From an uncultured Porphyromonadaceae bacterium (GTDB lineage: Bacteria; Bacteroidota; Bacteroidia; Bacteroidales; Muribaculaceae), in assembly GCA_947643665.1 (NCBI GenBank), contig CANRWW010000017.1:1-53925 (forward strand): 53,925 bases of DNA. Direction: 5' to 3'. Shown here piece after piece: positions 1 through 53,925 of the stretch. Numbering within the stretch: the stretch's first letter is position 1; each line of letters starts with the position of its first letter. The notes under the pieces were generated by a model. That model was not told the origin of the DNA and ran no database searches. It saw only the letters and a list, made by a program, of their open reading frames with translations. The translations under genes were made by a program, and so were the position numbers.

Positions 1-51
1 CGACCCTCTGCTTGTAAGGCAGACGCTCTGAACCAGCTGAGCTAAGCGCCC
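1..51 (-). tRNA. tRNA-Val(TAC), cut by window edge
   Basis: The complement reads as the first 51 bases of a tRNA with acceptor strand GGGCGCT, a D arm and an anticodon stem-loop with loop CTTACAA, so the anticodon is TAC (valine). It is identical over this length to the complete copy at 87-161. The T arm and 3' acceptor strand lie outside the window. It is the downstream member of a tandem pair and probably shares the promoter at 182-189. Confidence 0.9.
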
Positions 52-86
52 TTGCTTATTGCGGCGAGAAGATTGAGATTGAGTAG

Positions 87-161
87 TGGGCGCTGACGGA
101 TTCGAACCGCCGACCCTCTGCTTGTAAGGCAGACGCTCTGAACCAGCTGAGCTAAGCGCCC
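87..161 (-). tRNA. tRNA-Val(TAC)
   Basis: Complete 75-base cloverleaf on the minus strand. The acceptor stem GGGCGCT pairs with AGCGCCC and is followed by discriminator A. The anticodon stem TCTGC/GCAGA closes loop CTTACAA, giving anticodon TAC for valine, and the T arm contains the standard GGTTCGAATCC. The 3' CCA is not encoded. A second identical copy follows 35 bases downstream, so the two are probably processed from one transcript. Confidence 0.95.
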
Positions 162-181
162 TTCTCGCCTCAAATGCGTTG

Positions 182-189
182 CAAAGGTA
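182..189 (-). promoter_or_regulatory. -7 box for the tRNA-Val genes
   Basis: The minus strand reads TACCTTTG followed by CAAC, the Bacteroidota -7 form TAnnTTTG. It lies 20 bases upstream of the first mature tRNA base, the expected distance for a short 5' leader. Confidence 0.75.
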
Positions 190-243
190 GGCACTTTTTT
201 TATACTCTCCAAATTTTTCACCAATTATTTTCTAAAAAATTTA

Positions 244-251
244 TACCTTTG
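244..251 (+). promoter_or_regulatory. -7 box for purB
   Basis: TACCTTTG followed by CACT, in an AT-rich stretch 67 bases upstream of the purB ATG. No clear TTTG -33 element is visible at the usual spacing. Confidence 0.75.
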
Positions 252-318
252 CACTACAGAAAACCCTAAAGGGCTTTCTTACTATTGTATCACCATTCAT
301 ATCACATTTTGTTTGTAT

Positions 319-1692
319 ATGGAACTCAGTCCATTAACCGCCATTTCCCCTGTTGACGGCCGCTACCGCGAAAAAACATCCGGCCTTGACAATTATTTTT
401 CAGAATTCGCCCTCATTCGCTACCGCGTAAAAGTTGAAGTGGAATATTTCATCGCTCTTGCAGAACTTCCATTACCGCAACTTGTCGGTCTGAGCATGTC
501 GCTGGAGGGAATGAATCTGACAAAAGACGAAATATTCATGAAATTGCGCGGCATATACCGCAATTTCACCATAGCCGATGCCGAGCGGGTAAAAGCCCAT
601 GAAGCGGTAACCAACCACGACGTAAAAGCAGTGGAGTATTATATAAAGGAAGAATTTGACAAAATGGGGCTGACCCGTTGGAAAGAATTCATCCATTTCG
701 GTTTGACATCACAGGACATAAACAACACATCGGTGCCTATGTCGGTGCGCGATGCACTCCATGAAAGCTACCTCCCGCTGCTTGAACAGCTGATATCTGC
801 CTTGGAGGCACGTGCCGACGAATGGGCAGACATACCTATGCTCGCCAAGACACACGGGCAGCCCGCCTCCCCTACCCGTCTGGGAAAAGAGATAATGGTA
901 TTTGCCTACCGTCTGCGGCAACAGATAGAACAATTAAAAAACGTTCCGGTAAGCGGCAAATTCGGAGGAGCAACCGGCAACTTCAACGCCCACCGTGCAG
1001 CATACCCCGGATACGACTGGCCTGCATTCGCAGCGCGTTTCCTTCATGACAACCTTAAGATAGAACGTGAGGCTTATACAACGCAGATCTCCAATTACGA
1101 CAACCTTGCCGCACTGTTTGACGTACTGCGACGCATCAACACAATCATACTTGACCTTGACCGCGACATATGGATGTACGTAAGCATGGAATATTTCAAA
1201 CAGAAGATAAAGGCTGGAGAAGTCGGATCTTCCGCGATGCCACACAAAGTGAACCCGATAGATTTCGAAAATTCAGAAGGTAACCTCGGCATAGCCAACG
1301 CCATATATGCCCATCTATCACAAAAACTGCCGGTATCACGGCTGCAACGCGACCTTACCGACTCCACAGTGCTACGAAACGTCGGTGTGCCCATGGCCCA
1401 TTCTGTAATTGCGATCAACTCCACCCTAAAAGGTCTGGGCAAATTGCTGCTGAACCGTGAGGCAATAGACAAAGATCTGGCTGGAATGTGGAACGTAGTG
1501 GCAGAAGGGATCCAGACAATCCTCCGTCGTGAGGGATATCCACATCCGTATGAGACGCTGAAAGCGCTCACACGCACCAATTCTACCGTGACAGCTGAAA
1601 GCATAGCCGAGTTCATTGACACACTAGAGGTGTCAGACAGCGTGCGTGCAGAACTGCATAGCCTCAGCCCCTCCACCTACACAGGCTTCTGA
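319..1692 (+). CDS. purB: Adenylosuccinate lyase
   Basis: PurB catalyses two steps of purine synthesis in the cytoplasm: SAICAR to AICAR plus fumarate, and adenylosuccinate to AMP plus fumarate. The 457-residue protein starts with the family's typical SPLTAISPVDGRY. It carries the superfamily signature SSAMPHKVNPIDFEN (residues 304-318) on the mobile catalytic loop, and a conserved His179 in THGQPASPT. Length is normal for the E. coli-like PurB branch. The ATG at 319 is preferred over an in-frame TTG six bases upstream because family members start at MELSPL. It is monocistronic, with its own -7 box and a strong hairpin terminator 29 bases past the stop. Confidence 0.97.
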   Translation: MELSPLTAISPVDGRYREKTSGLDNYFSEFALIRYRVKVEVEYFIALAELPLPQLVGLSMSLEGMNLTKDEIFMKLRGIYRNFTIADAERVKAHEAVTNHDVKAVEYYIKEEFDKMGLTRWKEFIHFGLTSQDINNTSVPMSVRDALHESYLPLLEQLISALEARADEWADIPMLAKTHGQPASPTRLGKEIMVFAYRLRQQIEQLKNVPVSGKFGGATGNFNAHRAAYPGYDWPAFAARFLHDNLKIEREAYTTQISNYDNLAALFDVLRRINTIILDLDRDIWMYVSMEYFKQKIKAGEVGSSAMPHKVNPIDFENSEGNLGIANAIYAHLSQKLPVSRLQRDLTDSTVLRNVGVPMAHSVIAINSTLKGLGKLLLNREAIDKDLAGMWNVVAEGIQTILRREGYPHPYETLKALTRTNSTVTAESIAEFIDTLEVSDSVRAELHSLSPSTYTGF

Positions 1693-1721
1693 TCAGAAAA
1701 CGAATAAACCAACACTCCACC

Positions 1722-1755
1722 AAGGCGCTGTGCCGGAATCCCGGCACAGCGCCTT
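1722..1755 (+). terminator. purB terminator hairpin
   Basis: Perfect 15-bp stem (1722-1736 with 1741-1755) around a four-base loop AATC, followed by ATTTAT. The stem core GGCG(C/A)TGTGCCGG recurs in the terminators at 2102-2135 and 42777-42840. Confidence 0.85.
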
Positions 1756-1762
1756 ATTTATA

Positions 1763-1803
1763 GATATTGCTGTTTTCCGCAAAAACCGGAAAACAACAAT
1801 ATC
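1763..1803 (+). terminator. Second hairpin downstream of purB
   Basis: A 17-bp stem (1763-1779 with 1787-1803) with one mismatch and a seven-base loop CAAAAAC, followed by TCCTTTTTC. It sits eight bases after the first purB terminator. It could be a back-up terminator, or the 3' end of a short RNA. Confidence 0.55.
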
Positions 1804-1818
1804 TCCTTTTTCATATCA

Positions 1819-1897
1819 GTCTGACGGTTCTCCCCGCGAGCCGTCGTTTGATACGGGGCTAAAATTTGGCACGCCACCTCCGGCGGCTCGCTCAGAC
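1819..1897. other. Structured non-coding segment with competing hairpins
   Basis: Two mutually exclusive folds can be drawn. The first is a local hairpin GACGGTTC/GAGCCGTC (1823-1830 with 1838-1845). The second is a longer-range fold pairing GTCTGA (1819-1824) with TCAGAC (1892-1897) and GCGAGCCG (1836-1843) with CGGCTCGC (1884-1891). A third option pairs CCCCG (1832-1836) with CGGGG (1854-1858). No plausible coding frame covers the region. Bases 1898-2101 hold nothing else that was recognised, apart from a short GACAATTGTC palindrome near 1927. Confidence 0.35.
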
Positions 1898-2101
1898 AAT
1901 ATTATTATCCGGGAGTCTGACACAGGACAATTGTCAACAGTGTATTACGGACAAGTCCCTGTTGCTAATACGCACCCAACATATTGCGCATGCCGGCAGA
2001 CTATTTGTAGCTTGAAAATTTTTAGCGGACAGCAATAATTTATATACGCACGGGAAAGGCAGAATAAGTCGCCTCTCCAATATTTTCCGACGGATACAAA
2101 A

Positions 2102-2135
2102 AAGGCGATGTGCCGGAATTCCGACGCATCGCCTT
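2102..2135 (-). terminator. Terminator of the SusC/SusD operon
   Basis: A 15-bp stem with one mismatch and one wobble. On the minus strand it is followed directly by six T residues. It lies 36 bases beyond the stop of the last operon gene (2172). Its stem closely resembles that of the purB terminator at 1722-1755. Confidence 0.85.
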
Positions 2136-2171
2136 CTATTATGATTTACCCCAAAAGGTAATTTTCAGGAT

Positions 2172-3845
2172 TTATTTGTGCGCTGTCGAGTAGTCGACTT
2201 CAAACTTTTCTGAAGCACCAAGTGCTTTTGGAGCAGCGGTGGCCTCTGGAGTTTCAACCGAAGGAAGAACCAGTTTCGCAGGAGTCTTGAAGCGGCTATT
2301 TTCAAACCATGTCTCATACTCTCCGTTTATTCCCAATACCGGATGTGTGATGGTTATGACACCATCTTCCATCTTGTCGTTCATACCAGCCTCCAAGAGT
2401 TCTTCTTTGGTATAAGGCTCCTTCAACATGAACTGGAATGCATATCCGGCGTTCAACGCTTCTATCTCGGTACTTTCATCCTCAAATACGATCTGTGGCT
2501 CAATAATCACAAAGTTCGGATCCTCACAATTGATAACGAGATTGTACTGGGTATCCCAAGGCACAGCGATATCTGAAGGCCATACGCCATATGCATAAGG
2601 ACCTACAAGACGATAAAGGCTTGGATTCTCAACATGCTGTTCTACTTCCACTTCATATGTAAGTGCCTTATATCTATAGCGTTCAGCAATGAAGCCATCG
2701 GTATAAAGTCCGAGACCAATTGATTCCCATTCGCTCGGTGCCCATGGGAACATGAGAGTCCAACCGCGTGAGGGCCATGCGCTGTCTACACCCGGCAAAA
2801 GAACCTTAAGGCTTGAACCGAACGAAATGCGTCCGTTGGCATAGGTGCCGGCACCGGTGAGCTGTGCGTAAGGTATGGTATAACCCTCCCATGTTAGATC
2901 TTGCTGAAGTTTGTTATAGCAATAGTTACATGCGATTTTTACGGAACCGTCCACATCGCTGAACACCTCTACACCGGTATCGTACATGAGTGAATAATCA
3001 CCGCGCTTATCGGAGAAGAAGACTTCTGTCGGATTTGCCGCGTTGATATACAGATAATTCGGATCATTCATATCCAACACATAAGAACCGATGCCACAAT
3101 CTGCATAAGGACGGATAAGGCGGAAGAAATTCTTCTTGATCGGGTGCTGCTGGCATGTCACTTCAAACTCGATCTCGCGTGCGCTCTGGGCAGCTGCAAG
3201 CAGTGTGAAATCACGCAGAACAACCGGACCTTCTTCAATATTTTCCCAAGGAGTAAACGACACATTGTAATCAACTTTTGTAATGAAGTAGGGGCTGGCC
3301 TCACCAGCTGCCACAACATCAAAATTATAGTTGAGCATTTGTGTAAGATTGGAAACGCCACCGAAATACATGGCTATATCATATTCACCGACACCTTCTG
3401 GAAAGTCAACAGTGACATCGGCAGACATATTGGTATTGTTGTCGCCGGCAAACTCACCGGTCGGCACAAACACCTCCATATTACCTGTCGGCTGCTTGTC
3501 TTCATCCAGCACATCTGCTATTTTCTTCTCACCGGCCGCTTCATCAACAGCATCCTTCACCACGATCTTACCGATTGTGAAAATGCCGGCCACAGACGAT
3601 CCGTCGTCAGCGGAAAGATTAATTGACACATGCCCGGGGGTGTTGTCAGAAGTGTTCTGGCGATACACCTTTATAGGGAAGTAAACTGCATCCTCCTCAA
3701 GATCGACCTGGCTGTCGTCATCCATGCTGAAATAAACAGGAGGGGTGTTTACCGGGTCTGCAGGTGTGTATTCCACATCATCGCTGCATGAGGCAAACGC
3801 GAAACCTATCACACCGAGACCAAGAAATATTTTATTGAATTTCAT
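2172..3845 (-). CDS. SusD-adjacent surface lipoprotein of unknown fold
   Basis: A 557-residue lipoprotein. A hydrophobic signal ends in FAFAS with the lipobox Cys at residue 20, and the next residues SDD are acidic, as in Bacteroidota surface-lipoprotein export signals. The remainder is beta-rich with many aromatic and acidic residues. It has no recognised catalytic motif. It is the last gene of a susC-susD-X operon and occupies the position of SusE/SusF-type surface binding proteins, so a ligand-binding role at the outer membrane is inferred from position. The ligand cannot be read from the sequence. A Calx-beta-like or Ig-like domain near residues 30-180 is possible but was not verified. 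Confidence 0.75.
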   Translation of the reverse strand: MKFNKIFLGLGVIGFAFASCSDDVEYTPADPVNTPPVYFSMDDDSQVDLEEDAVYFPIKVYRQNTSDNTPGHVSINLSADDGSSVAGIFTIGKIVVKDAVDEAAGEKKIADVLDEDKQPTGNMEVFVPTGEFAGDNNTNMSADVTVDFPEGVGEYDIAMYFGGVSNLTQMLNYNFDVVAAGEASPYFITKVDYNVSFTPWENIEEGPVVLRDFTLLAAAQSAREIEFEVTCQQHPIKKNFFRLIRPYADCGIGSYVLDMNDPNYLYINAANPTEVFFSDKRGDYSLMYDTGVEVFSDVDGSVKIACNYCYNKLQQDLTWEGYTIPYAQLTGAGTYANGRISFGSSLKVLLPGVDSAWPSRGWTLMFPWAPSEWESIGLGLYTDGFIAERYRYKALTYEVEVEQHVENPSLYRLVGPYAYGVWPSDIAVPWDTQYNLVINCEDPNFVIIEPQIVFEDESTEIEALNAGYAFQFMLKEPYTKEELLEAGMNDKMEDGVITITHPVLGINGEYETWFENSRFKTPAKLVLPSVETPEATAAPKALGASEKFEVDYSTAHK

Positions 3846-3882
3846 ATTTTCTTTTTCCTTTGTAGTTGTTTGTCAAAACCGG

Positions 3883-3902
3883 CCGGGAGACCTGTCTCCC
3901 GG
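3883..3902 (-). other. Intercistronic stem-loop between susD and the third gene
   Basis: Perfect 8-bp GC-rich stem CCGGGAGA/TCTCCCGG with a four-base loop, inside the 96-base gap between the susD-like stop and the downstream lipoprotein start. On the minus strand it is followed by CCGGTTTTG, a weak T tract. It could be a partial terminator or an mRNA-stability element that lowers expression of the third gene relative to susCD. Confidence 0.5.
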
Positions 3903-3941
3903 AACGGTCCAACGGTAAATTCTTGAATGGGAAAAGCGGTA

Positions 3942-5642
3942 TCAATCAATGTCGGTTACCGGACGAGGTTGTACAGCGCCATGTGTACCATCGACAATGA
4001 GGGGGTTACGCTCTATCTCAGCCTGTGGTATGTCATAAATACGCACTACGTCATCAGCCGAAACATTAAGAACGAAATTGGTCGGGAAACCACCGCCACG
4101 GCGGTCAATGGGCTTCTGCAAACGCTGGAGGTCTGCATAAGAGATACCTTCACCCCATAGCTCCATACGGCGCTGGTTCCATACTATATTCTGGAAATCC
4201 TTGAAATCTGAAGGATTGCATGTGAAGCTAGGATTACGGTAAGTCTTTACAAAGTCGGTAAGTGTCTGACGGCCGGCTCCCAGGTTGGTGTAAGCCTCAC
4301 CCTCAGCTTTGATCAGATATAATTCCTCAACACGCATCCAGGGGAAATCGATACAGCCCTGGGTAGAGGGAGCGTCCTCGAAAGCACCAAACTTAAGCTG
4401 TGCATATGGAGGGAATTTCTCATTACCGTCGGCAGAATATCCGCTCTTGATATAATTCGCATAGCTTGTAGGAAGCGAAGATGGAGGATTGCCGGCACCG
4501 TCAAGCCACCATTTCTTGCGGACGTCGCTTGTCGGGATGCTTTCATACAGGGCCTTGTTTACACAACGGTAAGTACCTGCACCGGCATATCCGTTGGTCT
4601 TGAAACCTGTAAAATGCGAAGCCCAGCATACCAACGCTGCGTAACGGCTTTCTGAAGGATCGGCATATGTACCCCAAAGGAAGTTTGTCGCTTCTGTAGA
4701 ATTTATGTCATCGAATCCGGGGATAGCGGCAAGCTCAATTGAAAGGGCAGCGCGTCCCTCCTCTGTAGCGAGTTCAAGTGCTTTTGTAGCATCCTCTGCC
4801 GCAACAGTATACTTGCAGCAGAAAAGGTTTGCACGGGCACGCAAAGCATATGCCACAGACTGGTTGACGAATGTGCGCTCGATATTCGGAGTGGCGGCAT
4901 TCATTGACTTACGTGTCACACCCTCCTCCTCAGCACGGTCAAGAAGATTGATAGCCATAGTGAGGTCATCATTAATCTGGCGGTACACATCGGCAACCGA
5001 TGCACGGGCAAGACCATTGGCTGCGGCCTCATCCATATTGACGTCAGTTATGATAGGCACACAATGGGCGGCAGGATTATTTGCCGGCCACTGGTCACGG
5101 GCGAGGTTTATGTCCCCTTCATAGAATTTCTCATAACCGAAGGCATACATCTGCGCGAGATTGAAGTAGCAATAAGCGCGGAAAGCATAAGCCTGGGCAC
5201 GGAAATAAATAATTTCAGCATTGTCGGTATCTGCATCAGTACCTGCCAGCAAAGTGTTGCAGGAACGGATGGTATAATAATTGTAATACCAGCACATGAG
5301 ATTCAGGAAGTAACGTCCGTTGAAATCAGACATCTCAAGAGCAGGAGAATACCAGTTATATCCGACATCTGCAGACGCCATGTCTATTCCGCGGCAATCC
5401 TGCGCGAGCATAGACGACTGCAAGCCGTAGTCTATATGGTTCTCAAAGATCGTATAGAAACTGATGAGCTGGTTGGGAAGTGCGTTGGCTGCGGCGGACA
5501 CCAGCTCCGGATTCTGTGCCACAACATCTTTCTTCTGGTCCTCAGTAGCCACAGCGCCGTTAGGCAACTGGTCGAGGTCATTGCAGGCGGTAAAAAGCGA
5601 GCCAGCAGCGAGAAGAGACAGAAATATTTTGGATTTTTTCAT
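3942..5642 (-). CDS. SusD/RagB family nutrient-binding lipoprotein
   Basis: A 566-residue lipoprotein whose signal peptide ends in SLFTAC, with lipid attachment at Cys20. The SusD/RagB fold is indicated by alpha-helical TPR-like segments such as YFRAQAYAFRAYCYFNLAQMY near residues 145-170. The C-terminal family hallmark appears as IVWNQRRMELWGEG followed by YADLQRL, close to the C-terminus. The protein acts as the lid over the partner SusC barrel and captures the substrate at the cell surface. It lies 35 bases downstream of the susC-like gene and is co-transcribed. The substrate is not known. No glycoside hydrolase lies nearby, and the divergent neighbour is a secreted protease, so peptides are a reasonable guess. 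Confidence 0.93.
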   Translation of the reverse strand: MKKSKIFLSLLAAGSLFTACNDLDQLPNGAVATEDQKKDVVAQNPELVSAAANALPNQLISFYTIFENHIDYGLQSSMLAQDCRGIDMASADVGYNWYSPALEMSDFNGRYFLNLMCWYYNYYTIRSCNTLLAGTDADTDNAEIIYFRAQAYAFRAYCYFNLAQMYAFGYEKFYEGDINLARDQWPANNPAAHCVPIITDVNMDEAAANGLARASVADVYRQINDDLTMAINLLDRAEEEGVTRKSMNAATPNIERTFVNQSVAYALRARANLFCCKYTVAAEDATKALELATEEGRAALSIELAAIPGFDDINSTEATNFLWGTYADPSESRYAALVCWASHFTGFKTNGYAGAGTYRCVNKALYESIPTSDVRKKWWLDGAGNPPSSLPTSYANYIKSGYSADGNEKFPPYAQLKFGAFEDAPSTQGCIDFPWMRVEELYLIKAEGEAYTNLGAGRQTLTDFVKTYRNPSFTCNPSDFKDFQNIVWNQRRMELWGEGISYADLQRLQKPIDRRGGGFPTNFVLNVSADDVVRIYDIPQAEIERNPLIVDGTHGAVQPRPVTDID

Positions 5643-5677
5643 TGTTTTGTCTTAATTCCGGGTTCGTTTTATGACGT

Positions 5678-8600
5678 TTAGAATACCACGCGGATACCGC
5701 CGGAGATGTTACGCATAAGAGAATATGCACCGTTGCTCATAGAGAGCATGGATGTACGTGGATCCAGACCTTTGCGTCTTGTCCAGATGGCCACATTGTC
5801 TGCAGCGCCATATATGCGTACGGTCTCAAGGAAGAGCTTCTTTGTCCATTTGGACGGCAGTGTATACCCTACGGTGATATTGTTGAGCGAAAGGTAATTG
5901 CTGCTTACCAGGAAGAAGTCGCTCTCTTTATCGCCGAAATCATAGGTGTTCTGCGAATTGAGCTGAGGAATATTGGTATCGCGATTTGCCGGTGTCCATT
6001 GATCAAGTGCGTCAACATGCCAGTTTTTACCCAGCGACTGGGATTTTCCGGAGTGCATCAGCGAAGAATAACCGTAGTCATACATCTTGCCGCCGAGCTG
6101 GAAGCCGAACTGTACTGAAACATCCAAGCCATAAGCCTGAAGAGATGTACCGAAACCGCCATAGAAAGTAGGCATGGTATTACCGGTCATCTTGCGGTCG
6201 GTATCATATGCTATATCATAGTTGTCAGTCTTGTATTCGGTTCCATTCTCATCAAGTGCCCAGTAAAGAGCCGCACCAGTTTCAGGATCCACCCCGGCAT
6301 ATTCCGGCAGGTAGTAGTTGTATACAGACTGTCCTTCACGCAGGATACGGAGACCGGAAATGATCTGTCCTTTTACATCGGGATGGAGTTCAATGATACG
6401 GTTTTTAAGCCATGTACCGTTGAAGTTGATCTCCCATGTCACGTCGCGTGTGGCGATAGGACGTCCGTTGAGCTCGATTTCTATACCGGAGTTACGGATA
6501 GAACCCACGTTCATAGGTATTGAAGAGTAACCGTTGGTAGGTGCGACAGGCTTGTTGTAAAGCATGTCTGAAGTCTGACGCAGGAAGTAATCAAAGCTAC
6601 CTGAGATACGGTCCTGGAAGAAGCTGAAGTCCACACCGGCATTCCATGCATTTGATGTTTCCCAAGTGATATCAGGATTGCCTTTCTGTGCCAGGTTACC
6701 GTCAGCCCATGCGTCTGTGCCTTCCAGGGCATAAATATCCATATAATAAGGAGCGTAATCAAGGCCAAGGTTGTCATTACCCTGCTGGCCATAAGAAGCC
6801 TTGACCTTAAGAAGGTCAATCCAGGTTACATCCTGAAGGAAAAGCTCCTTGGCAGCATCCCATCCAAGCGAGAATGAGAAGAAGTTACCCCAGCGATGGT
6901 CAGGCGCAAATTTTGATGATGCATCACGACGATATGAAGCCTCTACGAAATACTTGCTGTCATAGTCATAATTGACACGGCCGAAGATACCACGGGTTGC
7001 ATATCCCATAGAAGAACCACTGGTCTGGCGCTGGTCATTGTTAAGGGTGTTGCTTACAGCCCAGCTGTTGGGGTCATACAGATTGTATCCCAAGCCCATA
7101 AGAGATTCGGAATTCTGCTCGTAGCTTTCATAACCGACCATATAAGATGTGTGGTGTATGTCGGCAAAAGTCTTACGGTAGTTGGCTATGGCCTGGATAT
7201 TGAGGCCGCGGAGACGGCTCTGCAACTGACGTGCCATACCGCCACGCTGCACATACGCACCGTAGAAACGGTTGAAGACATTGTGGTGACGGGTATTGTC
7301 AAGGAAGTAACCTATTGTACCGGTCACATTGAGATTTTCGATCGGGGTGATGGTGGCATACCATTTTGCATCCAGCACGTCCATCAGCGACTCCTGTTTG
7401 TCATAAATGAAACCGGATGTGGGGTTACCGCCTGCCATATAGTTACGGTATGTGCCATTGGCAAACTTGCCGTCACCGTAGTCGTAAATCGGCTTTCCGA
7501 GGTTGGGATCATACATGATGTTTCCGCGTGCGTCGCGCACGTACATCGGATAGATCGGAGCCATATTGTCAATCATGGCAAACGCATTGCCGGAAGAGAT
7601 TGATGCTCCTGCCTCCTGTCCTGAGGGAGACTGGCTGTTCACATAGTTGTAGGAAATAGATGTACCGAGTTTCAACCACTTCTTAGCCTGGTATTCGGCA
7701 CCGATACGGCTTGAAAGACGCTGGTAGCCGGATCCCTTGATGATACCTTCATCGCTGAGGTAACCAACGCTTCCGTAGAAGTTGAAACGGTCTGTACCAC
7801 CGGTCACGCTAAGGTTATATTCCTGACGGAGACCATGGATGAATGTTTCGTCATACCAGTCATCCGGAGTGACATAGTTGCCGTTAGGGGTCACACGGCC
7901 GAGTGTGGCATTGGGGTTTAATTTGCCATTGAGACCGATAAGCAGCTGGCCTGCAGGCACATTCCATATATTATATTGACGGCCGAAAGCCTCGTTGAGG
8001 GCTGAATTAGCCAACAGGCTTGAGTTGTAGTCGTTGTAACCGTTGGTCTTATATCCGTTGCGGAGCGCGCTATAAGCTGTCTCATAGTACATCTTCGGAT
8101 CAGTTATGACATCATAGCCTTTGATCTGGCGGGTGTTTGAACCCCAACGTGCGTCAAGGGTTACTTTGGCTTCTCCTACTTTACCGCGCTTTGTGTTGAT
8201 AAGGATCACACCGTTTGCACCACGGGCGCCATAAAGGGCAGCGGCAGCAGCGTCCTTAAGTACGGTCATTGACTCCACATCCATGGTGTTTATCGTTGCA
8301 ATGTCACCGTCAAAAGGCATGCCGTCAACCACATACAGGGGAGATGCGCTACCAAAGATGGTTCCGATACCACGGATACGGACAGAAGGGGAAGAACCCG
8401 GCTGGCCGTTGGACTGTGTCACCTGCACACCAGCCATTGTACCGGAAAGGGCCGAAACGGCGTCTGTAACCATACGGCCTTCGATCTCGTCGGCCTTGAT
8501 AACAGAAGCAGAACCGGTATATGCCGATTTCTTGGCGGTACCATAAGCCACGACCATAACCTCGTCAAGGCTATTTTCATGTTCGGAAAGTTGAACAGTC

Positions 8601-8866
8601 ATACCGTTCTTCACAGGCACGGTCTGGGAGACCATACCTACATAAGAAACCACGACCTTGTGGACATTTCCGGGAAGAGTTAGGGTGAACTTACCATCAA
8701 TGTCAGTGGCGGTTCCTTGTCCACCGCCTACAGGCATCACCGTCGCTCCAGGGAGAGGCTCACCGTCAATGGCGGACACGACTGTTCCCGATATGTTCTG
8801 GGTCTGGGCCAACGCACAAACCACAGCCATAAGGACTGCCGTCAGTAATAGAAACAGCTTTTTCAT
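5678..8866 (-). CDS. SusC/RagA family TonB-linked outer membrane transporter
   Basis: A 1062-residue outer-membrane protein. It has a signal peptide ending ALAQ (residues 1-21), then a carboxypeptidase-regulatory-like domain with ISGTVVSAIDGEPLPGATV (about 25-100). Next come the linker DEVMVVAYGT typical of SusC proteins, a TonB plug (about 115-225) containing VRIRGIGT, and a 22-strand-type barrel ending in an aromatic C-terminus (GGIRVVF). It imports large ligands using TonB energy together with the SusD-like partner encoded just downstream. It is the first gene of the operon, with a leader of about 215 bases that carries hairpins. Normal length and no visible defects. Confidence 0.95.
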   Translation of the reverse strand: MKKLFLLLTAVLMAVVCALAQTQNISGTVVSAIDGEPLPGATVMPVGGGQGTATDIDGKFTLTLPGNVHKVVVSYVGMVSQTVPVKNGMTVQLSEHENSLDEVMVVAYGTAKKSAYTGSASVIKADEIEGRMVTDAVSALSGTMAGVQVTQSNGQPGSSPSVRIRGIGTIFGSASPLYVVDGMPFDGDIATINTMDVESMTVLKDAAAAALYGARGANGVILINTKRGKVGEAKVTLDARWGSNTRQIKGYDVITDPKMYYETAYSALRNGYKTNGYNDYNSSLLANSALNEAFGRQYNIWNVPAGQLLIGLNGKLNPNATLGRVTPNGNYVTPDDWYDETFIHGLRQEYNLSVTGGTDRFNFYGSVGYLSDEGIIKGSGYQRLSSRIGAEYQAKKWLKLGTSISYNYVNSQSPSGQEAGASISSGNAFAMIDNMAPIYPMYVRDARGNIMYDPNLGKPIYDYGDGKFANGTYRNYMAGGNPTSGFIYDKQESLMDVLDAKWYATITPIENLNVTGTIGYFLDNTRHHNVFNRFYGAYVQRGGMARQLQSRLRGLNIQAIANYRKTFADIHHTSYMVGYESYEQNSESLMGLGYNLYDPNSWAVSNTLNNDQRQTSGSSMGYATRGIFGRVNYDYDSKYFVEASYRRDASSKFAPDHRWGNFFSFSLGWDAAKELFLQDVTWIDLLKVKASYGQQGNDNLGLDYAPYYMDIYALEGTDAWADGNLAQKGNPDITWETSNAWNAGVDFSFFQDRISGSFDYFLRQTSDMLYNKPVAPTNGYSSIPMNVGSIRNSGIEIELNGRPIATRDVTWEINFNGTWLKNRIIELHPDVKGQIISGLRILREGQSVYNYYLPEYAGVDPETGAALYWALDENGTEYKTDNYDIAYDTDRKMTGNTMPTFYGGFGTSLQAYGLDVSVQFGFQLGGKMYDYGYSSLMHSGKSQSLGKNWHVDALDQWTPANRDTNIPQLNSQNTYDFGDKESDFFLVSSNYLSLNNITVGYTLPSKWTKKLFLETVRIYGAADNVAIWTRRKGLDPRTSMLSMSNGAYSLMRNISGGIRVVF

Positions 8867-8990
8867 ACACTATAATTAATTAAACATAAAGAGTTAGATA
8901 ATTCAACAATTGGATATCAAACACAAAAAAATTAACAAACAGCATTCAAAGGCAATCGTGGGTTCCGCATGACATCCGGCTGATATTACA

Positions 8991-9057
8991 CCAGGCTCAC
9001 GCCTGGAAAGTATTAAAAGCCGGAACAACGGCGCCCAACAGACCTCTGTCATGGGCG
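8991..9057 (-). promoter_or_regulatory. Hairpins in the susC leader
   Basis: Two stem-loops lie in the predicted untranslated leader. One is CCAGGC-TCAC-GCCTGG at 8991-9006, perfect with 6 bp. The other, at 9032-9057, has outer stem CGCCCA/TGGGCG and inner stem ACAG/CTGT. Neither is followed by a T run on the minus strand, so they look like leader structure rather than terminators. SusC mRNAs in Bacteroides are known targets of small-RNA and leader control. No antisense promoter was identified here. Confidence 0.4.
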
Positions 9058-9088
9058 TGTCATTCCCGGTTTTGCCACATCATTTCCG

Positions 9089-9096
9089 CAAAGATA
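9089..9096 (-). promoter_or_regulatory. -7 box for the susCD operon
   Basis: The minus strand reads TATCTTTG followed by CGGA. It implies a leader of roughly 215 bases before the susC-like ATG at 8866. Confidence 0.6.
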
Positions 9097-9285
9097 AGAC
9101 AAAATGTCAAAAAAATAAATACTTCTACAAAACTTTTGTTGCCTTTTAACGAAAAGATTGCACATGTTGAAAAACATATCTTAAGAACATAAATTTAGAA
9201 CACCCCATATATCAACACCTTATGACGCTTAACAGGACGCACACAGATGGGCAAGGCTATAAAATGAAAAAAATAGTTAAATAAC

Positions 9286-9610
9286 AGTGCCAAAAATTCC
9301 GTGATTCAAAATTCACTGGTTTTAAGACATAATTCACCTGCGAATATCACCAAGTCCACAACTTCTCCGCTTAAGTCACACCGACAAAGCCATAGCACTT
9401 ACATTTTCTCAAAGCAAGACTTGCATTCAGGCAAAGTATCAACCGATAATTTTAACATATATTGAAAATTCGCTTATTTAAGCAGTGCCACATAACTTTT
9501 TGTAGAAAAAAACATCAGTCAACGGAACAAACATCCTTTGCCACACTTTATCATCCCTCCAACCAACATACAATTTAGCTTATGAAAAAACGAATGGTTA
9601 AAAAGTGCCA
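9286..9610 (+). repeat. Three AGTGCCA motifs in the divergent intergenic region
   Basis: AGTGCCA occurs at 9286-9292, 9484-9490 and 9604-9610, all on the plus strand. Each is preceded within five bases by TTAA or TTTAA, and two are followed by AAAA or AAAC. They lie between the divergent promoters of the susC operon and the subtilisin gene. The rest of 9097-9655 is AT-rich and shows no gene. A shared regulator site is possible, but chance is not excluded. Confidence 0.3.
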
Positions 9611-9660
9611 AAACTACAAATATCGCCTGCATTATATCGAAATGAATAAAAGAGATTTTA

Positions 9661-9668
9661 TATCTTTG
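9661..9668 (+). promoter_or_regulatory. -7 box for the subtilisin-like protease gene
   Basis: TATCTTTG followed by CAAA, 122 bases upstream of the chosen ATG at 9791. No obvious TTTG element is seen 19-21 bases upstream. Confidence 0.65.
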
Positions 9669-9790
9669 CAAATTGACGAGTAACACGCCATGTTGCTTGT
9701 CAATTTGGCGGCCGGTCTTGCACATTTCTCCCACCGCCAGCCAACCAGGGTTATCACTTGCATATTACACAAATATTATATAGAGAAGAT

Positions 9791-12016
9791 ATGAAGAGAA
9801 ATCTACTTGTTTTCGGATTGCTCGCTACCGCAACATGCGGGAGCATTTTCGCGCAGTCAAAAATCAACGGCGCAGGCCGGTTGATGCTTGACACTTATCT
9901 TACGCAAAACGCAGGAAAAAAAGCTCCAGCCAAGGACATCATAAAATCAATGATAGTGACCCTCAACGAGGGCGCCTCCCGTGAAGCCGTGGAAGCCATA
10001 GGCGCGGAAGTATACAGCGACTTTGGCGACATCCTCATCGTAGGGCTTCCCCTTAGCCGCGCTGAAGAGCTTGCTTCACTTGATGCCGTGAAAGCTGTGG
10101 AATTCGGCAACAAGAACCGCGTTTACATGGATATAGCCCGTGAAAACACAGGTGTGGACGGTATCCACGACGGCTCTGCCGAAGGCCTCAACGGAGTGTC
10201 TTATACTGGTACCGGAGTTGCCGTAGGCCTCTTTGACAGCGGACTTGATCCCAACCACGCGGCATTCCGCAATGCCGACGGATCAACCCGCGTAAATGCA
10301 GTATTTGTAACCCGCGACGGCAAGAAAGACGAATCATATACCACTCCGGAAGCAATCTCCGCTTTTGATACAGAAGACAACACAGCCACACACGGCACCC
10401 ACGTGCTAGGTATCATAGCTGGCTCCAACGACGTAGAAGGAAGATACAGCCAATACGGCAAAAACGGGGTGCAGACTGGCACAATACCCTATTACGGAGT
10501 TGCTCCCGATGCAGATATAATAGTGGGATGCGGCGACTTTTATGACGAAGAGATACTGCGTGGAGTAGACCTTGTAATCAAGCACGCGAAAGCACTTGGC
10601 AAACCGGCTGTGGTCAACCTCTCACTCGGAAGCAACGTCGGACCCCATGACCCCAACTCTGCGACATCAAAAACATTGGACAGACTTGCCGACGACGCTA
10701 TAATCTGTATTTCCGCTGGAAACGAAGGCAACAGCAACATTGCCCTCAAACGTCCGTTCCGCGGATCGTCTGTGAACACATTCATTTCACCTGCGACAAT
10801 CGAAAACGCCCCGGTGCTGTACAACGCGGAATTCTGGAACAGCACCGAAGAGACGTTCGCACTTGATCTTATCCTCTACAACAAATCCGGTGACAAGATC
10901 ATAGAAAAGCATACCATCAACAACCTTAACGGCCAGAGCTTTACCTGGAACGGCAACAACTGTCCGGGATTGAAGACATATTATGCATCGGGAGCACAGA
11001 TATACGTGACATCCAACATTGACCCAAACACCGGCCGTTATTACGTGCGCATGCAAAACAACCTCCAGGCCACCTCTGGCAATGTACGCTTCGGCGTGAA
11101 CATCCGAGGCAAAGACGGTTGCACGCTCAACGCATATGTAAGCGCCCTGGGCTTAGGATATTACAGCATGGACAATGTAGTGTTTGCAAGCGAAAATATC
11201 AAAGGTTACGCCCCAGGCACACCAGACGGTTCTATCAATGAAATGGCTACAGGCAAAAAAGTTATTTCAGTAGGTGCATATGTGAGCCGCGCCACATCCA
11301 CACCGTTCATGAACGGCACCTCATACTCAGGAGGCGGCACACGCAACGACATAGCCGATTTCTCGTCTTACGGAACCACTTCCGACGATCGCGACCTACC
11401 GCTTATCTGCGGCCCCGGTGCACAAATAGTTTCTTCAATAAGCCGTTACTGCACGGAATACAGCGATGCATACAGCAAAGAGGCCGTAACAGCCATGTCC
11501 AACTCATTCTCCCGCATCAGCCCCTACTACCCGATGCAGGGCACATCAATGTCAAGCCCATTCGTAGCAGGCACAGTAGCCCTATGGCTACAGGCATGGC
11601 CTCAGATGAGTTCTGAAGAATGCATTGATCTAATGATAGAGACGGCTAAAAAAGACAACTATACCAATACAAGCAATGTCCTCAAGCGCCGCCGCTGGGG
11701 CAATGGTAAAATTGACCCCGTAGAAGGCCTCAAGGAAGCGATACGCCGCAGCGCCTCAATTGAGGGCGTAAGCGCAGATGACACCGAAAAGAACCTCATC
11801 ATCAGCCCGCTCGGCAACCATCTCTATGAAATATGCTACGTAGGAGCCGAGAACCTCAGCGTTGATGTCTACAACCTCCAGGGCGCAAAAGTAATGACTG
11901 CCGCTACAGGAAGCGACACAATGGAACTTGACGCATCCTCCCTCGCCGGCGGGATATACGTGATGGCAGTCACCACCGAAGCTGGGACTGTTTCACGCAA
12001 ACTCGCTGTGAAATAA
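9791..12016 (+). CDS. Secreted S8 (subtilisin-like) serine protease with T9SS sorting domain
   Basis: A 741-residue secreted protease. The signal peptide begins MKRNLLVFG and ends near IFAQ. This ATG is preferred over one 33 bases upstream, which would put charged residues before the signal. An inhibitor_I9-like propeptide is plausible at about residues 40-105. The catalytic triad is visible: Asp149 in LFDSGLD, His201 in THGTHVLG, and Ser586 in QGTSMSSPF. A large insertion containing beta-strands (about 320-440) separates His and Ser, as in many Bacteroidota subtilases. The last 80 residues form a T9SS type A sorting domain (VDVYNLQGAKV, then LAGGIYVMAV and a basic end), so the protein should cross the outer membrane by T9SS and be surface-attached or released. 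It is divergent from the susCD operon. Confidence 0.94.
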   Translation: MKRNLLVFGLLATATCGSIFAQSKINGAGRLMLDTYLTQNAGKKAPAKDIIKSMIVTLNEGASREAVEAIGAEVYSDFGDILIVGLPLSRAEELASLDAVKAVEFGNKNRVYMDIARENTGVDGIHDGSAEGLNGVSYTGTGVAVGLFDSGLDPNHAAFRNADGSTRVNAVFVTRDGKKDESYTTPEAISAFDTEDNTATHGTHVLGIIAGSNDVEGRYSQYGKNGVQTGTIPYYGVAPDADIIVGCGDFYDEEILRGVDLVIKHAKALGKPAVVNLSLGSNVGPHDPNSATSKTLDRLADDAIICISAGNEGNSNIALKRPFRGSSVNTFISPATIENAPVLYNAEFWNSTEETFALDLILYNKSGDKIIEKHTINNLNGQSFTWNGNNCPGLKTYYASGAQIYVTSNIDPNTGRYYVRMQNNLQATSGNVRFGVNIRGKDGCTLNAYVSALGLGYYSMDNVVFASENIKGYAPGTPDGSINEMATGKKVISVGAYVSRATSTPFMNGTSYSGGGTRNDIADFSSYGTTSDDRDLPLICGPGAQIVSSISRYCTEYSDAYSKEAVTAMSNSFSRISPYYPMQGTSMSSPFVAGTVALWLQAWPQMSSEECIDLMIETAKKDNYTNTSNVLKRRRWGNGKIDPVEGLKEAIRRSASIEGVSADDTEKNLIISPLGNHLYEICYVGAENLSVDVYNLQGAKVMTAATGSDTMELDASSLAGGIYVMAVTTEAGTVSRKLAVK

Positions 12017-12040
12017 GTATATCTGACACATACCCCAATA

Positions 12041-12079
12041 ACGGCTCCGTCATAGCTACCATGCATATGACGGAGCCGT
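12041..12079 (+). terminator. Hairpin after the protease gene
   Basis: Perfect 14-bp stem ACGGCTCCGTCATA (12041-12054 with 12066-12079) with an 11-base loop, 24 bases past the protease stop. There is no long T run afterwards, so termination efficiency is uncertain. Confidence 0.6.
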
Positions 12080-12107
12080 GCCGTTTGGAGGTTACGTTCA
12101 AATTGAG

Positions 12108-12115
12108 TATTTTTG
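12108..12115 (+). promoter_or_regulatory. -7 box for the DUF4421-like gene
   Basis: TATTTTTG followed by CACG, 46 bases upstream of the proposed GTG start at 12162. Its position rules out upstream in-frame starts as transcribed. Confidence 0.6.
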
Positions 12116-12161
12116 CACGTTAAAAATCTTTCCGGATAAAAACCGCGACTGTTATACCAAA

Positions 12162-13268
12162 GTGAAACGCATAGAAACCACAGACAAATGCAGACATAAT
12201 TCCGCAACCCCGCTGCGGGTGCTGGCATTGTTGTCACTATTATGTCTTGGATGCTTCACTCCCCCCAAAGCGGAAGCAATATCATTCGCACTGGACTCCA
12301 TCGCCGAATGGGGCAAATTCCCCAGATTCTGCGTGAATGTATACAAATGGGGTGATAAATTTTTCAACTCATACGACTCCACATATGTACAGGGATCCGG
12401 CAAACGATGGAACATAAAGCTGAAAGGAGACAGCTGGGTGGATGTTTACGACTTCAAATTCGCCACAGACGGATATCGCATGGCAATGCTGTCACGTCCT
12501 TCTACAACGGCAGGCTTCTACCTGTCATATATGGCTGTAAGCGTTGGATATGACATGAACGTCAGTAAATATTTCGGAGGCGGCAACGAGGCAAGAAAGC
12601 GATTCAACGCACAATTCAATTGCTCGCTATTCGCCGCCGAATATTCATTCAACACCAACAACATAGGCACCACGATCATACGGATGGGGCCATCGGGACA
12701 AACCTCACATACACACATTGCCTTTCGCGGTATTGACACAAACTCTTGGGCGATATCACTATATTATTTTTTCAACAACAAACACTATTCGCAAGGGGCG
12801 GCATTCTACTACAGCAAGATACAGATGCGGAGTTCAGGCACAGTATATGCCGGCCTGCAATTTTCAGGACAGCAGTTCAACTTCAATTTCTCAGAACTTG
12901 AAGTTGACGAGCAACCCCGGCTTCCTGAAGCATGGGACCAGCGTTACAGCGTCAGAAACAAAAATTACGGACTTAAAGTAGGATATGCATACAACTGGGT
13001 GTTCCACCCCGGATGGACCATGGGGGTATCAGCCGCACCTGTCGTCGGCTTGCGCAAAGGATACATCAACATCCCGGGAGAAAACGGAAACTCATTTTTC
13101 CTTAGCGGACATATGAAGGCATCGCTGGTATACAACATTAAACGCAGATGGTTTTTCGGCATTGTCGGACGCGCCGACTCAGACATGATTTACGACAAAG
13201 AGCACTCACTTATGGCAAGCAACCTATCAGTGGAAATATCTGCCGGATTCCGCTTTGACCTTTGGTAA
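12162..13268 (+). CDS. DUF4421-like outer membrane beta-barrel protein
   Basis: About 368 residues. The start is uncertain. There is no ATG before the signal peptide, so the GTG at 12162 (VKRIETTD) is proposed because it follows the -7 box and gives a basic n-region before LRVLALLSLLCLG. Processing could occur after PKAEA, or by lipidation at the Cys in CLGC. The mature part alternates aromatic and polar residues in amphipathic strands, ends in aromatic FRFDLW, and contains YVQGSGKRW near its start, features recalled from the DUF4421 family of Bacteroidota. The function is unknown. A small membrane protein gene follows 38 bases downstream. Confidence 0.7.
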   Translation: MKRIETTDKCRHNSATPLRVLALLSLLCLGCFTPPKAEAISFALDSIAEWGKFPRFCVNVYKWGDKFFNSYDSTYVQGSGKRWNIKLKGDSWVDVYDFKFATDGYRMAMLSRPSTTAGFYLSYMAVSVGYDMNVSKYFGGGNEARKRFNAQFNCSLFAAEYSFNTNNIGTTIIRMGPSGQTSHTHIAFRGIDTNSWAISLYYFFNNKHYSQGAAFYYSKIQMRSSGTVYAGLQFSGQQFNFNFSELEVDEQPRLPEAWDQRYSVRNKNYGLKVGYAYNWVFHPGWTMGVSAAPVVGLRKGYINIPGENGNSFFLSGHMKASLVYNIKRRWFFGIVGRADSDMIYDKEHSLMASNLSVEISAGFRFDLW

Positions 13269-13306
13269 CACACAGCTGAACTTCAGCAATCATACCCCCG
13301 CACACA

Positions 13307-13618
13307 ATGACACATCGCGAAAAACAAGGACTAACCGCCATGATTATAATCCTTTTGTTCATCCTGGCAATCATATATGCCGGAAAACATATAAACAGCC
13401 ACACAACGCCTCCAGCCTCCTCACTCGCAGGACAGCTATCAGCCGACAGCATACGCATTACCACCGCGACAGACACCGCAAAAGTATCCGTGCAGACATC
13501 CGGCAAAAACAAGCCAGCAACCAAAACCACAAAGAAACCAAGAGGCACGCCTGAAGCACCAGCCGACAGGAAAAGCCCGCTTGAACAGCCTGTACCCCAC
13601 AACAAAGACGACCGCTGA
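13307..13618 (+). CDS. Small single-pass membrane protein, unknown
   Basis: A 103-residue protein. A short basic N-terminus (MTHREKQGL) is followed by one strong transmembrane helix (about residues 10-26, IIILLFILAIIYAG). The tail is hydrophilic, rich in Lys, Thr and Pro, and probably disordered, ending HNKDDR. The topology suggests a periplasmic tail. It follows the DUF4421-like gene closely on the same strand and probably shares its transcript. No family is recognised. The overlapping frame at 13255-13554 is less convincing because it lacks a hydrophobic or conserved pattern. Confidence 0.6.
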   Translation: MTHREKQGLTAMIIILLFILAIIYAGKHINSHTTPPASSLAGQLSADSIRITTATDTAKVSVQTSGKNKPATKTTKKPRGTPEAPADRKSPLEQPVPHNKDDR

Positions 13619-13681
13619 ACCTGTATAGATCCAGCAGCCGCCGCAATATTCGTTTCTAAAATGTAAACAGGACCGGAAAAA

Positions 13682-14542
13682 TTACTGGCCCAGATAGGTT
13701 TTAAGCAACCGTGATTTCTGTCCTTTAAGGCGACGGATGGCTTTTTCCTTGATCTGACGCACACGCTCGCGTGTAAGATCGAATTTCGCACCGATCTCCT
13801 CAAGCGTCATTTCCTGGCATCCTATGCCGAAGAACATTTTCAGAATCTCACGCTCACGCTCATGCAATTGGTGCAAAGCACGGTCAACCTCTTTTGAAAG
13901 CGACTCCTGAGTAAGGGTAGCATCTGCCATAGGACTGTCATCGTTAGTCAGCACATCAAGAAGAGAATTGTCCTCACCCTCCACAAAAGGAGCGTCAACA
14001 GATATATGGCGCCCCGAAACCTTAAGCGTATCCGCTATTTTCTCTACAGGCACCTCAAGCGTCTCCGCCAATTCCTCCGGTGAAGGCCTGCGCTCGTTTT
14101 CCTGCTCAAATTTGGAAAGCGCCTTGGAAATCTTATTCAGCGAACCTACCTGGTTGAGAGGAAGACGCACAATTCGCGACTGCTCTGCAAGAGCCTGGAG
14201 GATACTCTGCCGGATCCACCACACTGCATACGAAATAAACTTGAAACCGCGTGTCTCATCAAACTTCTGCGCGGCTTTGATAAGACCGAGGTTCCCTTCG
14301 TTGATAAGGTCGGGGAGGCTGAGCCCCTGATTCTGATACTGCTTTGCTACAGACACAACGAAACGCAGATTTGCTCTTGTCAACTTTTCGAGAGCGGCCT
14401 GGTCACCCTCCCTGATACGCTGGGCAAGTTCCACCTCCTGTTCTACGGTTATGAGATCCTCGCGGCCTATTTCCTGCAGATACTTGTCAAGCGACGCGCT
14501 TTCGCGGTTTGTAATAGATTTTGAAATCTTTAATTGTCTCAT
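13682..14542 (-). CDS. rpoD: Primary RNA polymerase sigma factor (RpoD/SigA type)
   Basis: A 286-residue sigma-70 protein of the short Bacteroidota type, lacking the long region 1.1. The start [15 protein letters not shown] matches the family and is preferred to an ATG 39 bases upstream. Region 1.2/2.1 includes [11 protein letters not shown]. Region 2 has [21 protein letters not shown] and then [13 protein letters not shown] for -7 recognition and melting. Region 3 runs about 130-200. Region 4 ends with [23 protein letters not shown], the helix-turn-helix for the -33 element. It should recognise the TAnnTTTG boxes seen across the window, including the one at 14604 before its own gene. No anti-sigma gene is nearby. 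Confidence 0.95.
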
Positions 14543-14603
14543 GTTCTGAAGCGGTAATATCTTATAATGTAGCTGCATCATTCAAGGCACAGCTATCAAG
14601 GTG

Positions 14604-14611
14604 CAAAGATA
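14604..14611 (-). promoter_or_regulatory. -7 box for rpoD
   Basis: The minus strand reads TATCTTTG followed by CACC, 61 bases upstream of the chosen rpoD ATG. The primary sigma gene is therefore probably read by its own product. Confidence 0.7.
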
Positions 14612-14710
14612 CGAAATTTTCCTGTAATGACAGCGCAATCCAAATGTTAAATATAAAAAAAATAAGATCCCGAAGATTCGCCCTCCCAGCACAAACCTTA
14701 ATCCGGCGGC

Positions 14711-14768
14711 CAGCACAATAAAACAGTCCCTTCCTGCTTTTACAGGAAGGGACTGTTTTATTGTGCTG
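14711..14768 (-). terminator. 26-bp perfect hairpin after the mini-lipoprotein gene
   Basis: Perfect 26-bp inverted repeat (14711-14736 with 14743-14768) with a six-base loop CTTTTA. It lies 33 bases beyond the stop of the 71-residue lipoprotein and upstream of the rpoD promoter. It insulates the two genes. Confidence 0.85.
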
Positions 14769-14801
14769 TTAAATCTTTTTTGTGCTGTAAGCAGTTGCTG
14801 A

Positions 14802-15017
14802 TTATTCAGCAACAGGAGCTGCAGCTTCCTCAACTGCAACAGCTACAACTGTATCGCCAGCTACTGTGTCAACAGCAGCAACCTCTTCTACTACAGCAGC
14901 TTCAACAACTTCTACAGAATCTACAGCTTCAGCTACAGAAGCGTTCTCAGCCTTGTTGCCACAAGAGATCATAGAGAAACCTGCGATAACAGCGAAAGAA
15001 AGGAATAACTTTTTCAT
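14802..15017 (-). CDS. Ala/Val/Glu-rich mini-lipoprotein
   Basis: A 71-residue predicted lipoprotein. A basic N-terminus and hydrophobic stretch end in FSMISC with the lipobox Cys at residue 19, leaving a mature part of only 53 residues. That part is almost entirely Ala, Val, Glu and Asp in degenerate VEE/VAA/VDTV units, with no aromatic or Lys residue after the first few positions. It has its own promoter and strong terminator, so it is a genuine short transcription unit. A role as an abundant acidic envelope lipoprotein is a guess. No named family is recognised. Confidence 0.75.
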   Translation of the reverse strand: MKKLFLSFAVIAGFSMISCGNKAENASVAEAVDSVEVVEAAVVEEVAAVDTVAGDTVVAVAVEEAAAPVAE

Positions 15018-15069
15018 TTTCGTTTCAGATTAAATAATAAAACAATATTTTAGTGCTTCAAAAACGTTG

Positions 15070-15077
15070 CAAAGGTA
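15070..15077 (-). promoter_or_regulatory. -7 box for the mini-lipoprotein
   Basis: The minus strand reads TACCTTTG followed by CAACG, 52 bases upstream of the ATG at 15017. Confidence 0.7.
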
Positions 15078-15284
15078 CGACTAATTTTTATTCCTCCAAA
15101 TCTTTTTTATGATTTTTTTGCCGAATAATATGCTATAAAACATATTTTTGGGGCGATCAATCTTTGCCGATGCGCTATCATCCTTATAATAGGCAAATTA
15201 CCCGTTATGAGAAACCAAAGACGGAAACCGGACCACAACTTTGCCGACATTAGGATGCAACTTCCATAATTCGGTTATTTTTAG

Positions 15285-15292
15285 TACCTTTG
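15285..15292 (+). promoter_or_regulatory. -7 box for fabD
   Basis: TACCTTTG followed by CAGCC, 90 bases upstream of the fabD ATG. Between this and the divergent box at 15070-15077 there are about 200 bases with no other recognised signal. Confidence 0.7.
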
Positions 15293-15382
15293 CAGCCGAT
15301 TTGAAAAGACTGCGTTAAGATTTTTTTGAAAGTCTTCCGGCAGTCGGCAGACAAACGAAACATTTCAAAGTTTACATACAGT

Positions 15383-16261
15383 ATGAAAACATTTGTATTT
15401 CCTGGCCAGGGAGCACAGTTCGTAGGTATGGGCAAAGACCTGTATGACAACGATCCCAAAGCCCGCGAGCTTTTTGAGAAAGCTAACGAAATCCTCGGTT
15501 TCCGTATCACCGACCTTATGTTCGAGGGCACTGAGGAGGATCTGAAACAGACCCGCGTAACCCAACCGGCTGTTTTCCTTCACTCTGTAATCCTGGCAAA
15601 AACCCTCGGTGACGAATTCAAACCGGAAATGGCAGCAGGCCACTCACTCGGCGAATTTTCAGCACTCACCGCAGCAGGAGCACTCAGTTTCGAAGACGGC
15701 CTGCGTCTGGTGAGCGCCCGCGCACAAGCCATGCAAAAGGCATGCGAGCTCAAGCCCTCGACAATGGCTGCCATCATAGCGCTCCCTGATGAAAAAGTTG
15801 AAGAGATATGCGCATCAATACCCGGAGTAGTGGTAGCAGCAAACTACAACTGCCCTGGACAGATCGTGATCTCAGGCGAAATCGAAGCCATAGCGGCAGC
15901 ATGCGAGGCAGCCAAAGCTGCCGGCGCAAAACGTGCACTCCCATTGAAAGTCGGTGGCGCTTTCCACTCCCCCCTCATGGAACCGGCACGTGCCGAACTG
16001 GCATCAGCCATCGAAGCGACAGAAATCCACACCCCCGTATGCCCCGTATACCAGAATGTGGACGCACTACCCCACACCGATCCCGCTGAAATCAAAGCCA
16101 ACCTTGTGGCACAGCTCACAGCCCCCGTACGCTGGACTCAGACCGTACAGAACATGGTTACCGACGGAGCCACTGAGTTCGTGGAACTCGGCCCGGGCAA
16201 AGTGCTCCAGGGTCTTGTCAGCAAGATCTCCCGCGAAGCCACCGTTTCCGGCCGCCAGTAA
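15383..16261 (+). CDS. fabD: Malonyl-CoA:acyl carrier protein transacylase
   Basis: FabD moves the malonyl group from CoA to acyl carrier protein for type II fatty acid synthesis in the cytoplasm. The 292-residue protein begins MKTFVFPGQGAQ, with the GQGAQ oxyanion-loop motif. It carries the nucleophile Ser88 in GHSLGEFSAL, the Arg in GLRLVSARAQAM that binds the malonyl carboxylate, and the catalytic His in GGAFHSPLM. The C-terminal ELGPGKVLQGL motif is present. The ATG at 15383 is chosen because family members start immediately before TFVFPGQG. It stands alone, away from other fab genes, with its own promoter and terminator. Confidence 0.96.
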   Translation: MKTFVFPGQGAQFVGMGKDLYDNDPKARELFEKANEILGFRITDLMFEGTEEDLKQTRVTQPAVFLHSVILAKTLGDEFKPEMAAGHSLGEFSALTAAGALSFEDGLRLVSARAQAMQKACELKPSTMAAIIALPDEKVEEICASIPGVVVAANYNCPGQIVISGEIEAIAAACEAAKAAGAKRALPLKVGGAFHSPLMEPARAELASAIEATEIHTPVCPVYQNVDALPHTDPAEIKANLVAQLTAPVRWTQTVQNMVTDGATEFVELGPGKVLQGLVSKISREATVSGRQ

Positions 16262-16279
16262 TCCCCGCCAAACATTAAA

Positions 16280-16340
16280 GATCCAGATAAACAATGAGGC
16301 AGACATTTTAATAGTGTCTGCCTCATTGTTTATCTGGATC
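16280..16340. terminator. 26-bp perfect hairpin between convergent fabD and the epimerase gene
   Basis: Perfect 26-bp inverted repeat (16280-16305 with 16315-16340) with a nine-base loop. It lies 18 bases past the fabD stop and 36 bases past the stop of the convergent capsule-operon gene. It probably serves both directions. Confidence 0.85.
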
Positions 16341-16376
16341 TGTTTATATGGATCTCCCCGTTTCTACTAAAGAATA

Positions 16377-17390
16377 TTATTCCGATTTGAAAGTAATGCC
16401 ATCGGCAGGTTGCGGATGAACAAACTCAAATTCAAGTGTGCGCGCCATTCCTTCTTCGAGAGTATATGGCGCTTTAAAACCGCAACTATGTGCTTTAGTA
16501 GCATCAAACTCTGTGGTAGCACAGAACTTTTTTACCCTGACAGAACTTACAGCCAATTTCTTTCCAGACAGTTTCGCCAGAAGATCAAAACAATATCCCC
16601 CGGCCATTCCTATCCAATATGGAAAATGCGTCATTGGAATATGCTTATGGAGCACCTTGCTGACATGTCCCACAAGTTCATTCATCGTCAAATCCGGTTT
16701 GTCAACATAGTTGAATATATTGTAACCCTCTGTGATATTCTCAATGGCATACTTCACAAAAGTAACCACATTCCCGACATAAGCCATTGACTTACGGTTC
16801 TCCCCTTTTCCTACCATCAGAAATTTGCCTCCGCTTATCTGCTTCAACAAATTATATACGTTTCCCCTGTTGCGTTCACCAAAGATAACCGTAGGACGCA
16901 CTACTGTCACGTTCCAGTCACTATGGCCATTTTCCCACCAGCTGCGCAACACCTTTTCAGCTTCCCATTTCGATTTGCCATAATGATTAAACGGATCCTT
17001 TTCATGATTCTCGTCGGGGCAACGCTTATTTATTCCGTATACTGCCACAGACGAGAAAAACAGAATTCTTTTAACGCCACAATGCTCCATTGCAGACAGT
17101 ACAGTCTTCATACCACCCACATTGGTCTCATAATAAAGATCAGTAGGCCATATGTCATCACGGTGCTGGGCAGCAAGAAGTACCACCATATCAGCCCCTT
17201 TGAGTTCACGCTCCATATCCTCTCTGACCCTGGCGTCTCCATTAACAGTCACATCCGGAAAAAAATGGCTTGGCGCAATATCCACATTTTTAACATCCCA
17301 CGATTCACCATTCTCCCTGGCAGCATCAGTGAGCAATCCCAACAGACGTGTTCCTACAAATCCACTTCCCCCAATTGTAATAACCTTCAT
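16377..17390 (-). CDS. NAD-dependent epimerase/dehydratase (extended SDR)
   Basis: A 337-residue extended short-chain dehydrogenase. The N-terminal Rossmann motif is ITIGGSGFVG. The catalytic Ser lies in FFSSVAVYG, and the Tyr-Lys pair in YGKSKWEAE. A C-terminal substrate domain follows. Such enzymes epimerise, dehydrate or reduce nucleotide-linked sugars in the cytoplasm, but the sugar cannot be told from sequence alone. It is the last gene of the capsule operon, separated from the GT2 gene by about 120 non-coding bases, so it could also have its own promoter. The ATG at 17390 is preferred to a TTG six bases upstream. Confidence 0.88.
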   Translation of the reverse strand: MKVITIGGSGFVGTRLLGLLTDAARENGESWDVKNVDIAPSHFFPDVTVNGDARVREDMERELKGADMVVLLAAQHRDDIWPTDLYYETNVGGMKTVLSAMEHCGVKRILFFSSVAVYGINKRCPDENHEKDPFNHYGKSKWEAEKVLRSWWENGHSDWNVTVVRPTVIFGERNRGNVYNLLKQISGGKFLMVGKGENRKSMAYVGNVVTFVKYAIENITEGYNIFNYVDKPDLTMNELVGHVSKVLHKHIPMTHFPYWIGMAGGYCFDLLAKLSGKKLAVSSVRVKKFCATTEFDATKAHSCGFKAPYTLEEGMARTLEFEFVHPQPADGITFKSE

Positions 17391-17511
17391 TTTCAATAAA
17401 TATTACGCAGCACCAGAAGATACACAACCACTGTATGCCGCGAATTACAATACGCAATACATTAAAACATAACTTATAAGCAATCACTGCGACGTAATAT
17501 GCCGCAAACTG

Positions 17512-18396
17512 TCACTTACGCAACAGACGCTTGTAAATCATCCCCCTCAACCAATTCGGCACCAATCTTACCCCGAAACGTATAACCACATTCTTAACCA
17601 TTGTGGCATTACCGATAAAACCCAACCGGCATATTTCACGCTGAAACTTCACTTCGTCCATGGCATACTTCAAACCGCCACGACGCTTGTACACATCCCC
17701 TGATTGCCTGAACCATAAAAGACTCTCTGGCAAATTATAAAATTTCTCTCCGCGGCACAACATCTTAACCCAAAGATAGTAATCCTCGAAAAGCGGAAAA
17801 TGCTCATATCCACCGGCAGCCTCCACACGGCTTTTGCGGAACATCACTACCGGATGGTTCATTGGGTTCCTCCCCTTGCCGAATTTCAAAATATCTTCAT
17901 GTTCCACAGGGAGCCGACGGGTGGAAACGACTTGGCGGCTTCCATCTTCACCCGCCATAAACTCATCAATCCAAGCACCACAAACAGCAATTTCAGGGCG
18001 CGACACCATATACTGATACTGTTTACAGATACGCTGAGGCATCATCACATCATCAGTATCCATACGCGCCACAAATTCGTTGCTGCAATGACGTAACCCC
18101 TCACACAAAGCCCTACCAAGCCCAACGTTTTTCTCCAGTTTGACAACATGGAATTGGGGAACACCACCTTCGGAACGTGAGAATTCATCAACTACTCCAA
18201 GGAGATCCTCACCGACAGGTCCGTCAAGCACCATCACCACCTCCTGAGGCATTGCCGTCTGCTCCAAAATACTGGCCAACGACTCCCTGAGATATTGCGG
18301 TTTCTCCAGTGCATACAGCGACAGGAGCACACTCACCGGCACGACCTCTGCCGCAGGAGCTTCCTTCCGCCTCTCATAAACCTTATTCTCTAACAT
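17512..18396 (-). CDS. Family 2 glycosyltransferase
   Basis: A 294-residue GT-A fold glycosyltransferase of family GT2. The N-terminal segment VSVLLSLYALEKPQYLRESL precedes the nucleotide-sugar binding strand EVVMVLDGP. The DxD-type metal site is RMDTDDVMMP, and FEDYYLWVKM holds the acceptor-side ED motif. It adds one sugar to the growing undecaprenyl-linked repeat on the cytoplasmic face. The start is ATG at 18396, with a GTG six bases upstream as an alternative. The closest functional type is the WcaA/galactosyl- or rhamnosyl-transferase-like group, with donor unknown. Confidence 0.9.
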   Translation of the reverse strand: MLENKVYERRKEAPAAEVVPVSVLLSLYALEKPQYLRESLASILEQTAMPQEVVMVLDGPVGEDLLGVVDEFSRSEGGVPQFHVVKLEKNVGLGRALCEGLRHCSNEFVARMDTDDVMMPQRICKQYQYMVSRPEIAVCGAWIDEFMAGEDGSRQVVSTRRLPVEHEDILKFGKGRNPMNHPVVMFRKSRVEAAGGYEHFPLFEDYYLWVKMLCRGEKFYNLPESLLWFRQSGDVYKRRGGLKYAMDEVKFQREICRLGFIGNATMVKNVVIRFGVRLVPNWLRGMIYKRLLRK

Positions 18397-18480
18397 TTCC
18401 ACCTAATTACAAAGTATTATAATGTGTGTCTACGCAATACAACAATAAAAACATCCTCCCCCCACATTGTAAACCTATTG

Positions 18481-19716
18481 CTATGAAAAACGATAATATA
18501 ACCGCTTGATTGACTTTATCATCGCAGGAGGCAAAAATCCAAGCCACTGTTTCAGACGCCATATCACGCGCTTTTTCAACGGTCGTGCAGAATATATGGT
18601 GCGTACACTCACTGCCAACGGTACAGAAGGATCTGCAAGTTCCGCGAATACATGCTTCCTGACAGCCCAATCTGTTTTATATACCTTGCCATAGCTCTGA
18701 TACGGCAGAAATGATGCAAAATCTTTCTCTTCCGCCTCAATGGCATCCGCAATAAGTTTGTATGCATCGCGGCCAGAGGATGTGCATATCGTAACAGCTG
18801 AAACGCCTTTGCCATTCCCCACATACTCCCTACCCCAGAAATCTCCCAGCCTTATATCGCATGCCTCAAGATTTGACCGGGCAGTACAGTCGTAACAGGC
18901 CTTATTGAGCAGATCGTCAGAGAAAAACAGATTATAAAAGTCTTTATCCGATATTTTTCTTGAAACACCATCCACATCAATACGTGCCTCAAGCACAAAA
19001 GCGCCCCATCCCTTTCTTTTACTTCGAAAATTAACATCGCGCACAGCCATACGGTCGGCTCCGGCACTTGAAGCCATCTCAGTCAGGCATTTGTCCCAGA
19101 CAAGCATTGAGGGACATCCGTGGCAATAGAGATCAACAAGCAGCAAACGGTCGCGGCAACGCTTTTTGACCGCATACCTATGCCACGCATATATCTGGCA
19201 AGGGAGACCGAAAACAGCCACACGCCCACCTTTACGCAACCTATCCGCAACCTCTCGGAAAGCATCGGCAGTGAAAGACTGTATGTATTTTGAGCCTCTG
19301 AAACGCCCTGTAGCGCCCACAGTATCCGCTATTACATGCACAGCCCGTCCTGTCCGGCCATCATATGAAGCACCACAACATATGTATCCGTTCCCGACTA
19401 ATGCCTTGGCCAGCAGATCGGCAATACCACCGGACGTAGTAGCAGAAACAACCTCCGGATCTTTCGCCCAGGCACCGTAAAGCATAGCACCGGCAGGAGG
19501 ACCTGAAGGAGTTGCGTCTCTGTCATATTTATAGCATACGCTCTGACACAGGCCGCAGTCTATACACGTTTCAGCATCTACCAGTGGGCGGTAAAAGCCC
19601 TCTGCATCTTCATTGAAAGAGATACAGCCTACAGGACACACCGCTGCACACATCTGGCAACTAGTGCAGTCATTCACACAGCCAGGAGCCTCTATGTTTT
19701 TATTTCGTTGCTCCAT
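18481..19716 (-). CDS. F420 hydrogenase/dehydrogenase beta-subunit-like Fe-S protein
   Basis: A 411-residue cytoplasmic protein. The N-terminus carries two 4Fe-4S ferredoxin motifs, CTSCQMCAAVCP (about residues 18-29) and CIDCGLCQSVC (about 51-61). The N- and C-terminal coenzyme F420 hydrogenase/dehydrogenase beta-subunit domains follow. In Bacteroidota capsule loci such proteins commonly sit beside polysaccharide pyruvyl transferases, as here, where the two genes overlap by 17 bases. The redox step is not established. True F420 use is not implied, because these bacteria are not known to make it. Confidence 0.88.
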   Translation of the reverse strand: MEQRNKNIEAPGCVNDCTSCQMCAAVCPVGCISFNEDAEGFYRPLVDAETCIDCGLCQSVCYKYDRDATPSGPPAGAMLYGAWAKDPEVVSATTSGGIADLLAKALVGNGYICCGASYDGRTGRAVHVIADTVGATGRFRGSKYIQSFTADAFREVADRLRKGGRVAVFGLPCQIYAWHRYAVKKRCRDRLLLVDLYCHGCPSMLVWDKCLTEMASSAGADRMAVRDVNFRSKRKGWGAFVLEARIDVDGVSRKISDKDFYNLFFSDDLLNKACYDCTARSNLEACDIRLGDFWGREYVGNGKGVSAVTICTSSGRDAYKLIADAIEAEEKDFASFLPYQSYGKVYKTDWAVRKHVFAELADPSVPLAVSVRTIYSARPLKKRVIWRLKQWLGFLPPAMIKSIKRLYYRFS

Positions 19717-20800
19717 CCAAAGCAGATTTTAACCAATCCATTGATTCTTTTCTATGCTCAAGGACTGCATCATCCACATGCTTCCAGTCTATTTCGCGAC
19801 CGAAAACGGCATCCAAATCATCGAAACCGGCGACACGACGGTCTGCCAGACCATGCTCATCAAGGAGCGCAAGTATCTTGTTGGCGTTGTCGCGGGTCTT
19901 CACGGCCATAGGCGTACGGGCTATGATTGACATCACAGTGCCGTGGAACGTATCGGTCACCACCCCTGAGGCGTGTTTGAACCATAAGAGCAGTTGCTCC
20001 GGATCGCAATTGACATTCCTGTCGGCCCACGGATGGAAAAATCCTGGCGATACGATCTGTAACCCCTTGGAACGCGCATAGGCGCGTATTGCCTCAGTCT
20101 CTTCCGGATCGTTCATACGCGCATCGTAGGCATATACAAGCAGATAGGGTTTAGCTCCTGGCATAGGGTTGCTCCCACCATTAAGTTCACGGGTATATCC
20201 GTAAAGCAATACAGGATCGCATACCCTTTGCGGGGAAAATCCGAGCAATTGCTCCACTACTGCGCGGCTGTTCTCGTCGCGCACCGAAAGAGCCTCCATC
20301 CCTTTCAGCCCCCCTGCCACAAAGTCGCGACAATGCAAGCGGTCTATATCCCCTATCATCGTAGGCCCGAAACTACCGGCATATGATATCACTCTCCGCG
20401 AAGGAGCGGCATATCCGAAAAATATAGGTGTAGGCCCGGTATGCAATGCGAAAACCTCGTCGGACCCCACCACAGTAAGATCTATGTCCCCGGCCTCCGA
20501 GTAGTAGTCCCCTATTATTCCATATTTGGTAAGGAAAGCACGCAGTGTCTTGCGTTTCCGGAAATTATAGACCGTCTTTGACAATCCGTTTTCCCGAAGA
20601 TACCCAATGTAAATCCCCAGCGATCCGAGTCCGATGGAATATTTCGCTTTCTTGTCATGCCCCAGAAAGTCGTAATTCTTATCAAACCTCAAAGCATGCG
20701 CCCGATGCCCCATACCTTCGAGCACTCGTTTGAGAGCAGTGAGCTGCAACACAGCCCCATGGTTGTGCACATCATAGTGTGTGATAATTCCTATATTCAT
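19700..20800 (-). CDS. Polysaccharide pyruvyl transferase family protein
   Basis: A 366-residue protein beginning MNIGIITHYDVHNHGAVLQL, the usual start of the family. The C-terminal signature VVTDTFHGTVMSIIARTP is present. Members such as CsaB and WcaK ketalate sugars with pyruvate from phosphoenolpyruvate, adding a negative charge to the glycan. It is coupled to the downstream F420-beta-like gene by a 17-base overlap, and that pairing is frequent in Bacteroidales loci. A predicted product would be a pyruvylated repeat-unit sugar, but some relatives have no proven activity. Confidence 0.88.
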   Translation of the reverse strand: MNIGIITHYDVHNHGAVLQLTALKRVLEGMGHRAHALRFDKNYDFLGHDKKAKYSIGLGSLGIYIGYLRENGLSKTVYNFRKRKTLRAFLTKYGIIGDYYSEAGDIDLTVVGSDEVFALHTGPTPIFFGYAAPSRRVISYAGSFGPTMIGDIDRLHCRDFVAGGLKGMEALSVRDENSRAVVEQLLGFSPQRVCDPVLLYGYTRELNGGSNPMPGAKPYLLVYAYDARMNDPEETEAIRAYARSKGLQIVSPGFFHPWADRNVNCDPEQLLLWFKHASGVVTDTFHGTVMSIIARTPMAVKTRDNANKILALLDEHGLADRRVAGFDDLDAVFGREIDWKHVDDAVLEHRKESMDWLKSALDGATK

Positions 20801-20815
20801 TTTATCCTTAAAGGC

Positions 20816-21871
20816 TCAGAGTTTAGAAATAATTTCTTTCATCCGAGAATTATATTGTGAATAATCAAAGTATTTATGAAATGATAATACTGCATATTCC
20901 GACATCTCCCTAAAATGCTCAGATATATACATCAATCCCTGCAAAAGATCTGAATAATCTGTGTTAGAAGCACAAACATAAACATTCTCTTTGTCAGCCA
21001 TGAACTCAGAAACATTCTTTTTAAGAACAATGGCTGGAGTACCGAACATAAATGCTTTGGACATCACGCCGCTCTGTGTAGTACGGTTATATGCGTTCCA
21101 CACAGCAATTGAAGAGGCATATGCCATATTGATCTCATTGTCAGTCAAAGGACGTCCATCTTGCACAATTAAAAAACCCTTCTTAATGAGTTCCTCTAAT
21201 TTTGGAGTTCGCTCAATCTTATATTTTGTAGCGATCTTGAACATAAATTTACCAGGATCAAACTCTTCGGACAAGGATAATTTATATATAAAATCTATAT
21301 ACGCGTCAAAAGCATGATCGTGACTGACAGTACCTATATATGAGAAATATTTTCTGTCACATGGACAAGGAAGAGCTTCTTTATAATAAAGCAATGGAAG
21401 ATAAGTATAATTCGAATTAAACTTTACAGCTATTGAATTCTTATAAAGACGTATTGCTTTCTGAGATGGTAACAGGATCTTATCAGAAAGCATCAAGAAA
21501 AGCATTGACACATAATATTTCAGGAAAAAGCGAATTGTCCATTTATGTGAATTCCCAGATTTAATATATGTGGAATACTTCTCAATCGGTTCGTGCATCA
21601 CATACAGAATCTTGCATTTGAAAACTTTTCTGAGTCGCCTCATTACAGTAAAATTCTTTAATGCGGGAAACCAGAAAATAGCATAATCCACATGCCGTAT
21701 TTCTGAGATATCTGTCACCAAATTCAACCCATCAGGCAAGAATGGTATAAATTCTTTGTCAACCAACAACAAGGGCGACAAACCAATATCAATTGCCTGT
21801 TTGTAACTGGCGACCAAATGAGATACATGCTGTGGCCGGAACTGTAAAGAAACTATCAGAAACGATTTCAT
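20816..21871 (-). CDS. Glycosyltransferase, GT4-like (GT-B)
   Basis: A 351-residue protein with two Rossmann-like halves typical of GT-B enzymes. The first half contains ILYVMHEPIEKYST. The second half, from about residue 170 (FSYIGTVSHDHAF), has SIAVWNAYNRTTQSGVMSKAFMFGTPAIV, the acceptor/donor loop that replaces the classical EX7E region. It is assigned to the GT4-like group on this pattern, without a clear closest relative. It starts 15 bases upstream of the pyruvyl transferase gene, and its ATG overlaps the preceding stop (ATGA). Confidence 0.75.
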   Translation of the reverse strand: MKSFLIVSLQFRPQHVSHLVASYKQAIDIGLSPLLLVDKEFIPFLPDGLNLVTDISEIRHVDYAIFWFPALKNFTVMRRLRKVFKCKILYVMHEPIEKYSTYIKSGNSHKWTIRFFLKYYVSMLFLMLSDKILLPSQKAIRLYKNSIAVKFNSNYTYLPLLYYKEALPCPCDRKYFSYIGTVSHDHAFDAYIDFIYKLSLSEEFDPGKFMFKIATKYKIERTPKLEELIKKGFLIVQDGRPLTDNEINMAYASSIAVWNAYNRTTQSGVMSKAFMFGTPAIVLKKNVSEFMADKENVYVCASNTDYSDLLQGLMYISEHFREMSEYAVLSFHKYFDYSQYNSRMKEIISKL

Positions 21872-22626
21872 TTAAGTATCTGTTTTTGTAATCTTTGAGG
21901 TAAAACCGCGCAAACCGTACAGAAAATACCTCTTTTACAATTCAATTTCAACTCCTCCCATATAGTCATTTTTTTACGTTCGGTTTTTAATCCGGGAAGA
22001 AGTCTACGCGCTCTCCTATAATCAGATGGAACCCATTTCCCTTTGATAAGAGTATTTAAAATTTTAAACTGATTCTCATACACAGCATAAAAGCCATCAT
22101 ACTCATACCCCCGGTTTACCGCAATTTTTTCAAAATCCCACGCATTCTCACCATCCTTCAAGATGCTCTTCAATGTAGAGATTTTCCAAAGTGCATATAC
22201 ACAATTCTGACGATAAGGTATATTCTTTGGCAACTCACCGAATAAGTGATTAACTCTACAAGGAGGATCAAAATGCTTATAAAAACGAAGATAGTTACCA
22301 TCTATTTTTATAAACTCAGAGACTATTTCAGATACTTTCTCAGTATTGACTTTTTCCTTTAAAAAAAGGTCTTCAAGAGTGATCAATACATACTTATATC
22401 CTAACTTCTCCAACTGTTCGCATGCTCGCTTCAATCCAGTGCTCCAAGACGAGTCATCCCCCATCAATATAGGATTAAAATCCTCTTCCTTAAAAGGGCG
22501 CGTGTTAGTCGCAGCATATTTAGGGAATGGACAATCATTCCAAAAGCGTGACATGAGTTTCGCAAATGGCGAAATCATATCAAAATACCTGTCACATGAC
22601 AACAGAAGAAACGCTGTTTTCTCCAT
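21868..22626 (-). CDS. Capsule-locus protein of unknown function, possibly a transferase
   Basis: A 252-residue cytoplasmic protein without signal peptide. It starts KTAFLLLSCDRYFDMISPFA, with a DDSSWS segment near residue 57 and YVLITLEDLFL near residue 80. The layout (SCDRY start, GDDSSWS, LEDLF) recalls uncharacterised GT-A-like proteins of Bacteroidota polysaccharide loci, in which LED could be the metal site. No family with known function is recognised. It lies between the GT6 and GT4-like genes and overlaps the downstream gene by four bases, so involvement in repeat-unit assembly is inferred from context. Confidence 0.7.
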   Translation of the reverse strand: MEKTAFLLLSCDRYFDMISPFAKLMSRFWNDCPFPKYAATNTRPFKEEDFNPILMGDDSSWSTGLKRACEQLEKLGYKYVLITLEDLFLKEKVNTEKVSEIVSEFIKIDGNYLRFYKHFDPPCRVNHLFGELPKNIPYRQNCVYALWKISTLKSILKDGENAWDFEKIAVNRGYEYDGFYAVYENQFKILNTLIKGKWVPSDYRRARRLLPGLKTERKKMTIWEELKLNCKRGIFCTVCAVLPQRLQKQILK

Positions 22627-22647
22627 ATATTATTTATTATTCGTCTA

Positions 22648-23433
22648 TCAAATATACCATCTCAACGCCCACACAATTTTCCAAATTCCTTTCGTAAATC
22701 TGGCAAATATCCCCTTTTTACGGCCTTTGTTGAAATAATCATTAAATTTAGTTTTATCAATCAAAAGTATTTTTACGGAAGGGGGCACAACATCACTTTC
22801 CGGCCACATATATTCCACCCCAAGTTCTTTTGGCTTATGGTTATGCATATAGCTGTTTATATGCGATTCATCATGTACTAGAGCTACAATACCATTGTCT
22901 TTGTCCTTTTGGACATTCTTACACAACTGGCGGGTCATTGCGAGGTATGCAGATGAAGTGCCGCCGTTAGCTGCTCCGGAATAGTATTTATAGGGTCCTT
23001 TAAAGGGAGGTATATACGCAGTAGAATGTTTATTCCTTTCAAACCCATACATGCTTGGTGTTTTCTCATATTTGAAAGATCCGGGCCCTCTAAAGCCAAC
23101 CAGCCCCTCCTCATCCGACGGAAGGATTCCCACACCCACAGGGCTAATAAAACGTATATTTGAATTAAAAAAGAAAATATAATCAAAGGTCTTCAATTCA
23201 TCCTCTTTCCAGAGAAAAGTCCTGAATCGGTATAAAGAGTCGTCAGGAAAACCTTCAAATTTCTTTGGAACTACGGTTATATCCTCCTGTTGGCAAATAC
23301 TAGCATCATCTGTAAACACAAAATAATGTTTGTCTGCAATATCTTTTAAAAAGTATTTGTTACAACTTTCATAAAAACCGTTCCAGAACTGGCTATATAT
23401 CCCAGTGCAGATATAAAGAATCGCAACTTTCAT
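22648..23433 (-). CDS. Family 6 (ABO-like) glycosyltransferase
   Basis: A 261-residue GT-A retaining glycosyltransferase of CAZy family GT6, the family of human ABO and alpha-1,3-galactosyl transferases. The visible features are the KHYFVFTDD strand (residues 35-43), FFNSNIRF with NSN at 90-92, the acceptor segment YYSGAANGGTSSAY (150-163), and the catalytic region HDESHINSYM (187-196) followed by KPKELGVEYMWPE. Mammalian enzymes have a DXD motif. Known bacterial GT6 enzymes have NXN and act without a divalent metal, and this protein has NXN. It probably adds alpha-linked GalNAc or Gal to the repeat. There is no N-terminal anchor, as expected for a bacterial cytoplasmic form. Confidence 0.88.
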   Translation of the reverse strand: MKVAILYICTGIYSQFWNGFYESCNKYFLKDIADKHYFVFTDDASICQQEDITVVPKKFEGFPDDSLYRFRTFLWKEDELKTFDYIFFFNSNIRFISPVGVGILPSDEEGLVGFRGPGSFKYEKTPSMYGFERNKHSTAYIPPFKGPYKYYSGAANGGTSSAYLAMTRQLCKNVQKDKDNGIVALVHDESHINSYMHNHKPKELGVEYMWPESDVVPPSVKILLIDKTKFNDYFNKGRKKGIFARFTKGIWKIVWALRWYI

Positions 23434-23439
23434 TTTTTC

Positions 23440-24714
23440 TTATTTTATACTTCTGATATTATTTCCAGACAACCTAAATGTATTGCCAGAAATGTAATTT
23501 CCCGGATTATGCAAGAAAAAAAGACTCCACCAAAAAGTCAGATAACTTGTAGAAGGGACAGAAGATATATTCAACAACAAACTTAAATAAAGACCCAAAT
23601 ACAAACTTTTGTCAGGACGTTGAACAATCTGACGAAACGTCACTACCAGAAGCACCAAAAAAGCACTTAAAGCAAAAATTCCTTCTTGCAGGAGAATCCC
23701 AAAGAACGTATTGTGTACAGGATTATCGGCAATCTGTTTATAATCCTGTATCTCCTCCGGATTGTGATCAGCACCGATTCCGGAAAAAACATATGAAGGA
23801 TTCCTTTCAAACACCCTGAATGTAGCTTTTATCTGTCCAACACGCGGATCGTTCTGAATAAGCCCACCGGAACTTCTTGAGGAAATGTGTTTTGTAAAAC
23901 GGCGTTCAACTCCATCCAACATATATGAATAACTTCCATAACCGGCAACCAATAGCGCACTTCCTGCAACTGCAAGAACCATGAAACTTCTTTTTGATTT
24001 CTTATACAGGAAAATTAAATAAAACAGAAACAAAACTGCTAACGAAATCAAGCCCATACGAGACTGACCTACCAGAAACAACGGTAATGTAGCAATAATA
24101 GACGCAATGGATAAAACGCGCCAGAACATTCCGGTTTCTTTCCGATGTATGAATATCATGTTCAAAACAATCAGAAGCTCCAGACTTATTGCGAGATAGT
24201 TAGGATCTCCTGAGAAGCCGCCATATCTAACCCAACCCACATAAGTCAAAGGATTGGCAAATACATAGTAGGTCACCATAATTGCCGGTGATAGTTTTGC
24301 GATCACTGTTATGGTGTGGTAAAGATCCACCTTCCTTATCTTATTAAAACAAAACACACCTAGAGATATACGAATCAATGGTGATGAAATTCCCTTGGGA
24401 TATATTCCTGTCAAAACATCGGAAAGTGCCACAAAAACTACAAATACTGCTAATATTCGGTCTATATTATCCCATTTGCTTTTGACAAAGAAGCTACAGA
24501 GCAATGTTATAGCACACGGAACATAAAATGCCTTCTCCACAGGAAGCCATTCCGCATGTGCATAGTAAAACATTATAAGGGATGTTGCAGCAAAAAACAC
24601 ATACAGCGAAGACGCTATATGTTTCTTAGCGGCATGTTCTCTTTTGTAACCGGAACTATCAATACAATAACGATTACCCACGCGATTGCTTTTATTTATA
24701 ATTGATGTGTTCAT
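23440..24714 (-). CDS. O-antigen polymerase/ligase-like membrane protein (second copy)
   Basis: A 424-residue polytopic inner-membrane protein with about ten to twelve hydrophobic segments. A large periplasmic loop (about 280-350) ends in VHNTFFGILLQEG, the Wzy_C/O-antigen ligase pattern. Other anchor motifs are GDPNYLA and SRMGLISLAVLF. It is a clear but diverged paralogue of the protein encoded just upstream (24711-25904): shared positions include the GDPNYLA, HNTFF and FWW..FFL blocks. Its ATG overlaps the upstream stop (ATGA), so the two are translationally coupled. One may be the Wzy polymerase and the other a ligase, but the sequence does not decide. Confidence 0.85.
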   Translation of the reverse strand: MNTSIINKSNRVGNRYCIDSSGYKREHAAKKHIASSLYVFFAATSLIMFYYAHAEWLPVEKAFYVPCAITLLCSFFVKSKWDNIDRILAVFVVFVALSDVLTGIYPKGISSPLIRISLGVFCFNKIRKVDLYHTITVIAKLSPAIMVTYYVFANPLTYVGWVRYGGFSGDPNYLAISLELLIVLNMIFIHRKETGMFWRVLSIASIIATLPLFLVGQSRMGLISLAVLFLFYLIFLYKKSKRSFMVLAVAGSALLVAGYGSYSYMLDGVERRFTKHISSRSSGGLIQNDPRVGQIKATFRVFERNPSYVFSGIGADHNPEEIQDYKQIADNPVHNTFFGILLQEGIFALSAFLVLLVVTFRQIVQRPDKSLYLGLYLSLLLNISSVPSTSYLTFWWSLFFLHNPGNYISGNTFRLSGNNIRSIK

Positions 24715-25904
24715 ACAGTTGCCTCTCTTTGTCCACCTACTAAAAAGAATATGCCCCACCAAAAAATAAGCGAAGTCAGAGAGGGTATTGAATTCATGTT
24801 TAGAATAAAAGCTATAAGAAGCCCGATTTTTATATATGATCCTTGCAAAAAGACTTTTTTACATATGCAGAATAAAAAATACACAAAAACAAGTCCCCCT
24901 ACTACCCCGAGATGGAGCAATGCCTGAAAAAATGTATTGTGAACACAATGATGCGCAAGCAACCCATATTCCGGAAGGTCAACAGCTCTGGCATCCAAAC
25001 CTATTCCGATCAACAAATCGGTTGGATTAGCGATAAAGTATTGCAGCACTCCATATATCTGACTAAAACGTGATGTGATTGAATTTATGCCTGTACGGTC
25101 AGATATCGCAAATCGCGAAAGCGGATAATCACCTGTATTTATTACAAACAATCCTATTACAACCAAAGATATGGCACAGACGGACAAGACTGCAAGGTAA
25201 CGCGTAAGACGTTTTTGCAAAATGTAATATATGAAAAACAAATACAACAGAATCAATCCTGTCAGTCCTATCCGCGACATTGTTGCTATTACGATCAAAC
25301 TGCATATCAATAAAACTGCCCACGACAAACATTGCTCTCTTAAATTATGTGAGCCTGATATCCGGCACATATTTAAAGCAACTATAAGTGTAATCCCCAT
25401 TGCCAGATAATTGGGATCACCCGTATAAGCCATATACCTATGTTGCGACAATAACGGAATCTCTATAATCAAAAAACCGAGCATCAACGGTACAGACAAG
25501 TTACTTACCAGGTTTGTAAACCTGGTAGCATCACATTTACGTATCGCATTGAAACATGCGATACCGAATATAAAGCGGACTGTAGGGGAAGTGAGGCTAA
25601 ATGACAAATTTCTGTTAACAAGAGCCGCCACTAATGCACATATGACCATGAGACACAACAGCCCATCCATACGATCACGTTTGAATCCACAGAAAAAAGA
25701 ACATAACATAGACAGTCCACACGGAATATAAAAGATCTTTTCCATTCCCGACTGAGGATGCCCGAAAAAATAAAACAGCAGAGCCATAGATGCAAAAAGC
25801 ACATATAGCTTTCGCCACAACAGGTCTCCTTTTAATTTGGAAATTACCGAGTGGAAAACACACGTTATATTCATACTCCGATACACGGGATACTTACATG
25901 ACAT
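24711..25904 (-). CDS. O-antigen polymerase/ligase-like membrane protein (first copy)
   Basis: A 397-residue polytopic inner-membrane protein of the Wzy/WaaL type. It has repeated hydrophobic helices, a GDPNYLAMG motif near residue 165, SRIGLTGLILLY, a periplasmic loop with HHCVHNTFFQALLHLG, and IFWWGIFFL at the C-terminus. Polymerases of this group join flipped repeat units in the periplasm. Two starts are possible. The ATG at 25904 overlaps the end of the flippase gene by 11 bases. A later ATG at 25874 would shorten the protein by ten residues. The tandem paralogue downstream suggests duplication within the locus. Confidence 0.83.
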   Translation of the reverse strand: MSCKYPVYRSMNITCVFHSVISKLKGDLLWRKLYVLFASMALLFYFFGHPQSGMEKIFYIPCGLSMLCSFFCGFKRDRMDGLLCLMVICALVAALVNRNLSFSLTSPTVRFIFGIACFNAIRKCDATRFTNLVSNLSVPLMLGFLIIEIPLLSQHRYMAYTGDPNYLAMGITLIVALNMCRISGSHNLREQCLSWAVLLICSLIVIATMSRIGLTGLILLYLFFIYYILQKRLTRYLAVLSVCAISLVVIGLFVINTGDYPLSRFAISDRTGINSITSRFSQIYGVLQYFIANPTDLLIGIGLDARAVDLPEYGLLAHHCVHNTFFQALLHLGVVGGLVFVYFLFCICKKVFLQGSYIKIGLLIAFILNMNSIPSLTSLIFWWGIFFLVGGQREATV

Positions 25905-27339
25905 TATTGCGTACACCTAATTTCTGCATGACGTAACGGAGAGATGCCGATTTGAAAAGATACGCCATAGAAACATATATCAGTACAAATACAACACCTG
26001 TTACAATAAGCCTTGGCCATGGATCCCACATTATCTGATCTCGTATGAGATAAGTTATCGAAAATGCGATGGCAAGTGATAAAACCGTAGAAAATATATT
26101 TTTAAACTGATGCCACAACGTACAGTCAACCAATTTTCCTGAAAAATAACTTACAAATATCGCATTGAAAAGATTATAACCGATCAATATCTGCAACAGT
26201 ACATCAATCGAAAATTGGATGCCTACAAGAAGACTTAGCACAAAAACTATTTTTCTTATTATCTCTATTACCAGTACCCAACGGCTTTTCCCACGTACCA
26301 ACAATACATCCATGTTAATATCCGCAAAACAATAGATAGCGCCGATCACACACATATATTGGAAATAATGTGCGGCCTCTCCCCACTCTGCGGGTAATAT
26401 AGCAGCAAAAAGATCATGCGACTCAATCAAAAGATATAGCATTATTGGTGATATTATAAAAAATGCCATATCAACAACTTTTTGGCTATAATACCGCAAA
26501 CGCGCTATATCATCTTGGAATTCAGCCATTACAGGATATGACACCCTATGTATGGAAAATGACAGCGTTCCTGCTACAGATGTCTGTAACTTATTGGGAA
26601 TAGTATAATTTCCTAATACAGCTGCCGAGTAAGCCTTCCCTATAAACATATTTGGAAGATTATCCGTTATAGCCGCAATTATGTTAGCACCAAGCAAGTT
26701 AAGAGAAAATCCTAGATACTTCCTCACACTTGACCAATTGAAACGCTCACTTGGAAACCATTTTCCCACTATCCACAATTGTGTGGAGCGTAATATCGCA
26801 TATGTCAGGTTTTGTGCGACTAATGCCCATACACTTTTATAAATCACAGCAACTGTTATGCCGATTACACCTGAACAGACAACAGATATCAATGAAATCT
26901 GGGAGACTCTCTTGAAATCTATCTTTTTAAAAAGTTGCGCTTGCTGCACTACCCCAAGCGACATAAAAACTATCGCAAGAAAAGCCCAACGCACAAGCGC
27001 CACAAGTACAGGTTCATTATAAAAGTCTGCTATCAAAGGCGCACTGAAAAAGAATGTCAGATATATGCCGCATCCCATCAATACATTGAAATAGAATACA
27101 GAAGAATACTCCTGCTGGCTGACCGTTTTTTCACGGATCAATGCCTGTGAAAAACCTGCATCAACAAGAATGCCACTGAAAGCCAAAAATATTGACATCA
27201 TCCCAATAAGACCGAACTGCGACGGATCCAAAAATTGTGCTATCACCAATGTGCACAACAATTGTACCCCTATAGTGGAAAAACGTTCCACCATACTCCA
27301 TATCGTTCCCTTAAATGTCTTACTTCCAGATGAGGACAT
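25894..27339 (-). CDS. Wzx-type polysaccharide flippase (MOP superfamily)
   Basis: A 481-residue membrane protein with about 12-14 transmembrane helices. It starts with KTFKGTIWSMVERFSTIGVQ, typical of the WzxC/TuaB-like branch of polysaccharide exporters, followed by FLDPSQFGLIGM and SQALIREK. It moves the undecaprenyl-linked repeat from the cytoplasmic to the periplasmic face. The ATG at 27339 follows the upstream stop by one base. An upstream ATG at 27378 would overlap the kinase gene and is less likely. The protein itself is complete. Confidence 0.9.
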   Translation of the reverse strand: MSSSGSKTFKGTIWSMVERFSTIGVQLLCTLVIAQFLDPSQFGLIGMMSIFLAFSGILVDAGFSQALIREKTVSQQEYSSVFYFNVLMGCGIYLTFFFSAPLIADFYNEPVLVALVRWAFLAIVFMSLGVVQQAQLFKKIDFKRVSQISLISVVCSGVIGITVAVIYKSVWALVAQNLTYAILRSTQLWIVGKWFPSERFNWSSVRKYLGFSLNLLGANIIAAITDNLPNMFIGKAYSAAVLGNYTIPNKLQTSVAGTLSFSIHRVSYPVMAEFQDDIARLRYYSQKVVDMAFFIISPIMLYLLIESHDLFAAILPAEWGEAAHYFQYMCVIGAIYCFADINMDVLLVRGKSRWVLVIEIIRKIVFVLSLLVGIQFSIDVLLQILIGYNLFNAIFVSYFSGKLVDCTLWHQFKNIFSTVLSLAIAFSITYLIRDQIMWDPWPRLIVTGVVFVLIYVSMAYLFKSASLRYVMQKLGVRNNVM

Positions 27340-27340
27340 A

Positions 27341-29821
27341 TTACGATTTGTTGAATGATATCTTATTGCTGTAGCCATACCCGTAAGCGTACCCGTAGGT
27401 GGAGCGGAGGGAACCGAGGTGGGAGGTGTCGGTGCCGTTGAGTATTACGGCCATGTTGCGGTAACGGCGGGTGTCGTAGAAGTGCTGTATCTGTGGGAGC
27501 ATCTCACGCTCAAGCAGGCCGGCACGTATCACGAACAGGGTCATGTCGGCATAGGAATTAATGATCTTGGCATCGGCCACCACCTCTACAGGCGGACAGT
27601 CAAGCAGCACATAGTCATAATGCCCGCGCAGATAATCAAGCATATTTCTCAGACGGGGAGAATACAGCAGTTCTGCGGGGTTTGGCGGCAGTGCGCCTAC
27701 CGGTATTATATCAAGCCCGTCGGTATCGTTGGCATTGCGGACTACTATCTCATCAAGGGCGGCATGTCCGGAAAGATAAGCGCTAACTCCTTTGACCGGA
27801 TTCTTGACATAACTGCTGAGGGAAGCCTTGCGCAGATCAAGATCCACAATAGCCACCTTATGGTTCTTTATGGCAAGCGCGGTGGCGAGATTCATCGTGA
27901 TGAACGTCTTGCCTGATCCCGGATTCGCCGAAGTGACCATTATGGTATGCGCACCGGTAGCCTCTCCGTCAACCATAAGTTCGAGATTGGTACGTATCAC
28001 ACGGAATGCCTCGTTGATTATGTCTGACGAACCTTGTCGCACCACCACAATGCGGCGGTCGCGTTCATTGTCATGCGCCGGACGCAATCTGGCAAAACCA
28101 TGACGGCGACGGTACCCCAACGGTATCTCTCCGACAAAAGGCAACGAAAGCACCTCAATGTCCTTGCGCCCTCTCACGCGGGTATTGAGCAGCTCGCTCA
28201 GATATATGGCGCCCATCGGGAGAAGAAGACCCAGAAGCACAGCCACTGCCATCACATTGCGGCGGTTAGGGGAAATAGGGTTATCAGAACCCATAGGCGG
28301 AGTGACCATCCGCGAGTTGTATGCCGTAAACGCCTGGCTCAACTCGTTTTCCTCACGTTTCTGGAGCAAATACAGATACAGGCTCTCTTTTACCTTCTGC
28401 TGACGCTCCACACTTAACAGATAACGGGCTTGGGTCGGGTTGGCCTGGAGACGCGACGAAGCTGCCGCCTGCGAGTTGCGGGCAGTAGTCACCGCCGAAT
28501 TGAGGGTCACCACATAATTGTCAATACTCTGGATTATGGCCTCGCGCATACCCTTTAGCTGGCTGTCCATATCAATCACCAGCGGATTCTCCGTAGAAGA
28601 GTTCTCCACAAGGTTGTTACGCTCAAGCAATCGGGTGTTGTAAGCCGCGATCTGGTTTTCGATATTGAGATTCTCTATGCCGGAATTGGCAGGAAGCACA
28701 TTGAAGGTATTGGCGGAATTGCCGAGATACGAACGGATATACCGAGCCATGGCCAGGCGGTTGTTAAGTGCGGCCACCTCGTCGTCAGCGGCGGCGGCAC
28801 GGCTTATGTACAACTGTGAGGCCTGCTCCACATCCGGAACCATATGGGTGGACTTATACGTAGATATATCGGAATCCACATTGCCCAGCTCGCTTTCTAT
28901 TACCGCCAGACGATCCTTTATAAACTCCGATGTGGAAACCGCGATACGGTTCTTGTCCTGTATCCAGTTTTCATTATACACATCTATCACCCCCGACAGC
29001 AGGTCCTCGGCACGCTCGGGACTTACATCAGAATATCTCAACGTAATTATAGATGCATAATCCTCAGGCGCGTCTGCGATAAGCGCCTTGGAAAGTGCGG
29101 CAGCAGTCTTTTTCAAAGGAGTGCGGCTCACTTGCATGACCAGCGGTTTGGCAAGTTTTCCACCGGCATAAGTGGCACCTGGAGCCACAGCCACACGCCC
29201 GAACGGTGTCTGGAGCGTATCTATGCGGTCATATCTGCCTGCGACCGGAGCCACACCCTCCATCTCACCGTCGGCAGACTCAAATCCACGCAGGATCAAA
29301 GATCCGTCCGGATCTGCGACAGCCTCGAAAGCTGCCGTGCCGTTCTCCCCGAGATCCGGAAAGGTGAAACGCAGCGGAAGATTTGTCCCGTAAAGGGCAT
29401 TGTCATGGAAAGTGCCTTTTTCAGAATAATCCACATCAAGGCCGAGGCGCTTCACCACTTCCGCCATTACCGTAGGCGAAGTGATTGTAGCAAGCTCATT
29501 GAGCACATTGGTATTAGGCTGAAGAAAACCTATACCTGAAAAAGAAGCCCCTACATCGCCACCTGCAGTGCCACCCAGACGGTCATCCTTGATAAGCAAC
29601 TGGGTGGAACGTTCATATACGGGAGAGGTCCGAAGTATGTAATATACCCCGAGACCACAACATATTATCAACGAAATTACAAACCAATACCACCGGCTGA
29701 GGCACAACCACATGAGATCCTTGATCTTCAAAGTTGGCTCAGAAACGGCTGCAACTACCTCCGGCGAGGGTTGCTGGACGCTATCGTACACACGAGAATC
29801 AGACATATATGTCATCAGCAT
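27341..29821 (-). CDS. Chain-length regulator fused to tyrosine autokinase (Wzc type)
   Basis: An 826-residue inner-membrane protein. An N-terminal Wzz-like domain begins after the first transmembrane helix (WYWFVISLIICCGLGVYYIL, about residues 44-63). A long periplasmic coiled-coil follows (about 290-510), then a second membrane helix (about 540). The C-terminal cytoplasmic BY-kinase has Walker A NPGSGKT (about 635), Walker A' VDLDLRK, and Walker B YVLLDCPPV. The tail is a tyrosine cluster (STYGYAYGYGYS), the expected autophosphorylation site. It sets polymer length and drives export with the Wza protein encoded upstream. A start at the in-frame ATG 15 bases downstream (29806) is equally possible. 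Confidence 0.93.
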   Translation of the reverse strand: MLMTYMSDSRVYDSVQQPSPEVVAAVSEPTLKIKDLMWLCLSRWYWFVISLIICCGLGVYYILRTSPVYERSTQLLIKDDRLGGTAGGDVGASFSGIGFLQPNTNVLNELATITSPTVMAEVVKRLGLDVDYSEKGTFHDNALYGTNLPLRFTFPDLGENGTAAFEAVADPDGSLILRGFESADGEMEGVAPVAGRYDRIDTLQTPFGRVAVAPGATYAGGKLAKPLVMQVSRTPLKKTAAALSKALIADAPEDYASIITLRYSDVSPERAEDLLSGVIDVYNENWIQDKNRIAVSTSEFIKDRLAVIESELGNVDSDISTYKSTHMVPDVEQASQLYISRAAAADDEVAALNNRLAMARYIRSYLGNSANTFNVLPANSGIENLNIENQIAAYNTRLLERNNLVENSSTENPLVIDMDSQLKGMREAIIQSIDNYVVTLNSAVTTARNSQAAASSRLQANPTQARYLLSVERQQKVKESLYLYLLQKREENELSQAFTAYNSRMVTPPMGSDNPISPNRRNVMAVAVLLGLLLPMGAIYLSELLNTRVRGRKDIEVLSLPFVGEIPLGYRRRHGFARLRPAHDNERDRRIVVVRQGSSDIINEAFRVIRTNLELMVDGEATGAHTIMVTSANPGSGKTFITMNLATALAIKNHKVAIVDLDLRKASLSSYVKNPVKGVSAYLSGHAALDEIVVRNANDTDGLDIIPVGALPPNPAELLYSPRLRNMLDYLRGHYDYVLLDCPPVEVVADAKIINSYADMTLFVIRAGLLEREMLPQIQHFYDTRRYRNMAVILNGTDTSHLGSLRSTYGYAYGYGYSNKISFNKS

Positions 29822-29908
29822 TATATCGGTAGAGCCATCACGGTCTGCCGACGATTAATATTGGAAACAGATTTTTATGATAAAAACAGACGCAATAAAC
29901 CGCTGTGC

Positions 29909-30733
29909 TTATTTCCAGATAAGCACAGCTATGGTTGTTGCAAGAGAGGCTATTGAAATCCAGAACGACGGAGTAAGCGGCGCATTTCCGTTTGCCGTAG
30001 TCTGTCGCTTGCGCACATCGTTTGGCGAAACATATATCACGTCATCCTGCTGCAGATAAAATACCGGACTTTGCACCGTCTGGGCAGAATTTGTGAGGTC
30101 CACCCTATATGCCATCTGGCGGCCATCCTCAATACGGGTCACAAGCACATCCTTGCGCTGCCCCTGGATAGTGAGGTCTCCGGCACCGGCCAAAGCATCA
30201 AGTATGGTAAAACGGTCGCGGTCAAAATTCACCCTGCCGGGCTTGTTGACTTCACCGAGTACAGTCACCCCGTGGTTAAGAAAATCTACCACCACAACAG
30301 GATCCTTGATCTGTTTACGTGCGATAAGCTCATCACGGATATAGTCTGCTACCTCGTTGCGGCGCATGCCTTCTATATGCAACGTGCCCAATTGCGGAAA
30401 CTGTATGTCACCGTTGTTATCAACAACATATGAGGCGACCTCATTGTTGCCTTTGCTCGGAGACGTCGTCACACCCGGCTGTCCCACACGATGAGCCATC
30501 ATCGGAAGATTGTACAGAGCCGCAAGTTGCGGATCTTTTGACACCACAAGGATTGACAGACGGTCGTCAGGGCGCACCGTTATATCCTTGACTGAATTGA
30601 TTTCCTGTATCGCACCTGCTTCAAGTTCGCTGAAGTAGGTCACATCCCGCGGTGAACGGCAAGAACTTATTGCGCCGGCCAGAACTATGGCTGAGCACAA
30701 TGACAAAAGGCACCTTGATTTTTTTAAATACAT
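29909..30733 (-). CDS. Wza-type polysaccharide export lipoprotein
   Basis: A 274-residue outer-membrane lipoprotein. The signal ends LAGAISSC with the lipobox Cys at about residue 25. A Poly_export domain follows (ITVRPDDRLSILV onward, about 48-150) with the YVVDNNGDIQFPQLG repeat motif, then an SLBB-type segment (GEVNKPGRV, about 175-225). A C-terminal hydrophobic helix (FWISIASLATTIAVLIW) could span the outer membrane, as in Wza. It forms the export channel that works with the tyrosine kinase encoded 87 bases downstream. Confidence 0.92.
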   Translation of the reverse strand: MYLKKSRCLLSLCSAIVLAGAISSCRSPRDVTYFSELEAGAIQEINSVKDITVRPDDRLSILVVSKDPQLAALYNLPMMAHRVGQPGVTTSPSKGNNEVASYVVDNNGDIQFPQLGTLHIEGMRRNEVADYIRDELIARKQIKDPVVVVDFLNHGVTVLGEVNKPGRVNFDRDRFTILDALAGAGDLTIQGQRKDVLVTRIEDGRQMAYRVDLTNSAQTVQSPVFYLQQDDVIYVSPNDVRKRQTTANGNAPLTPSFWISIASLATTIAVLIWK

Positions 30734-30786
30734 AAATTATTGTTTGTCCACACAAAAGATTCCGTGAAACACCAATTTCACAGACG

Positions 30787-30823
30787 CGCCATTCCACCCG
30801 GACAGAGTCAAGGTGGAATGGCG
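30787..30823 (-). terminator. Hairpin between the wecA-like and wza-like genes
   Basis: Perfect 12-bp stem CGCCATTCCACC/GGTGGAATGGCG (30787-30798 with 30812-30823) with a 13-base loop, 40 bases downstream of the WecA-like stop and inside the capsule operon. It could end part of the transcripts. UpxY-type antitermination would be expected to read through it. Confidence 0.55.
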
Positions 30824-30863
30824 TATGTCGTAAGGCATATCGCCCCAGACACATCCATGTCTG

Positions 30864-32033
30864 TCACTCGTAGCCGTGAGTGATGCCAAGACGTGCCTGA
30901 CGGCTTTTTATCAGACGCGTAAGCGTATAATTCACCAACACCCAGAATACCAGGTCGGCAATAAGCACCACAGCCGGGCCTACAAACCGCCCCAGCCAGA
31001 TATTCAATCCTATCAGAGCCGCTGAAGTGCACAATATGGTAATCATCGTCAGACGGTGGGGAATACCAAGCGCCAGCAATTTATGGTGTATGTGGGTCTT
31101 GTCGGGGAGGAACGGGCTTTTACCGCGGAGAATACGATGCACGAACACCCTCAATACATCCATACAAGGTATTGCCAGCGGTGCGAAAGCCACCACCATT
31201 ATATTTGAGGAGATCACGCTGCCATCCATTATATAAGTAGTCTTTATGGCCAGAAAAGAGAGAAGCAAGCCAATGGTCAGCGCACCGGTATCACCCATGA
31301 AAATCTTTTTCTGCATCACAGGATTACCGAATACATTATAATAGAAGAACGGAACCAAGGTTCCCAGTCCGGCGAAAGCCAGAAGGGCATAAATCCAATT
31401 TCCGGCCGAAAGGAATGCCAGACCGTAAAAAGCCATTGCTATGCCGCTGAGGCCGGAAGCAAGTCCGTCAATACCGTCAATAAGATTTATGGCATTGGTG
31501 ATATATACAACAAGCAATATGGTAAGCCCCCATGCCAAAGGCCATGGCAACTCATAAAAGCCCAGCATGCCATGAAGATTGTCAATCCGCACCCCGCCAA
31601 GGGCGAGCAGGCATGCGGCAATGATCTGGGCGATGAATTTCGCGGAATACCTTACACCAATCAGATCGTCTGCAATACCTACAAGATACATGACCATCAT
31701 ACTGCACAATCCGAAACTCAAAGGTAGAAAACGTGATACAAGCTGCGCACGGGCTCCTAATCCATGCACATCAAGGGAGAGGCCAAAATGCATATGTATA
31801 CCTTCGGAACCGAGAAGTACTTCTATGCCAATTACAAAGCAAAGAGAAAAAATAATCGATGGCATAAAAGCAATACCACCGAGGCGGGGAACCGCCGCAG
31901 TATGGATCTTACGTTCATCCGGTTCGTCAAACAGACGCTTGCGAAAAGCGATAAGGAGAATTTTAGGAATGATGATACCTGCAAGTATTGCACTTATGAG
32001 AAATACTGCCAATCCATCTAATGTAAACTGCAT
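30864..32033 (-). CDS. WecA/MraY-family undecaprenyl-phosphate sugar-1-phosphate transferase
   Basis: A 389-residue polytopic membrane enzyme of the GT4-phosphotransferase family. Eleven or so helices carry the signature GIADDLIG (metal-binding Asp pair, about residues 100-107), NAINLIDGIDGLASG (about 175-190), and FMGDTGALTIG, with HIHHKLLALG in the C-terminal cytoplasmic loop. It loads the first sugar phosphate, probably GlcNAc-1-P or a related HexNAc, onto undecaprenyl phosphate and so starts the capsule repeat. The start MQFTLDGLAVF is chosen because the 38 residues that could precede it are charged and lie in the region after upxY. Confidence 0.93.
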   Translation of the reverse strand: MQFTLDGLAVFLISAILAGIIIPKILLIAFRKRLFDEPDERKIHTAAVPRLGGIAFMPSIIFSLCFVIGIEVLLGSEGIHMHFGLSLDVHGLGARAQLVSRFLPLSFGLCSMMVMYLVGIADDLIGVRYSAKFIAQIIAACLLALGGVRIDNLHGMLGFYELPWPLAWGLTILLVVYITNAINLIDGIDGLASGLSGIAMAFYGLAFLSAGNWIYALLAFAGLGTLVPFFYYNVFGNPVMQKKIFMGDTGALTIGLLLSFLAIKTTYIMDGSVISSNIMVVAFAPLAIPCMDVLRVFVHRILRGKSPFLPDKTHIHHKLLALGIPHRLTMITILCTSAALIGLNIWLGRFVGPAVVLIADLVFWVLVNYTLTRLIKSRQARLGITHGYE

Positions 32034-32130
32034 GTGCACTTGTTTTTTTTGGTTAAGACTTTTTGATGTGTGTGATCTATTATATTTAGTGACATTACCA
32101 GTTACCGGCCATGTTGCAACAAGTAACCGT

Positions 32131-32688
32131 TTATGGCAATCGTTCAAGAAAAGATGCGGGAATATACGAAGTGGCTACAGCGCATATTCCACTTATTGAC
32201 ACTACAAGACGCCTATTGCCACGTATACGCCTGATAAAACCTTCAGCCCCACGGAACGGGCCTTGAAGAACCCTTACACGCTGGCCGACAGAATAATCGG
32301 CAACGCTATCGGAAAGATATTCCAAACCATTGGCCTGCGCAGACGTAACCAAACGGAACATCAGCATCTCACGCTCTGGAATTACGGCGGCAGAACCATC
32401 CGCAGACGGGTAAAACATCGCATGGCCGTTTATTATCTCCCGGATCTGTTTGATACGGCAACCTGCCACTTTCAAAAAGAGCAGACCTGCTATGGCAGGC
32501 TGCATATGGACAAGTTTCCTGCCGTCAGATGCTACCGTCACAACTTCCTTTTGGGGAACATAGCATTCACAATCGCCCAAAGCGTCCAGACGGGCCTCTA
32601 TTGCCGAGACCTTGTTATGGAAAACTTTCAATGCATACCAGTTCTCCCCGCTCTCTGCAAGAGAAAACTGCGACATAAAAGACGACAT
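32131..32688 (-). CDS. UpxY-family transcription antiterminator (NusG-like)
   Basis: A 185-residue NusG/RfaH paralogue. The NGN domain begins NWYALKVFHNKV (about residue 15 of this version), and the KOW-like motif is VGQRVRVLQGPFRGAEG (about 137-153). UpxY proteins head Bacteroidales capsule operons and let RNA polymerase read through termination signals in the long leader and operon. This one is first in a 13-plus gene operon that agrees with that role. The start is uncertain. The ATG at 32688 gives normal length, but an in-frame ATG at 32775 is preceded by GGGGGA and would add a hydrophobic N-terminus. Confidence 0.88.
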   Translation of the reverse strand: MSSFMSQFSLAESGENWYALKVFHNKVSAIEARLDALGDCECYVPQKEVVTVASDGRKLVHMQPAIAGLLFLKVAGCRIKQIREIINGHAMFYPSADGSAAVIPEREMLMFRLVTSAQANGLEYLSDSVADYSVGQRVRVLQGPFRGAEGFIRRIRGNRRLVVSISGICAVATSYIPASFLERLP

Positions 32689-32692
32689 GGAT

Positions 32693-32779
32693 TTATCCAG
32701 AGGCAAAATAACCGTAAAAGCACTGAGTGTTAGTAAGATATACAGAGAGAAGAGCAAGCGGGAAATATAATTCATACAT
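32693..32779 (-). other. Possible 28-codon leader ORF before upxY
   Basis: An ATG at 32779 opens a 28-codon frame (MYELYFPLALLSVYLTN onward) that stops with TAA four bases before the proposed upxY ATG. GGGGGA stands immediately upstream. The frame overlaps the alternative longer upxY start at 32775 in a different frame. Either a leader peptide or an artefact. Confidence 0.3.
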
Positions 32780-33028
32780 TCCCCCAAATCCCGGAAACGA
32801 AAATTTCGAATCCGGCAAATGAGGCGGCACACCCGAAGCAAGTCCGCTATATCATCAAATTATGTATGGCAAACATTATGTAACTATCCAGCAAAAGCTG
32901 TCATTGATTTTGTGCCATAATATTGATGTGTCGGACGTTAAGCTACACTACGAATCCGCAGTTCACTCACACTTCTCCATATTGCCGATGGAATCTTAAG
33001 TAAAAAAGATACCGACGCAATACGTCTG

Positions 33029-33036
33029 CAAAATTA
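33029..33036 (-). promoter_or_regulatory. -7 box for the capsule operon
   Basis: The minus strand reads TAATTTTG followed by CAGAC. It would give a leader of about 330 bases before upxY, matching the long leaders known for UpxY-controlled loci. No inverted repeats that would mark an invertible promoter were found around it. Confidence 0.55.
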
Positions 33037-33157
33037 CAATTAATTTATGAAACGACCAACATACCTGGAAAATCCTATGCCACCCATGGCAATCCAAACT
33101 CCTGTAGAAAATATATGTCCATTTATTCCCCATTGCCCGATCAGACAGATCAAAATG

Positions 33158-33188
33158 TTTGCGGTTTGTGAAAAGTTTTGTAATTTTG
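33158..33188 (+). promoter_or_regulatory. Promoter for gdhA
   Basis: A full Bacteroidota promoter: TTTG at 33158-33161, 19 bases, then TAATTTTG at 33181-33188 followed by CACC. It predicts a leader of about 135 bases before the gdhA ATG. It faces away from the capsule-operon promoter. Confidence 0.85.
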
Positions 33189-33329
33189 CACCCGATTCAA
33201 CAAAGATCAAGACATATTGCCGCAAAACAAGACAAAACAACGGCAATCAACCTTGAAACAAAAAAGAGGGCGTACATACAGCAACCAGCCCCAACAACCA
33301 AATATACTCCAACAGGTACAAAATCAACT

Positions 33330-34676
33330 ATGGACGTAAAACTGTTTATCGAAGACTTAAGAGGCAGATTCCCCAACGAGCCTGAATACCTTCAGGCGGT
33401 TGAAGAGGTAGTAAACTCAATTGCCGACGTGTATTCACAATATCCGGCTTTTGAAAGAATGAATTTGCTTGAACGGCTATGTATCCCGGACAGGATATAC
33501 ACCTTCCGGGTTTCATGGGTTGATGACGGAGGACACGTGCGCAACAATATGGGCTATCGCGTTCAACACAACAACGCCATAGGCCCGTATAAAGGGGGCA
33601 TACGCTTCCACTCTTCTGTAAATCTCAGCATCCTGAAATTCCTCGCCTTCGAACAGACATTCAAGAACTCCCTCACAACCCTTGCGATGGGAGGAGCCAA
33701 AGGAGGTTCGGATTTCTCCCCCAAAGGGAAAAGCGACATGGAGATAATGCGCTTCTGCCAGGCATTTGTCAACGAACTTTACCGCCATATCGGCCCCGAA
33801 ACAGACGTACCCGCCGGCGACATAGGAGTTGGCGGACGCGAAGTGGGCTACATGTTCGGCTGGTACAAGAAAATGACCCGCGAGTTCACCGGCACTTTCA
33901 CTGGAAAAGGACTTGACTTCGGAGGATCGCTTATACGCCCCGAAGCCACAGGCTACGGTAATGTGTATTTCCTTCAGAACATGCTGGCAACCCGCGGCAT
34001 CAACCTGAAAGGAAAACGTGTGGCAATTTCCGGCTCAGGCAATGTGGCGCTATATACCGCCCAGAAATTGCTGTCACTCGGCGCACAGGTGATCTCGTTC
34101 AGCGATTCCGACGGATCAGTGATAATTCCCGACGGCATCAGCCAGGCACAATTCGAGGAAATCTTTGACCTCAAGACCCTTTACCGGGGACGCATATCCG
34201 AATTCGCCGAAAAACATCCCGACATATGCACATATTACCCGCGCGAACGCCCATGGAAACATGTGGAAAAAGTTGACATTGCCATGCCATCCGCCACACA
34301 GAACGAACTTGACGGCGACGACGCACGCGCCCTTCTCGCCGCAGGATGTTTTGCTGTAAGCGAGGGAGCCAACATGCCCTCCACCCCCGAAGCCATTGCA
34401 GAGATGCAGAAAGCACACATCCTCTACGCTCCCGGCAAAGCCGCAAATGCGGGAGGAGTCTCAGTAAGTGGCCTGGAGATGGCACAGAATGCCCAGATGC
34501 TGCACTGGACGGCAGAAGAGGTTGACAACCGCCTACGACAGATAATGGCCGACATACACAGCCAATGCGTTGAACACGGCACAGAAGCCGACGGCTATAT
34601 CAATTATGTGCGTGGCGCCAATACCGCCGGTTTCCTCAAGGTAGCCCGTGCCATGATGGCACAAGGAGTGGTATGA
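33330..34676 (+). CDS. gdhA: NADP-type glutamate dehydrogenase
   Basis: A 448-residue hexameric-class glutamate dehydrogenase that interconverts 2-oxoglutarate plus ammonium and glutamate in the cytoplasm. The substrate-binding Lys88 lies in PYKGGIRFH, and the catalytic Lys124 in MGGAKGGSDFSPKGKS. The nucleotide fold starts at about 230 with VAISGSGNVALY. Length and motifs match the NADP-dependent E. coli GdhA type. The start at MDVKLF is chosen because the 57 upstream in-frame residues lie in the leader and are not protein-like. In Bacteroides this enzyme is a main route of ammonium assimilation. Confidence 0.96.
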   Translation: MDVKLFIEDLRGRFPNEPEYLQAVEEVVNSIADVYSQYPAFERMNLLERLCIPDRIYTFRVSWVDDGGHVRNNMGYRVQHNNAIGPYKGGIRFHSSVNLSILKFLAFEQTFKNSLTTLAMGGAKGGSDFSPKGKSDMEIMRFCQAFVNELYRHIGPETDVPAGDIGVGGREVGYMFGWYKKMTREFTGTFTGKGLDFGGSLIRPEATGYGNVYFLQNMLATRGINLKGKRVAISGSGNVALYTAQKLLSLGAQVISFSDSDGSVIIPDGISQAQFEEIFDLKTLYRGRISEFAEKHPDICTYYPRERPWKHVEKVDIAMPSATQNELDGDDARALLAAGCFAVSEGANMPSTPEAIAEMQKAHILYAPGKAANAGGVSVSGLEMAQNAQMLHWTAEEVDNRLRQIMADIHSQCVEHGTEADGYINYVRGANTAGFLKVARAMMAQGVV

Positions 34677-34691
34677 CCCACATTTACAAAT

Positions 34692-34751
34692 AAATATCTC
34701 AAGACGGCGTGTCAAAATTCGTAAATTTCGACACGCCGTCTTGAGATATTT
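34692..34751. terminator. 22-bp perfect hairpin between convergent gdhA and a lipoprotein gene
   Basis: Perfect 22-bp stem (34692-34713 with 34730-34751). The stem continues after one A-C mismatch with five more pairs around loop CGTA. It lies 16 bases past the gdhA stop and 51 bases past the stop of the convergent lipoprotein gene, so it can serve both. Confidence 0.85.
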
Positions 34752-34801
34752 CCGGATGTAGAGGGTGCTGTCAGCAACCGGTTACATCAAAGAATCAACC
34801 T

Positions 34802-35527
34802 CTATCTGGCATTCTGTTTGATACGGACGGCATTGCTTACATATTCTGTAGGGAATGCCAAATTATATGTGTCAAACATTACGAATGTAATTACACGCTC
34901 TTCTCCAGTTGCGTTTGGTTTGACTTCAAAAGTGATTGTGTGGCCGGCATAGTTTATCTCAGCATTGAACCATTCATCTTTTCCTGCTGTCACATTTAAA
35001 GATTTATCAGCCTCGTCAAAACTAATCACACTGACACCTACCTCCTTGATTGCTTTTAAGAAATCGTCGTTATACAGGTAATTGTTGCTGTTGACCACAT
35101 CCCCGGGATGAAAAAAACCGATATCTGTAGGAGAGAATACGCAATAACTCGGATTGTTTTCAATATCTGTTTTTGCAACTTTTATTTTACCATCTGCATC
35201 TTTTGTCAACAAGTCCTCTGACGTGGCAAAACTGAAGTATGGCTGTGAACGGAAATTGTACACGATTGTTTTCTTACCTCCACTAACTCCAAATTCGGTG
35301 AATACATCATCATCTTTGAAAAGATGGTCTGTTTCCGGGAAAGTTTCAGTCCCATCCAGATCTTTCTCTTCGGCACCATCTTCCTTTTCAACCGTTGGCT
35401 GATCAGTCCTTGACGTTTCTTCTCCGGCGTTTGCCGCAGGTTCCTCATTTCCACATGCACACATTAAAAATGCTAGAACGGAAACAGATGCTACAAGCAG
35501 CATATTTAAGATTTTTTTTGCTCTCAT
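34802..35527 (-). CDS. Hypothetical lipoprotein with acidic linker
   Basis: A 241-residue predicted lipoprotein. The signal ends FLMCAC, with Cys22 or Cys24 available for lipidation. The next 45 residues are almost all Glu, Asp, Thr and Ala, probably a disordered spacer. The folded part (about residues 75-241) contains alternating strands but no recognised domain. The start MRAKKILNMLL is chosen over an ATG 36 bases upstream because it gives a normal signal peptide. It stands alone, with an unusual inverted repeat just upstream of its start. Function unknown. Confidence 0.75.
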   Translation of the reverse strand: MRAKKILNMLLVASVSVLAFLMCACGNEEPAANAGEETSRTDQPTVEKEDGAEEKDLDGTETFPETDHLFKDDDVFTEFGVSGGKKTIVYNFRSQPYFSFATSEDLLTKDADGKIKVAKTDIENNPSYCVFSPTDIGFFHPGDVVNSNNYLYNDDFLKAIKEVGVSVISFDEADKSLNVTAGKDEWFNAEINYAGHTITFEVKPNATGEERVITFVMFDTYNLAFPTEYVSNAVRIKQNAR

Positions 35528-35532
35528 AATAA

Positions 35533-35718
35533 TAAGTAAGTCATGAAAATTATTACGCATCAAATATCTAATAGGGCTTTATATTATCTGCGGCATTCTT
35601 TCGCCGCTTTTCGCCCTCATCTTCAGTTGTGTAGCCCGCTACACTCCTTCATCTTCGGACAAAAATCGGCTGAAAGCATGCTCTCAGATAATATAAAATA
35701 ATTTCCACGACTTACTTA
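35533..35718. repeat. Nested inverted repeat upstream of the lipoprotein gene
   Basis: Outer arms of 22 bases (35533-35554 with 35697-35718) match at 20 positions. Inner arms of 13 bases (35578-35590 with 35685-35697) match perfectly. The centre contains a further palindrome GTGTAG-CCCG-CTACAC (about 35630-35645) flanked by CATCTTC copies. The pattern resembles a small miniature transposon-like or cruciform element, but no target duplication was identified. Confidence 0.5.
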
Positions 35719-36337
35719 TAGGAATTATTTGTCTGTTTGAATTGAAGTTTATCTGACCCTCACCGTTACTTCTAGCCCAAGTATCAGTATGATAGTAATG
35801 TCCGTTGCATCTGCCATGCCATCCCTGCTGATACATTAGATATACCCGCCATCGCTTCGTGATGCTTTACTGCCTAATAATAAACAGGGACCTGGCTGTC
35901 TACCACACTTCCAAACTACAACTTAACCTGGATACTGTAATTTTTTTCATGGTTAGAACAAAATTAAATGTTATTTTTGCAATAAAAATGTTTGTATATG
36001 GGCAATGACAAGTAATATTGTCCAAAATTAACAAAACTACAGTTAAAAATAATTAAACACACATACGCAAACATATCTCATTTAAATACTTGGAATTTCA
36101 TTGCATGCGATATGGCACAATTGTCAATGGTTGTCTGAAATCTATATATAGATCGTAAGTGTCATCCACTTCTCTCAAATGGGAGACGTCCAAAGTAATC
36201 TTAATTATGAAAGAACATCCTGTCACATCCCCGCAATTTGATCAATCATCAATTTTTGTAAAATTATCCCATTTCGTTTACAATGTGACAAAACACGAAT
36301 ACGCCACGGCATAGCCACGGTTTTCATAAGCTATGGC
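35719..36337. other. Intergenic region with possible degenerate minus-strand coding remnant
   Basis: No intact gene is seen. On the minus strand, about 35690-35840 reads as an open stretch with protein-like content (for example GRCNGHYYHTDTWARSN), interrupted further upstream by stops in every frame near 35870-35930. This could be a decayed gene end or chance. The right part (36100-36337) is AT-rich. It holds a CATAGC/GCTATG repeat (36310-36315 with 36330-36335) just before the parE promoter. Confidence 0.3.
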
Positions 36338-36368
36338 TTTGCCATTTTATAGAATTTGGCTATCTTTG
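36338..36368 (+). promoter_or_regulatory. Promoter for the parE operon
   Basis: TTTG at 36338-36341, 19 bases, then TATCTTTG at 36361-36368. The ATG of parE follows 51 bases later, so the in-frame ATG at 36370 lies too close to the expected transcript start to be used. Confidence 0.85.
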
Positions 36369-36418
36369 TATGCCGCAAAAATATCCAGACAAGAGTGCGC
36401 ACCCCATCACAAAAGGCC

Positions 36419-38479
36419 ATGAACGAGCAGAACATATCAGAATTCAAACCGGAAACCGGCTCACAGGCTGGAGACAACATAGCAGCCGGGACACCGGATA
36501 TTTTTCAATTCGAGGGAAAGGAAGAGAACCAGTCTCCCGACACTCCTGTGGATTATGCCGAGGAAGACATCAAGACGCTTGACTGGCGCGAGCACATCCG
36601 CTTGCGTCCAGGCATGTATATCGGAAAACTAGGCGACGGCTCTTACAATGACGACGGCATATATGTGTTGCTGAAAGAAGTGCTTGACAATGCCATTGAC
36701 GAATATATGATGGGGTTCGGACGCCAGATTACAGTAGATGTTGATGGTCCGGCAGTAAAAGTGCGTGACCACGGGCGAGGGATACCATTGGGAAAACTTG
36801 TGGATGTAGCCTCAAAAATGAATACCGGAGCAAAATACGACTCCAAGGCATTCAAAAAATCAGTGGGCCTCAACGGTGTGGGCATAAAGGCTGTCAATGC
36901 GTTAAGCGACAGTTTCACTATCAGCTCACACCGCGACGGCATGATGCGCACCGCCACATTCGCCCGTGGAGAATTGCTCGAAGTAACTCCGGAAGTTGCC
37001 ACAGACGAACCGAACGGCACATTCGTGGAATTCACACCCGACAACACCATTTTCCGCGATTTCACCTACAACCATGAGTTCATCGTCACACTGCTTAAGA
37101 ACTACACATACCTGAATACAGGGCTTGCAATATATTTCAACGGGAAACGATACCTGTCACGCAACGGACTGCTTGACCTCTTAAAAGCCAATATGACCAA
37201 AGAGCCTCTTTACCCGGTTATACACCTGGAAGGGGAAGACATAGAGGTGGCGATAACACATGCCAACCAGTACGGCGAGGAATACTACTCTTTTGTCAAC
37301 GGGCAGCATACCACCCAGGGAGGCACACACCTGGCAGCGTTCAAAGAATCAGTGTCACGCACGATAAAAGACTATTTCAGCCGCAGTTTCGATTACTCTG
37401 ATATACGAAACGGCATGATAGCCGCCATCAGCATCAAAGTTGAAGAACCCGTGTTTGAATCACAGACCAAAACAAAACTCGGGTCAAGCGAAATGGGGAA
37501 GGATGGACCGACGGTGAACAAATACATCAGCGACTTCCTGAAAAAAGAACTTGACAACTACCTCCACAAGAACCTTGATACTTCGGATATAATATTAAAA
37601 AAAATACAGGAAAGCGAGCGTGAACGGAAAGCCATGGCAGGTGTTGCCAAGATAGCCCGCGAACGTGCGAAAAAAGTAAACCTGCACAACAGCAAATTGC
37701 GCGACTGCCGCATACACCTCAACGATCCGAAAGGAAAAAACGAAGAGCGTGAAGCACGGAAACTGGAATCGTCAATCTTCATCACCGAGGGAGACTCCGC
37801 ATCAGGATCCATCACTAAGATACGCGACGTGGAGACACAAGCCGTGTTCTCCCTCCGTGGCAAGCCATTGAACTCTTACGGCCTTACACGCAAGGTTGTA
37901 TATGAAAATGAAGAATTCAATCTCCTGCAGGCTGCACTTAACATAGAGGACGGCATAGACGGATTGCGGTACAACAATGTGATAATAGCCACCGATGCCG
38001 ATGTGGACGGCATGCACATACGCCTGCTGCTGCTCACATTCTTCCTTCAGTTCTTCCCTGACCTTGTAAAAAAAGGCCATGTATACGTATTGCAGACACC
38101 CCTTTTCCGTGTGCGCGACCGAAACGCCATGAAACGTTCCGGAAAGAAAAACCGCAAAGGGAAAGAAGGAAACGCCGCCACAAACGACGAACTGCCATCA
38201 ACTGTATATTGTTACTCCGACGAAGAACGAATAAAAGCCATAGACCGTTTCGGGGCATCGGCAGAAATAACACGCTTCAAAGGCCTGGGAGAAATTTCGC
38301 CTGACGAATTCCGTGGATTCATCGGACCCGGAATGCGCCTTGACAGGGTGACACTACGCAAAGAGGACGGCGTGGCGGAACTCCTTGAATTTTACATGGG
38401 CAAAAACACATCAGACCGCCAGAATTTCATCATTGACAATCTGGTTGTGGAAGATGACTCAGAAATAATAACTACGTGA
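36419..38479 (+). CDS. parE: DNA topoisomerase IV subunit B
   Basis: A 686-residue type IIA topoisomerase ATPase subunit. The GHKL ATPase has [11 protein letters not shown] (N box), RDHGRGIP and [13 protein letters not shown] (glycine boxes). The transducer domain includes the QTKTKLGSS loop with the catalytic Lys. The Toprim domain has [10 protein letters not shown] and [11 protein letters not shown] for metal binding. The protein lacks the long GyrB insertions. The neighbouring order parE-coaD-S41 protease is familiar from Bacteroides, which favours ParE over GyrB. The first 70 or so residues form an acidic, low-complexity extension. With ParC it separates linked daughter chromosomes. Confidence 0.9.
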
Positions 38480-38985
38480 ACGACATAATTTCAGAAAACG
38501 CCACCGAACGGGAAAACATCATTGAGCCGCGCACCGCTCTTTTCGCAGGCTCATTCGACCCCTTCACCATCGGGCACCAGTCCATCGTAGACCGCGGGCT
38601 GGAAATTTTCGACAGGATAATTATCGGAATAGGAGTCAACGCACAAAAAAAAGGATGGCAACCCATGGCTGAACGTCGGACTGCCATAGAGCAGCTTTAC
38701 AGCCATGAAAACCGCGTTTCCGTAATAGAATTTGACAGCCTCACCACAGATACCGCCCGGCTATGCGGGGCAAAATTTCTTCTGCGGGGCGTAAGATCGG
38801 TGACAGACTTCGAGTATGAACGCACATTGGCAGACATCAACCGCAACCTTTCAGGCATTGAAACCGTTTTAATTTATGCATTGCCCTCGTTGGCACACAT
38901 CAGTTCGTCTATGGTGCGCGAACTGGCTTCATATGGCGCCGATATATCGAAATATCTGCCCGTGCCGACAGACACAGCCAGATAG
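38476..38985 (+). CDS. coaD: Phosphopantetheine adenylyltransferase
   Basis: A 169-residue nucleotidyltransferase for the penultimate step of coenzyme A synthesis. The core begins [19 protein letters not shown] with the TxGH nucleotide-binding motif. The C-terminal [21 protein letters not shown] motif is typical. It starts with GTG overlapping the parE stop (GTGA), so it is translationally coupled. The ~15 residues before the conserved core are extra compared with most family members. No later start would keep the first beta strand. Confidence 0.94.
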
Positions 38986-39041
38986 CCACGGAAACTGCAT
39001 GGAACCACACACTTTTTATATTCAACTATAGATAAAGAGAG

Positions 39042-40682
39042 ATGAAACGATTCTTCATATTTGCTTCAGCAGCCATAGCATTCATGGCATCAGCCCAGAT
39101 TTTCTCACCACGCGGAGAAAACCAGGACAGGCCCCAACTGCCCCCCGACCAGAAACTACGTTTTGCAGAAAAGGTAATAGAGACATATTACGTGGATTCT
39201 GTAAACACCGACAAAATCGTAACCGAGGCTATCGTTGCGATGCTAAAAGAACTTGACCCTCATTCCTCATATTCAGACCCAGAGGAAACACGTGAACTCA
39301 CCATACCGCTAGAAGGCAACTTCAGCGGCATCGGCATACAATTCAACATGCTGAATGACACACTGTTTGTAATACAGACAACCTCAGGAGGTCCCTCCGA
39401 AAAAGTTGGTATACTCCCGGGAGACCGCATCCTGCAGGCGGGAGATTCAATCCTGTCTGGCGTCAAAAGCCCAAACTCACGCATCCTGCGTATACTGAGA
39501 GGACCAAAAGGCTCGCAAGTAGGCCTGAAAGTTCTTCGCAAAGGGGTTGCCGAACCGCTTGCTTTCAATATCACCAGAGACGACATCCCCGTCTACAGCA
39601 TTGACGCCTCATATATGGCAGATCCGGCTACCGGTTACATCAGGATATCGCGTTTTGCCGAAGGCACAGAGAAGGAATTTGTCAAAGCTCTGGCAGAATT
39701 GCGCAAACAGGGCATGAAAAATCTTATCATTGACCTTGAGGACAACGGTGGAGGGTTTCTGAACGCAGCCACCGACCTTGCGTCCCATTTTCTGGACAAA
39801 GGAGATCTAATAGTATATACGGACGCGCCAAAAATGGGAACCCACAATTATGTGGTCGAAAAAAACGGCGACATGCGCGATGGCAAACTCGTGATAATGG
39901 CCAACCAATATAGCGCCTCCGCAAGTGAAATCCTTTCCGGAGCCGTACAGGACAATGACCGCGGGCTAGTAGTCGGGCGGCGCACTTTCGGAAAAGGGCT
40001 TGTACAACGCCCGTTCCCCATGCCAGACGGATCCATGATCCGCCTTACCGTGTCACGCTACTACACCCCATCGGGTCGTTCCATACAGAAACCATATACG
40101 GCAGGAGACGGCGATGACTACCGCAAAGACATATTGCACAGATATGAGGCAGGAGAATTCTCGTCGGCAGACTCTGTGCACCTTCCTGATTCACTCCGCT
40201 ACGAGACACTGCACAACAAGCGCCCGGTATATGGAGGTGGAGGCATAATGCCCGACCAGTTCGTGCCCATAGATACCACGTCATTCTCACCATATTATAG
40301 AGACTTGGTAGCAAAAGGCATCATCAGCCGATACAGCATCACATATGTCGACACCCACCGAAAAGAACTTAAAAAAGAATATCCAACCGAGCAAACATTC
40401 ATTGACGGATTTGAAGTCAGCCCCGACATGATGCAGGAAATAGTGAAGATGGGGGAAAATGACAGCGTAAAATACAACGCGGAACAATTCGACCGTTCCG
40501 CCCCAATGATGCGCACCATAATAAAAGGGATCATCGGACGCGACCTCTTCACCACCTCCACCTATTTCAAGATAGTAAACCCGGCCCTAAACCCTGTCTA
40601 TCGCGAAAGTCTGCAACTGATAAACGATGACGAACGTTACAGGCAGCTGCTGACACACGGACGCGATTATAGCAATAAATAA
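39042..40682 (+). CDS. S41 family C-terminal processing protease
   Basis: A 546-residue periplasmic serine protease of the CtpA/Prc type. The N-terminal signal peptide runs to about ASAQ (residue 19). A PDZ domain follows (about 85-170, ending in VLRKG). The S41 core contains NQYSASASEILSGAVQ with the catalytic Ser and FGKGLVQ with the catalytic Lys. The C-terminal 180 residues form an extra domain common in Bacteroidota homologues. Members trim envelope proteins. It is downstream of coaD by 56 bases and likely in the same operon. Confidence 0.93.
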   Translation: MKRFFIFASAAIAFMASAQIFSPRGENQDRPQLPPDQKLRFAEKVIETYYVDSVNTDKIVTEAIVAMLKELDPHSSYSDPEETRELTIPLEGNFSGIGIQFNMLNDTLFVIQTTSGGPSEKVGILPGDRILQAGDSILSGVKSPNSRILRILRGPKGSQVGLKVLRKGVAEPLAFNITRDDIPVYSIDASYMADPATGYIRISRFAEGTEKEFVKALAELRKQGMKNLIIDLEDNGGGFLNAATDLASHFLDKGDLIVYTDAPKMGTHNYVVEKNGDMRDGKLVIMANQYSASASEILSGAVQDNDRGLVVGRRTFGKGLVQRPFPMPDGSMIRLTVSRYYTPSGRSIQKPYTAGDGDDYRKDILHRYEAGEFSSADSVHLPDSLRYETLHNKRPVYGGGGIMPDQFVPIDTTSFSPYYRDLVAKGIISRYSITYVDTHRKELKKEYPTEQTFIDGFEVSPDMMQEIVKMGENDSVKYNAEQFDRSAPMMRTIIKGIIGRDLFTTSTYFKIVNPALNPVYRESLQLINDDERYRQLLTHGRDYSNK

Positions 40683-40833
40683 ACCTATTGCAAACCCGCC
40701 AGACAATTGTGCGACGGATCAAATCAAGTAAAACATTCCAAAATTAAGCCAAAACGGACAGCAGAGATGCAAAAGAAAGTTAACGCCACGTCACTTTTAA
40801 TGGCACTTCACCTGCCAGCAACAAACTAAAGCG

Positions 40834-40841
40834 TAACTTTG
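40834..40841 (+). promoter_or_regulatory. -7 box for the acyl-CoA synthetase gene
   Basis: TAACTTTG followed by CACC, 101 bases upstream of the ATG at 40943. No clear -33 element. Confidence 0.65.
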
Positions 40842-40942
40842 CACCGCCAATGACATACGCAGAGGCATTAATCTCTCTTACTCCCGGAACCAACAGACAC
40901 GGAGATAGTCCAAGGTTCCGCAGCACCTATTAACCACTGAAC

Positions 40943-42745
40943 ATGGCAAATATTCTCACAACCCTTGTCGAAAGACAGAGCAGAAAATATAGCAACCGCG
41001 CCGCCATTTACCGGCGCACCCCCCGAGGAGAATGGCTCCCTTACAGCTGGACAGAATTGGGCAATATGGTCGATCAGGCCGCATGCGCCCTTGAAATACT
41101 GGGACTGAAAGAAGAGCAACGTATAGCAGTCTTCTCTCAAAACGACCCTGATATCATCGTTACGGACCTTGCCGCATTCGCCAATCGTGCCGTCCCCGTC
41201 AGCATATATGCCACCTCATCTCCACAACAGGTAGAATACATCGTCAGGGATTCTGGAGCAGAAATACTCTTTGTAGGCAGCCAGGAGCAGTATCATATCG
41301 CCCTTAAGGTAATGGACAAAGTGGCATGTCTACGTCAGATAGTGGCATTCTGTGAAGTGGCACGTGAAGACGGAGACAAAACAACAATGACATTCAACCA
41401 GCTGCTGGAACTCGGAAAAGCTGCCACGGCAGACTGCCATGCAGAAGTCAGACGCCGCACGGCAGCAGCTACCCCCGATGACATTGCCACACTTCTTTAT
41501 ACATCCGGCACTACCGGAGATCCCAAGGGTGCGATATTGCCTCATTCTTGCTTCAACGCCGCCATTGAGATACACCACCAGCGCCTGACCTCGATTTCAG
41601 ACGCTGATACATCGCTATGCTTCCTTCCCTTGAGCCATATATTCGAAAAAGCATGGACTTTCTTCTGTCTTGACTGCGGCATCCGTGTCTATGTCAATGC
41701 AGATCCCAAAGAGATACAGAACACCATTCGCGAGGTGCGCCCTACATGCATGTGTTCCGTGCCACGTTTCTGGGAAAAAGCCTATGCGGCAATCCAGGAA
41801 AAGATGAGCCGCATGAAGCCAGTCAGCCGCTGGATGTGCGCGCGCGCATTAAAAATCGGGCGCAAACGCAATCTGGAATATGTGCGTCTCGGAAAGAAAG
41901 TGCCGGCATGGCTCGAAACACGCTACAGGTTCTATGACAAACGTGTATTTGCCAAAGTACGCCGCATCATGGGTATAGAACACGGCAACATATTCCCCAC
42001 AGCTGGGGCGCCACTCAGCGCCGCAATCACAGAGTTTTTCCGCACAATGGATGTGCCTATCGTGATTGGCTACGGTCTCTCGGAAACCACTGCCACAGTA
42101 AGCTGCTACCCCGATACAGGTTATGAAATAGGCACCGTTGGCACCCTGCTTCCAGGAATAGAAGTCAAGATAGGAGCTGAGAACGAAATACTTGTGAAAG
42201 GCCCTACTGTAATGCGCGGATACTTCAACAAACCTGAAGAGACAGCCAACTCATTCACTGAAGACGGATTTTTCCGTACCGGCGATGCCGGATATTTCGA
42301 CGGACAGGGAGCACTTGTACTCACCGAACGTATAAAGGATCTTTTCAAAACGTCAAACGGCAAATATATAGCCCCACAAGCTATAGAAAGCCGCCTTGGA
42401 GAAGACAAATATATTGAGCAGGTGGCAGTGATCGGCGACAACCGTAAGTTTGTCACAGCCATCATAGTGCCTGCCGTAGAAGCTATAAAAGAATATGCCC
42501 AACGGAAAAAAATACAATACCGTTCGCTTGAAGAATTGCTCAAAAACACTCAGGTGCGAGATCTTATAAGCCGACGCATAGAAACTCTCCAGGAGGGACT
42601 GGCTTCATTCGAGAAGATCAAAAAGTTCACTCTGCTCCCCAACGAGTTCACCATGGAGGCGGGAGAGCTGACAAACACTTTGAAAATACGCCGTCCGGTA
42701 ATCAACCGCCACTATGCTTCGGAAATCGAAGCCATGTATGCCTGA
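40943..42745 (+). CDS. Long-chain fatty acid-CoA ligase (AMP-forming)
   Basis: A 600-residue adenylate-forming enzyme. The P-loop motif LLYTSGTTGDPKGAIL lies near residue 185. The core motifs continue with GYGLSETTA (about 377) and FFRTGDAGYF (about 445), and ERIKDLFKTSNGKYIAPQ is the hinge and A8 motif. An insertion around residues 290-340 and the whole architecture match the bacterial FadD15/ACSBG-like branch of long-chain acyl-CoA synthetases. It would activate exogenous or recycled fatty acids for phospholipid synthesis. It is monocistronic, ending in a 29-bp hairpin. Confidence 0.92.
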   Translation: MANILTTLVERQSRKYSNRAAIYRRTPRGEWLPYSWTELGNMVDQAACALEILGLKEEQRIAVFSQNDPDIIVTDLAAFANRAVPVSIYATSSPQQVEYIVRDSGAEILFVGSQEQYHIALKVMDKVACLRQIVAFCEVAREDGDKTTMTFNQLLELGKAATADCHAEVRRRTAAATPDDIATLLYTSGTTGDPKGAILPHSCFNAAIEIHHQRLTSISDADTSLCFLPLSHIFEKAWTFFCLDCGIRVYVNADPKEIQNTIREVRPTCMCSVPRFWEKAYAAIQEKMSRMKPVSRWMCARALKIGRKRNLEYVRLGKKVPAWLETRYRFYDKRVFAKVRRIMGIEHGNIFPTAGAPLSAAITEFFRTMDVPIVIGYGLSETTATVSCYPDTGYEIGTVGTLLPGIEVKIGAENEILVKGPTVMRGYFNKPEETANSFTEDGFFRTGDAGYFDGQGALVLTERIKDLFKTSNGKYIAPQAIESRLGEDKYIEQVAVIGDNRKFVTAIIVPAVEAIKEYAQRKKIQYRSLEELLKNTQVRDLISRRIETLQEGLASFEKIKKFTLLPNEFTMEAGELTNTLKIRRPVINRHYASEIEAMYA

Positions 42746-42776
42746 CCTATCAAGTCCGTTTACTACTGGGACATAA

Positions 42777-42840
42777 CATATATACATAACACAGGCGATG
42801 TGCCGGATAATCGGCACATCGCCTGTGTTATGTATATATG
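42777..42840. terminator. 29-bp perfect hairpin after the acyl-CoA synthetase gene
   Basis: Perfect 29-bp inverted repeat (42777-42805 with 42812-42840) with a six-base loop GATAAT, 31 bases past the ligase stop and 48 bases past the stop of the convergent mini-protein gene. The inner stem AGGCGATGTGCCG repeats the stem of the terminator at 2102-2135. Confidence 0.88.
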
Positions 42841-42888
42841 GATGATACTTACAGCAACATCCTTATAATGCAAAATAAGCTACAATAA

Positions 42889-43224
42889 TCAAAGGGTTAT
42901 ACGACGGGTCGTTGAACCGGCACGCAGAATATATATACCCCTTGACTCAAGTTTTATACGGTGCATACCAGGTTTAAGGCTTTCACGGGAAATGAGTTGC
43001 CCAAGAATGGAAAAAATCTTTACAGTGACAGGCTTCTCACTTGATATATATATATAACCGTCGGCTACGACAATGCTGACCTCAGATTCAGTGTCGAAAC
43101 TTTGCACGACAGCAGGACGCGGCGAGCTTACCTCCTCCCAAGTTGCCATTTGGGCGGCAGTACCATCCATACCGCATGCCGCCATAACAACTGCTGCTAT
43201 CAATATTTTACGCCACTTTCTCAT
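42889..43224 (-). CDS. Mini-protein consisting mainly of a T9SS sorting domain
   Basis: A 111-residue secreted protein. The signal peptide ends near GTAAQ (residue 25). A linker of about 20 residues is followed immediately by a sequence with the T9SS type A C-terminal pattern: VSIVVADGYIYI, VKIFSILGQLISRE, GMHRIKL, SRGIYILRA and a basic end TTRRITL. There is no other domain. Most T9SS cargo carry an enzyme or adhesin before this signal. Possible roles are a decoy, a processed adaptor, or the remnant of a larger gene. It has its own promoter, including a -33 element, which argues against a random remnant. Confidence 0.72.
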   Translation of the reverse strand: MRKWRKILIAAVVMAACGMDGTAAQMATWEEVSSPRPAVVQSFDTESEVSIVVADGYIYISSEKPVTVKIFSILGQLISRESLKPGMHRIKLESRGIYILRAGSTTRRITL

Positions 43225-43241
43225 CTTGGATATTCAACTCA

Positions 43242-43273
43242 CAAAATTAAAAAAATTTTCTATTCTCTCCAAA
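43242..43273 (-). promoter_or_regulatory. Promoter for the T9SS mini-protein
   Basis: The minus strand carries TTTG (43270-43273), 20 bases, then TAATTTTG (43242-43249), followed by TGAG. The start codon at 43224 is 17 bases further on, so the leader would be short. Bases 43274-43532, up to the next gene, show no other clear signal. Confidence 0.7.
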
Positions 43274-43532
43274 ACAACTTTTCAGTCCCATTGTTAAAAT
43301 ATTTGTCTGGAGAGACATTCCCTGCCATTATTCAACTATTATGAACAGATACAGATTGTATTACGGGAAATAATTCATACATTTGCGGTAATTTGCCGGG
43401 GAAGTTTCTGCCATATATCTCAGGCCACTGGCCTAAGTGCATGATTACAGACCGGAAATTAGTCTGAATCGTTGCCAAAAACATGCAACTGATCAAAATA
43501 TAAGACTGTTCATCAGCAAAGAAGTTTATTCG

Positions 43533-45359
43533 ATGGGATTGTATAAGAAAAAAAATATAGCCTTGGGAGCTTTCGGGAGATTGATATTTCCAGAAAACCT
43601 CTGGACAAGGGAGTTCCTGTTGGCATGGGCCGGATGTTTCCTTACAGTTATAGTCTTTGACCTGCTATGGTGTGCCCAAACCACATTCCGTGCATTCAGC
43701 TTTGCCGGCACATATATCAACGCCTTCACACTGTCAATCGCCCTTTCGTTACCTACCGTACTAAGCAGGCGCATATGGCCCCAGATCACAGCAATGGCCA
43801 TAGTTGATCTTCTGATGATCGCCAACCTGATGTATTGCCGCACCTATTTCAACTCGATTCCGCCGGCAAGCTATATGTTTATACGCCAGGTATTTGATTT
43901 TCATACCAGTATCGCCGACTCTTGGAGTTGGCGATACCTTGCGTTACCCGCGGTAACGCTCCTCACACTTATGCTGATGCATACCGACAAGGAAAAACGA
44001 CGCCCGTCCCTTATACTTTATCTTGCAGCAGCAGGAGCGGCATTATTCCTGTCAGCCATGTCAGCGCTGTTTGCCGGAGGCCTTACATCACACGTCGCCA
44101 AACTTAAAGGAGAGTGTTATTATGCCACAACACCGCCCGTAGTGTACACGTTGTTCGGAACTCTTGCCGCTGAAATGTCAACGCGTCAGAGCGAGATTAC
44201 CGAAACAGACCGCCATGAAGTGGCAAAATGGGGAAAAGAGCATCTCCACCTGCAAAGCATGATACATTCCCCTATAGCGGAATCAGACAGCCTGCGGCGT
44301 GACAACCTTGTTGTCGTCATATGTGAATCACTGGAGTCATGGCCCATTGGAGCGCGGCTTGAAGGCAAGGAACTTACCCCACAGCTCAACGCCGCAATGG
44401 CAGATACGGCTTCGACATGGTACGCGAATCATGTATTGTCACAAGTCGGAAACGGACGCAGTATTGACGGCCAGTTGTTGATGCTAGCCGGAATATATCC
44501 GATGCGCAATGATGTATATTCAATGAAATATCCTGAAACGCGATTCTTTGCACTTCCGGAGGCCATGAAAGAGCAAGGTGCCGCGACATATCTGCTCAGT
44601 GGCGACAAACCTTCTACATGGAACCAAGGGCTTGTCGCCCGGAATTTCGGTATAGAGAAACAGGAAATGGCCGACAGCTGGGACAATTCTGAACGCATAG
44701 GCCATCCAAAACGTCTCAGCGACGGCTCACTTATGGAACAATCCATCGCCAAGATGCAACGTGGCGAGATATGGCCGGAAGGTGAAAAAGCATATGTGCA
44801 GATCGTTACTTACACCGGCCACAATCCTTTCAAAATACCAGAGAAATTCAAAACCATCAGTTTTTCCGGCAACTATCCTGAAAAACTTACCGATTATCTG
44901 ACTACGGTGCACTATACGGACCAGGCTCTCGGACGGCTGCTTGACTATCTGAAAAGCCGGCCTGACTGGCACCGCACAATGGTTGTCATCGTTGGTGACC
45001 ATGAGGCCCTGGCGTCATGGCGTCACGAAATGCGCAACTCAATTGAAGGACGGAAACTTGTATCCCCCTCGGGATACGTGCCAATGATTGTGCTAAATTC
45101 TCCGGTACGGGGATACCGCACAAGTGTAATGGGACAAGTTGACGTATACACCACGTTACTTGAACTTATGGGACTTCCATACCACTGGCGTGGAATGGGA
45201 TTCTCGGCGCTCGCACCCGAAAGTCCGCGATTCGCGTTCGATTTTCAGGGATCAATGGAGGGCACAACAGCCGGAGCGCTTCCCGGCATGAAAGAACATG
45301 TTGCCTCATCTCCCGGAATATCAGATCTTATGATACGCCATAATTTAATAAACAAATAA
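43533..45359 (+). CDS. LtaS/phosphoethanolamine-transferase-like membrane protein
   Basis: A 608-residue inner-membrane protein of the alkaline phosphatase superfamily. Five transmembrane helices (about residues 25-210) precede a periplasmic catalytic domain. That domain has VVVICESLESWP (metal-binding Glu, about 260), then NGRSIDGQL where the phosphothreonine-type nucleophile normally sits, and VVIVGDHEAL (about 515) with the second metal site. Relatives move phosphoglycerol or phosphoethanolamine from membrane lipids to glycans or lipid A. The nucleophile position appears to be Ser rather than the usual Thr. The cardiolipin synthase gene follows 20 bases downstream, so a role in lipid head-group traffic is plausible. 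Confidence 0.82.
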   Translation: MGLYKKKNIALGAFGRLIFPENLWTREFLLAWAGCFLTVIVFDLLWCAQTTFRAFSFAGTYINAFTLSIALSLPTVLSRRIWPQITAMAIVDLLMIANLMYCRTYFNSIPPASYMFIRQVFDFHTSIADSWSWRYLALPAVTLLTLMLMHTDKEKRRPSLILYLAAAGAALFLSAMSALFAGGLTSHVAKLKGECYYATTPPVVYTLFGTLAAEMSTRQSEITETDRHEVAKWGKEHLHLQSMIHSPIAESDSLRRDNLVVVICESLESWPIGARLEGKELTPQLNAAMADTASTWYANHVLSQVGNGRSIDGQLLMLAGIYPMRNDVYSMKYPETRFFALPEAMKEQGAATYLLSGDKPSTWNQGLVARNFGIEKQEMADSWDNSERIGHPKRLSDGSLMEQSIAKMQRGEIWPEGEKAYVQIVTYTGHNPFKIPEKFKTISFSGNYPEKLTDYLTTVHYTDQALGRLLDYLKSRPDWHRTMVVIVGDHEALASWRHEMRNSIEGRKLVSPSGYVPMIVLNSPVRGYRTSVMGQVDVYTTLLELMGLPYHWRGMGFSALAPESPRFAFDFQGSMEGTTAGALPGMKEHVASSPGISDLMIRHNLINK

Positions 45360-45379
45360 TATTGTAACGCATAAACACG

Positions 45380-46822
45380 ATGTTCTGGTTCTTTGACTAC
45401 ATAACCGTGCCATGGGTGTATTGGACAGTATGGATCCTATACTCCCTCACTATTTTCGGCATAATAGCGGTTATTGTAAGCGAGAACCGAAACCCTGTGA
45501 AATCGCTCGCATGGGTCACCGTACTGCTGGTGGTGCCGATCGTGGGACTGGTGTTATATATCGTCTTCGGCAGGAACATACAGACAAAACGCATAATCTC
45601 CAGGCGCAACCGCCGGAAGCTGAGAAAACTCAATGCCACTACAGCTTCAAAAACCAAAAAAACCGACTGCCCGCCACATCAGACCAGACAAGTCAATCTG
45701 GCACAGTCGCTGTGCAGTTCCACCCTGCATACCGGCAACGAGGTGACACTTTTTGACAACGGTACAGACAAATTCAACTCACTCCTTGCAGACATTGCTG
45801 CCGCACGCCGGTATATCAACCTTCAATATTATATCATAATAGATGACAACATCGGCAACCAGGTGATCAACGCTTTGACAGAGCGGGCACAAGCCGGTGT
45901 GAAAGTGAGGGTGATCTATGACCATGTAGGGTCTTTCAAACTTTCACGCAAAGCCTGCCGACGCATGAAAGAGGCCGGCATAGAAGCATATCCGTTTTTC
46001 AAAGTCGTATTTCCACCATTCGGCACCCGTATCAACTGGCGCAATCACCGCAAACTCGCCATTATTGACGGCGAGATAGGTTATATCGGCGGAATGAACA
46101 TTGCCGACCGTTATGTGACGGGGGGCAAACTATTTGATACATGGCGCGACCTGCATCTACGTGTGCGGGGACCTGCCGTCGGTGCGCTCCAGCAATCGTT
46201 TGCCGTGGACTGGAATTTCATGGGACAGCCCCTCATAGAAGAGGAAGCCGGCACAGAGATTGACACTGAATTTCCGGCAAACATGCAACTTGTGACAGGT
46301 GGACCGACCTCACAATGGATGAATATGACACTCATTTTTCAGCATGCCATATCCTCGGCACAGAAATGCGTGTATATCATGACCCCCTATTTCATCCCGT
46401 CAGAAGGATTGCTTCATGCCCTGCAAGTAGCGGCACTGGGAAAGGTGGATGTGCGCGTCATGCTGCCATACCGGTCAGACAGCGATATGCTGCGATGGGC
46501 ATCATTCTCATATATACAGGATTGCCTTAGGGCTGGGATAAAAGTATATCTTTATAAAAAAGGGATGCTCCACAGCAAAGCGATAATAATAGATGATGAT
46601 TTCGCTACCGTCGGCTCAACCAATTTCGATTTCCGTAGTTTCGAGCACAACTTCGAGGCCAACATGCTTATCTACTCCCAGGAGTTTAACAGCCGCATTA
46701 AATCTCAGTTCATGCGCGACCAGAAGGAATGCGAACGCGTCACCGCCGTCACATGGCGGCAGCGTCCACTTCTCGAAAAATCCCTTGAATCATTCATGCG
46801 CCTTTTCTCCCCCATCCTTTAG
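45380..46822 (+). CDS. cls: Cardiolipin synthase
   Basis: A 480-residue phospholipase D superfamily enzyme that condenses two phosphatidylglycerols into cardiolipin at the inner membrane. Two N-terminal helices (about residues 10-60) include the PLDc_N segment VIVSENRNPVKSLAWV. The two HKD motifs are NHRKLAIIDGEIGYIGGMN (about 225) and LHSKAIIIDDDFATVGSTN (about 400). It follows the LtaS-like gene closely and ends with a four-base overlap with the convergent queA. Confidence 0.94.
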   Translation: MFWFFDYITVPWVYWTVWILYSLTIFGIIAVIVSENRNPVKSLAWVTVLLVVPIVGLVLYIVFGRNIQTKRIISRRNRRKLRKLNATTASKTKKTDCPPHQTRQVNLAQSLCSSTLHTGNEVTLFDNGTDKFNSLLADIAAARRYINLQYYIIIDDNIGNQVINALTERAQAGVKVRVIYDHVGSFKLSRKACRRMKEAGIEAYPFFKVVFPPFGTRINWRNHRKLAIIDGEIGYIGGMNIADRYVTGGKLFDTWRDLHLRVRGPAVGALQQSFAVDWNFMGQPLIEEEAGTEIDTEFPANMQLVTGGPTSQWMNMTLIFQHAISSAQKCVYIMTPYFIPSEGLLHALQVAALGKVDVRVMLPYRSDSDMLRWASFSYIQDCLRAGIKVYLYKKGMLHSKAIIIDDDFATVGSTNFDFRSFEHNFEANMLIYSQEFNSRIKSQFMRDQKECERVTAVTWRQRPLLEKSLESFMRLFSPIL

Positions 46823-48015
46823 CTTAGGAACAGGCACGCGTCGCCGTAACTTAGGAAACGGTAATTTCCGGCCATGGCATGGTCGTAAACAGAACGCCAT
46901 TCCCCACCGGTGAAAGCGCTCACCAGAAGGAGGAGTGTGGATCGGGGCTGATGGAAATTTGTGACCATACCTTTGACTATCCTGTATTTATATCCCGGAG
47001 CTATAATGACGCGCGTGGATGCCATGAATGTATCACCCTCGAAACTGCCAAGAAGTGCGGCAAGGGCATCCTTGACAGAAATATCCGGATGCGACGACGA
47101 ATAAGGATACCACTGGGGAAGCTCATCGGGACGCACCCCTTGCGATGCCAGGCATCCGAGGTGATACAGGCTCTCGAGAGTGCGCACGGAGGTAGTGCCT
47201 ACAGCCACAATACGGCGCCCGGTATCTGCAAGCTCCTCTATAAGCGCCCTGCTCACAGCAATAAACTCGCTGTGCATGAGATGCTCCCCTATCTCGTTTG
47301 ACTGGACCGGCTGGAATGTGCCGGCGCCGACATGCAAAGTAAGTTCACGACGCGGTATACCCCGTGAGGATATCCCGGCGAGCACGCGGTCCGTAAAATG
47401 CAATCCGGCAGTAGGAGCCGCAACCGATCCGTCTATATGCGAATACACAGTCTGGTAATCCGACGAATCTGAAGCCTCAGTGGAACGGTTAAGATAAGGC
47501 GGAATCGGTATTTCTCCGGCCGCCTCTATTATTTCCGCGAATGTGACTTCCGGAACATCCCATGAAAATTCTATGATGGAAGCATTTGCTTCCCGGCTGA
47601 TACGAAGGGCATTGAATTTGACTGCACGGCCTCCTACGTTAAGCTCCATTGTAAGCTGTCCCTGCTTCCATTTCTTGGAATTTCCGACAAAACAGGTCCA
47701 GGAACAATGCGAGGTACAGGCGAAACTTACAGCATAATCGCGTGGCTCAACAGGCTCCAGGCAGAATATCTCTATCAACGCCCCTTCCGGTTTGCGGAAA
47801 CGCAAACGGGCGTTAATGACACGTGTATTATTATACACCAGCATGGAATCCTCCGGAAGAAGTTCCGGTAAATCAATGAACTTACAGTCTTCAATAGTGC
47901 CATCTCCGTGACGCACAAGCAGTTTGCAGCTATCACGCTCTGTAAGCGGGTATTTTGCTATGCGCTCGTCCGGCAGGGCATAGTCGAAATCGTCAATTCT
48001 CAAATTCTGTACCAT
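46819..48015 (-). CDS. queA: S-adenosylmethionine:tRNA ribosyltransferase-isomerase
   Basis: A 398-residue enzyme for queuosine synthesis. It transfers the ribosyl part of SAM to preQ1 at tRNA position 34. The start is MVQNLRIDDFDYALPDERIA. Family blocks are VYNNTRVINARL, AAPTAGLHFT, and HVGAGTFQPV with EYIAVS-like residues (HSEFIAVS), and the C-terminal TNFHQPRSTLLLLVSAF. It is longer than the E. coli enzyme (356 residues), as is usual in Bacteroidetes. Its -7 box lies only four bases upstream of the ATG, so its mRNA may be leaderless. Confidence 0.95.
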   Translation of the reverse strand: MVQNLRIDDFDYALPDERIAKYPLTERDSCKLLVRHGDGTIEDCKFIDLPELLPEDSMLVYNNTRVINARLRFRKPEGALIEIFCLEPVEPRDYAVSFACTSHCSWTCFVGNSKKWKQGQLTMELNVGGRAVKFNALRISREANASIIEFSWDVPEVTFAEIIEAAGEIPIPPYLNRSTEASDSSDYQTVYSHIDGSVAAPTAGLHFTDRVLAGISSRGIPRRELTLHVGAGTFQPVQSNEIGEHLMHSEFIAVSRALIEELADTGRRIVAVGTTSVRTLESLYHLGCLASQGVRPDELPQWYPYSSSHPDISVKDALAALLGSFEGDTFMASTRVIIAPGYKYRIVKGMVTNFHQPRSTLLLLVSAFTGGEWRSVYDHAMAGNYRFLSYGDACLFLS

Positions 48016-48019
48016 GCCG

Positions 48020-48027
48020 CAAAGTTA
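48020..48027 (-). promoter_or_regulatory. -7 box for queA, next to its start codon
   Basis: The minus strand reads TAACTTTG, then CGGC, then the queA ATG. The transcript would begin at or very near the start codon. Confidence 0.6.
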
Positions 48028-48049
48028 CTGAAATGTCAGGGAAAATGCG

Positions 48050-48057
48050 TAAGTTTG
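48050..48057 (+). promoter_or_regulatory. -7 box for the DUF2027-Smr gene
   Basis: TAAGTTTG followed by CATA, 50 bases upstream of the ATG at 48108 and 22 bases from the divergent queA box, so the two promoters probably compete or are co-regulated. Confidence 0.6.
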
Positions 48058-48107
48058 CATATAGAAAGGGTTAAACATACAAAGAAAAACAAAGAACAAA
48101 TAGCTAT

Positions 48108-49199
48108 ATGGCAAAGATAGGTGACCAGGTTCGCTTCCTAAGCTCCACAGGGGGTGGCCGCGTGGTAAAGATAGACGGGCAGATAGCCCATGTGGAAGAG
48201 GAGGACGGATTTGTTACTCCGGTAATGCTTAAGGAGCTTGTCGTGGTCAGCAGCCCAGGGGAGGAAACCTCCCGACGCGATATCTTCGGCGGCACTACAC
48301 AACACCGCCAGGGACGCGAGCGTGAAGCTAAAAGCAAATTTGTGCCCACACAAGTGCCGGAAGCGCCAAAACCGGAACCTGTGGTCGAGACACCCGGCGG
48401 AGACAAACTGAATGTGACGCTGGCTTATGCTGCTTTGGAGCTGAAACATCTTTCCACCACCTCATACGAGGCATACCTGGTAAATGACTCCAATTATTTC
48501 CTCTATTTCACATACCTGTCACGCGCAGACGAAGAGGAGGGATGGACAACACGATATGCAGGTATTATAGAACCCAACATGCAGATTTTCCTTGAAGAAC
48601 TGACCCGCGAACAGGCCGGACGTCTTGACAGGATCGCTTTCCAATACGTGGCATTCAAAAGAGACAAACAGTTCCGCCTCAAAGCTCCGGTAGCGGTAGA
48701 GACACGCATGGATACCACCAAATTCTTCAAACTTCACTGTTTCCGCGAGAATCCCTATTTTGATGAACCTGTGCTTGCCGTAGATATAGTAAAGAACGAC
48801 ATTCCCCAGCGCGCCATGGCCATAGACAGCGCCCGACTTGAGGACGCAATGAAACAGAAACGCCATAATGACAGTCGCCCCTTGCGAAAACCGGTACAGA
48901 AAAAACAACCCAAAGACGGACCGTTAGTCGTGGATCTGCACATACATGAGCTTCTTGACAACACCCACGGCATGAGCAACGCTGATATTATAAATTATCA
49001 GATTGACACTTTCCGTAAGATAATGGACGAGAATCTCCGCAACAAAGGGAAGAAAATAGTATTCATACATGGCAAAGGTGAAGGCATACTACGCCAGGCG
49101 CTCATGAAAGAGCTGAGCCACAGCTACAAGGGGCATGATGTGCAAGACGCATCATTCCGCGAGTATGGCTACGGAGCCACACAGGTTACCATTCGCTAA
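48108..49199 (+). CDS. DUF2027 and Smr domain protein
   Basis: A 363-residue cytoplasmic protein. The N-terminal DUF2027 region starts MAKIGDQVRFLSSTGGGRV and contains a beta-barrel-like DGQIAHVEEEDGFVTPV segment (about 20-45). A low-complexity linker (about 50-100) and a central beta domain (about 100-235) follow. The C-terminal Smr domain (about 275-363) starts VVDLHIHELLD and contains FIHGKGEGILRQAL, the loop found in MutS2-type nucleases. The catalytic role in Bacteroidetes is not established, but Smr domains can cut or bind nucleic acid. It is followed by an EFR1 protein gene 17 bases downstream. Confidence 0.92.
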   Translation: MAKIGDQVRFLSSTGGGRVVKIDGQIAHVEEEDGFVTPVMLKELVVVSSPGEETSRRDIFGGTTQHRQGREREAKSKFVPTQVPEAPKPEPVVETPGGDKLNVTLAYAALELKHLSTTSYEAYLVNDSNYFLYFTYLSRADEEEGWTTRYAGIIEPNMQIFLEELTREQAGRLDRIAFQYVAFKRDKQFRLKAPVAVETRMDTTKFFKLHCFRENPYFDEPVLAVDIVKNDIPQRAMAIDSARLEDAMKQKRHNDSRPLRKPVQKKQPKDGPLVVDLHIHELLDNTHGMSNADIINYQIDTFRKIMDENLRNKGKKIVFIHGKGEGILRQALMKELSHSYKGHDVQDASFREYGYGATQVTIR

Positions 49200-49216
49200 A
49201 CTTTATAAGCAGAAAT

Positions 49217-49981
49217 ATGCTTGTCACATTCTCAGGAACAGGCAACTCGCTCGCCGTGAGCCGGCACCTCGGCGCCCGGCTCGGCGGCGAGACCGTGATG
49301 CTCGAAAACCGGATGTTGCTGAAACCGGAAGATACAGTTCTGGAAGTAACACCCGGGGAACCTGTTGTTTGGATATGCCCGGTCTATTCATGGGGAATAC
49401 CCCCTGTGGTTGAGCGGTTCATAAAAAAAGTGAGGTTCAAAGGAGCGCACCAGTCGCCGCATTTCCTTGTGGTCACATGCGGCGACGATATAGGATATGC
49501 CGACAATTGCTGGCGGCAACTTATAGGAAGACGCGGATGGACCCCCCGTGGCAGTTTTTCAGTAACAATGCCAAACACCTATGTGCTGATGAAAGGGTTC
49601 GACGTTGACAGTCCCGAAACCGAATCCAGAAAAATGCAGGAAATGCCGGCACGTGTCAATGCCATCGCTGAAGCCATAACCCAGTTTTTTTCAGGGGATG
49701 ATGTGGTGCGCGGCAGTGCGGCATGGATCAAGACATATGTGGTACGTCCACTTTTCAACATTTTCTGCACCTCCCCCCGCCCTTTCCACAGCTCTGACGC
49801 GTGTATAGGATGTGGCAGATGTTCCCGCAGTTGCCCTATGGAAAACATAACAATGGAAGAGGGGCGCCCGCAGTGGCACAACCATTGCGCCCTATGCCTG
49901 CGGTGCTACCATATCTGCCCCGAGCATGCCGTGGAGTATGGGAAAGCCACCGGCTCCAAAGGGCAGAAATGCATTTACTGA
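49217..49981 (+). CDS. EFR1-family flavodoxin-ferredoxin protein
   Basis: A 254-residue cytoplasmic electron-transfer protein. The N-terminal half is a flavodoxin-like FMN domain: FSGTGNSLAVSRHL at residues 5-18 is the phosphate-binding loop, and CPVYSWGIPP is at about 55. The C-terminal quarter is a two-cluster ferredoxin with CIGCGRCSRSCP and CALCLRCYHICP. This combination defines the EFR1 group in anaerobes. The redox partners are unknown. It is co-directional with and close to the DUF2027-Smr gene. Confidence 0.92.
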   Translation: MLVTFSGTGNSLAVSRHLGARLGGETVMLENRMLLKPEDTVLEVTPGEPVVWICPVYSWGIPPVVERFIKKVRFKGAHQSPHFLVVTCGDDIGYADNCWRQLIGRRGWTPRGSFSVTMPNTYVLMKGFDVDSPETESRKMQEMPARVNAIAEAITQFFSGDDVVRGSAAWIKTYVVRPLFNIFCTSPRPFHSSDACIGCGRCSRSCPMENITMEEGRPQWHNHCALCLRCYHICPEHAVEYGKATGSKGQKCIY

Positions 49982-49994
49982 AAAATGTACGTAA

Positions 49995-50750
49995 TCATAC
50001 GCCAAGAACCTGGCACAGATGCGGGATCGCCTCTAAGGCGTTCTGGTCTGCACGCACTGGCACAATTGAAGCATAATGGCGTTCAAGCCAGTAAATATCC
50101 GTATCCGTACTTTCCGGCTCATCGTTCTGGAGCTTGCCGGTAAGCCAGAAAAACGGCTTTCCGTGCGGATCGGTATACTCTTGATACTCTTCTGTCCAAT
50201 GGCTGCGGGCGGCACGTGTGACACGCATGCCTTCAATCTTCACTTTGGCGGGAAAATTCACATTAAGGCACACCCCTTCAGGCAATCCATTCTCTATCAC
50301 GGCACGTGTAATTTCCTTGATGTAAGGCGTACACTCGCTGAAATCAGCCTTAAGGGAATGATGGAGCAATGAATATCCGATGGCAGGGATCCCCTGCATG
50401 CAAGCCTCGAAAGCCGCACCCATCGTACCGGAATATATAACTGAATTACCTGCATTCGAACCATGGTTGACACCCGACAAAAGCAGATCCGGTTTACGCG
50501 GCAGGATATGATGCATAGACAGCTTGACGCAATCTACAGGTGTCCCGTTAACCGAAAACACACGTGCTCCATTATACCCCTCGTGCTCCTTTATACGTAA
50601 AGGGGCATTGACCGTAAAAGCTGAGGATTGTCCTGAATGCGGTACAGCAGGTGCCACCACATAAACCTCTCCAAGATCCTTCACACAATCCACAAGATAA
50701 TGCAACCCTCTGGCCTCTATACTGTCATCGTTGGTAATAAGTATCAACAT
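49995..50750 (-). CDS. surE: 5'/3'-nucleotidase SurE
   Basis: A 251-residue nucleotidase that dephosphorylates nucleoside monophosphates and is linked to stationary-phase survival. The metal-binding start is LILITNDDS (residues 2-10). The usual NDDG is NDDS here. VAPAVPHSGQSSAFT, DLLLSGVNHGSNAG and YSGTMGAAFEA are conserved family blocks. The Asp and Asn metal ligands are present. It has its own promoter at 50813-50820, and its stop lies 13 bases from the convergent EFR1 stop. Confidence 0.94.
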   Translation of the reverse strand: MLILITNDDSIEARGLHYLVDCVKDLGEVYVVAPAVPHSGQSSAFTVNAPLRIKEHEGYNGARVFSVNGTPVDCVKLSMHHILPRKPDLLLSGVNHGSNAGNSVIYSGTMGAAFEACMQGIPAIGYSLLHHSLKADFSECTPYIKEITRAVIENGLPEGVCLNVNFPAKVKIEGMRVTRAARSHWTEEYQEYTDPHGKPFFWLTGKLQNDEPESTDTDIYWLERHYASIVPVRADQNALEAIPHLCQVLGV

Positions 50751-50812
50751 GGAAAATAAATCGCAATTAAAGTAAAACCACCGGACTCAAGTCCAGACCC
50801 AGTCAGATTATG

Positions 50813-50820
50813 CAAAGTTA
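50813..50820 (-). promoter_or_regulatory. -7 box for surE
   Basis: The minus strand reads TAACTTTG followed by CATA, 62 bases upstream of the surE ATG. It lies just beyond the stop of the upstream HAD gene, so surE has a promoter of its own although it is co-directional with that operon. Confidence 0.65.
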
Positions 50821-50835
50821 CAAAATTTCCCCGGA

Positions 50836-51426
50836 TTACAACCTATGAGGATGATCCGCAATGGCAAGCATGGCGTCATCTCCAGAAGAATCCCCGTAAG
50901 CCCACACGTCACAACTGTCAATATCATTGATTTCTTTACTGATACGCCTCACCTTCTCCACTCCATGGCAATTAGGAGTAAGAAAACGACCTGTAAGAAT
51001 GCCCGTTGACGCATCAATTTCAGGTTTGGTGGCAATCACATTTCGTATTCCATATCTTCTCGCCCATGGAATAATCCACCTGTCAATACTTGCGCTTACT
51101 ATATAAATATCATCTCCGGAACAACGATGGCTATCCAAAACGGCTATACCTTCCGGTCTTATATCTCTGTCTACAACAGAAACGAAACTATGAGCTTTCT
51201 CATCAAAATATGATAACGGCATGCCTCTATACAGGCACCCGAATAAACGTTCTTTTGCTTTGGAATTTGACAGGATACCACATTTCCATCCTACAATCCA
51301 AGGCAATGACCAACACATAGCCCAAAAGAATTTCCTGCGTCCTACAGCATGAACGGCAAAAGTAACCAAAGTGTCATGGCGTGTCAGAGTGCCGTCAAAA
51401 TCAAACAATGCAACCTTACGTTTCAT
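50836..51426 (-). CDS. HAD-IB phosphatase of a polyprenyl-phosphoribose module
   Basis: A 196-residue haloacid-dehalogenase phosphatase. The nucleophile Asp9 and general acid Asp11 lie in LFDFDGTLT. The core continues with IVSASIDRWI (motif II) and AYGDSSGDDAML (motif III, metal-binding Asp). Similarity is to the HAD-IB/phosphoserine-phosphatase branch, with a helical cap in between. It is the last gene of the operon headed by the GT-C-like gene. Its ATG overlaps the transporter stop (TGATG), which is tight coupling. The context suggests it removes the 5-phosphate from polyprenyl-phospho-5-phosphoribose, a step done by other phosphatases in actinobacteria. Confidence 0.85.
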   Translation of the reverse strand: MKRKVALFDFDGTLTRHDTLVTFAVHAVGRRKFFWAMCWSLPWIVGWKCGILSNSKAKERLFGCLYRGMPLSYFDEKAHSFVSVVDRDIRPEGIAVLDSHRCSGDDIYIVSASIDRWIIPWARRYGIRNVIATKPEIDASTGILTGRFLTPNCHGVEKVRRISKEINDIDSCDVWAYGDSSGDDAMLAIADHPHRL

Positions 51427-51779
51427 CAACTCCTTGATATAAATAACACACCTGCCATTATAAACAACAATCCTGCTATCTTCATGGCATTTAATTCCTC
51501 ACCAAGCATAAAATATCCCAATAACACCGCTATTACATAACCGAAACTTACCATGGGATACGCTTTGCTCAAATCAAGGCGCGATAGCACTACAAGCCAT
51601 AATAAGAAACTTAATGCATAACATAACACACCAGCGATGAAATTCCAGTTGAACAATATCCTTTTTCCGGCTTCAAAAACATCATTACTGACGACAGTAC
51701 CACCGACGCCTATCTTCAAACAATATTGGGCCACAGCTCCCAACACTATGCTTACCAATGCTACGACATATACCATCAT
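51426..51779 (-). CDS. Small EamA/SMR-family transporter, probable lipid-linked sugar flippase
   Basis: A 117-residue four-helix membrane protein of the small multidrug resistance/EamA type. It has YVVALVSIVLGAVAQYCLKIG in helix 1 and a SKAYPMVSFGYVIAVLLGYFMLGEELN signature in helices 3-4, like ArnE/ArnF-type flippases. Such proteins move undecaprenyl-phosphate-linked sugars to the periplasmic face. It lies between a UbiA-family synthase and a HAD phosphatase, with gaps of about six and minus one bases. Flipping of a polyprenyl-phospho-pentose is therefore the likely role. It is inferred, not shown. Confidence 0.85.
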   Translation of the reverse strand: MMVYVVALVSIVLGAVAQYCLKIGVGGTVVSNDVFEAGKRILFNWNFIAGVLCYALSFLLWLVVLSRLDLSKAYPMVSFGYVIAVLLGYFMLGEELNAMKIAGLLFIMAGVLFISRS

Positions 51780-51785
51780 ATAAAG

Positions 51786-52673
51786 TCAGAGATACAATAT
51801 TATTGCAAATACGAAAAGCCAACACAAGATACAATACTGTATAAACCGGTCTTTCATCAATATCTTTGTCGGGCTTCCACTTTTAAGGTCCACGATAGAA
51901 ACCTGCAGATAACGTAAAATACCTGCCAATACAAATATTGACGTAACAAATACATAACCGCTACCCAAGCGATGCTCCACTTCGGGCGACACAGTATAGA
52001 TTATATAACATACGATGGTTATGGAGCCGATTATACCCAAAACCTGATTCATAAACGGGATGTTATACCTGAGTATATTTTTCCGTGATACGACCCCGGT
52101 AGTATCATGCAACACTACATCATCCCTACGCTTAGCAAATGCCAGAAAAAGAGCTAACAGGAAAGTCATACATATGATCCATGGAGACAGCCATATATCA
52201 CATGCCACTCCACCACTTATAAGACGCAACACAAAACCAAGTGACACAATAAACACATCTACAATTGCATATTGTTTTAACTTCAGACAATACAATATGT
52301 TCAACACCAAATACAACACCAGTATAAAAGCGACATCTAAGTTATGAACCCCATTTCCTAACAATGGTATTGAAAGTGCACCGAATATAAGACACACCAT
52401 TATGGCATAAGCACTTTTTACTGAGACATCTCCCGACGCAATCGGCCTAAAACGTTTTCGCGGGTGTGCCCTGTCCGCCTCCACATCCCTTATATCGTTA
52501 AGGCAATATATCGAACTTGCCATCAGCGAGAATGCTAGAAAAACCCATAACGCAGCTTTCCAACACTCCATATCCAGTAATTCCCCTCCGAAAAACAACG
52601 GGACAAAAACAAAACCGTTTTTTACCCACTGCGTAGGCCGAAGCAAACGCAATATAGATTTCACCTTATTCAT
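51786..52673 (-). CDS. UbiA-family prenyltransferase resembling decaprenyl-phosphate phosphoribosyltransferase
   Basis: A 295-residue membrane enzyme with about nine helices. It starts with LRPTQWVKNGFVFVP (residues 11-25). The first Asp-rich prenyl-phosphate and metal motif is NDIRDVEADRAHP (59-71), then RKRFRPIASG. The second conserved cytoplasmic loop is AFAKRRDDVVLHD. These resemble the DPPR synthase of mycobacteria (Rv3806c), which makes decaprenyl-phospho-5-phosphoribose from PRPP for arabinofuranose donors, more than they resemble quinone or haem prenyltransferases. The ATG overlaps the stop of the upstream gene (ATGA). Substrate identity is an inference. Confidence 0.88.
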   Translation of the reverse strand: MNKVKSILRLLRPTQWVKNGFVFVPLFFGGELLDMECWKAALWVFLAFSLMASSIYCLNDIRDVEADRAHPRKRFRPIASGDVSVKSAYAIMVCLIFGALSIPLLGNGVHNLDVAFILVLYLVLNILYCLKLKQYAIVDVFIVSLGFVLRLISGGVACDIWLSPWIICMTFLLALFLAFAKRRDDVVLHDTTGVVSRKNILRYNIPFMNQVLGIIGSITIVCYIIYTVSPEVEHRLGSGYVFVTSIFVLAGILRYLQVSIVDLKSGSPTKILMKDRFIQYCILCWLFVFAIILYL

Positions 52674-53845
52674 ACGATAGCTCCAATTAAAGATTTAGCA
52701 AACATGATGACCCCATTAAAAAAAGATGCATATACACTCTGTTTTATCGCTCCATAAACATCAAAATAACACGGTGGCACAGCAAACAAAAGAAGTATCA
52801 AAATCATAATTCCTTTGGTAGGCACTATCACCTGATCTATCTTATTGTTAAGTACCGCAACAAGCTCATATATTTTCTTCGGAAGAAGTTTGGACAGGCG
52901 CCATCTCGGGAAAAGCAGAAAAGCAGTAAAAGCAGAAACGACGGCATATTGGTACAAACGTGCATAATCACAACTCAGAAACAGGAACATCGGCAACATG
53001 CACACAATTGAAAACAAAAACAGAACTGAAAGATTTGTCCTGTCATCCTTATTAAATGAATTCCTTTCCCGGAATACCCAAAGGAAGTTGACCACAAAAT
53101 AATATGTTATTAAAAATCCCAGGGGTCTTATGAAAAAAGTTACCCATCCCAACATCCCAGAGAAATTCAACCTGATATGGCCTCGTATCGCGGCCAACGT
53201 ATCCCACCCGATAGCTCCTATGCTATTGTTTTTCTCAATATGCATGGCATTCTCGCCAAGTAGTTCCTGCCATGAAACCACAATCGAACTTACATGTTGC
53301 ATGGAACCATGGTATACTGACAAAAACAGAAACACACCTATAATAACAAGAGAAAAACTTATTCCTTGCTTAGATTTTAAATTACCATTAAAGAGCAACA
53401 ATGCGACAATAGGTAATCCCCAAAAAACAAAGGCCTCATGCATAAAAAGCCCCAGTGACGAAATTATAACCACGGCCGATATTTTTGCATTTCCCATCTT
53501 GCCGTTGGCCAACAACAGCATTATCAATATAAGCAGACAGTAAAGCATGTAATCCTTTCTGATTATATCACCTACATACCCGCAAAACAATGGTGACAGA
53601 ATCAGAAACCAGCAATAATTCCTGGATCGGAACTTCTTTAAAAAGAAATATACGACGAACAGATAGGCACTTATACATACCGGGAGAATGAAAGCCGCAG
53701 GCTCCAAACCGGTATATCTGCATAAATGATACAAGATCTCGCCCAACAATCCCCGTCTTACGAATCCTCCCTGAAAGTTTATCATAAATTCAGAGTAACT
53801 CCAGTCATTATAGTTAAATGACGACGCTCTTATGCCTAAGGCCAC
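52670..53845 (-). CDS. GT-C-like polytopic membrane protein, probable lipid-sugar-dependent glycosyltransferase
   Basis: A polytopic inner-membrane protein of about 391 residues with eight to ten hydrophobic helices. The N-terminal periplasmic-type loop is YNDWSYSEFMINFQGGFVRRGL, a pattern seen in uncharacterised GT-C-like proteins of bacterial surface glycan loci; the Asp in NDW is a candidate catalytic residue. The start is doubtful. The only standard start is GTG at 53845, but the reading frame is open upstream to 53911 and encodes a further helix-like stretch (GLLLCAIVSLVERLYVALG) that lacks ATG, GTG or TTG. It is coupled (ATGA) to the UbiA-like gene. Its role as the user of the flipped donor is inferred from context. 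Confidence 0.72.
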   Translation of the reverse strand: MALGIRASSFNYNDWSYSEFMINFQGGFVRRGLLGEILYHLCRYTGLEPAAFILPVCISAYLFVVYFFLKKFRSRNYCWFLILSPLFCGYVGDIIRKDYMLYCLLILIMLLLANGKMGNAKISAVVIISSLGLFMHEAFVFWGLPIVALLLFNGNLKSKQGISFSLVIIGVFLFLSVYHGSMQHVSSIVVSWQELLGENAMHIEKNNSIGAIGWDTLAAIRGHIRLNFSGMLGWVTFFIRPLGFLITYYFVVNFLWVFRERNSFNKDDRTNLSVLFLFSIVCMLPMFLFLSCDYARLYQYAVVSAFTAFLLFPRWRLSKLLPKKIYELVAVLNNKIDQVIVPTKGIMILILLLFAVPPCYFDVYGAIKQSVYASFFNGVIMFAKSLIGAIV

Positions 53846-53912
53846 ATAAAGGCGCTCTACAAGCGATACTATGGCGCATAGTAATAAACCTGTGTTTGTG
53901 TGATAAAAAACT

Positions 53913-53920
53913 TACCTTTG
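53913..53920 (+). promoter_or_regulatory. -7 box directed out of the window
   Basis: TACCTTTG followed by CAGAC on the plus strand, five bases before the window end. It probably serves a gene to the right, divergent from the GT-C operon. Confidence 0.6.
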
Positions 53921-53925
53921 CAGAC

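Follow-up and report, generated by a model that had tools for sequence, protein, structure and literature searches.

The window analyzed here, a 53,925-nucleotide stretch of a contig from an uncultured Muribaculaceae bacterium, carries on its minus strand four coupled genes that are likely to encode a three-component pentofuranose-addition system. The UbiA and HAD families of two of the products, the GT-C-like fold of a third, the linkage of the genes and their co-occurrence in other genomes are directly evident from sequence and model. We infer the remainder of the pathway, namely every activity, the nature of the lipid, the role of the SMR protein as flippase, ribofuranose as the sugar (no DprE1 was found) and the location of the last step outside the cell. 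Initially, the UbiA enzyme would convert PRPP and polyprenyl phosphate to polyprenyl-phosphate-ribose-5-phosphate, from which the HAD-IB protein would remove the 5'-phosphate to give undecaprenyl-phosphate-beta-D-ribofuranose. Subsequently, the SMR protein would flip the lipid-linked ribofuranose to the periplasm, and the GT-C-like protein would move the sugar onto a surface glycan or glycolipid by means of an acidic residue in its first periplasmic loop. If the GT-C is inverting, the ribofuranose linkage would be alpha, as in Citrobacter.

Organization of the gene module

The genes, all on the minus strand, encode the GT-C-like membrane protein P0001, a putative pentofuranosyltransferase (52670-53845); the predicted UbiA-family polyprenyl-phosphate phosphoribosyltransferase P0002 (51786-52673); a four-helix SMR/EamA protein, putatively a lipid-sugar flippase (51426-51779); and the HAD-IB protein P0004, putatively the phosphatase for the lipid-linked ribose-5-phosphate (50836-51426; listed ORF 50836-51429). 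As read from the DNA, the GT-C and UbiA genes overlap by 4 bases (ATGA), UbiA and SMR genes are 6 bases apart, and SMR and HAD genes overlap by 1 base (TGATG) if the HAD gene starts from ATG at 51426, one codon after its listed TTG. The preliminary description had proposed these four genes, coupled at -4, about 6 and -1, as a polyprenyl-phospho-pentofuranose pathway module. ORFs and junctions were confirmed in the DNA, and the families claimed for the UbiA, SMR and HAD proteins agree with the matches given below. The interpretation is supported as well, having passed two of the three refutation tests it had named: the UbiA protein is nearest to polyprenyl-phosphate phosphoribosyltransferases, and the gene linkage is seen again in other genomes. 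A terminator-like hairpin on the minus strand between the HAD gene and surE (50781-50796) is a weak feature, with 6 such sites in the region against 2.7 expected in shuffles.

The frame of P0001 is open for 22 codons above the listed GTG, up to 53911, and this additional stretch codes for the family's first membrane helix. It contains no ATG, GTG or TTG, and the contig ends at 53925. The gene probably begins further upstream than the listed GTG.

The UbiA enzyme

P0002 matched PF01040 and the NCBIfam model NF008978 (226.6 bits; cut-off 207). It aligned with the M. tuberculosis DPPR synthase (8j8j) at E 2.3e-45, and the NDxxDxxxD loop of the latter is kept as N59, D60, D63 and D67 (our numbering), in agreement with the DPPR-synthase-like motifs described earlier. 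These four loop-II residues are the ones that matter in ORF15 of Citrobacter youngae, while R182/D185 are equivalent to ORF15 R366/E369, whose substitution by alanine left activity (Kelly et al., 2024; PMC11127046).

PF01040 spans all quinone, haem and other aromatic prenyltransferases too, and P0002 might be one of these with incidental neighbors; we regard this as hardly conceivable. Apart from the PPPRS models and NF006088, the HAD-UbiA model, no NCBIfam equivalog scored above 51.9 bits, against 226.6 for the phosphoribosyltransferase model, which places the nearest relatives among polyprenyl-phosphate phosphoribosyltransferases and not the menaquinone, haem or tocopherol type. In addition, the genome contains a separate MenA gene on another contig (C29; TIGR00751, 156.5 over a cut-off of 102.15), and the linkage of HAD and GT-C genes to UbiA recurs elsewhere. 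P0002 itself stayed under the cut-off for MenA (NF004751, 18.3 against 264; TIGR00751 absent from its 20 listed families). A quinone prenyltransferase identity was rejected on the family scores and the separate MenA gene.

For the UbiA tree, rows of up to 220 aa, locus L045 and two loci duplicated under other identifiers were excluded, and rows above 340 aa were shortened to their last 300. A scan of viral contigs with P0002 alone revealed no phage carriage of UbiA; the sole match in the phage collection was a short, unverified fecal scaffold with a bacterial-type glycan run.

The phosphatase and the putative flippase

The HAD-IB protein exceeded the cut-off of TIGR01490 (112.2 bits versus 98.3). 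In an alignment of 23 hand-picked and in part hand-trimmed relatives with the window's protein, D9, D11, S113, K158 and D183 are invariant among the 24 sequences; the Asp of the GDS motif is replaced by Asn in four of them and kept in the window's protein. The structure model (pLDDT 96.7) displays a predicted HAD-IB fold, which is uninformative on the substrate because the closest experimental structures are 3fvv and those of phosphoserine phosphatases.

The SMR protein matched both PF00892 (EamA, 40.1 bits) and PF00893 (Multi_Drug_Res) over cut-off. Its best NCBIfam model was ArnF with 62.5 bits, below the cut-off of 99, followed by ArnE with 37.7, also under its cut-off, while multidrug SMR models gave at most 26.8 bits. 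Weak PDB matches to EmrE (E 1.5e-4) would suit a drug exporter lying in the operon by chance. This is very unlikely, given that the ArnF/ArnE models outscore the multidrug ones and that relatives have a GtrA protein in the SMR slot, either on its own or joined to HAD. On sequence grounds, the HAD and SMR proteins fit the putative roles of phosphatase and ArnE/F-like flippase.

The GT-C-like membrane protein

No Pfam or NCBIfam family was assigned to P0001. Its high-confidence AlphaFold2 model has a predicted GT-C-like fold: the best 41 VIA rows comprised 38 GT-C rows, AftB and AftD among them, and three GPI transamidase rows, at Z below 10. AftB and AftD use polyprenyl-phosphate-arabinofuranose. 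Foldseek alone gave no significant match for the model, and because of this and of Z values under 10 the GT-C assignment is moderate.

The structure alignment comprised the window's protein and 55 relatives from the kept 80 loci, hand-picked and in part hand-trimmed. PMT_2 was matched, weakly (E 0.0031), by one of these 56 members. Conserved in the family are E/D41, INxGGFVRRG, RxD, HE, SW and DxxR, the first of which is E41 in P0001 when numbered on its extended frame, and P0001 has about 413 aa without an extra domain. Comparison by hhalign with other candidates (GTC2, GTC3, the GT87 part of L192, a PMT_2-like protein, DUF6044 and three Wzy-like proteins) gave probabilities of at most 12.1%, and no relation was seen.

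Linkage and co-occurrence in other genomes

Among the best 80 of 211 P0001 relatives, UbiA occurs within 8 kb in 28 loci, UbiA and HAD nearby in 22, and UbiA and a flippase in 7. This recurrence of UbiA is far more than chance, and the conservation that had been named as a check on the module is thus observed in other genomes. Within the bacterial family of the host, HAD lies near UbiA in 14 of 19 other UbiA genomes and a GT-C candidate in 13 of 19; these counts were taken from tblastn (E 1e-5) against the fetched regions, since the longest-ORF script gave some wrong frames.

It could be argued that P0001 draws on another polyprenyl-phosphate-sugar, or is a membrane enzyme of some other type, and that the UbiA product is used by a different acceptor enzyme. 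Twelve rows of our tree lie near DPMS-like GT2 genes, four GT-C candidate families occur near the same UbiA within one bacterial family, and the lack of a significant Foldseek match points the same way. However, the GT-C gene is directly upstream in 24 of the 28 UbiA loci among those 80, at -92 to +55 bases when starts are taken from the longest ORFs, and the GT-C-like VIA rows also argue against this explanation, as do tree structure and genome co-occurrence with UbiA. The tree has 83 rows: all 81 P0001-family ORFs above 330 aa from the 80 loci, the window and L061. All 28 UbiA-labelled rows fall within one 50-row branch (support 100/99), and 10 of the 12 rows near DPMS-like GT2 fall outside it. 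Of 19 genomes with scattered members of this branch, 16 hold UbiA elsewhere at E 1e-10 and 15 at E 1e-20 (the match in G931, a 65-residue piece at 1.2e-17, fails the latter); among other Bacteroidales genomes, 28 of 392 hold UbiA at E 1e-20. Fisher tests on the co-occurrence assumed independence among genomes and were carried out post hoc. Overall, we consider a P0001 that does not act on the UbiA product improbable.

Fusions also tie the steps of the pathway together at the sequence level: HAD-GtrA in L027 and L181, a continuous HAD-GTC3 frame in L037 and a 974-aa GT87-HAD-UbiA protein in Azospirillum. HAD-UbiA fusions, which the preliminary description had named for other bacteria, are present in this last protein and in the Citrobacter enzyme.

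We lean towards a broader interpretation, in which P0001 stands for a GT-C family that is new and as yet unclassified, with a main Bacteroidota branch reserved for polyprenyl-phosphate-pentofuranose donors. The UbiA-HAD core would be freely paired with either type of flippase and with other families of GT-C candidates, in some cases as one continuous frame, resulting in a swappable ribofuranose decoration of Bacteroidales surface glycans; in Ca. Amulumruptor, one donor enzyme would serve four scattered transferases.

Ribofuranose or an epimerised sugar

Ribofuranose is favored over arabinofuranose because neither of two queries, a Bacteroidota DprE1-like protein and NF053785, found a DprE1 in the genome, which is 95.8% complete; as a control, NF053785 gave matches in 10 of 14 genomes, C. 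glutamicum included, one of them over cut-off. Arabinofuranose formation by DprE1/E2 was rejected on the same result.

The same pathway might nevertheless epimerise the sugar before flipping, so that arabinofuranose or xylofuranose is attached. P0001-family genes lie near DprE1/DprE2 in 3 of 80 loci (best 80 of 211 relatives; two from Prochlorococcus and one gammaproteobacterial), and UbiA is accompanied by DprE1/E2 in four of eight further Bacteroidota-side regions (L179, L182, L184 and L186), of which L179 is from a genome (G174) that also contains P0001 relatives. Furthermore, an NAD epimerase inside the UbiA-HAD-SMR run of L023 parallels the epimerase for xylofuranose of Citrobacter O2 (PMC11127046), and the window has an SDR at 16377-17396. 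Against this stand the DprE1 search and the absence of an epimerase between the four genes, while the window's SDR belongs to an exopolysaccharide locus. With 57% identity to the glycan-locus SDR of L135 and 27% to the L023 epimerase, it is a weak lead as a pentose epimerase. We thus regard an epimerised sugar as unlikely, though less so than the alternatives above, and ribofuranose as the preferred reading.

Comparison with known systems

The preliminary description could name no precedent for this route. The pathway itself is not new, because PRPP-based formation of polyprenyl-phosphate-ribofuranose, flipping and transfer by a GT-C are established in Citrobacter youngae (Kelly et al., 2024; PMC11127046); the Bacteroidota form, on the other hand, was not found in the literature searched. 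Further candidate species are given in the supplement of that paper. As far as found, this form is new in its separate enzymes, its SMR or GtrA flippases and its several GT-C candidates, including the P0001 family. If it operates as proposed, ribofuranose would be expected on the surface glycans of Muribaculaceae, of Prevotella-type bacteria and of their relatives, for which the literature searched contained no report. The unclassified GT-C family, for which a likely donor can now be tried, occurs in Akkermansiaceae, Pelagibacter and Prochlorococcus as well.

The window's module shares with C. youngae O1 (ORF15, ORF14, ORF12) a UbiA phosphoribosyltransferase with loop-II N/D residues, a HAD phosphatase with the nucleophilic Asp and a predicted substrate, a putative four-helix EmrE/ArnE-related flippase and, with moderate model support, a GT-C as last step; as in serotype O1, no epimerase is seen. 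HAD and UbiA are fused in Citrobacter and separate in the window, which should make it easier to assay the two steps individually; ORF12 carries an additional carbohydrate-binding module (503-652), unlike the window's shorter GT-C; and the window's module, judging from the contig, does not lie in an O-antigen cluster. ORF12 founded CAZy family GT136, with residues D31, E34, Y35, H106, R349 and Y350 (PMC11127046). The P0001 family shows no conserved D-x-x-E-Y pattern and is a candidate unclassified GT-C family that may be distinct from GT136. Five plasmid loci examined for a GT136 stand-in contained one GT87 fusion and nothing recognisable as GT136.

The mycobacterial decaprenyl-phosphate-arabinose pathway (Rv3806c, Rv3807c, DprE1/E2, Rv3789, Aft/Emb) is similar in its UbiA enzyme, Rv3806c being a homologue, and in its GT-C last step, but differs in DprE1, not found in the window's genome, and in the phosphatase, which is of HAD type in the window, while Rv3807c is reported to have no relation to HAD enzymes (PMC11127046). 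Finally, O-antigen glucosylation by GtrA/GtrB/Gtr* likewise employs a lipid-linked donor, a small flippase and a GT-C, but, as outlined in PMC11127046, GtrB works from UDP-glucose, whereas the UbiA enzyme of the window would work from PRPP.

Gene Organization of the Module

The genome comprises 2.6 Mb in 68 contigs (95.8% complete) and the window is the whole of contig C17 (CANRWW010000017.1), the end of which is occupied by four minus-strand open reading frames. P0001 (52670-53845) is a membrane protein with a GT-C-like fold, P0002 (51786-52673) belongs to the UbiA family, P0003 (51426-51779) is of the four-helix SMR/EamA type, and P0004 (50836-51429) is a HAD-IB protein. The junctions read from the DNA, i.e., an overlap of 4 bases (P0001/P0002), a gap of 6 (P0002/P0003) and an overlap of 1 (P0003/P0004), reproduce the four-gene coupling of the preliminary description (-4, about 6, -1). 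The P0001 frame continues for 22 further open codons 5' of the listed GTG and contains a helix, GLLLCAIVSLVERLYVALGI, covering residues 6-30 in the structure model; relatives of P0001 carry a membrane helix at the matching position. This stretch contains no ATG, GTG or TTG, and only 14 bases separate it from the contig end; the listed GTG is therefore probably not the true start of P0001.

The same contig carries, 18 kb from the module, an exopolysaccharide-like locus at 16.4-32.8 kb (16377-32841, minus strand). Three of its genes (WecA-like, a GT2 and an SDR) were checked by search, the other labels coming from reading. It also contains Wza/Wzc-like, Wzx-like and two Wzy-like genes and several transferases, and its product would be a possible acceptor glycan. 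Separately, 43437-46822 encodes a membrane protein resembling LtaS, with a score that falls far short of the LtaS cut-off, and after it a cardiolipin-synthase-like gene (labelled from reading only).

Assignment of the Encoded Proteins

P0002 scored 226.6 bits against NCBIfam NF008978 (decaprenyl-phosphate phosphoribosyltransferase; cut-off 207); once NF006088 (HAD-UbiA) and the phosphoribosyltransferase models are set aside, the top equivalog reached 51.9 bits. A PDB search matched it to the Mycobacterium tuberculosis enzyme 8j8j (E 2.3e-45) with the NDxxDxxxD loop kept, in line with the DPPR-synthase-like motifs initially proposed. By comparison with the Citrobacter youngae study (PMC11127046), this loop corresponds to N247, D248, D251 and D255 of ORF15, alanine mutants of which lost in vitro activity, D251A retaining some activity in vivo. 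The second UbiA protein above the Pfam cut-off in the genome is MenA (TIGR00751, 156.5 bits; cut-off 102.15).

P0004 exceeds the TIGR01490 cut-off, and its D9, D11, S113, K158 and D183 do not vary across 24 aligned sequences. In 4 of the 24 the GDS motif has Asn in place of its Asp, which the window sequence keeps. Its model (pLDDT 96.7) has a HAD-IB fold, nearest to 3fvv and phosphoserine phosphatases, a predicted fold that says nothing on the substrate. P0003 scored highest with ArnF (62.5 bits) and ArnE (37.7 bits), both below cut-off, and multidrug SMR models gave lower scores (26.8 bits or less).

Gene Neighborhoods of the Relatives

A scan of GTDB genomes returned 211 P0001 relatives. 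In the best 80 of these 211 loci, UbiA was located within 8 kb in 28, UbiA and HAD in 22, UbiA and a flippase in 7 and DprE1 in 3, while no UbiA was nearby in 52; the proposed linkage therefore recurs in other genomes. The GT-C gene is immediately upstream of UbiA in 24 of the 28 UbiA-linked loci. The flippase slot is occupied by SMR in the window, L023, L110 and L135, and by GtrA in L029, L101, L102, L141 and a Lactococcus plasmid, as well as in L027 and L181, where GtrA is fused to HAD.

Within the window's own family, UbiA is present in 20/149 genomes. The other 19 have HAD nearby in 14 cases, a GT-C candidate in 13 and an SMR like P0003 in none. The candidates belong to the P0001 family (2), to two families of large membrane proteins, GTC2 (7, two on the opposite strand) and GTC3 (3), or are PMT_2-like (1); one scanned member each of GTC2 and GTC3 had no Pfam match. 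GTC2/GTC3 loci near UbiA include L036, L038, L041, L043, L044, L030 and L045, and L037, L039 and L040; in L037 the large membrane protein and HAD are continuous in one 848-residue frame.

Several other arrangements were observed. A single 974-residue protein of Azospirillum ramasamyi plasmid L192 (5486-8410) combines GT87, HAD and UbiA domains, and with them three pathway steps in one chain; an EamA protein follows it. In the L130, L133, L137 and L142 cassettes (Prevotellaceae/Bacteroidales), UbiA and HAD are separated by a further membrane protein of ~340 residues; the one in L130 is Acyl_transf_3, which suggests acylation of the same glycan. A human-faecal record named Bacteriophage sp. (L023, MT837543.1, 1-6646) contains UbiA, HAD, SMR, NAD epimerase, a DUF6044 protein and a probable flippase (labelled from reading); this is a glycan cluster of bacterial type and probably not phage.

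Twelve P0001-relative rows, from L116, L124, L125, L128, L129, L131, L132, L143, L153, L174 and L177, lie near a DPMS-like GT2. Their hosts are Bacteroidota, Verrucomicrobiota and Geomonas, and several also have a partner of ~335 residues. These are probably the same GT-C family served by another lipid-sugar donor. As relatives also occur near GT2, or near neither GT2 nor UbiA, the P0001 family as a whole is not tied to pentofuranose donors, and the pentofuranose claim rests on the window operon and a 50-row branch of the GT-C tree.

Phylogeny and Genome Co-occurrence

In the tree of 83 P0001-family proteins, that branch (support 100/99) holds all 28 UbiA-labelled rows without DprE1, 19 rows without such neighbors, 2 GT2 rows and 1 HAD-only row. 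Outside it are 10 of the 12 GT2 rows and all 3 rows with DprE1 linkage, UbiA being present as well in two of these 3. The smallest well-supported set around the window has 15 rows, 10 of them UbiA-linked. In the UbiA tree the window groups with 7 rows, all with a P0001-family GT-C and all inside this 15-row set (support 94/93, just under the star threshold); elsewhere many forks are open.

On this basis, scattered members of the 50-row branch were predicted in genomes with UbiA elsewhere. This was found for 16/19 at E 1e-10 and for 15/19 at 1e-20, one of the 16 matches being a fragment of 65 residues where a contig stops; the genomes without UbiA are G933, G937 and G946, of which G933 and G946 are GT2-linked. 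UbiA occurs in 5/11 genomes of the GT2 branch and, at 1e-20, in 28/392 other Bacteroidales genomes. Post hoc Fisher tests ignoring relatedness gave p 0.042 for 16/19 vs. 5/11, p 1e-14 against the order baseline, and p 1e-4 for UbiA in 4/5 P0001 carriers vs. 24/387 others of the order sample, the fifth carrier, G501, being without UbiA.

Candidatus Amulumruptor (G007), from the same family as the window, has four scattered P0001-family GT-C genes (L057, L058, L059, L060) and a single UbiA elsewhere, and a single donor may feed several transferases. L101 (6549-9752), from a MAG labelled Clostridium sp., has a cassette nested among Bacteroidales in both trees, and this label is probably wrong.

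Probable Sugar Donor and Comparison with Citrobacter

DprE1 was not found in the genome, either with a Bacteroidota DprE1-like protein query or with NF053785, which matched 10/14 control genomes, and judging from gene content the likeliest sugar would therefore be ribofuranose. An epimerase gene may, alternatively, lie past the contig end.

The preliminary description could name no Bacteroidota route ending in a dedicated GT-C acceptor step. The pathway itself is established in Citrobacter youngae, where a fused HAD-UbiA enzyme converts PRPP into polyprenyl-P-ribofuranose, a GT-C on which family GT136 was founded transfers alpha-ribofuranose onto the O antigen, and a four-helix EmrE/ArnE-like protein is the authors' proposed, untested flippase (Kelly et al., 2024, PMC11127046). 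The authors describe the strategy as widespread; words starting with Bacteroid do not occur in the main text. The pathway is thus known, and the module of the window would be, on its predicted functions, a Bacteroidota variant of it.
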